From a virus, in IMG/VR virus record IMGVR_UViG_3300025151_000185, positions 1 to 30,247 of that record: DNA of 30,247 nt. One strand, written 5' to 3'. The notes beneath the pieces are model-generated. The model worked only from the letters and a program-made list of their open reading frames with translations, was not told the origin of the DNA and did no database searches. The position numbers and the translations under genes are program-made. Of this stretch, positions 1-30,247 are shown piece after piece (the stretch's first letter is position 1; every line of letters starts with the position of its first letter).

Positions 1-1
1 A

Positions 2-109
2 CGTGGGTTTAACAAAGCCTACTTCGATCAACTAAGAAGGATAAAGGAGTATGAACGAACTACAGGCAGAGGCAGAGCAGTTTCTGAAGGAGAAGTACAA
101 CATGTCTGA
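2..109 (+). CDS. 3' end of an unrecognised gene (partial)
   Basis: This reading frame is open from the left window edge and ends at a TGA at 107-109. The 35 visible residues are charged and helix-like (FDQLRRIKEYERTTGRGRAV, then SEGEVQHV), which looks like a genuine C-terminus and not a chance frame. It ends inside an eight-base overlap with the ATG at 102 of the mazG-like gene (ATGTCTGA), the usual spacing of two coupled phage genes. I do not recognise the family from so short a piece. Next to mazG, a nucleotide-metabolism or DNA-replication gene is plausible, but that is inference only. Confidence 0.55.
   Translation, partial: RGFNKAYFDQLRRIKEYERTTGRGRAVSEGEVQHV
87..92 (+). promoter_or_regulatory. 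Ribosome binding site that selects the mazG start at 102
   Basis: AAGGAG lies nine bases before the ATG at 102. The longer frame's ATG at 51 has its best AGGAG only one base away, too close to function; an AAGG at 37-40 is the only alternative there. The site lies inside the 3' end of the upstream gene, as expected for coupled genes. Confidence 0.55.
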
Positions 110-431
110 CTTTAACTCGTATCAAAGGAATGCATCAAGTACCGCTATCTATCCTGATCAGCACAAAATAATATACCCTGCACTTGGGTTGGCAGGGGAA
201 GCAGGTGAGGTAGCTAACAAAGTTAAGAAGCTCATACGTGATGGTCCAGATAAACGTCCTGATGATTGGCGAGAACAGATTGCCAGTGAGATAGGGGATG
301 TTCTATGGTACTGTGCAGCACTTGCCACTGACCTCAACCTCACACTAGGTATGATAGCAGGTCAGAACCAAGCCAAGTTAAGTGCCAGAAAAAGTGCGGG
401 TACTATTGGTGGAAGTGGAGACAAACGATAG
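102..431 (+). CDS. mazG: MazG-like nucleoside triphosphate pyrophosphohydrolase
   Basis: Members of this all-alpha NTP-PPase family hydrolyse nucleoside triphosphates (often non-canonical or dNTPs) to monophosphate and pyrophosphate in the cytoplasm. In phages they are thought to tune nucleotide pools or (p)ppGpp. The 109-aa product has the family's metal-binding pattern: GEAGE with E-x-x-E near residues 32-36, followed by the E-x-x-D of SEIGDVLWY about 35 residues later. The C-terminus is a low-complexity Gly/Ser tail. Length fits single-domain phage MazG proteins. I prefer the start at 102 because it has a well-spaced AAGGAG and overlaps the previous stop by eight bases. A start at 51 would add 17 residues and overlap the upstream gene by 59 bases. 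It is the only complete gene on the plus strand and ends just before a bidirectional terminator facing the late genes. Family assignment is firm; substrate is unknown. Confidence 0.88.
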   Translation: MSDFNSYQRNASSTAIYPDQHKIIYPALGLAGEAGEVANKVKKLIRDGPDKRPDDWREQIASEIGDVLWYCAALATDLNLTLGMIAGQNQAKLSARKSAGTIGGSGDKR

Positions 432-433
432 AC

Positions 434-470
434 AAAAAAAATGGGGGCTTAATTGCCCCCTTATTTATTT
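434..470. terminator. Bidirectional intrinsic terminator between convergent transcripts
   Basis: A perfect six-base GGGGGC/GCCCCC stem (443-448 and 455-460) with a TTAATT loop sits between the mazG stop and the stop of the 1210-aa gene. Rightward it is followed by TTATTTATTT. Leftward, on the minus strand, it is followed by ATTTTTTT. Both directions thus have the hairpin plus T-run of a factor-independent terminator, and the minus-strand stop codon (469-471) abuts the element. One compact site would end both the early-type plus transcript and the long late transcript. Confidence 0.9.
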
Positions 471-3400
471 AGTTTGTTGCTTTCTTGTATATATCGGCAT
501 AACCTTGCAGTATTGCCATGTGTTCTGGGTTTGTTAAATCTAACTCTTCATCCTCTACTCTATTAAACTCACTTATGGCAACTTTACGTATACTTTTTGG
601 CATACGTTTGAATTTTCTGTGGGCTACTAGTATTGGATTTGTTTCTGCAAACTTAGCATCACCCACCATTTGTTTTGCTTTACGCATTAAACTCTCTACA
701 AAAGGTGCAAGATCAGTGGCTACGTGTTTTTCTATAGATGTTTTGTCTCTATACGACTGTTTAGTTTCTGTGCTATTATAGTCTTCACGAAACATTTGTT
801 CTAAGTCTTTTAGTACTTCAACTTGAGTTGGTAGCATCTCAAGTAAGAATTGATTTTCTGCCCTACGCACAGATGGTATACGTTCTTTACTGCTCAACTC
901 ATACTCATCGTAGCCTAACTTTTCTAAGTACTCTGCTTCAGGGGAGTTTTTAGAGAACTGCGTAATTCCCGTTGTTGCACTAAGCATAATGCCTTTACGT
1001 TCCTTACCGTCCGAAAATATAGATGGTCTTATTGGACGTTTTTCTTCTTCGGACGGTGTGAGTAGATTGGACAAACCACTTGCCCTACCCATCCTACGAA
1101 TATCCATACCTATCTGCTCACCCATTGTAGCACCAAGTGTAATCTCATCATCGGCAGCATCACGATAGTCTGCTGGCCTGTCACCCGTTGCTCTTTGTAC
1201 TTCTACTATTTGAGTAAGAGGTATGCCCCAAGTACGTAAGTAATCAGACACGGCACGTCCTATTACTCTATTACGTCTTTCTGCACCTGATATATCTTCA
1301 GCACCTGCTAAAATAGTTTGTAGTTCCTCGACAAAGATATTTACAGTACCTGCACCACGAAGTTGTGATCCAAGGAAAACTTCTGTAGCTTCATCTATAT
1401 CAAACCAGTTATTAAATGTTCCTTCTGCTGGAGTTTCTTTACCACTCAAAACTTCTGCCATTTGAGCAGGTATGGCTGCTGTTGGTACGTATTTTTGTGA
1501 ATCTTTACCTAAACGTTTGATACCTTCAGCTATCCACAAAAACTGACGTAAAGGATATATAGCACGTGTGTCCATGACACCTTCTTCTGTATTCATATTT
1601 GCATAGTTAGCTGGTGCGTCTTCAGAGTTCCTATACATAAGAGCAGCAGTAATACCAGACAAACCAACTATGTTACGGGATATTTGTTTTCTATCTCGTG
1701 CATCTAGTGGTCCTTTTTTGTAACCCAATACCCTTTTAAGTGCAGGGTTAAATGCACCTGCAGAGTACTGTGCTGTAAGCTCTAAGGCATTGAACATAAA
1801 ACGAGGGAATGGTGTAGTAACCGCAGTCAAACCATTACGACTTAACCAATTACTAAAGTCGTTAAACATTTTAGTATCAGGTGCTTTTGCATAGGTAACA
1901 TCTAAAGCATGTCTAGTACTATCCTCTATTAAGTCCTCAAAGGTACGTGCTCCTTTAGGTCTAACTGTACTAGAGTTAGACATAAGATCAGGTAACTTAC
2001 CTTGTTTCAACGCATCTATAAGATTAAGATCGTACTCACGTAAAGTTAGACGTTCTAGTTCACCCATAAAAGCACCACGTCTAATTATAAATTCTTGTAT
2101 GCGGTTAGGTGTATTGAGAAAAGTTACAGTATCTTCCATAACACCTAGAGTACTGTCTACTGCTTTGCCTATACGTGTAGTAGCCTGACCTCTTCCTGTA
2201 TTTTTCTGGTATTCATTGACAAGGTTAAACAGATTATCGTATTGCTTTGCGAACTCAGGACGATCTAGAACAAACTCTGTGACTTCTCTAGCTAAATATG
2301 GATTTGCAAAAGTTCTCTGCAGGGCACGTGTACTACCTTTCCACTGTCTAGGAGAAACAAATGTTGTAGTACCTTTTGCTGCAGCATTAAAACTAGCCTT
2401 TATAAAACCTGCATCTTTAGTTTTATGAAATGTGTCCGACATATTATACAATACCGTATCAAAAACATTTTCTAGTGCTTCTAGTGGCGTTCTTATAACT
2501 GCAGACTGTAAGTTTCTACCTGCGGTTTTTATCATGGATACCATGCCACCACGTCTAACATTTTCAACTCGTCGAAATACTTTTAGCCACTCAGGTTGAC
2601 CCATTTCAAGAGCTTTATTTTTCTTCTGTTTATGTATGTCTAGATTTCCTGCTCTACGAATTTGAGACAACTTGTTCAGAATCTTACCTGCTTCTGAACC
2701 AGACCCCACAACAGTAAGTACATAATCATCAAAAGTTAATCCATACTTAGCTAGGGTATCTGCTAGTTCTTGACTACCTTCTAAATCATTAGAAACAGTA
2801 TAATCAAAAAGATTGTCAATGATAGATTTATTATTACGAAATGCTTTAGGGTTTGCTTTTTGAAAATCATTTGCCACAGCTACAATAGCATTAAATTTTT
2901 CTGGTATTAATAGTGGGTTTACCAACTCTTCTACATTGTCAGTTAGATTATTGTAGGCAACTTCATCAGATAAGGTTCCTTGATAGGTAGAACTAAACTT
3001 CTGCCTAGCTTCTTCAGGGTTACGTGCAAATGCAATAGCTCTTTCGTCTTGTAACTGTGACACATCTCTAGCTATTTCTAATCCTGCTTCTCTTGCTTTT
3101 TGACCATTAAGAGTCTTGACCCCATTACTATCTGTGTTTGATATAGTATAACCTGTATCATTTTCAAATTCATCTATTAATTGTTGACGTATTTCTTTAG
3201 CTTCATCTGCTACCTCTTTGGCCGCAGCAGCTTTAGTTGCTATTGCTTCTGCGTCTGCTGTACGTATTTCTTCCATAACTTGTGTAGTACGCAATTTAGA
3301 TTTTACTTTTTTTGCAGTCTGTTTAACTGCAGCACCTGTACCTATAGCAGTAAGTATACCCTCTGCACCCATCCAACCAACAGTAGATGCAAGTGTTCCC

Positions 3401-4101
3401 CAATCACCATCTTCATATGCTTGTCTTGCTATACGCACATCTTCTGGTACATCCCCAAGCCATAATGCTGTACCTGTTACAGGAGCAAATTCTGCACCTG
3501 ATAGTATCCAACCTGCATCTCTGTAGTTCATACCAGAATCTAACAAGTGTTTAGCAAGCCCTGACCGCAATGGGTTAGGGTCTTGTAATGCCTGTTTAAA
3601 AGTTTCCTTTGTACTTTCTAACTTTTCTCTATATAACTTTGTGCTAACATCCACAAACTCTTGCGATTGTGGTTTTGGTATCATTAACGCACGTTGACCA
3701 CCAGTAATTGCATCTTCTTTTTTAGCTGCCTCTACCATGGCTATGTAGTTTTGTTGTTCTCTATTGGCATCCTCTTGTCTGCGTGTTATTTCTGCCATAA
3801 CATCACTACCTAGATACTCTATATATTGATTATCAACCATACTAAAGTACTCTTGCAGATCGTCTGCAATAGCTTGTGATTGAGGTTGTGTTTGTTCTAG
3901 GTCATCCAGTTTAGGCTCTACAGGTACATCCGTTTGTACAAAAGAACTAGCATCAATTAATATATCATCCTCTTCTGCTTCAATCGGGTCTGTTTCAAAC
4001 TCATCGAAATCAGAAGGGTTAATAGTATTTAAAGTTCCTTGATTTATATCAACTTGTTGTGTTTCAAACTCATCGAAATCACTAGCATTAAGGTTTTCCA
4101 T
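469..4101 (-). CDS. Large internal virion / DNA-ejection-type protein (1210 aa)
   Basis: This is the last and largest gene of the late block. I infer an internal virion protein, by analogy with the giant ejected proteins at the end of podoviral structural operons (T7 gp16 position), from its size, place and composition, not from a recognised domain. The N-terminal ~75 residues are acidic and low in complexity and carry the octapeptide SDFDEFET twice (7-14 and 30-37). There is an Ala/Gly-rich hydrophobic stretch near 198-260 (around GWMGAEGILTAIG), then an Ala/Glu/Lys coiled-coil-like segment near 275-310. The rest is long, mostly helical and rich in Arg/Glu, with no signal peptide. I see no lysozyme or transglycosylase motif. 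Its ATG shares one base with the preceding TAA (TAATG), indicating translational coupling to the 386-aa gene. It ends in the bidirectional terminator. Confidence 0.6.
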   Translation of the reverse strand: MENLNASDFDEFETQQVDINQGTLNTINPSDFDEFETDPIEAEEDDILIDASSFVQTDVPVEPKLDDLEQTQPQSQAIADDLQEYFSMVDNQYIEYLGSDVMAEITRRQEDANREQQNYIAMVEAAKKEDAITGGQRALMIPKPQSQEFVDVSTKLYREKLESTKETFKQALQDPNPLRSGLAKHLLDSGMNYRDAGWILSGAEFAPVTGTALWLGDVPEDVRIARQAYEDGDWGTLASTVGWMGAEGILTAIGTGAAVKQTAKKVKSKLRTTQVMEEIRTADAEAIATKAAAAKEVADEAKEIRQQLIDEFENDTGYTISNTDSNGVKTLNGQKAREAGLEIARDVSQLQDERAIAFARNPEEARQKFSSTYQGTLSDEVAYNNLTDNVEELVNPLLIPEKFNAIVAVANDFQKANPKAFRNNKSIIDNLFDYTVSNDLEGSQELADTLAKYGLTFDDYVLTVVGSGSEAGKILNKLSQIRRAGNLDIHKQKKNKALEMGQPEWLKVFRRVENVRRGGMVSMIKTAGRNLQSAVIRTPLEALENVFDTVLYNMSDTFHKTKDAGFIKASFNAAAKGTTTFVSPRQWKGSTRALQRTFANPYLAREVTEFVLDRPEFAKQYDNLFNLVNEYQKNTGRGQATTRIGKAVDSTLGVMEDTVTFLNTPNRIQEFIIRRGAFMGELERLTLREYDLNLIDALKQGKLPDLMSNSSTVRPKGARTFEDLIEDSTRHALDVTYAKAPDTKMFNDFSNWLSRNGLTAVTTPFPRFMFNALELTAQYSAGAFNPALKRVLGYKKGPLDARDRKQISRNIVGLSGITAALMYRNSEDAPANYANMNTEEGVMDTRAIYPLRQFLWIAEGIKRLGKDSQKYVPTAAIPAQMAEVLSGKETPAEGTFNNWFDIDEATEVFLGSQLRGAGTVNIFVEELQTILAGAEDISGAERRNRVIGRAVSDYLRTWGIPLTQIVEVQRATGDRPADYRDAADDEITLGATMGEQIGMDIRRMGRASGLSNLLTPSEEEKRPIRPSIFSDGKERKGIMLSATTGITQFSKNSPEAEYLEKLGYDEYELSSKERIPSVRRAENQFLLEMLPTQVEVLKDLEQMFREDYNSTETKQSYRDKTSIEKHVATDLAPFVESLMRKAKQMVGDAKFAETNPILVAHRKFKRMPKSIRKVAISEFNRVEDEELDLTNPEHMAILQGYADIYKKATN
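3991..4081 (-). repeat. In-frame 22-bp direct repeat at the 5' end of the 1210-aa gene
   Basis: The same 22 bases occur at 3991-4012 and 4060-4081, exactly 69 bases (23 codons) apart. Each encodes the acidic peptide SDFDEFET in the N-terminal tail of the large virion protein. Identity at the DNA level, including codon choice, points to a recent duplication or to conversion between copies. Confidence 0.85.
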
Positions 4102-5261
4102 TATGGGTATACACCTACTACTGAAACTAAGGCAGTTCTTAGTGTGCCTTTTTCGTCTACGTATTCTACGGCAGAACCCATATTAAATGTACCATCACGC
4201 ATACCCTTTTGCACATCTTGTAATGTGCGAGGTTCGGCAGGATTATTTACGTAATAGGTTGTAGAAGTACTTGCTACAGAGGTATTGTTTTGAGTAGCCG
4301 TTGCTTCTAGTGTTGTCTGCTTTAGCCTTCGTTCATTTACGTAGTTTCTTTTATCTCTATTTGCAGCCTGACCTACTTGTTTTATTCTACTAAAAAAAGT
4401 ATCACCTTCTTCTACAAGAGCCTTGCCATCAGAATCTTTAGTCAAATATGTTTCTTTTAAGTTAATATAGTTTTGAGCTTGTAGCTGTATGATAGCTGCT
4501 TGATTACCTGTTTTTAATTTTTTTAACTGTGTAGCAGGGTCTACTTCATACAAATCTATATACGGTTTTAGGACTGAATCAAAACTAGTATCAATAATAG
4601 ATTGTTGTCGTGTTTCATCTAAAAAATCTATAGTGACAGTTTTACCATCTTTATTTGCTTCAGATTTTTCTATTTCTTTAAACGCTTTATACGCTTCTGA
4701 AGTTGAATCAAAGGCTTTTTGAGCAAGGTTTTTTTCCTCTGGAGTTTCTGCGTTTTGTATTTCAAAATCAAGCTCAACAAGTCTGGCTTGAAATGTTGTA
4801 GCTTTAGTTTTTGCTTTAGGGTCTATTGGTGTAAACCTAGATGCAAATGTTCCTTTACCTAAAACACCTTCTGATATACTTGGAGCATTAGATGCGGAAG
4901 GATTATCAGGATCATACGTATGTTTACTAGGGACGTTTGTTTTAGGTAGCGTATATGTAGTAGATGCATCAACTCCTACTGGAAGATTTTGAGCGTGGTT
5001 TAACGCATACTTGACTCCTGCTTTACCTTCAGATAAAATATTTTGGACTTGATCAGGTGTGTAGTACAAACTTAAAGATTCTGTTAGTTCTTCCATTACC
5101 TTTTTTTCTTCATCACGTTTAGCTTGTTTAGCTAGTCGTTGTCTAGTAGCAAGACTAGTTGCTTCGTCTTGTAACTTTTCCTGCCGCCTACGTTCTTCAT
5201 CTAAATTATCTGTTAGCTTACTTGCAAATCCTGCACCAAATCCTCCTAAACTAAAAGCCAT
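4101..5261 (-). CDS. Putative internal virion protein (386 aa), function unknown
   Basis: I do not recognise a named family. The N-terminus is Gly-rich (FSLGGFGAGFASKL) and is followed by a strongly charged Arg/Glu/Lys helix at about residues 18-62, probably coiled coil. The middle is Ser/Thr/Pro-rich, and helices rich in Lys and Gln follow to about residue 320. The last ~60 residues (from about TTYYVNNPAEP) look like a small beta domain. There is no signal peptide or membrane segment. It overlaps both neighbours by one base (TAATG at 5261 and at 4101), so it is probably made in step with the 169-aa and 1210-aa proteins. Position between the two other large helical proteins (632 and 1210 aa) suggests a component of the internal core or ejection apparatus; that is inference. 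Confidence 0.6.
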   Translation of the reverse strand: MAFSLGGFGAGFASKLTDNLDEERRRQEKLQDEATSLATRQRLAKQAKRDEEKKVMEELTESLSLYYTPDQVQNILSEGKAGVKYALNHAQNLPVGVDASTTYTLPKTNVPSKHTYDPDNPSASNAPSISEGVLGKGTFASRFTPIDPKAKTKATTFQARLVELDFEIQNAETPEEKNLAQKAFDSTSEAYKAFKEIEKSEANKDGKTVTIDFLDETRQQSIIDTSFDSVLKPYIDLYEVDPATQLKKLKTGNQAAIIQLQAQNYINLKETYLTKDSDGKALVEEGDTFFSRIKQVGQAANRDKRNYVNERRLKQTTLEATATQNNTSVASTSTTYYVNNPAEPRTLQDVQKGMRDGTFNMGSAVEYVDEKGTLRTALVSVVGVYP

Positions 5262-5770
5262 TATACTCTCCTTGCCATAAGCCCCGTAGGCTCCACCGCA
5301 GTTTCGGCTTCCACTACTTCTGGTTCTTCTTCACGTTCTTCTAAAGCCTCTGGTAAACGTTCACGCATCTTCTTCATCGCCAGTGCTATTTTAGTTTCAC
5401 TAATCTTGTCATCATCAATAGGTTTTTCTATACCTAAATTATACTCTATTCCTGCATCTTCTGCAATGTATGCTAACATTTCTATTATCACAGGCATAGC
5501 AAGCATACCAACATCTAATGTATGAAGACCTTGCATAACTGCTGCTGACTGCATAGAGTCTGCCATGATAGTGAGAGGTACACCAAGTTCCATTGTGTCT
5601 AACATACCTTCGTACATTTCATCAGATACAAGACGAGGTATGTACCACTCAAGGGCTTGTTCTACTGTAGTATATTGTGGTGGGTTTTGCCAAGGACGTG
5701 ATCCCAACTCTGCTGTCATACCCATACCGGGAATAGGATAGCTTATCTTTTCTTCAGGAATATCAACCAT
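5261..5770 (-). CDS. Conserved phage protein of unknown function (169 aa)
   Basis: The N-terminal half has a Pro-rich start (IPGMGMTAELGSRPWQNPPQ) followed by a helical region with hydrophobic helices (TLDVGMLAMPVIIEMLAYIA, about residues 84-103). These look buried rather than membrane-spanning, since acidic residues follow. The C-terminal 40 residues are acidic and Glu/Val-rich. From memory, proteins with a GxRPWENPPQY-like segment and a following VGxLxxPVIVEM-like helix recur beside virion genes of marine phages, but I know no experimentally assigned role. Its ATG overlaps the end of the 66-aa gene by eight bases (ATGGTTGA), and its TAA shares a base with the next ATG. A small virion or assembly protein is the likeliest reading. 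Confidence 0.65.
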   Translation of the reverse strand: MVDIPEEKISYPIPGMGMTAELGSRPWQNPPQYTTVEQALEWYIPRLVSDEMYEGMLDTMELGVPLTIMADSMQSAAVMQGLHTLDVGMLAMPVIIEMLAYIAEDAGIEYNLGIEKPIDDDKISETKIALAMKKMRERLPEALEEREEEPEVVEAETAVEPTGLMARRV

Positions 5771-5963
5771 CTGTTAACTGCTTTCTTGCTTTACGTAAAT
5801 TTGTAACGTATTTTCTAATACGATCTATGGGTTCACTAGGCGTAGATTGTTTAGGTGAACTGTCTCTTGACAGTAGTCCAAAGGATTTTTCTTTAGCTAC
5901 AGGTTCATCACCTTCTTTTATACCTAGATTTGTGTATGCTGTATATGCTGGGTTAACGTTCAT
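5763..5963 (-). CDS. Small basic protein of unknown function (66 aa)
   Basis: The reading frame is tightly packed between the 632-aa and 169-aa genes and has AAGGA seven bases before its ATG. It overlaps the downstream ATG by eight bases. The product is a Ser/Pro-rich linker followed by a basic helix (IDRIRKYVTNLRKARKQL, about residues 46-63). No known domain is visible. Small size, spacing and a good ribosome site support a real gene; binding to DNA or to a partner virion protein through the basic helix is a guess. Confidence 0.65.
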   Translation of the reverse strand: MNVNPAYTAYTNLGIKEGDEPVAKEKSFGLLSRDSSPKQSTPSEPIDRIRKYVTNLRKARKQLTDG

Positions 5964-5972
5964 GTTTTATCC

Positions 5973-7871
5973 TTAAGTAAAAAATCGTTCCATTGATCTG
6001 CTTAATAGGGTATCTTCACCAAAAGGTGTAGTAAACATAGTAGCTATAAGACCTCCCCAAGCTGCTGATGTTTGATAATCTAACTTAGCTTGTGATACAT
6101 CAGCCGCCGCATCAATGCCTAATTTTTGCAATGCCATTTCAAACACTCTACCACGTTCATTTTCAGCACTGTTCCATGCATACTCCATACTGTCCTGATA
6201 GTATGACCATAGATCATTATATGATGTATTAGATATACCTAAAAGATTAGTAGCATTAAGTTCATTGGCACGATTGATTGACGCTGTATCTGCTGTAGCT
6301 ACTGCTCTACGCCACTGTGCATTACTCTGATCAATAACTAATCTATTCTGCGCATTAAACTGATCACGTTGGTTCATCATTTCAGCAGCAAACTTTTCCA
6401 TTGCGTTTGTTTCACCTGCATTAAACTGCTCCATTGCATTAGCTTGTGCTGTATTAAACTGTGATACTTGTGATGCTAGGTTAGCAAAGAATTGATTTGT
6501 TTGGTTTTCACTTGCAGCGTTAAACTGCCTTGCTGCGTTCTCTGCTGACTGATCATTGAACATTGCTTGTACGACAGACTGTGCATTAAACATTGCTGTT
6601 TGTTGACGATTAGATAAGTTGGCTAAATCCATTTGCATAAAGGATTGAGCATTCATAACTGCTGCTTGTTGCCTGTTATTTAAATTAGCTATGTCTAACT
6701 GAGACAACGCTGCAGCTTCTGCCATTACAAGAGCCTGTCTGTTACTAAGGTTTGCCAAGTTCATTGTGTTTGCAATACGACTATTTTCTAAAGCAACCTG
6801 TTGCTCTGCAGTAAAGTTCATGTTTGCAATATCACTAATCTTACTGGCGTTTATGACACGTGATTGGAATGCCTGATCAAACTCTTGGCCCATAAACCTT
6901 GCACGTTGTTCTGCCGCAAGCATAGCACGTTGCTGTCTATTTGACAAGTTCTGCGCTTCAAAAGATGCAAAGACTTGAGCATCAGCTTGAGCAATAGGCA
7001 ACGCAGATTCCATAGCAGCTTGCATAATGGCCTGTCCTGCTAGACTACTAGCACCCATACCACGTGCTGCCATTTTTTGTATGGCTGCTCTCATAGCACC
7101 TGCGGCAAAGGGTGGTGTATTACCACCTTCAAACTGCTGCATAAGACCCTCTAGTTGACCTTGTACAGTAGCTTTATCCGAAGGGGTTGCACTAGCTGCT
7201 TGAATTTGTTCTGTAAACTTAGATGCTGTTTCTGCATTAGCTACACCACTAACAAGTTCACCGTCTTCTATCTTTCTTTGCACAGGATTTTCCATTAGGA
7301 TACCTTTACCCTGTGCTGCATTAAGTTCACTAACACTACTTGATGTAGATTGCTCTGCTTCTACAATAGCTCTTGGATCAACATTACCTTGCTCTGCTTG
7401 ATTTTCAGCTACAGTTTTAGCTACGTCACTAGATACAGACTTAGCGTCCATTGTCTTAGCATCTGTTACTTTAATATCGTCTGCTTCTTTAGCAGTGGTT
7501 AATGTTGTACCTAACTCTATGTCACCTTTTACCTGACCTGCATCATCATCTAATAGTTGATCAGATGTAATTACTGTTCCTACAGGGTCTACCATTGTAC
7601 CCGAAGTTAGTTCAGGATCAAGAGCACGTTTAGTTGTTAGGTCAGTTATAGGACTACTGCCTATATTACTGTCTACTAAAGTTCCTTCATTAGCTTTAAT
7701 AACACCACCCTTTAACATTTGAATAGCTTGATTTTTGTACATGTCCATCTGTTTCATCTTGTCAGGGTTTTGATTTAAGTAATCATTAAAGCCCTGCATG
7801 TCACCTTGATAGCCCATTGTACCTGCAATTCTTTGCATGGCCTGTGGTTTAAATCCTTTGAATTGTATCAT
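5973..7871 (-). CDS. Internal virion protein with 11-residue (hendecad) repeats (632 aa)
   Basis: From about residue 300 to 510 the sequence is Ala/Gln/Asn/Met-rich and regularly spaced. N-L-(S/N)-N-R-Q occurs at 308, 374, 396 and 418 (differences of 66, 22 and 22). Then the Q/K-F-x-A/T core occurs at 449, 460, 471, 482, 493 and 504, every 11 residues. Hendecad spacing is typical of long, nearly straight or right-handed helical bundles. The N-terminal 60 residues form a small helical region ending in GGVIKANEG. Residues 65-230 are Asp/Thr/Ser-rich and probably disordered. The C-terminus (about 540-632) is an ordinary mixed domain. I remember similar NLSNRQQ proteins in marine phage genomes, annotated only as structural. 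With the 386- and 1210-aa proteins it could build the internal core or be ejected with DNA. It is coupled to the 153-aa gene by TAATG. Confidence 0.6.
   Translation of the reverse strand: MIQFKGFKPQAMQRIAGTMGYQGDMQGFNDYLNQNPDKMKQMDMYKNQAIQMLKGGVIKANEGTLVDSNIGSSPITDLTTKRALDPELTSGTMVDPVGTVITSDQLLDDDAGQVKGDIELGTTLTTAKEADDIKVTDAKTMDAKSVSSDVAKTVAENQAEQGNVDPRAIVEAEQSTSSSVSELNAAQGKGILMENPVQRKIEDGELVSGVANAETASKFTEQIQAASATPSDKATVQGQLEGLMQQFEGGNTPPFAAGAMRAAIQKMAARGMGASSLAGQAIMQAAMESALPIAQADAQVFASFEAQNLSNRQQRAMLAAEQRARFMGQEFDQAFQSRVINASKISDIANMNFTAEQQVALENSRIANTMNLANLSNRQALVMAEAAALSQLDIANLNNRQQAAVMNAQSFMQMDLANLSNRQQTAMFNAQSVVQAMFNDQSAENAARQFNAASENQTNQFFANLASQVSQFNTAQANAMEQFNAGETNAMEKFAAEMMNQRDQFNAQNRLVIDQSNAQWRRAVATADTASINRANELNATNLLGISNTSYNDLWSYYQDSMEYAWNSAENERGRVFEMALQKLGIDAAADVSQAKLDYQTSAAWGGLIATMFTTPFGEDTLLSRSMERFFT
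6339..6950 (-). repeat. Region encoding the hendecad repeats of the 632-aa protein
   Basis: These bases encode residues 308-511. Repeats are conserved at the protein level only: N-L-x-N-R-Q units every 22 residues, then Q-F-N-A-type units every 11. The two parts differ in register by about two residues, so the bundle would have a break between them near residue 440. Confidence 0.7.
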
Positions 7872-8332
7872 TACCTAGTTCCTAAATATACAAAACCAAA
7901 CAAACAACCTAAACAAACAATAAATATGGCTACACCTGCTGACCACTCTATTATTTTCTGTTTAATTTCTATTTGTCTGTGCTCATGTTCTCTCTTTTGT
8001 TTTCTTAGTTGTGCTTCTATTTCAAGTATCTCTTGCCATTTTGATGGGCCGTAGTATACCGAAATAAAATCCTTTAGTTCTTTTCGCATGGATTCAGCTT
8101 TTTGTTTAGCTTGCCATATTTCCATTGCCTGTGCTTCAACGCCACTTCCTAGAGCTTTATACCAAGGTGGTTTTTGGGATTGTCTATCTGCAAAGTCTAG
8201 GTCTGCTATTGCACCTGCCCACTGAGAGAGTTGACCACCCATGTCTTGCAAATCACGACCAACCTGTATGCCCTTTTTAATTGCGTTGAAGGCTGCAGTA
8301 GCACCAGCTATAGCTGTTACTGGATCAATCAT
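7871..8332 (-). CDS. Tail-anchored membrane protein, phage-conserved (153 aa)
   Basis: The N-terminus (MIDPVTAIAGATAAFNAIKK) is a mildly hydrophobic amphipathic helix. Residues 64-128 are a highly charged Lys/Glu/Arg/Gln helix, likely coiled coil. Residues 131-150 (SAGVAIFIVCLGCLFGFVYL) are a clear membrane segment, followed only by GTR. This gives a C-tail-anchored topology with the helical domain probably in the cytoplasm. I remember similar MIDPVTA... proteins in marine phages without an assigned role. A lysis role (holin or spanin-like) or a membrane-associated virion/ejection role are both possible. AGGGGG precedes the ATG, and the TAA shares a base with the start of the 632-aa gene, which favours a link to the internal virion proteins. 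No endolysin lies nearby. Confidence 0.7.
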   Translation of the reverse strand: MIDPVTAIAGATAAFNAIKKGIQVGRDLQDMGGQLSQWAGAIADLDFADRQSQKPPWYKALGSGVEAQAMEIWQAKQKAESMRKELKDFISVYYGPSKWQEILEIEAQLRKQKREHEHRQIEIKQKIIEWSAGVAIFIVCLGCLFGFVYLGTR

Positions 8333-8354
8333 AACTACCCCCTCATTAATTGTG

Positions 8355-8627
8355 TTACTGTTCAGTGTCCCTATTTGCCATCTTTTCCACTGAGTGACGT
8401 ATGGCTTTTATGTTTTCGTCCATACGTCCGAGGGTTACGGCTTGGCTTTGCACTACCTTTTCTAAAGCCTCTATCCTTGTTTCGTGCCGTATAAGTTCAC
8501 GTTGATTATTTTTTATATTATTGTCAAGACTTGATACATACCACACAAGTGCTACAGTTTGACCTACGATAGCCAGTATAAAAGTAATGGGTACAGATTT
8601 GCTTAGATGCCAACTATCGGTATTCAT
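8355..8627 (-). CDS. Small membrane protein with coiled coil (90 aa), possible spanin or holin
   Basis: One membrane segment at residues 13-31 (PITFILAIVGQTVALVWYV) is followed by a coiled-coil-like helix at about 36-85 (repeated E/R/L spacing, RIEALEKVV, RMDENIKAIR). This is the layout of an N-terminally anchored inner-membrane protein with a periplasmic or cytoplasmic coil, as in inner-membrane spanins or some holin-like phage proteins. No lipobox partner or endolysin is visible in the window. AAAGGA lies about ten bases before the ATG. It neighbours the other small membrane gene (153 aa), between the fibre genes and the internal virion genes. Lysis function is inference; the membrane topology is seen directly. 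Confidence 0.65.
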   Translation of the reverse strand: MNTDSWHLSKSVPITFILAIVGQTVALVWYVSSLDNNIKNNQRELIRHETRIEALEKVVQSQAVTLGRMDENIKAIRHSVEKMANRDTEQ

Positions 8628-8648
8628 TATTTATTCCTTTATTTATTA

Positions 8649-9539
8649 TCATATATCAAACTGAAATATTTTATCGTCATAACTACTTGATACAGCCGCC
8701 ATAAGAAGATACATTTTACTCCCATCAAACTTAAAAACGGGGCCAGACCCATTACTATTTAACGTGTTTTGGGCAGGGTCTACACCCTGATTAATTTCTA
8801 TAGATGGTAATTGCCTATCAAAAGAAGCCGTTGTTAAATCCCAAGGCGTAGTAAGGTTATACTGAACAACAGAAGAAGAATTTGCTCTCATACCTACCCA
8901 CATTCTTTCACCGTTAGGATTAAACCATATACCCCGTTGACTATGGTTAGTTGTAGATTTAGCTGTTGTAAAAGTTCCTGTAGTAACATCCCAAGGAGTA
9001 CTAAGAGTTATTTGATATGCTTTATTGTAGCCACCAGAACCTGAACTATTTACTGTATATACTTCTTTACCACTAGGAGATATGTACAAACCTTGCACAG
9101 ATGTTCCTTGCATACCGCTACTAAAAGGCGGACTAAAATTAGAATCTCCCCAATTTAAAGTGCCATCACTAGAGGCGGTGCTAATGTCCCAATTTGTACT
9201 TAAATCATATCCTCTAAGGCGTCTGCTATTGTCATAATCTATTGTAAAATATTTACTGCCATCTTCCTTAAAAAATATACCCCCAAAACTATAGCTTTCC
9301 TGAGAGCTTGACCGTACATAAGATAGGGTACTTAAATCCCATGCAGTAGACATAGAATATTGATACATGTATTGATAATACCCTGCATACAAATTTAAAC
9401 CATCAGGAGAAATATAAATACTTTTATTGTTTTGGTTTCCCGTAGGCTCAAAAACTACAGAAGTTTCTGCTGTAGCAGATACCCCTAGCAAATCCGCATC
9501 AAAAGCACTGACAATAGGTAAAGTAGGAAATGGAAGCAT
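8649..9539 (-). CDS. Propeller-like tail surface protein, one five-unit module (296 aa)
   Basis: The protein contains five recurrences of an (F)xxDGxKxY ... QY/QF-x-(L/M)(S/T)T-x-W-D-(L/I/V)-(S/T)T unit, each roughly 45-55 residues: YQYSMSTAWD, RGYDLSTNWD, YQITLSTPWD, VQYNLTTPWD and the closing FQFDI. The pattern resembles NHL/WD-type beta-propeller blades, where a strand pair precedes a loop with DG. It matches the 573-aa protein at 15846-17567, which holds two such modules. I infer an adhesin or receptor-binding tip on the tail. Its ATG shares one base with the stop of the 713-aa fibre (TAATG), so the two products probably assemble together. No signal peptide; the first ~25 residues are a short lead-in. 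Exact fold and ligand are unknown. Confidence 0.6.
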   Translation of the reverse strand: MLPFPTLPIVSAFDADLLGVSATAETSVVFEPTGNQNNKSIYISPDGLNLYAGYYQYMYQYSMSTAWDLSTLSYVRSSSQESYSFGGIFFKEDGSKYFTIDYDNSRRLRGYDLSTNWDISTASSDGTLNWGDSNFSPPFSSGMQGTSVQGLYISPSGKEVYTVNSSGSGGYNKAYQITLSTPWDVTTGTFTTAKSTTNHSQRGIWFNPNGERMWVGMRANSSSVVQYNLTTPWDLTTASFDRQLPSIEINQGVDPAQNTLNSNGSGPVFKFDGSKMYLLMAAVSSSYDDKIFQFDI

Positions 9540-11680
9540 TATTGTAGTGCCTGTACCGTCAAGGAAGTAAACCCATTTATTTTCGTTACATATATAAAGA
9601 AATCATCTCCGTTTGTGGTGGTTAAATATCCTTGGTTTACAAGTTTAGTAAATCCTGATAATGTAACTGTTCCAGCAGATGAATTATTTGTCATTTGAAT
9701 AACCATAGTATAATCACCTGTTGCTGTAGGTGCAGCTAAGGTAAAAGCACCGCCATTAATAATACGTTTTAAGTTACCACCTGCAGGAGAAGGAGTATAT
9801 GTACCACTTGATTTAGTACCATCATCATCTGCTGTTGCTGTATAACCAGCAGTAATGTTATCGTCTGTATCTGCTTTTAATATTTCAGCATCTGCAGTTT
9901 CTTTACCGTCTAATGCTGTTTGCAAGCCTGATATGTCACTGATACCAGCAGTAACTGCAGTCCACTCAGTGTTCGCATTATCATATTGAAGTAACTGTCC
10001 GTTAGAAGGAGACATATTAGTATTTACATCTGTTAAGGTAGACAAACTACTTGCACTACTACCTACTATCCACTTAGATGTACTAGTATCATACTTTAAA
10101 ATTTCTCCATTAGACGGTACTGAGGCTATATTTACATCAGACAAACCATTTAAACCAATGTCTATGTTTGCCGTTCCATCAAAACTTACACCAGCAATAG
10201 TTCTTGCTGTTTCCAAACTAGTCGCTGAGTCAGCATTACCCGTAACATCACCTTCAAGGTTTGCTACAAGAGTGCTTACAGTGTATCCTGTAGCACTTGT
10301 ATCTACTGTTGTGGAAGAGGTTAGGTCTTGTAAACTATCATTAAATAGTTTCCACTTAGAACTATCACTAGCATCTCTAAATAAACCAGCACGTCTAATA
10401 GCACTATTACTATAGTACGTACCAAAGATACCTATATCTAAAGCGTTTGTAGATGTATTAGCTCTTGCTAGTTCTATTAAAGAATCTTCTACAGAAAGGT
10501 TAGCTGTATCTATAGTAGTCATAGTTCCCGATACAGTTAAGTTACCACCTACTATAACATTACCTGAAGTTGTTACCGCACCAAAATAACCATGACCCCA
10601 AGAAGTACTTCCATCGCCTATGGTACGAGAAGAACTATCAGGAATAATGTTAGAAGCTACTTTTGAATTAAGAACTACTTGATCAGAAGCAGCATCATTG
10701 CCTAGTGTTGTGTTGCCATTAACTGTAACGTTGTTAGCGAAGGTTACATTATTATCATTAAATGTAGCGGCTGTTGTTTGGCTTGATCCACTTTTAATTA
10801 CAAGCTGCCTATTAGAACCTATATTAGAATTAAATGATCCAAAAACAGTACCATTGTCTTTAAGTATTACATCTCCACCATCAGCATCTAAGTTTATATC
10901 TCCTGCTGAATCTAAAGTAAGATTGCCACTAGTTAAACTCAAAGTAGTAGTGTCTAAAATAAAATCATCTAGCTCTAGTCTACTTAGTGTAGTAGTCCCT
11001 GTAACATCTAAAGTTCCTGCAATTGCTGTGTTACCAGTAGTATCTGCCACGGTAAACTTATCTGTGTCCATAATAAGACCACCATTAAGTGCAGTCTCAC
11101 CTGCTACCGTTAGCTTATTATCTAAGGTTGTTTCACCTGTAATGTCTACCTTACCTGCAAAATCTACGTCTGCTGCTGTAAACGTAGCTGCTGTAGTTGT
11201 ACCAGACTTAATAACAATATCATTTGTATTACTATTTTTTACTATGCCACCAATGTCTGCCGTACTTTGTTGCAGTAAAATACCAGAACTAGTACCCCCA
11301 TTTATAGTTAAGGTCTGACCAGAAGTTATAGTATTGTCTGTTAAAATTATATGACCATTATCTCCTGCATATAAAGTATGTGCCCTAAGAGCACCATCAA
11401 AGTAGCCGTCTTTAAACATCTTACCTGTTAATCCTAAATCTACAGTATTAGAATTTTTAGGATATAAACTAGTAGTAGTAGAAACTATGTCTTGTTGCGG
11501 CCCTATTACTTCAATAGCCGCACCACCGCCCGTTACAGTAGGATCATGGTTATGTCCATCTACTGAACTAAAGGCATCCTTAATGGCATTAAACTCGTTA
11601 TCAAGAACAACCGCATCAATAACATTACCGTTATCAATGCTATTATTATCGTCTTGTCTTACATACCCGTTATTTGACAT
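9539..11680 (-). CDS. Tail fibre protein with beta-repeat shaft (713 aa)
   Basis: Fibre character is shown by the N-terminal segment DNEFNAIKDAFSSVDGHNHD (residues 27-46), a type common at the virion-binding end of phage fibres. It is followed by a long Thr/Ser/Asn/Gly/Asp-rich shaft made of short repeats (VTGTTTL, NLTVSGTMTT, ITGETTLDNKLTVAGETAL). About two thirds along is NLSVEDSLIELARANTST, resembling a recurrent block of marine phage fibres (from memory), and then two copies of an LSDVNI/LTDVNT...SNG-(E/Q)-(I/L)-L block. The last ~90 residues form a compact domain ending in TKINGFTSLTVQALQ. A trimeric beta-structured fibre is expected. It begins ten bases after the gp12-like nozzle gene, with AAGGA before the ATG, and is coupled by TAATG to the 296-aa propeller protein, which may be its tip or partner. 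Confidence 0.78.
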   Translation of the reverse strand: MSNNGYVRQDDNNSIDNGNVIDAVVLDNEFNAIKDAFSSVDGHNHDPTVTGGGAAIEVIGPQQDIVSTTTSLYPKNSNTVDLGLTGKMFKDGYFDGALRAHTLYAGDNGHIILTDNTITSGQTLTINGGTSSGILLQQSTADIGGIVKNSNTNDIVIKSGTTTAATFTAADVDFAGKVDITGETTLDNKLTVAGETALNGGLIMDTDKFTVADTTGNTAIAGTLDVTGTTTLSRLELDDFILDTTTLSLTSGNLTLDSAGDINLDADGGDVILKDNGTVFGSFNSNIGSNRQLVIKSGSSQTTAATFNDNNVTFANNVTVNGNTTLGNDAASDQVVLNSKVASNIIPDSSSRTIGDGSTSWGHGYFGAVTTSGNVIVGGNLTVSGTMTTIDTANLSVEDSLIELARANTSTNALDIGIFGTYYSNSAIRRAGLFRDASDSSKWKLFNDSLQDLTSSTTVDTSATGYTVSTLVANLEGDVTGNADSATSLETARTIAGVSFDGTANIDIGLNGLSDVNIASVPSNGEILKYDTSTSKWIVGSSASSLSTLTDVNTNMSPSNGQLLQYDNANTEWTAVTAGISDISGLQTALDGKETADAEILKADTDDNITAGYTATADDDGTKSSGTYTPSPAGGNLKRIINGGAFTLAAPTATGDYTMVIQMTNNSSAGTVTLSGFTKLVNQGYLTTTNGDDFFIYVTKINGFTSLTVQALQ

Positions 11681-11689
11681 AGTTTTTCC

Positions 11690-13261
11690 TTATTGTCTGT
11701 CATTCTGAGCGAACTCTAACACAGCAGTGTCAAGAGTAAATGTTGGATTAGCTGTATTATCTGCAATACGTAGAGCTACAGTTTTACCTGATCCTATAAC
11801 ATTTGTATTATATATATTATCTAACTCACCACCATACGTAGCTGTACCATAAATAGCATTAGATGCACCGTATATAAACACAGATGTACCTGTTCCTGTA
11901 AGTTGTTGTGTTGATGGCTGTACTGTTCCTGCTTCAGCTTTCGCATCAAAATCGTATTTAATATTAAAGTCTAGTGACATTGATCCAGTAGGTTGAGCAT
12001 ACAAAGTCATTTTATAAAATGTTTTTCTTGTTTGTGGGTCTGTTATAGGCATGTAGGGAGATTCATATATAGCTTCTATATTAGCCCCATCAAAGTTAGA
12101 GCCTGTGTCCATGATATAAACATACCCATCTTCATTTGAAAATGCTACAGTTTCTATATTATTAGCATACCTACTATCTGCTACTGTTGCTTTTATGCCC
12201 TGTGTAGTTGCCCAAGAAAATCCCCCTGCGCCTTGTGCTACATATTTTGTTGCTATTAAACCTTTAGCTACTGAAGCTGTTTCATTTTCAATATATGAAA
12301 ACAATCTATACTGTGCTTTTTCACGAAGAATAACAGAAGAAAAATTAGATGTTGCGTTTATTAAAGTGTTAGCATCTTTCTGTATTTTATCAGAAGCTAC
12401 ATCTAAAGCAAAATCACCTATACGATCAGTTGCACTTAACAGGCGTAAACCGTCAGGCGCAAGATACATAATGTCACCACCAACTTCTTGTATGGTATTA
12501 CCGTCTATACATCCTGTTCTAGTTGTAATAGGAGATATAGTATAGTCTGCAGAACTAGAACCTCGTAATGCAGAAATAGTATCTTTAGTAAATATTAAAA
12601 GTTGATCCCTAAAAACAATAAGACCTGTTATTTTTTGGCCTACGAGTTTATCTCCACCTAAACCCGCTTCAAAATTATCCACTGTTTCTGGGGCTGAATA
12701 TACTAACATATTGTTTACAGCATAAAAAGCAGCATTCTTATATATAGCTACGTGATCCGCACCTGATATTGCTGTAGAATTTGCTGAAGTTAAAAATGTA
12801 AAAGTATCTCCCGATGTACTGTATATTGCGGGATAATTTGCTCCATCTACAAATATAGTATTGTCATATCCTGAAAAATTGTACTCAGCACTTCTTACTT
12901 TACCACCTACTCCTGTTCCTACTCCTGTTGCTACCCCTGCGCTATCTAAAAAAGGTGTCCACGCACTACTTCCACCAGTGTTTAAATAATATTCAGTTCT
13001 ATTGTTACTATTTTTTCTAGCAGCAATAATTTTACTAGAGTTAATTACTTTAAGAGCTAACGTTGGGCCTGTACCTGCTAAAGCATTTGTAGAATACTTT
13101 TGATACCCAAGTATCTTAGAGTAGCCACCCTCTGTATTAGGCTCAAAGTTTTGCAAAATAGTAGCAGAACCAACAGCATTTATACCTTGCTGCAGTTTAC
13201 TGAGATTAGAAATAAGCCCACCTCTAAACTCTATAGGAAATGTTTGCCATTGGGTTGCCAT
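11690..13261 (-). CDS. Tail tubular protein B-like / nozzle protein (523 aa)
   Basis: The opening block (FPIEFRGGLISNLSKLQQG ... ILQNFEPNTEGGYSKILGY, residues 8-54) is the hallmark N-terminus of the podoviral tail-tube B family (T7 gp12 type): small Gly-rich strand, then N-F-x-P-x-x-x-G-G-Y-x-K-I-x-G-Y. The body is beta-rich with repeated hydrophobic-strand/turn units, consistent with the propeller known for the T7 nozzle. The C-terminal ~120 residues form another beta domain. The family builds the distal tail tube through which DNA leaves. It is coupled by TAATG to the gp11-like gene just upstream, and that adjacent pair is the strongest local argument for a short tail. Length is less than T7 gp12 (about 790 aa), so this is a shorter relative. 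Confidence 0.72.
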   Translation of the reverse strand: MATQWQTFPIEFRGGLISNLSKLQQGINAVGSATILQNFEPNTEGGYSKILGYQKYSTNALAGTGPTLALKVINSSKIIAARKNSNNRTEYYLNTGGSSAWTPFLDSAGVATGVGTGVGGKVRSAEYNFSGYDNTIFVDGANYPAIYSTSGDTFTFLTSANSTAISGADHVAIYKNAAFYAVNNMLVYSAPETVDNFEAGLGGDKLVGQKITGLIVFRDQLLIFTKDTISALRGSSSADYTISPITTRTGCIDGNTIQEVGGDIMYLAPDGLRLLSATDRIGDFALDVASDKIQKDANTLINATSNFSSVILREKAQYRLFSYIENETASVAKGLIATKYVAQGAGGFSWATTQGIKATVADSRYANNIETVAFSNEDGYVYIMDTGSNFDGANIEAIYESPYMPITDPQTRKTFYKMTLYAQPTGSMSLDFNIKYDFDAKAEAGTVQPSTQQLTGTGTSVFIYGASNAIYGTATYGGELDNIYNTNVIGSGKTVALRIADNTANPTFTLDTAVLEFAQNDRQ

Positions 13262-13950
13262 TAATAGTGAACTCGTGTATCTCTTACATAGTCTGTACGG
13301 TTTATATTTATACTACGTAAGTGTTTTATACTTTGTTGAAACTTTACGAAGGACTGTTGTGATGATTGATTGTCACCCCTAAACTGATATGCATAGTACA
13401 TAGCTCCATCTACAATAACGTGCCTATGTTGCTCTGGTATATTAGGAACATCACTGTGTAGCTCTAGATTAAAACCTAATGTGTAGTATTCGTATATTAA
13501 TTCGTATGCTTTATCTGGGGAAGGGTATACAAGTATTTCTCTGCTAGGTGCACGGATTATATATCTAGGAACACCTCTTATATCAGTACTTGAGTTATAC
13601 TCTATATCAGCATGTTTGTCAAGATATTCTTCGTATGTCATTGGTTTTAATTTAATAGTATCTACATTTAATGTAGCATCTCTTTTTATTCTAAAGCTAT
13701 TCATGTTTACAGTTTTACTGTCTGTAGGTAATCCATACCTAACTTCACCTGCTAGTAAAACTTCTGTTTCTTCTACGTGATTCCAAGGCCACTCAAACTC
13801 TTCATGGTGTATGTGTCTAATAGAAGAGTTAATAGCTTCTTTAGCAAAGCTATAAAAACCTGTAGCCGCAGCAAAATTAGCTGTGCTTAATTCTACTTCA
13901 TTTAACCTTTTGTTAACATCATTAACTAAACCCAAGAAGTCATACGCCAT
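13261..13950 (-). CDS. Tail tubular protein A-like adaptor (229 aa)
   Basis: Residues 31-55 (GFYSFAKEAINSSIRHIHHE and EFEWPW) and the C-terminal segment IPEQHRHVIVDGAMYYAYQF, followed by RGD, match the pattern I know from podoviral gp11-like adaptor proteins. These are mainly helical, with a middle beta insertion, and sit between portal and nozzle. The middle carries the GVPRYIIRAPSREILVYPSPD block (about 125-145) followed by YELIYEYYTLG. It is followed immediately by the gp12-like gene with TAATG coupling, as in T7-like tails. The ribosome site GGGAGA is formed by the last codons of the preceding 105-aa gene, so translation is linked there too. Assignment is by pattern and neighbour, not by search. 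Confidence 0.68.
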   Translation of the reverse strand: MAYDFLGLVNDVNKRLNEVELSTANFAAATGFYSFAKEAINSSIRHIHHEEFEWPWNHVEETEVLLAGEVRYGLPTDSKTVNMNSFRIKRDATLNVDTIKLKPMTYEEYLDKHADIEYNSSTDIRGVPRYIIRAPSREILVYPSPDKAYELIYEYYTLGFNLELHSDVPNIPEQHRHVIVDGAMYYAYQFRGDNQSSQQSFVKFQQSIKHLRSININRTDYVRDTRVHY

Positions 13951-13953
13951 ATT

Positions 13954-14271
13954 TTATTTCTCCCTAATACGTAAAAATATAGATCGCTCGTATGTAAGGG
14001 AACTAGCTGTAGTTATACCACATGTTATTTTATAACGTAGGTTGTTAGTTCCTAAAGATAATCGTATAGTAGCTACTGTATTTGTATTTGTTCCTGTAAC
14101 AAACTGTAAGCCATTAACAGTATCCGCATCTGCTACTTGCGTTTTTACATCAGAAGCATTATCAATATACCATGTAACAGAAGCAATAGTATCTGTGCCT
14201 AAAAACCTAGACCAATCTACACTGTAATCTATTGTTTCATCTTTATCTTTATCGGGCCACTTATATGCCAT
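13954..14271 (-). CDS. Small Ig-like virion-associated protein (105 aa)
   Basis: The pattern YSVDWSRFLGTDTIASVTWYI, followed by a Thr/Asn-rich strand region and ending RSIFLRIREK, is a recurrent small phage protein next to tail genes. The alternation of strands suggests a single immunoglobulin-like beta sandwich. I know no firm function; an adaptor joining a fibre or neck component to the tail is a reasonable guess from its place directly before the gp11-like adaptor gene. AGAGGA sits eight bases before the ATG. The final codons (AGG GAG AAA TAA) double as the ribosome site of the next gene three bases downstream. Confidence 0.62.
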   Translation of the reverse strand: MAYKWPDKDKDETIDYSVDWSRFLGTDTIASVTWYIDNASDVKTQVADADTVNGLQFVTGTNTNTVATIRLSLGTNNLRYKITCGITTASSLTYERSIFLRIREK

Positions 14272-14281
14272 GTAGTTTCCT

Positions 14282-15835
14282 CTATGCTGCTATGAATACT
14301 GTTTTAGCACGTGCGTCTTCTGCTAGTATGTGTACTGTACGATTTTCTTTTTGTATGTACACAGTATTTACTGAACTTAATGTGTGTAAAAATACAACAT
14401 TGTTTTCTTTCTGTACAGTAACATTATAATCTGTATCCTGACCTAGGATATACACTACTCTTTGTTTACTGTAATCTTTTTGACTGTAATCAGTAGAGTT
14501 CTCTACTATTGTAACTGTACCGACAGAGCTTGTCAAGCCATTTAATGTTACAGGTACAGTTGTATTAATACTTACAGACTGACCTGTTAAATTAAACGAA
14601 CCCCCACTTACAGGTCTACTTGTATTAAATACCGTATCTTGTCCATTGACACTAAAAGTAGCTGCAGCAGGTATAATGCCCGGTAGATACTCTAGTGTAG
14701 CAGTTTGTCCTGTTAGAGTAAAGGAACCAACTTGTGCTAGTTCAGATATTCCTCTGTCAATTTCTTGACCTTCTAGTGTAAATACACCAGTTTCTGGGTA
14801 CAAGTTAAGCGACTTAACAAAGTCTGTGTCTTGACCTGTTAATGCAAAGCTGCCTGTATTAGCACCAATAGCTCTTATTAAATCAACACTTTGACCTGTA
14901 GTTGTAAAGCTACCTTGATCTGCTGCTATGTTTAGTTGAGCATTAACATTTGCAGCTTGTCCTGTGTAAGTAAACTCACCTACCTGTACTGCACCTGTTA
15001 CGCCTACTACAAGAGTCTGTCCTGTTAGGCTAAATGTATTTGCATCTACAGATATAACTCTGTTAATATTTAGATCAGAGTCTTGGCCTGTTACGACAAA
15101 CGTTTCACTTACTATACTCTTTACTACAGACTTAGTTAGACTTACATCTTGTCCTGTTAAAGAGTAGCTATTGCTTTCGACAATCTCAACAATGTCAGCA
15201 TTAGCATCTTGACCTGTAAGTGCAAACGTGCCTGTGTCTGCAACAAGAAGCTGTACTTTTCTAGGATCAGCATCTATGCCAGTTAAAGTAAATGTACCTG
15301 CGTCTGCTGTAACATTAAGCTCTGCAGATACACTGGCATCTTGTCCTGTTAAGGTAAAGCTACCAGAAGCTACATCTATACTACGTACAGAATTAGGTGT
15401 AGCATCTTGTAGTGTGGAAGTGTAGGAACCTACGTCTGCAGGGAATATAATACTAAATACAGAAGTCTGTCCAACTAGTGCAAATGTACCTGAATCAACA
15501 GGATGTTCTATGCTATTTACACTATCTTGACCTGTGAGGCTAAACGAACCTGTAGCTGCTGTAAGTATTTGACCTCTGATGAGATCATCTGCAGCTTGTG
15601 CTGTAGCGGTAAATGTACCCGCATCTACAGATAGAACACTGTCAATGTTTAGTACAGAGTCTTGACCAGTAAGAGTAAAGCTACCGTGAGTTACATCTAC
15701 ACTACGTACAGATGTTAGAGTAGATGCTTGACCCGTAAGTGCAAAGCTACCACTGGCTGCTGTAATTTGATATACAATACCAATGGCCCCATCATCAGCA
15801 AGTGGAGCAGCCGCTAATGGGGAGAAGCCAAGCAT
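14282..15835 (-). CDS. Repeat-built virion surface protein, 19 short beta repeats (517 aa)
   Basis: After a 28-residue lead (LGFSPLAAAPLADDG...) the protein is a tandem array of 19 units of the form G-(S/T)-F-x-L-T-G-Q-(D/x), starting at residues 29, 51, 73, 96, 116, 136, 158, 180, 202, 222, 244, 266, 286, 308, 328, 350, 370, 392 and 412. Spacings are almost all exactly 20 or 22. Such regular, Thr/Val-rich units fit a beta-solenoid or stacked strand-turn fibre. Residues ~446-517 are a different domain with the pattern VYIQKENRTVHIL repeated in weaker form (VTVQKENNVVFLH, RVVYILGQDTD), a type I remember as a separate small phage protein. Here it appears fused. AAGGAGT precedes the ATG by seven bases. 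Likely an appendage or head/tail decoration; receptor binding is inference. Confidence 0.62.
   Translation of the reverse strand: MLGFSPLAAAPLADDGAIGIVYQITAASGSFALTGQASTLTSVRSVDVTHGSFTLTGQDSVLNIDSVLSVDAGTFTATAQAADDLIRGQILTAATGSFSLTGQDSVNSIEHPVDSGTFALVGQTSVFSIIFPADVGSYTSTLQDATPNSVRSIDVASGSFTLTGQDASVSAELNVTADAGTFTLTGIDADPRKVQLLVADTGTFALTGQDANADIVEIVESNSYSLTGQDVSLTKSVVKSIVSETFVVTGQDSDLNINRVISVDANTFSLTGQTLVVGVTGAVQVGEFTYTGQAANVNAQLNIAADQGSFTTTGQSVDLIRAIGANTGSFALTGQDTDFVKSLNLYPETGVFTLEGQEIDRGISELAQVGSFTLTGQTATLEYLPGIIPAAATFSVNGQDTVFNTSRPVSGGSFNLTGQSVSINTTVPVTLNGLTSSVGTVTIVENSTDYSQKDYSKQRVVYILGQDTDYNVTVQKENNVVFLHTLSSVNTVYIQKENRTVHILAEDARAKTVFIAA
14537..15751 (-). repeat. Array encoding 19 G-S-F-x-L-T-G-Q units
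   Basis: This stretch encodes residues 29-433 of the 517-aa protein. Unit length is 60 or 66 bases with one 69-base exception. Units are diverged at the DNA level but the TGQ core codons are alike (rendered as ttgacctgt / ttgtcctgt on the plus strand). Confidence 0.85.
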
Positions 15836-15845
15836 GTGTTACTCC

Positions 15846-17567
15846 TTACGTTGAATACTGGTAAACTGCATCGCTGTCTAAACCTACAATGTACATCTTC
15901 GAGCCATCTGATTTAAACGAAATGCCAACAGGAACTGCTTCTTGAGTAGATACGCTGAAACTTACATTGTCGTAAGAAGCTGTGCTTAAGTCATAATTTG
16001 TTGACAAAGAATACCTATACACATTGTCATTTCCAGCACCAACAAAAAACATCTTGTCTCCAGAAGGATTAAAGTAAACGCTCTCTGGGGTATTATCTAC
16101 GGTGGCTACATTTATGCGAACTGAACTATACGAGCTAGTGCTTATGTCATATGCAGTACTTAAACTTAACTCATAGATGTAATCCGATCCTCGACAAGGA
16201 ATATAATACTTAGTTCCATCGCTGTTAAAAAACATACCAGAGGGAATAGTTATATCTGTTGGCAACGCATAAGAAACACTATCATAACTTGCAGTAGATA
16301 TATCCCACGCAGTTGACAGCGAATACTGAAACACGTCATCTAAATAAGAATCAATAATATACATTTTAGAACCGTCTGGCTTAAATGTTATTGCTCTGGG
16401 ATCAGCTGCCTGTGATGAGGTGTCAAACGATTTATTTTCATAGCTTGCAGTAGATAAATCCCATGCTGTCGATAAACCATATTGAAACAATGTATCAGCA
16501 GTTAAGTCTAATATGTAAAACTTTGTGCCATCAGGTTTAAAAAACATATCTATAGAAACAGACGACTGAGAAGAAATGTCAAAACTAACACTATCATAGC
16601 TTGCGTTAGCTAGGTCAGGGTCAGTCCAAGATGCGTATGGGTCTACTGTGGAATACTGGTAAGTGGCACCGCTGCCATTAGGATAATAAGCATTGTATGC
16701 TTTGGAGCCATCAGACTTAAATTCCAGACCTGTTTGACAATCCTCATTCAGACCAAATGATATATTGGCATAGGAAGCGGTAGAGATGTCAAAGGCAGTA
16801 GACAGATTAAATTGAAAGACACCCCCAACACTACTGCCAGATGCTTCAGTAAAGCTAATATACAACTTATCGCCAGTGGGCGTAAAATAAAGGCCGCTTA
16901 CTTGGTCCCCATAAGTATTTAAACTTGTGATTGATTTGTTGTCGTAAGAAATACCCGACAGCGTATAAGCCGTTGACAAGCTAAACTGCCATACAACATC
17001 GACGTTGTAGTCTGCAACGTAAACCTTTGTACCATCGTCGTTAAAGCGGATAGACGTGGGTTCTTCTGAGGATGAAGGCCATGAGGAAAACGATGAGTTA
17101 TCATAGCTTGCTGTACCCACGTCAAAAGCCGTAGATAAGCTGTACTGAAATATGGCTTCGACCCCTGACCCAAGCATAAACATGCGTGTACCATCAGCGC
17201 TGAACGCAATGTCTCTTGGCTGCGTTTCTTGAGCCGCAACAGAAAAACTTGTGTCGTAACTAGATGTGCTTAAATCCCATGCAGTGCTTAGATCATATTG
17301 ATGTATGCTATCACTGCCTATATCCCCAATCCAACAACGTGTCCCATCAGACTTGAACCTAAATATAGTTGCGCTGCTCGTTATTTCACTACCGCCTTCT
17401 TGGTTTACAGACACACTATCATAAGTTGCATAAGCTAGGTCAGGGTCAGTCCAACTAGACCCTGCTTCCCATATCTTAGTGCTGCCAACGTAAACGGCAG
17501 ATACGGTTGTGCTTCCGACAGCTATATTACTGAAGGCGGTAGAGCCAAGGTATGCTGTCTGCACCAT
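15846..17567 (-). CDS. Propeller-like tail surface protein, two five-unit modules (573 aa)
   Basis: Residues 1-36 are a short strand-rich anchor with YLGSTAFSN and VYVGSTKIWEAG, a type found at the N-terminus of phage tail proteins. Two modules follow. Each opens with WTDPDLAxAxYDSVS (residues 39 and 314) and closes with YQYST (303-307 and 569-573). Each contains five DG-x-(K/R)-(M/V/F/Y)-(Y/F) ... (F/Y/W)-(Q/R/E)-(Y/F/L)-S-L-S-T-A-(W/F/Y)-D units about 50 residues long. The 296-aa protein at 8649-9539 is a single five-unit module of the same kind. This fits one five-bladed (or five-unit) beta-propeller per module; a host-surface binding role is inferred. It begins three bases after the 46-aa gene. 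One sampled line (17161-17220) has 32 G+C of 60, well above neighbours, hinting at separate origin. Confidence 0.65.
   Translation of the reverse strand: MVQTAYLGSTAFSNIAVGSTTVSAVYVGSTKIWEAGSSWTDPDLAYATYDSVSVNQEGGSEITSSATIFRFKSDGTRCWIGDIGSDSIHQYDLSTAWDLSTSSYDTSFSVAAQETQPRDIAFSADGTRMFMLGSGVEAIFQYSLSTAFDVGTASYDNSSFSSWPSSSEEPTSIRFNDDGTKVYVADYNVDVVWQFSLSTAYTLSGISYDNKSITSLNTYGDQVSGLYFTPTGDKLYISFTEASGSSVGGVFQFNLSTAFDISTASYANISFGLNEDCQTGLEFKSDGSKAYNAYYPNGSGATYQYSTVDPYASWTDPDLANASYDSVSFDISSQSSVSIDMFFKPDGTKFYILDLTADTLFQYGLSTAWDLSTASYENKSFDTSSQAADPRAITFKPDGSKMYIIDSYLDDVFQYSLSTAWDISTASYDSVSYALPTDITIPSGMFFNSDGTKYYIPCRGSDYIYELSLSTAYDISTSSYSSVRINVATVDNTPESVYFNPSGDKMFFVGAGNDNVYRYSLSTNYDLSTASYDNVSFSVSTQEAVPVGISFKSDGSKMYIVGLDSDAVYQYST
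15849..17453 (-). repeat. Tandem duplication of a five-unit propeller module
   Basis: Module 1 is encoded by 16647-17453 and module 2 by 15849-16628. The opening WTDPDLA and closing YQYST match; internal units have diverged, though LSTAWD and STASYD recur almost unchanged. Confidence 0.75.
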
Positions 17568-17570
17568 TGT

Positions 17571-17711
17571 TTATCCTGTCACAAAGTAAATCGTGTTGGC
17601 GTCTGGAGAGGACGGCAGTGCTGCCACTACAGCAATCTTGTAGCCACCAATGGCAACGTAGCCACTGGTAGCCGAGATGTCATTCGTCTGGTGATTTATC
17701 GTGAGGCTCAT
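17571..17711 (-). CDS. 46-aa protein in the fibre cluster (short gene)
   Basis: An ATG at 17711 opens a 46-codon frame ending in TAA at 17571. It fills the space between the 101-aa gene (stop at 17715, three bases before this ATG) and the 573-aa gene (ATG three bases after this stop). The product begins MSLTINHQTNDISATSGYVA and ends ALPSSPDANTIYFVTG. The latter (L-P-S-S-P-D-A-N-T-x-Y-F-V) is a phrase I know from phage tail proteins. Perfect fit into the gap and family-like sequence argue for a real gene despite the lack of a strong ribosome site; translation is probably coupled to the upstream stop. A connector or chaperone for the following tail protein is possible but unproven. Confidence 0.7.
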   Translation of the reverse strand: MSLTINHQTNDISATSGYVAIGGYKIAVVAALPSSPDANTIYFVTG

Positions 17712-17714
17712 AAG

Positions 17715-18020
17715 TTATACCGCCGTTGATCCATCCATGTCATCTTGAGCCATGACCCAAGCATAGCACTTATCTACAAAGGCATCACCCGATGCAGCTT
17801 CAATATCTGTGAGGTTTGCGTTGTAACGTTTAAAGTCTACCTCACGAGTATCATCTGTGGGTGAGCTTGTAGCATAAGCTGACAAGTCAATCATAACTGT
17901 AAACTTTGGGTCTGACCCACGTTGACGTGACACAGCCGCTGTCACGATGCGGTAGTAAGCATTATTAAAGGCGATACCATACTGGCTTGCCCCTTCTGCG
18001 ATGTTGTGTTGTATAGCCAT
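17715..18020 (-). CDS. Small tail-associated protein of unknown function (101 aa)
   Basis: A compact mixed alpha/beta protein: an N-terminal strand region (YGIAFNNAYYRIVTAAVSRQ), a middle with VMIDLSAYATSS, and a C-terminal acidic helix (ITD-like NLTDIEAASGDAFVDKCYAWVM). There is no membrane segment or signal peptide. AAGGAGA lies about seven bases before the ATG. Position between three fibre genes and the propeller-like gene suggests a tail or fibre-attachment component. I know similar short proteins in phage tail regions but no assigned function. Confidence 0.62.
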   Translation of the reverse strand: MAIQHNIAEGASQYGIAFNNAYYRIVTAAVSRQRGSDPKFTVMIDLSAYATSSPTDDTREVDFKRYNANLTDIEAASGDAFVDKCYAWVMAQDDMDGSTAV

Positions 18021-18040
18021 CTGATTTCTCCTTCTAGGCG

Positions 18041-19171
18041 TTAATACGAATTATAGATCGTTTCTGATGATCTTAATGTGCATACCCACTTTACATTGGA
18101 AGATGCTGCACCCGTTACTAGAACACTTAATGCTCCATTCGTTGTATCCGCAGCTAAAGCAAGTCCCCAAGAAGGAGTATTATCTATAACAGTAATTGCG
18201 GAATTAACCAAAGTTGTAGTGCTTGCTGCACTTTCCCTTCTAATTAAACCTTCTACTTTCCACGCTGCACAGTTTGTGTCAGAAGCATTGCCTTGCCCCC
18301 TTGCTACAATCATTCCATCAAAAGCGATAGCACCGTAAGAAGGAACAACAAGTTGATTGTCACTACCTGCCGTTCCTAGTGATTGAAGGGAACTGTCCGA
18401 TGTAAGCGTACCTTGCGTATTATTGGCGGTTCGACCATGAATAACGAGCATACCCGTTTGGGCATAACCCTCCGTAACTAAAGAGCCTGTGCCGTGAACA
18501 AATTGGCCTTTTGCGTTACAGTTACTTCTTGCGCCTAGAGCCACGCCATAATTTTTACCACTTAGAACTCTAGCACCAGAACCTATAGCAACCCCATTAT
18601 TTGAGTTAACTCTAGCTTGACTGCCTAGAGCAATTGCTCCACTGGCTTGAGCGCCATAAGAGGAGGCACTGTTTCCTATACCTGCCGCAAAACTATTAGA
18701 ACCTGTCGCCCTAGATGCCCCAAGAGCAACAGCCCCAGTACTACTAGCTAAGGCATTATTCCCAACAGCAAACGCATGTTGTGCCGTTGCTTGAGCACCA
18801 TAACCAAAAGCAATACTATAATTAGCAGTAGCCTTAGCTTGACCTGCTCCTGCAATAGCCATTGTACCAGTAGCCCCATAACTAGAGCTATTTGTACCTA
18901 GGTGTATACTATGATTATAACCAGTACCTCCTGCGTAAGAATTGCCAATGGCGGTACTTGATGTACCTGCTACTACGGATCTTTCACCAATACCGATTGC
19001 ATCCGTACCAGTTACATTTGGAAGCGTAGAACTTCCCCCATAATTCTCTTTAACAAGGTTTAAACTACCACCACCACCAATTGCTGTGCCGTTTAAGAGT
19101 AAGTTTGTACCATCAGAACTTAGTGCTATGTCTGAACCGCTGCCCGTATGTTTTATATTAATAGCGCCCAT
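18041..19171 (-). CDS. Tail fibre, YadA-head-like repeats, third copy (376 aa)
   Basis: Residues 5-35 nearly repeat the start of the neighbouring 406-aa protein (HTGSGSDIALSSDGTNLLLN then GTAIGGGG). Residues ~55-235 are a run of 14-20-residue units with A-(I/V/F)-(A/G)-x-G cores (FGYGAQATA, VGNNALASS, IGSGARVLS), as in the left-handed parallel beta-roll of YadA-type trimeric adhesin heads. Residues ~240-376 are the C-terminal domain shared by all three fibres, with LALAADTTNGALSVLVTGAA and KWVCTLRSSE near the end. I chose the ATG at 19171 because it forms TAATG with the previous stop. An ATG 14 codons earlier would overlap the 406-aa gene. A trimeric receptor-binding fibre is expected. Confidence 0.72.
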   Translation of the reverse strand: MGAINIKHTGSGSDIALSSDGTNLLLNGTAIGGGGSLNLVKENYGGSSTLPNVTGTDAIGIGERSVVAGTSSTAIGNSYAGGTGYNHSIHLGTNSSSYGATGTMAIAGAGQAKATANYSIAFGYGAQATAQHAFAVGNNALASSTGAVALGASRATGSNSFAAGIGNSASSYGAQASGAIALGSQARVNSNNGVAIGSGARVLSGKNYGVALGARSNCNAKGQFVHGTGSLVTEGYAQTGMLVIHGRTANNTQGTLTSDSSLQSLGTAGSDNQLVVPSYGAIAFDGMIVARGQGNASDTNCAAWKVEGLIRRESAASTTTLVNSAITVIDNTPSWGLALAADTTNGALSVLVTGAASSNVKWVCTLRSSETIYNSY

Positions 19172-20391
19172 TATGCGTATGTAACCTCCGATGTGTGAAC
19201 CGTTGCTACCCAACGAATATCTGTTGAAGCTGCACCCGTGACTTCAATTTTCAAACAACCGTTTGTGGTATCTGCGGATAAAGCTAAAGCCCATCCTGTA
19301 GGTACGTTAAACTCATCTATTGTTGATTTAATTAAGGTTGTTGTACCTGCGTTAGCCTCTCTACGAATAGCACCTTTAAACTCCCAAGCACCTACATCAG
19401 TACCGTCTGCTGCTTGCTGTCTAGCAATACACGTTCCAGTAAAGAAATAAGCTGAGTTGTTGGGCAAGACTACTTGGTTTGTAGTATTTGGTGAACCGTT
19501 AATAGATGTTAATGCTTCAGCAGTGGCATCTGTTGTATCTGATCGCAAAACACGCTTGGCTGTTTGTGCATCGCCTCTGCTAGAAAAATCACCACTGGCC
19601 CATACGTCTTTACCATGATCATCATTGGTATCAGCATCGTGTCCACCTGCTCTTGAATAACTAGCTAACGCACGATTATTGCGACCGCCTCCTATAAAGG
19701 AATAGCCCCCTTCTGCTTGGTTCATCCAGCCGCCTACGACAGCAGCTTGCCCACTGGTAACTAGATTACTATCACCGCCCCAACATAAGGTATCAGTTGC
19801 AGTAGCTTTATTAAGATAACCACCTGCCATACTATAAGAGCCACTAGCACCATAGCTAGAGGATTTGTTTGTAATAGCTGCTGCAAAGCTGTGAGTACCC
19901 GATGTACGGCTATACGGCAAAGCTGTACTGTATAACCCTGCTGCTCTTGATGAATGCCCTAAAGCTGTTGCAAAATTTGAAGTGCTTTCAGCCTGAACAC
20001 CAAAAGCACTACCTTGGTATCCCGCAGAAGCATCGTAACCAACGGCTGTAGCCCATACGGCGGTAGAAGTAGTATTATAACCTATAGCTATATGACCATA
20101 AGTAGCAGTAGCATTATGCCCAATGGCGATTTGATAACTTTCTGTAGTAGAGCAATCTGCAAGACTACCAATAGCAATTGAACTTGTTCCATTTGCATTT
20201 GCACCTGAACCAATAGCTATCGACCTTGTTCCGCTTGCGGTGGGGTTGGTTGAGCTAGTAGTTTCAACAGCATAAAGGTCTGCACCACCGCCACCACCAA
20301 TGGCTGTTCCGTTTAACAGAAGGCTAGTGCCGTCCGACGATAGAGTAATTGCACTGCCTGAGCCTGTGTTGTCTAAATTAACCGAACCCAT
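19171..20391 (-). CDS. Tail fibre, YadA-head-like repeats, second copy (406 aa)
   Basis: Residues 1-37 are an N-terminal block almost shared with the 376-aa protein (24 of 27 residues alike from T9 to G35), perhaps the attachment part. Residues ~55-270 are YadA-head-like units (SIAIGSGANANGTSSIAIGS, then IAIGHNATA, IAIGYNTTS, TAVGYDASA). They include the SFAAAITNKSSSYGASG element found in each fibre of the cluster. Residues ~280-406 are the common C-terminal domain (VLRSDTTDATAEAL, NQVVLPNNSAYFFTGT, LALSADTTNG, DIRWVATVHTSEV). Its ATG follows directly on the TAA of the 817-aa gene. As with bacterial trimeric adhesins, a trimeric beta-roll is expected; ligand unknown. Confidence 0.75.
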   Translation of the reverse strand: MGSVNLDNTGSGSAITLSSDGTSLLLNGTAIGGGGGADLYAVETTSSTNPTASGTRSIAIGSGANANGTSSIAIGSLADCSTTESYQIAIGHNATATYGHIAIGYNTTSTAVWATAVGYDASAGYQGSAFGVQAESTSNFATALGHSSRAAGLYSTALPYSRTSGTHSFAAAITNKSSSYGASGSYSMAGGYLNKATATDTLCWGGDSNLVTSGQAAVVGGWMNQAEGGYSFIGGGRNNRALASYSRAGGHDADTNDDHGKDVWASGDFSSRGDAQTAKRVLRSDTTDATAEALTSINGSPNTTNQVVLPNNSAYFFTGTCIARQQAADGTDVGAWEFKGAIRREANAGTTTLIKSTIDEFNVPTGWALALSADTTNGCLKIEVTGAASTDIRWVATVHTSEVTYA

Positions 20392-22845
20392 TTAATAAAT
20401 TACCTCCGTAGTATTCACGGTTGCCACCCACCGAATGGAGTGTGATGCCTCACCTGTTACTGTGATTGCCACCGCACCGTTTGTTGTGTCTGCTGAAAGA
20501 GCAATACTCCAGTTTGCAGCGCCTGTGCTTTCACTGATTTTGTTGATGTTGTACGAGCCAAGGGCTGTCGTGGAGGCACTTCCCGCCCTCACCGCTCCAC
20601 CTTTGATTTCCCACACAGCGAAGTCGTTAGTGCTTGAGCTATCTTCACGGGCAATAACTGTACCTGTAAACCCATAACAAGAGTTATTAGGCAGATTAAC
20701 TTGGTTATCAGATTGAACGCCACCGTTGTTGCGAGTTGTTAAAGCCTCTGAGGTCGCATCGGTGGTATCCGCACGTAGAACATATGTTCCTGTTTGAGCG
20801 GAGCCTTCAGTACTGCCAAACCTTCCAGACGCATAAGAGTATTTCCCTTGACTTTCAGACAGCGCATATTCACCGAAAGAGGTCGCTAGATAAGCATTTG
20901 AGGTACTGTTTCCCACGGCAATTGAGTTTGTTCCAGATGCTGTACTAGCATATCCCAAAGAAAGTGACTTGGAACCAGATGCGTATGCGCTTGGCCCAAG
21001 TGCGATTGAATCACTTGCGGTGGCTCTTGATTGCAACCCAATTGAGATTGCAGCCCACCCCGTAGCCCCGTATGCTGCATTACTATTACCAATCACGGCC
21101 CCAAAGGATTTATAACCTGACGATAATGTATCTCCACCCAGTGCTACACTTTCTGTGTTGGACGCAATTGCATTCGTTCCGATAGCGACTGCATTTGTTC
21201 CACTCGCCGTAGGTGTCGTAGAACTAGAAGCATTATCTCTATAAAGGTCAGGGTCGCCACCACCGCCGCTTACAGTAGCAAAAGATAAGGCTCCAGAGCC
21301 ATCAGTTTGAAGAACCTGATTGGCGCTTCCGTCCGCCGTGGGAAGAGTATAGGCACCAGATACTTTGACTTGCGCAGTGCTTGAGCCGAGAGCAATTTGC
21401 TTGTCGGCTGTGGTGACTGCTTGGTAGCCAAGGGCTACACCGTTGTCGTGCAACGCACCGTAACTGCTTGAGTTAGTACCTATAGCACCTGCCAGTGAGT
21501 TTGAGTTAGTTGCGTAAGAGTTAGCAAGACCAACAGCATATTCGCCATAAGACCTTGCATTCCGACCCAAGGCTGCTCCCCCTGCGCCATATGCGTATGC
21601 ACTTGTGCCGAGGGCTATTGAATTTGTTGCAGTGGCGTATGCGCCATTGCCAAGGGCCGTTGAATACAGCCCTGACGCAAGCGAACCTTTGTGTAACGCC
21701 ATGCTCTCTGAGCCTGTGGCTGATGCCCCTGAACCAATCGCCACGGAGTCTGTATTGGTAGATTTAGCTAGCTCACCAATCGCAATACTGTTAGCACCAG
21801 TAGCACCATAGCTGCTTGTGTTGTTAGCTATAGCTGCCGCAAGACTGTCTGCACCAGAGGCGTAACTATCAGTAAGGGCTGTTGCTTGACTTCCTGCAGC
21901 CACCGCTTCTGAACCTATTGCAGTTGAGCCAGAGGGGTTTCCAGAGTTATCAGCGTTGTACCCGATTGCGGTGTTGTTATCTGTAGATGCAACAGATCTA
22001 CCTGCTCGGTATCCTATGCCAACGTTATAATCGCCAGTTAGCTTATTTAGGTTTGATCCAGTCGCAGCATTAAGACCGATACCAACATTACCAGAACCTG
22101 TCGTTACGAAACGACCTGCGTTTCTGCCATACAAAGTATTAGAGCTACCTGTTGTTATATATTGCCCTGATAAAGCACCAAATGCAACATTTTCAATACC
22201 TGTCGTTATGTCACCCAGAACATCACGACCAATGCCATAATTGTCAGTTGTTGTGTTGCTAACGCATGGGGTCAGGTCGTTTAGGTCAGTAGCACCGCCA
22301 CCTGAAGCATCTGCAAAGGTAACAGCACCTGAGCCATTTGTAGTCAGCACTTGACCGTTAGTACCGTCAGCCGTTGGTAAGGTGTAGGCATTGTTTACAT
22401 TGACTGTGCCTGTCGTTTGAATACCACCTGAGTAAGTTTCTAATTTTTTACTCCCTGAATGAAACACCTCCATTTGAGAGGCAGATAAAGTCATCAAACT
22501 TGTTCCAGAAGCATTTTTAAACTTAATCTCTTGGCCTTGAATATTTAAATGGCTTGAACCACTTTCAGTGATATAACTTGAAGTGCCGTCAGTATAAATT
22601 TCTAGCTCGTTACCTCCGCTAGAGCCGAATTTTACTTTAACATTATCGTCAAACTCAACGCCTGTTGCGCCGCCAATGTTACTGCTAACAAAAGAATAAC
22701 CTAAGCTAGTCCATGCAGTAGAGCCATCACCAATTTTTAACTTGCCTGTATCAGTTTCATAACCTTGCTCACCCTGAGAAAGTGTGGGGTTACTGCTAGT
22801 CCAGTTAGAGGCAGTATCTCTGCGTAATTGTATTTTGTTTGCCAT
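20392..22845 (-). CDS. Large tail fibre with Mtd-like N-domain and YadA-head-like repeats (817 aa)
   Basis: Residues 4-50 (KIQLRRDTASNWTSSNP through GKLKIGDGSTAWTSLGY) match the Mtd-N-type virion-attachment fold of phage tail proteins. Next come a fibre neck (to ~150), the block AYTLPTADG...QVLTTNGSGA at 153-174, YadA-head-like repeats at ~215-490, a second copy of the block at 498-519 (AYTLPTADG...QVLQTDGSGA), and a second repeat run at ~545-660. Residues ~685-817 are the C-terminal domain shared with the 406- and 376-aa fibres (TGTYVLRADTTDATSEALT, NQVNLPNNSCYGFTGTVIAR, IRWVATVNTTEV). It looks like an internally duplicated or fused fibre. It is the first fibre of the cluster, coupled to the 124-aa gene by TAATG, and is the only one with this attachment domain. 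A sampled line (21001-21060) has 31 G+C of 60. Confidence 0.78.
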   Translation of the reverse strand: MANKIQLRRDTASNWTSSNPTLSQGEQGYETDTGKLKIGDGSTAWTSLGYSFVSSNIGGATGVEFDDNVKVKFGSSGGNELEIYTDGTSSYITESGSSHLNIQGQEIKFKNASGTSLMTLSASQMEVFHSGSKKLETYSGGIQTTGTVNVNNAYTLPTADGTNGQVLTTNGSGAVTFADASGGGATDLNDLTPCVSNTTTDNYGIGRDVLGDITTGIENVAFGALSGQYITTGSSNTLYGRNAGRFVTTGSGNVGIGLNAATGSNLNKLTGDYNVGIGYRAGRSVASTDNNTAIGYNADNSGNPSGSTAIGSEAVAAGSQATALTDSYASGADSLAAAIANNTSSYGATGANSIAIGELAKSTNTDSVAIGSGASATGSESMALHKGSLASGLYSTALGNGAYATATNSIALGTSAYAYGAGGAALGRNARSYGEYAVGLANSYATNSNSLAGAIGTNSSSYGALHDNGVALGYQAVTTADKQIALGSSTAQVKVSGAYTLPTADGSANQVLQTDGSGALSFATVSGGGGDPDLYRDNASSSTTPTASGTNAVAIGTNAIASNTESVALGGDTLSSGYKSFGAVIGNSNAAYGATGWAAISIGLQSRATASDSIALGPSAYASGSKSLSLGYASTASGTNSIAVGNSTSNAYLATSFGEYALSESQGKYSYASGRFGSTEGSAQTGTYVLRADTTDATSEALTTRNNGGVQSDNQVNLPNNSCYGFTGTVIAREDSSSTNDFAVWEIKGGAVRAGSASTTALGSYNINKISESTGAANWSIALSADTTNGAVAITVTGEASHSIRWVATVNTTEVIY

Positions 22846-23219
22846 TAGGCAGAACCCCCATTAATATCGCCCAGAGTAGTGTCGTAGGTAGAAGCTGCTG
22901 CACCACCGTCAATAAGCCTATCTATAATATCATCCGCAGTAGCGGTTACAAAAACCTTTGCGTTACCAGATAAGTTAATAGCATTATTGGAGTTAGAGCT
23001 TTCTGTAACCACCCTAGTTAACGTTGTGCCTGATGCAGTATATACACCAGTTCCTATCTCAAAAGCTGTAGAATCTTCAATCGTATATCTTACAGTAGTA
23101 CCATCAGTCACCCCTGCAGAAGCAAAACTTTGATAGCCAGACTCAGCGCTGCCCAATGTTATTGTGCCAGTACCAGTAGTGCTAGTTCCCATTTTTGCTC
23201 TATTTACAAGAGTGACCAT
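22845..23219 (-). CDS. Small phage structural protein upstream of fibres (124 aa)
   Basis: The opening ([20 protein letters not shown], then [17 protein letters not shown]) and the following [19 protein letters not shown] and [12 protein letters not shown]...[12 protein letters not shown] match a small all-beta family often found just before or fused to phage tail fibres. I know it as a recurring domain without a clear name. It ends in a short helix (DDIIDRLID) and a Gly/Ser tail. Its TAA shares a base with the ATG of the 817-aa fibre. A role in fibre attachment or the virion surface is likely from position and family. Confidence 0.7.
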
Positions 23220-23229
23220 TAGTTAAATC

Positions 23230-23667
23230 CTATGTAAGTTGGATTACACCATTAGTAGCATTAAAGTCTACAGTAAAGCTATCGCCATCATTTAGTGTAA
23301 GAGATGAGCCATAATCATAGTAACCAACAATAGGATCAGCAGGTGATGTTACTGTATCATCATAAATATAAATATAACGGAATGGGCCAGTTGAACCACC
23401 CGTAGATGTTAGTGTAATGTCAGAAAGAACTAACTTATATGTACCACTTGCCTGTGCAGATGAAGTAGTTGTAATGTTACGAGAAGATAGGTTTCCGTAT
23501 GCTACCTCTGTTACATTACCAATAACACCATTACCATCTGTTGCAGGGTTAGGTGACTCAGATGCAGGTGCTGTATTAGACAGTGCAACTACAAACTGAT
23601 CGGACTCTAAGTCCATATTATGAACTGCGTTCTTAACGAAGTCATTTACTTTATTAAACGATGCCAT
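23230..23667 (-). CDS. Virion protein, second of two 145-aa sister genes
   Basis: An all-beta pattern: an N-terminal helix (FNKVNDFVKNAVHNMDLESD), then QFVVALSNTAP, alternating Thr/Ser strands, and a C-terminal GDSFTVDFNATNGVIQLT. The same order (helix, D-x-(I/F)-x-V-A-L, strands, G-D-x-F-T-(V/I)-x-F, closing strand with I) is seen in the upstream gene, and both are exactly 145 aa, so they are probably distant paralogues. AAGGAGT lies before the ATG. The family recurs near capsid genes of marine phages; decoration of the head or a neck/tail component are the likely options. Confidence 0.68.
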   Translation of the reverse strand: MASFNKVNDFVKNAVHNMDLESDQFVVALSNTAPASESPNPATDGNGVIGNVTEVAYGNLSSRNITTTSSAQASGTYKLVLSDITLTSTGGSTGPFRYIYIYDDTVTSPADPIVGYYDYGSSLTLNDGDSFTVDFNATNGVIQLT

Positions 23668-23679
23668 TTTATTTACTCC

Positions 23680-24117
23680 TTATGCAATACGTATTATGGC
23701 GTTAGATGCGTCTGCTGTGGGAAACTGTATTGTAAAATCCCCATTGATAGATTTTTTAGTACTACCAAAAGCTATTACAGCAATAGCCCTATTAGACTTA
23801 GATGAGTTATATATAATACACCCATCAGCAGAAACAGTTACAGATGACCATGTTGTATTGTCATAATCGACTATAGCTGTAGTACCACTTAATGTGATAG
23901 TAGGATTAGCAAGAGTATTACCCGTTGCTGTATATCCTGCCCCTATAGCTTCGTCGGAATTTCCTGTAACGTCTGAATAATTAGTTGTACTTGCATTATA
24001 CGTACCTGTTGGAGATACTTTAATTAATGCAACCTTTATTGTGTCGGTGTCCAAATCATGTGTACCACCAAGCAGTTCTTGTTTAAATGTGTTACAAACT
24101 GCTGTTGTAATTCCCAT
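23680..24117 (-). CDS. Virion protein, first of two 145-aa sister genes
   Basis: The start is at 24117, not at the in-frame ATG at 24162. The latter lies inside the terminator hairpin after the capsid gene, while 24117 has AAAAGG eight bases before it. The product opens with a helix (ITTAVCNTFKQELLGGTHDL), then DTIKVALIKVSPTG, Gly/Thr strands (AIGAGYTATGNTLANPTITL), a W-containing strand (TTWSSVTVSADGCIIYN), and closes with GDFTIQFPTADASNAIIRIA. This is a beta-sandwich-like phage protein commonly seen near capsid genes, with no named function that I can give. Being the first gene after the capsid terminator, it would be made at a lower level than capsid protein. A decoration or head-completion role is inferred. 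Confidence 0.68.
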   Translation of the reverse strand: MGITTAVCNTFKQELLGGTHDLDTDTIKVALIKVSPTGTYNASTTNYSDVTGNSDEAIGAGYTATGNTLANPTITLSGTTAIVDYDNTTWSSVTVSADGCIIYNSSKSNRAIAVIAFGSTKKSINGDFTIQFPTADASNAIIRIA

Positions 24118-24129
24118 GTTTAAACCTTT

Positions 24130-24165
24130 TATAAATAAGTGGGCCACAATTAAGCAGCCCACTTA
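24130..24165 (-). terminator. Intrinsic terminator after the capsid gene
   Basis: A perfect nine-base inverted repeat, TAAGTGGGC (24136-24144) and GCCCACTTA (24157-24165), has a 12-base loop. On the minus strand it is followed by TTTATAAAA. It lies 11 bases past the capsid stop and just before the ribosome site of the next gene. The T-run is short and broken, so it is probably a partial terminator that limits readthrough to the tail genes and may protect the 3' end of the capsid message. Confidence 0.78.
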
Positions 24166-24176
24166 AAGTTTTAAGA

Positions 24177-25247
24177 TTACGCCAAGTTATACTTAGCAGT
24201 AACTAGCGCCTCTGGACGCAAGATTTTGCGACCATATAGGTGCATACCACGAACAATGTCAGCAAAGCTGTCAGGATCACGGTAAGTTTCAGTCTTGTTG
24301 ATCTGCTCGGCAGTAGCAACGGCTGAACTGTGACCAGCAACGATAACACCGTAGTTAGTGTTTTGGTTAGCTGTTCCAGTAGTAGCGGGGCCAGTACCTA
24401 CAGATGGCAGGTTGTTTGAAACATACACGTTAAAGCCGTGGAAGTTGTTAATAACCAAACCGTTTTGTAGACCAGAACCACCGAAGTCTGCATTCAAGAA
24501 GCGTGAATCTTCATCACGAAGAACTTCCATCATCACTGGGTCAATTACGATCCAACGACCTTGGGTGTCTACGTTTTGAGAATCCAACAAACGACTCATA
24601 CGAGCTACAACCATTGCGGGTGAAGCTGATGCAGTTGGTAGTGCTGTAGCACCGGGCAAACGTGCAGCAATTGGAATTGAGTGGTCGGCAGCACTAGAAG
24701 TAGTGATATTACCGAAGTCACCCTTTTTCAATTTATTAGCAGCAAGCAATTCGTCGTTACCTGCAGACGAGTTTGCTTTAGTGCCGTTAACTGTGTCGTT
24801 TACTACACCTGCGTTTGCGTGAAGCGCAGACTGTTTGTAACCTGACAAGTAGCCAAGAACGTCTTGGTCATATTGATCAGCCAAACGATACGCAGCACGA
24901 TCACTTGCAAGACTTTGGAAGTTGACGTGCGAATGAGCTTCTTCAATGTCATCAATCTTGAAAGCAAAATAGTTAGCTTTGTCGATTGTCAATGAGAAGT
25001 CGTTATCACTAAGGTCTTGAGTTGCGATAGTTGTACCACGTAGGTACGCTGTCACAGAAATTTCAGGTTCCTTAATGATTTTTACTGAGTCACCCATTTG
25101 GGCGATTTCTCCGAAATAATCAGAGTTAGTAATAGCTTCAGATACTGCAGATTTGCGAAATGCAAGTTGCACCTGTTTGCTATAAATGACGGGCGAGAAG
25201 TTACCATTAGGTAAGTTTGAATAGCCCGAAGCCTTTCCAAATGCCAT
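24177..25247 (-). CDS. Major capsid protein (356 aa)
   Basis: The gene follows the scaffold in the standard order and is bracketed by promoters and a terminator, as expected for the most abundant virion protein. The sequence opens MAFGKASGYSNLPNGNFSPV. It then has the SDYFGEIAQMGDSVKII block and the LTIDKANYFAFKIDDIEEAH stretch, typical of marine phage coat proteins of presumed HK97 fold. Later blocks include RWIVIDPVMMEVLRD and NFHGFNVYVSNNLP. It ends RKILRPEALVTAKYNLA. The ATG at 25247 is preceded by AAAGGAG with an eight-base gap. The open frame continues 39 codons upstream, but that extension lacks a good site and runs through the promoter. Capsid identity comes from position, length and pattern; T-number and fold details are not visible. 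Confidence 0.85.
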   Translation of the reverse strand: MAFGKASGYSNLPNGNFSPVIYSKQVQLAFRKSAVSEAITNSDYFGEIAQMGDSVKIIKEPEISVTAYLRGTTIATQDLSDNDFSLTIDKANYFAFKIDDIEEAHSHVNFQSLASDRAAYRLADQYDQDVLGYLSGYKQSALHANAGVVNDTVNGTKANSSAGNDELLAANKLKKGDFGNITTSSAADHSIPIAARLPGATALPTASASPAMVVARMSRLLDSQNVDTQGRWIVIDPVMMEVLRDEDSRFLNADFGGSGLQNGLVINNFHGFNVYVSNNLPSVGTGPATTGTANQNTNYGVIVAGHSSAVATAEQINKTETYRDPDSFADIVRGMHLYGRKILRPEALVTAKYNLA

Positions 25248-25255
25248 TTTAATTA

Positions 25256-25262
25256 CTCCTTT
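25256..25262 (-). promoter_or_regulatory. Strong ribosome binding site of the capsid gene
   Basis: AAAGGAG lies eight bases before the ATG at 25247, near-ideal pairing to the 16S rRNA tail. It decides between this start and the 39-codon longer frame. Confidence 0.85.
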
Positions 25263-25326
25263 AGCATAAAGATACAGATGCAAACCTTCAATTGTTATAC
25301 AGAGGCTAACTCTATTAGGGTGCACT

Positions 25327-25355
25327 ATTATAAGCATTGGCCTATGCTTAATCAA
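25327..25355 (-). promoter_or_regulatory. Sigma70-type promoter close to the capsid gene
   Basis: On the minus strand TTGATT (25350-25355) and a perfect TATAAT (25327-25332) are separated by 17 bases. Transcription would begin near 25320, about 70 bases before the capsid ATG. The spacer contains a seven-base inverted repeat (25331-25337 and 25344-25350) overlapping both promoter elements, which could be an operator or chance. Confidence 0.72.
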
Positions 25356-25415
25356 GTGGGCCATAAGACATTAGGTTGTCCGAAAGCGTATTGTTGTTTG
25401 CGTAGGATAGTTAGG

Positions 25416-25452
25416 GTATAGTGTGGGTAACTATAATAGGGCCACACTATAC
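25416..25452 (-). repeat. Perfect 11-bp inverted repeat in the capsid leader
   Basis: GTATAGTGTGG (25416-25426) and its exact complement (25442-25452) flank a 15-base loop. No T-run follows on either strand, so it is not an ordinary terminator. It would start about seven bases into a transcript from the promoter at 25466-25493 and fold into a 5' hairpin. It could stabilise the message, or act in DNA as a repressor site. Confidence 0.7.
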
Positions 25453-25465
25453 GATTGTACACATA

Positions 25466-25493
25466 GTTATACCAGAATATTTCTACATGTCAA
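25466..25493 (-). promoter_or_regulatory. Sigma70-type promoter with extended -10, upstream of the capsid gene
   Basis: On the minus strand a perfect TTGACA (25488-25493) precedes TATAAC (25466-25471) by 16 bases, with TGG directly before the -10 (the extended -10 TGn pattern). It sits immediately after the scaffold stop at 25500. Transcription would start near 25459. The bases match host-type sigma70 promoters, so the capsid gene need not depend on a phage RNA polymerase. Confidence 0.75.
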
Positions 25494-25499
25494 TAGGTT

Positions 25500-26369
25500 T
25501 TATCGGGCAGAACCCGACATATCGTAAATAAATTTGCCTGTACGGATAGCTTCCATAATGGCATCAGCAGATTCTTCGTACTGGTGAGGTGTCATACTGT
25601 TAACGTCACTCTCTTTAAATACACCAGCTTCACTAGCTGTATCTGGCTGACTTCTACTATTACGACTGTTTACTGATCGTGCCGCATCCTTTGCGTCACT
25701 AGTCTTTTTAGGTTTAATGTTCATGTCTGCTTTATACAAATCAATTGCTCTAGCAGCAGAACGAGAGTCATGGTCATTTTCATATAGAGCATCTTGTACC
25801 CATTTAGGTTGCTCTTCTGCCCAAGTATGAAAGTCATCACTGTCACGAATTTCACCAAAGTCAGGATGAATTTTCATCAATTCAACTTCAGCTTTCTCAC
25901 GAGATGCAGTAGCTTTCATCTCATCAATTTCTTTTACACGATCTTCTAATCCAGCAGCTTGTTCACGTGCCTTTTTAATTGCAATAGTTTCTACAATAGC
26001 TGCTACATCTGGATACTGTGTAGCCCAAGCCTCAATGTCTTCGTCAGACTTAGGTAGTTTAATTTCTTTTTGGGTTACTTCTTTAAGTTGCTTTTGAACC
26101 TCATTAAATTTTTCTTCCCAAACTTTTTCTTTTTCCTGCATGTGGCGGCGAAGATCACCATAACGCTTTTTAAAACTTTTTTCTTCTGCAGTAGCAGGTT
26201 CAGCTTCTTGAGGCTCTTCCTCTTTAACTTCACCCTTTTGTTCCGCAATAAGTTGTTCTAGTTCCTCTTCTTCTTTTTTAATTTTTTCTTCATTGCTGTA
26301 TTTACGATTTGCAAATGCAACTTTCTTTTCAGGCTGTACTTCTGAAGCCATAGTATTAGTATCGGACAT
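25500..26369 (-). CDS. Capsid scaffolding protein (289 aa)
   Basis: Assigned by its place directly before the capsid gene and its composition: an acidic, Glu/Lys-rich, highly helical protein with coiled-coil-like segments at about residues 18-100 (NEEKIKKEEEELEQLIAEQK) and 120-170. The C-terminal half has HPDFGEIRDSDDFHTWAEEQ (about 176-195) followed by KWVQDALYEND, and the tail ends AIMEAIRTGKFIYDMSGSAR. This general pattern recurs in scaffolds of marine podo- and myoviruses. The family forms the temporary core of the prohead and is lost before DNA packaging. AAGGA precedes the ATG by eight bases. No protease domain is visible, so removal would be by exit or by another enzyme. Confidence 0.82.
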   Translation of the reverse strand: MSDTNTMASEVQPEKKVAFANRKYSNEEKIKKEEEELEQLIAEQKGEVKEEEPQEAEPATAEEKSFKKRYGDLRRHMQEKEKVWEEKFNEVQKQLKEVTQKEIKLPKSDEDIEAWATQYPDVAAIVETIAIKKAREQAAGLEDRVKEIDEMKATASREKAEVELMKIHPDFGEIRDSDDFHTWAEEQPKWVQDALYENDHDSRSAARAIDLYKADMNIKPKKTSDAKDAARSVNSRNSRSQPDTASEAGVFKESDVNSMTPHQYEESADAIMEAIRTGKFIYDMSGSAR

Positions 26370-26438
26370 TATGTTTCCTTAAACTGGGGCCACCGTAGCC
26401 ATGTTGGATGGGGGATGAGTAGCCAGCATATCTAGCAT

Positions 26439-29231
26439 TTAGTATCGGGTTGCTAGTCCACCCTTCTTTTTGCCGAATTGTTTTTTAATCCAGCCACCAA
26501 GACCACCAGACTCATCTGTTTTCTTTGCAGATATTTTATCTTGTGGGTCTTTTCCTGTTTTTTCTATATCGTTTTGTCGTCTATTAGCAGTAAGAATAAA
26601 GTGTTGGGCTAATGCAGGATCACTCCTAGCCATATTCTTTTCCCATTCAGCAAGGTGCTCATTAAAGTTTATTTCTGTATTAGGGTTAGACTTATCTAGC
26701 CTATTACTTTTTGAGCCTGTATCTCTTTTAGGTTTAGCTGCCTTTTCTTCTTTTGTTTCTGTTGTATATTTTTTACCTTTATAGGTAAATGTTTTTTTAC
26801 CTTCTCTTTTATTACGGGCAAATGCTTCACTAAATGTTTCTGTTCCACCTTTTTCTTTAGGGTCAAATGCTTTATCTATGTCTCTACCCTTGCCTGTAGA
26901 AACAACACCACGTCCTTTTTCTCCTACAGGCATTGTAGCATAAGAAGGTGCTGTGTCAACTGGTTCTTCTGTAGTAACTAGTGGTGTAGGTCGTGCAGCT
27001 AGTGCCTTTCTTTTAGCCATAGATTTAGCATCACTAAAACTTCTTAGTGGTGCAGCAACAGGTGCTTTTGTAGGTGTAGCTGTTGCAAAAGGACTATCTA
27101 CGTCAATACCAAGAGCCTTAACTTGATCAGTAACAGAAGGTCTAGATTTAGGCCGTAAAGATGTTTCAACAGTTTGTGACACGGGTGGTGCAAGTTCAAG
27201 TACATCACTACTATCACTTACTACTTTTTTTGCATTTGCAATTGTGGCATCAGTATCTTGATTTAGTACTCTGTTTTGAGCCTCTGGACTTAATAGATTT
27301 AATGCTTGTTCCTGTAGTGAAAGTGGTTGCTGTGATGCTATATATTCTTTTGTTGATCTCGTATCAACGTCTGCACTAGGTAGCATAGAAATACCGTCTT
27401 TTGTAAATACACCAGATTCTTGTGGTGCATCATAACGATCAAATGCAGAAATTGCAGCTACTCCCTCTGATGTATCTGGTACTACTCGTGGTGTTGTACG
27501 TAATTGTGCTGTTCCTTCTGCCATAACATATGGATCAAATGATTCTGTATAAGAAGGTGTACCTGTATCTGTATCCATATACTTAGGCACAGTAGAAAAA
27601 CTAGGTGGTACAGGGGCTAGTTGCATATCCGTAGTTACTACATTTGTTTTTCTAGGCGGTGCATTTACTATAGATTCAACAGGTTGTGTTGTTGTAGGCT
27701 GTTGTCTATATTGACTAGCTGCATCTAAACTACCTACATATGCATCAGTAACAGGTGCAGGTTGTTGTGTTAGTTCTACCTGTGGTGTAGCCGACCCATC
27801 ACCATAAAATGCCTTACGAATTTCTGGCAAATCCTTGCGATACTTTTCATCTGCATCTGATACAAAATTAGGGTCATTACTTGCTACATCATAATCACCG
27901 CCTGTAAAACTGTCTCCCCCTTGGCCTGAAGCCAATCTTTGTCTTAAATAATTACTTGCGTCTGTTGTTTCTGCAGGTTCAGGGGCGGGAACAATATCTT
28001 GCAATGCTCTTTGACTAGCTTGCATTTGAGCACCAGTAGATGTATAATTCTGTTCTTCAACAGCGGGTTCTTCTGCAACAGGACGTGCTCGTGATCTAGG
28101 TGAAACTTCTACAGCACCACTTTGTACGTTTGCATTGACAGACGCATTTACCTGTTCTTCAGGTACACCAAGTACACTAGCAACCCCGTCAATAATAGGG
28201 TCGAGGAAACTTAACATACCAGACTTAGTTAACTCTTCTTTTGCAGCAGTAAGTGTAGTTTTATCTTCTGCAGATAAACCACCTTTAGCAAGGGCAGCAT
28301 CAATAGCAGCTACAATATTTTTATCTTGATCTCTCATCATAAGATTACCAACTAGACCTACTGGCCCCATTAACATCATAGCACCTTTTGTTATTAGTCT
28401 AGCTGTTCCTGTAACACTACCTAGTTCATCAACCAATTCATCTGTAGGCATAGCGGCCCAATCAGTAGGCTTTGGTGGTTGTGGCTTTAAAAAGTCTGGT
28501 ACTTCATATTTATCTTTTTCTTGTGCTTGAGATATTTCATTTACTTTAGATGCCACTTCATTTGTATTAGCAGAAGAATCTTCTCCTGTGTATAATGTGT
28601 ATCCTTCTGGGATTGGAAATACAGGTGAGTCACCTATAAAGGGGATAAGAATATTTTCACCCTTTTCGTTGCGGTAGTCTTTAAATGATATTTTACCCTC
28701 ACCCATAACACCACTAAAATCTAAATCAATAGGTTGTGGTTCTTCTCTTTCTGGCAATAATCTACGTGTAGTTTTAAACACAGGCTGTTGAGCATCTTGA
28801 TCTGTTGGTTGTGTGTACGTAGGTTGCGGCTCAGTGCGTCTAGCTGTAGTTGGACGAACAACAAATCCACCATCTTGCATCTCTAGTTCTTCACCCGTAT
28901 CACCAGAAACCACAATAAGATCAGCCACAGTAAACGGCATATCGTCAGGCATAGTGGCTTCATCACCATTACCCATTTGACCCATAGCTTCCATACGTTT
29001 CAAACCCATCTTAGCTTCTTGACGCATTTGCATTAATTTATCTAAACCAATATATCGTGTTACATCTTCGGGAAAAACAAACTCACCTTCACTGACCATA
29101 GCAGGTACATCGTCACGAACACCCTTTTTAGTTCCACCAATAGGAACTTCATTTCCAGATACTTCGTCTACTTCGCCACCCTCATCTTTAAGGCCACCGT
29201 CTTCAAAAAGTTCCATTTGTTGTTCTAGCAT
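26439..29231 (-). CDS. Large, mostly disordered virion-associated protein (930 aa)
   Basis: The N-terminal ~110 residues hold the ordered part: GGEVDEVSGNEVPIGGTKKG, then VRDDVPAMVSEGEFVFPEDV and TRYIGLDKLMQMRQEAKMGL. I remember this block as widespread in structural proteins of marine phages; its function is not known to me. Residues ~130-850 are Pro/Thr/Gln/Ser-rich and look disordered, with a helical, hydrophobic island near 250-340 (ITKGAMMLMGPVGLVGNLMM). The C-terminus is basic (GGWIKKQFGKKKGGLATRY). Between portal and scaffold one usually finds a protease or small head proteins, so a 930-aa disordered protein is unusual. It may be packed inside the head or bind DNA through its basic tail (inference). 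The stop of the 72-aa gene overlaps its AAAGGA ribosome site. Confidence 0.6.
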   Translation of the reverse strand: MLEQQMELFEDGGLKDEGGEVDEVSGNEVPIGGTKKGVRDDVPAMVSEGEFVFPEDVTRYIGLDKLMQMRQEAKMGLKRMEAMGQMGNGDEATMPDDMPFTVADLIVVSGDTGEELEMQDGGFVVRPTTARRTEPQPTYTQPTDQDAQQPVFKTTRRLLPEREEPQPIDLDFSGVMGEGKISFKDYRNEKGENILIPFIGDSPVFPIPEGYTLYTGEDSSANTNEVASKVNEISQAQEKDKYEVPDFLKPQPPKPTDWAAMPTDELVDELGSVTGTARLITKGAMMLMGPVGLVGNLMMRDQDKNIVAAIDAALAKGGLSAEDKTTLTAAKEELTKSGMLSFLDPIIDGVASVLGVPEEQVNASVNANVQSGAVEVSPRSRARPVAEEPAVEEQNYTSTGAQMQASQRALQDIVPAPEPAETTDASNYLRQRLASGQGGDSFTGGDYDVASNDPNFVSDADEKYRKDLPEIRKAFYGDGSATPQVELTQQPAPVTDAYVGSLDAASQYRQQPTTTQPVESIVNAPPRKTNVVTTDMQLAPVPPSFSTVPKYMDTDTGTPSYTESFDPYVMAEGTAQLRTTPRVVPDTSEGVAAISAFDRYDAPQESGVFTKDGISMLPSADVDTRSTKEYIASQQPLSLQEQALNLLSPEAQNRVLNQDTDATIANAKKVVSDSSDVLELAPPVSQTVETSLRPKSRPSVTDQVKALGIDVDSPFATATPTKAPVAAPLRSFSDAKSMAKRKALAARPTPLVTTEEPVDTAPSYATMPVGEKGRGVVSTGKGRDIDKAFDPKEKGGTETFSEAFARNKREGKKTFTYKGKKYTTETKEEKAAKPKRDTGSKSNRLDKSNPNTEINFNEHLAEWEKNMARSDPALAQHFILTANRRQNDIEKTGKDPQDKISAKKTDESGGLGGWIKKQFGKKKGGLATRY

Positions 29232-29241
29232 TGGTTTTCCT

Positions 29242-29460
29242 TTAGTTGGATTTTAATACTTCATCTCGTAGTAATTTTAATCTACGCAACTGATATATTG
29301 CACCTTGTGCTCTATACATAGCAATACTGTTATCTGATTGTTCCATAGCACGATGCTGCTGTGCTATAACAGTATCTAAATACTTACTGAACTGGTCCCA
29401 TTGCTGATGGTTGTTCACTAGCCCCTTGAGGTTGCTCAACTGCTCCTTGCTCATTTCCAC
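29242..29460 (-). CDS. Small helical protein nested in the portal 3' end (72 aa)
   Basis: The first 77 bases overlap the portal gene in another frame. The frame begins GTG at 29460, with ATG at 29454 as an equally good start. AAGGA lies four bases before the GTG and ten before the ATG, so the shorter 70-aa form from the ATG is at least as likely. The product is an all-helical, charged protein (KEQLSNLKGLVNNHQQWDQF, then AQGAIYQLRRLKLLRDEV). This matches a kind of small protein I have seen after portal genes in marine phages, without known role. Translation is probably linked to the portal. Confidence 0.68.
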   Translation of the reverse strand: MEMSKEQLSNLKGLVNNHQQWDQFSKYLDTVIAQQHRAMEQSDNSIAMYRAQGAIYQLRRLKLLRDEVLKSN

Positions 29461-30247
29461 TAAATCCTTGTTCCTGTGGTACTGGAGCTTGCCCTGTACC
29501 TATAGTGCCACCACCTGCACCTGTTGGGTCTGCTGGATTTGCACCTGCTGGTGCTTGTCCTTCAGGTGGTTGCTGCTGCTGAAAGCCCTTCATAAGTTCA
29601 GCTTGAATAGCTGCTTCATCCATATTGTTAGTTACTTTGTCAGGGTCAAGGTCAAGAGACTTTGCAATCTCTCTAATAATATACTGGAATTTTGCAAAAG
29701 GTGCAAGTGCTTGATTAGAAGATATTTGCATAAACTGCATCAAGCGTTGACTGCGTACTTCATTAGCCATAAGGCTTTCTGTACCACGTGCCTTTACTTC
29801 TAAGTCTCCTTTGATGTTGGGATCAAAGTCAAACTGCATATTAAATCTAAACAGACCTTCACCAAGAGGCCGTAATAGATAGTCATCTACATTCTTAATA
29901 ACGTTCTTAATACCGCCCTGTGCAGCACCCATAAGCATACTAATACCAGAAGCGGTACGGCCTACACCAGAAACACCTGTTTGTCCGTGCGCAAAAGATG
30001 GGAAGCCTGTAGACTCATCTGCCAGTACTCGTGCCTTATCAAATAGCTGTAAATTTTCTGAAGCAACGTTAGGAAACTTAGTGCCAAAGATAGCTTGGCC
30101 CGGTGCTCCACCCTGTCTTCTAAATACTTTGCCGGGGTATACTGACAGGTCTTGGCCCGGTACTAAGTTAGTTTCATCTACTTCAATTAAAAGATTACCA
30201 GATAATACAGCATTGTCAACTGCCATTCGCATAAACCCATTCATAAG
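29384..30247 (-). CDS. Portal protein, C-terminal part (cut by the window edge)
   Basis: The frame is open to the right edge (CTT at 30245-30247), so the first visible ATG at 30244 is internal. The visible ~287 residues include GVGRTASGISMLMGAAQGGI and the following LLRPLGEGLFRFNMQFDFD, recognisable as the clip/stem-to-wing part of podovirus-type portal proteins, then helices (RLMQFMQISSNQALAPFAKF). The last ~65 residues are Pro/Gln/Gly-rich and disordered (GQAPAGANPADPTGAGGG). Portals form a dodecameric ring at one capsid vertex for DNA entry and exit. The low-complexity tail shares its DNA with the start of the 72-aa gene, which may constrain it. Identity is supported by sequence pattern and by the scaffold and capsid genes that follow. 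Confidence 0.78.
   Translation of the reverse strand, partial: LMNGFMRMAVDNAVLSGNLLIEVDETNLVPGQDLSVYPGKVFRRQGGAPGQAIFGTKFPNVASENLQLFDKARVLADESTGFPSFAHGQTGVSGVGRTASGISMLMGAAQGGIKNVIKNVDDYLLRPLGEGLFRFNMQFDFDPNIKGDLEVKARGTESLMANEVRSQRLMQFMQISSNQALAPFAKFQYIIREIAKSLDLDPDKVTNNMDEAAIQAELMKGFQQQQPPEGQAPAGANPADPTGAGGGTIGTGQAPVPQEQGFSGNEQGAVEQPQGASEQPSAMGPVQ

Follow-up and report, generated by a model that had tools for sequence, protein, structure and literature searches.

The window analysed here, a 30,247-base stretch of DNA, is a virus record from an HMO-2011-type podophage, a marine, short-tailed phage of a group that is among the most abundant in the sea (PMC9038755). Homologues of the portal, capsid, adaptor and nozzle of this group were all found, in the conserved order, and both the portal and the adaptor belong to SU10 families. 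The core replication genes of the group (helicase, primase and family A DNA polymerase) fall beyond this 30-kb fragment. The nozzle-position protein (523 aa) was 62.8% identical over 100% of its length to the 'putative tail structure protein' of Roseobacter phage CRP-207, while the portal fragment and the capsid were 90% and 87% identical to those of CRP-1. By synteny comparison the window has the gene order of HMO-2011-type isolates: in HMO-2011 (a Puniceispirillum phage), CRP-207, CRP-603, CRP-345 and CRP-1 (Roseobacter phages) and HTVC033P (a Pelagibacter phage), portal, capsid, adaptor, nozzle and fibre N-terminus are homologous and follow one another as in the window, and these isolates also carry several fibre-type genes downstream (PMC9038755). 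Unlike the window, none of the HMO-2011-type isolates examined had tandem YadA-like fibres, and the C-terminal domain of the window's 713-aa fibre was found in none of them either. The genes and domains of the region are the following:

8649..9539, minus strand: 296-aa one-module beta-propeller, proposed tip adhesin of the 713-aa fibre, with the tag MLPFPTLP at its N-terminus
9539..9841, minus strand: proposed socket domain, the last 100 aa of the fibre plus the stop codon; 27 invariant columns in 15 sequences
9539..11680, minus strand: 713-aa tail fibre adjoining the nozzle, with a conserved N-terminus
11690..13261, minus strand: 523-aa nozzle-position (gp12-like) tail protein; phrog_5107, 7.6e-51
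13261..13950, minus strand: 229-aa head-tail adaptor (gp11-like); Pfam SU10_adaptor, 4.6e-17; phrog_10775 tail protein, 4.5e-37
13954..14271, minus strand: 105-aa fiber-tail adaptor of the GP4 gp77 family; Pfam PF23148, 2e-16
14282..15835, minus strand: 517-aa protein with 19 repeats of ~22 aa; positional family 'MLGFSPL...(variable repeats)...NRTVYI...VYIAA'
15846..17567, minus strand: 573-aa two-module beta-propeller, an optional gene; Pfam Lactonase, 3.8e-16
17715..18020, minus strand: 101-aa small protein between variable genes, conserved in sister contigs
18041..19171, minus strand: 376-aa YadA-like fibre, third tandem gene; Pfam YadA_head, 2e-8
19171..20391, minus strand: 406-aa YadA-like fibre, second tandem gene; Pfam YadA_head, 1.1e-8
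20392..22845, minus strand: 817-aa YadA-like fibre, first tandem gene, with an Mtd_N N-terminal domain; Pfam YadA_head, 3e-24, and Mtd_N, 9e-18
22845..23219, minus strand: 124-aa protein, the N-terminal domain of longer fibres as a separate gene; identity to fibre N-termini

An earlier note on this DNA had described seven different, repeat-built surface proteins at 8649-22845. All seven ORFs are present with the sizes and the strand claimed (817, 406, 376, 573, 517, 713 and 296 aa; the 376 aa are counted from the ATG at 19171), and the assignments of the note also held: the YadA-like fibres all have YadA_head matches, the two-module and the one-module propeller were recognized (the former by Pfam Lactonase, the latter by alignment, predicted structure and Foldseek), the 517-aa protein contains exactly 19 repeat copies, and the SU10_adaptor protein, the gp77 adaptor and the nozzle lie between the appendage genes, so that the tail core is indeed embedded among them. 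'Repeat-built' is correct for most of the seven but not for the 713-aa protein, a fibre shaft without clear tandem repeats, and 'different' was an overstatement. When the seven were compared with one another they fell into four families, namely three YadA-like paralogues, two propeller paralogues, one 19-repeat protein and one tail fibre, which rules out seven independent fibre types. With paralogues counted once and the 713-aa fibre and 296-aa tip taken as one appendage, the count comes to about four appendage systems. Moreover, the note's norm of one or two fibre types was the wrong yardstick for this phage group. The interval from the capsid to the internal virion protein measures 10.5-15.0 kb in ten isolates of the group versus 16.3 kb in the window, and it contains 2-5 large ORFs in these isolates versus seven in the window (tail-core proteins excluded; for CRP-345, HTVC033P and CRP-1 the exclusions were made by hand). 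HMO-2011 has two large genes and about a dozen short ones annotated as fibre or hypothetical. Because the isolates have 2-5 large ORFs in this interval, the seven of the window mark the top end of a tendency common in the group.

The three YadA-like fibres scored 85.2, 35.7 and 34.8 with YadA_head, all above the Pfam cut-off of 25, and the 817-aa protein gave PDB sequence matches to YadA (1p9h), EibD, BpaC and a phage hyaluronidase. The 406-aa and 376-aa paralogues are 37% identical over 412 columns, and one C-terminal domain is common to all three fibres. The YadA-head beta-roll repeats are those of the trimeric autotransporter adhesins YadA, EibD and BpaC; the window fibres differ from these adhesins in their phage N-terminal (Mtd_N) and phage C-terminal domains, and no anchor family corresponding to the C-terminal membrane-anchor barrel of trimeric autotransporters was matched in them. 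Despite the Mtd_N domain, no long near-identical template/variable-repeat pair of the tropism-switching type was seen in the window. We compared the fibres with those of a sister contig (L002), where the C-terminal domains pair by position (817 aa to 568 aa, 83%; 406 aa to 603 aa, 68%; 376 aa to 379 aa, 55%) and the head segments are mostly 28-54% shared. The three genes would thus encode tandem trimeric fibres with ends conserved by position and reshuffled heads. Of the two small neighbours, the 124-aa protein resembles, at 46-54% identity, the N-terminal parts of fibres of 790-1126 aa from CRP-207, CRP-603, L036 and L012, and the 101-aa protein is 94% identical in L002, 97% in a second sister contig (L003) and 88% in a related contig, G001.

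The 573-aa gene is absent from L002, while in L003 its place is taken by two genes, a YadA-type one of 346 aa and another of 93 aa; L092 has a one-module homologue. Its two modules open with almost the same stretch of 42 nt (90% DNA identity), which is consistent with an internal duplication. The same propeller type occurs in a 403-aa protein of Lentibacter phage ICBM2 and a 1213-aa protein of CRP-13; unlike the tip of the window, these are longer, do not lie directly behind a socket-ended fibre and are annotated as hypothetical. In the 517-aa protein the 19 copies are spaced at 19-24 aa, and AlphaFold2 predicted an all-beta protein at low confidence (pLDDT 59). Its family is defined by position, immediately ahead of the gp77-like adaptor in those HMO-2011-type loci where it occurs (207-785 aa in other loci), and by layout: a tag of the MLGF(S/T) type stands at the N-terminus, the middle is variable, and a motif of the NRTVYI..VYIAA type lies at the C-terminus. 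No protein of this type was present in the gene lists of HMO-2011, CRP-1, CRP-2, CRP-9, CRP-13, CRP-738 and HTVC033P, and in the same seven isolates no gp77-like gene was detectable. The idea that the 517-aa protein is an acquired adhesin was rejected, as it is the local version of the family that accompanies the gp77-like adaptor; the length of this repeat protein would vary by repeat number. The adaptor itself scored 60.7 bits against PF23148 (cut-off 27), which places it in the GP4 gp77 family, and a gp77-like adaptor is present in 77 loci. The nozzle-position protein is conserved in HMO-2011-type phages. A PDB sequence search with the nozzle and the gp77-like protein gave no matches.

The N-terminal ~95 aa of the 713-aa fibre are conserved in the nozzle-adjacent fibres of 82 loci and of CRP-603, CRP-207 and CRP-345. 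Its C-terminal ~100 aa had no Pfam, PHROG or PDB match, and Pfam matched nothing elsewhere in the 713-aa protein. The fibre stop codon overlaps the start codon of the 296-aa gene (TAATG at 9539), which places the proposed tip gene directly downstream. The 296-aa protein is 95% identical in L002 and aligns to both halves of the 573-aa protein (E 1e-26 and 1e-13). AlphaFold2 predicted a propeller (pTM 0.81) with tag residues 1-13 at low confidence, and with this model Foldseek gave a probability of 1.00 to WD40/lactonase propellers in the PDB, as well as matches to viral propellers. The ring of four-stranded blades that defines a beta-propeller is thus recognizable from strand pattern and Foldseek in the 296-aa protein, and from the Lactonase match in the 573-aa protein.

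We then looked at the C-terminal domain of the fibre in other viruses. In the first 29 viral loci with the domain and in MW202675.1, nearly all fibres end exactly at the domain and another gene follows at once, the product of which most often begins M(T/S)FP(F/L).. A wider profile scan yielded 59 distinct usable dereplicated viral loci. In 57 of these 59, 0-3 residues come after the domain, and in 53 the downstream gene starts at -4 or -1 nt, overlapping or adjoining the fibre gene. The next protein carries an F-P tag in 33/59 loci by a strict and in 45/59 by a loose definition, about a quarter lacking even the loose tag, versus 2/1057 (strict; one of the two is L002's own tip) and 6/1057 (loose) background ORFs. 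In bacterial genomes (mainly Rhizobiales and Burkholderiaceae) the domain is C-terminal in 13/14 cases, the next gene overlaps in 11/14 and the tag is found in 8/14, in a set that partly overlaps the viral one and in which some tips are identical. The gene after the socket encodes a separate protein of ~200-300 aa in nearly all carrier viruses, and the tip bodies are unrelated: propeller-type Pfam matches (L100, L111 and, weakly, L108), Laminin_G_3 (2e-13, L124), Gly_rich_2 (1.3e-21, L193) and some unclassified proteins. A distant form of the socket domain is fused to a glycine-rich domain in L126 and L127. In the freshwater phage MW202675.1 (Manatee Spring) the fibre likewise terminates in this domain, at 67% identity, and the gene that overlaps its end is annotated 'ycF48-like' and encodes an FPLMP tag; this is a different phage from that of the window and its propeller gene is annotated differently, and we found no published account of its two genes as a pair. 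From these comparisons, the fibre-and-tip arrangement appears to recur across many unrelated phages.

The earlier note had proposed comparing relatives for genes that vary together, and such a pair was found when L002 was compared with L003. The window and L003 have 92% of the nozzle and almost the whole fibre in common. Up to about fibre codon 570, the DNA of the two sisters is for the most part 87-100% identical. The identity collapses at about codons 570-596, and the C-terminal domain and the next gene are both replaced in L003, i.e. they were swapped together. The replacement is a second type of fibre end, ..VTAYGTV, and the next gene starts ..DIQTEFGGSNPISMSEYY (the DIQTEFGG tag); tips linked to ..VTAYGTV have a glycine-rich body where checked. 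The ..VTAYGTV end is paired with the ..DIQTEFGGSNPISMSEYY tag in 41/42 loci, versus 0/21 loci of the same phage group without that end (24/25 versus 0/18 when dereplicated); because the rule was defined on the data used for counting, and because the loci are related, these counts serve as description and p = 3e-11 is not a probability. G001 and G002 (nozzle ~61-64%) carry the socket type of the window whereas the 92% sister L003 does not, and therefore the tip type does not track core relatedness. The conservation of the tag and the joint swap suggest that the N-terminus of the tip binds the C-terminus of the fibre.

Gene order was also compared. In L002 (nozzle 92%) it is capsid-160-145-124-YadA-YadA-YadA-101-repeat protein-105-229-nozzle-fibre-propeller tip, and the 573-aa gene is the only one of the window's block that is absent. 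G001 (nozzle ~61%) has the same block order, with the join unseen (the contig breaks off within the third YadA gene at one end and starts with the 101-aa gene at the other), and G002 agrees with the window over the part that it covers. The order of tandem YadA-like genes, 101-aa gene, repeat protein, adaptors, nozzle, fibre and tip is thus kept down to ~60% nozzle identity, and as it is kept in related contigs the block is inherited. To judge from these contigs, the gene set is mostly an inherited block, in which the 573-aa double propeller alone looks like an optional insertion. The multi-adhesin apparatus suggested in the earlier note fits these data best, but its picture of appendage genes that gathered around the tail core is for the most part incorrect, the block having been inherited in order. 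Conserved gene order alone would fit assembly helpers too.

We considered whether the seven genes could instead be a loose accumulation of morons and fibres, gathered one by one in a recombination-prone tail locus and without a joint function. The sisters lack the 573-aa propeller or have other genes in its place, YadA heads and tips are exchanged, and the G+C of the 101-aa, YadA and 573-aa genes is 0.41-0.47 versus 0.34-0.40 in the adjoining tail genes, all of which would fit such a history. It is weakened by the synteny, however, since the order from the YadA tandem to the tip is kept in L002, G001 and the covered part of G002; in addition, GC3 of the 406-aa and 376-aa YadA genes lies within the genome range, and we regard this explanation as improbable. 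A different possibility is that the 124-aa and YadA-like proteins decorate the head, so that the phage would have head fibres plus tail fibres. Their genes come after the capsid and two small genes and ahead of the tail genes, but for the equivalent genes of 879 and 1003 aa the annotations give tail fibre or hypothetical only, and the searches matched no head-anchor family. Either the head or the tail may carry the YadA-like fibres, as the capsid-adjacent position fits both; we hold the head arrangement as a whole to be possible but doubtful.

Two further alternatives concern the propellers and the gene behind the fibre. The matches to Pfam Lactonase and SGL could mean that the propellers are lactonase- or lyase-like enzymes that modify host surface polysaccharide, and are not pure binders. 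These matches reflect general propeller similarity only, the top structural matches include WD40 scaffolds as well as lactonases, and the tip position is filled elsewhere by lectin-like and glycine-rich domains; an enzymatic role is thus unlikely. Fibre-assembly helper genes usually sit directly after the fibre gene, which is where the 296-aa gene lies, and its product could accordingly be an assembly chaperone (like Tfa or T4 gp38) that is not in the virion; T4 gp38 is a chaperone that is released once assembly is done (PMC12892980). On the other hand, bodies of unrelated folds (propeller, Laminin_G_3, Gly_rich_2) stand behind the common short tag, and the distant form of the socket is found joined to a glycine-rich domain. 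A helper that acts on a conserved domain would be expected to show conservation of its own, and since these proteins have nothing but a short tag in common, a chaperone is the less likely explanation, and we give it little credence.

We thus favour, with good though not full confidence, the interpretation that the block is the host-adhesion equipment of an HMO-2011-type podophage with about four appendage systems, a socket-and-tip fibre among them. The 713-aa fibre would be attached beside the nozzle and end in a docking domain for a separately encoded tip, and the 296-aa propeller would be this tip, held on the fibre by its short proline-rich N-terminal tag. The three YadA-like fibres, the repeat protein beside the gp77-like fiber-tail adaptor and, as an optional fourth system, the double propeller would complete the set. 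The genes themselves, the propeller and YadA-head folds, the synteny, the linkage of socket and tip genes and their joint swap are directly supported; from these we infer that the proteins are present in the virion, that fibre and tip dock physically, that trimers form and that receptors are bound.

In T2-type fibres, gp37 carries gp38, whose N-terminus has to match it (PMC12892980). The arrangement proposed here from sequence resembles gp37-gp38 of T2 and S16 in its separately encoded tip, N-terminal attachment region and hypervariable binding body (PMC12892980), and glycine-rich bodies as in gp38 occur among tips related to that of the window (Gly_rich_2). Socket and tip would be inherited and exchanged as one cassette, like the pairing of gp37 and gp38. 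The window differs from T2 and S16 in that the phage is a podophage, the tag is a short F-P peptide in place of the ~110-aa N-terminal region of gp38, and the tip is a beta-propeller and not a polyglycine sandwich, Gly_rich_2 being found in related tips only; neither the 713-aa nor the 296-aa protein had a Pfam or PHROG match to the gp37/gp38 families. By this analogy, a two-part fibre of the T2 type is the parsimonious reading of the 713-aa fibre and the 296-aa tip.

Phages with two-part fibres, with YadA-like fibres and with propellers are all already known. We found no published description of the fibre/tip pairing, of the domain with its tagged, fold-independent tips or of its wide distribution, in a search that covered few subscription papers; nor did we find in the literature an account of host recognition by HMO-2011-type phages. 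On balance we lean, if only slightly, towards the view that these genes represent an undescribed general system of adhesin exchange in tailed phages, in which a ~100-aa socket receives an F-P plug peptide carried by unrelated tips, VTAYGTV/DIQTEFGG forms a second such pair, and cassette swaps change receptor specificity. If this is true, a sequence rule would point out which protein probably binds the receptor in many uncultured phages with unannotated tips, and the host specificity of ocean phages would become directly testable.

The features considered here, with their positions, are as follows.
8355-8627, 90-aa membrane/coiled-coil protein, between the tip gene (the 296-aa propeller, a proposed fibre tip) and the next virion genes
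15846-17567, 573-aa propeller, with its own N-terminal motif, YLGSTAFSNIAVGSTTVSAVYVGSTKIW
17715-18020, 101-aa protein
22845-23219, 124-aa gene, a fibre N-terminal domain as a separate gene
26439-29231, 930-aa protein, after the portal
4942-9519 of the sister contig L297, 1525-aa counterpart of the 930-aa protein

The N-terminal motif of the 573-aa propeller is shared with L092, a contig that is not of the HMO-2011 type. This motif could be a docking tag (the short N-terminal motifs of proposed tips) of a third type. A search for motifs of this type across the HMO-2011-type loci found none.

The 90-aa protein had weak matches to Rz-spanin-like PHROGs. While the fibre N-terminal domain is split off here as the 124-aa gene, in relatives it is fused to fibres of 790-1126 aa. 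The 930-aa protein is shorter than its L297 counterpart, in which the ∼638 extra residues are N-terminal. For the capsid ORF (24177-25364), calling the first ATG gives an excess of ∼39 aa compared to relatives, whose capsid starts with MAFGKASGYSN...

The 101-aa protein is 88-97% conserved, and the flanking genes on both sides of it are exchanged. In the otherwise different L092, its homologue adjoins a propeller as well as a repeat protein of the MLGFSPL type (L092:1490), a member of the positional family of the 517-aa 19-repeat protein. Because this contig carries the protein with a different repeat (LTGLGILTGQP), the sequences suggest that the MLGFSPL-type family moves between phage types.
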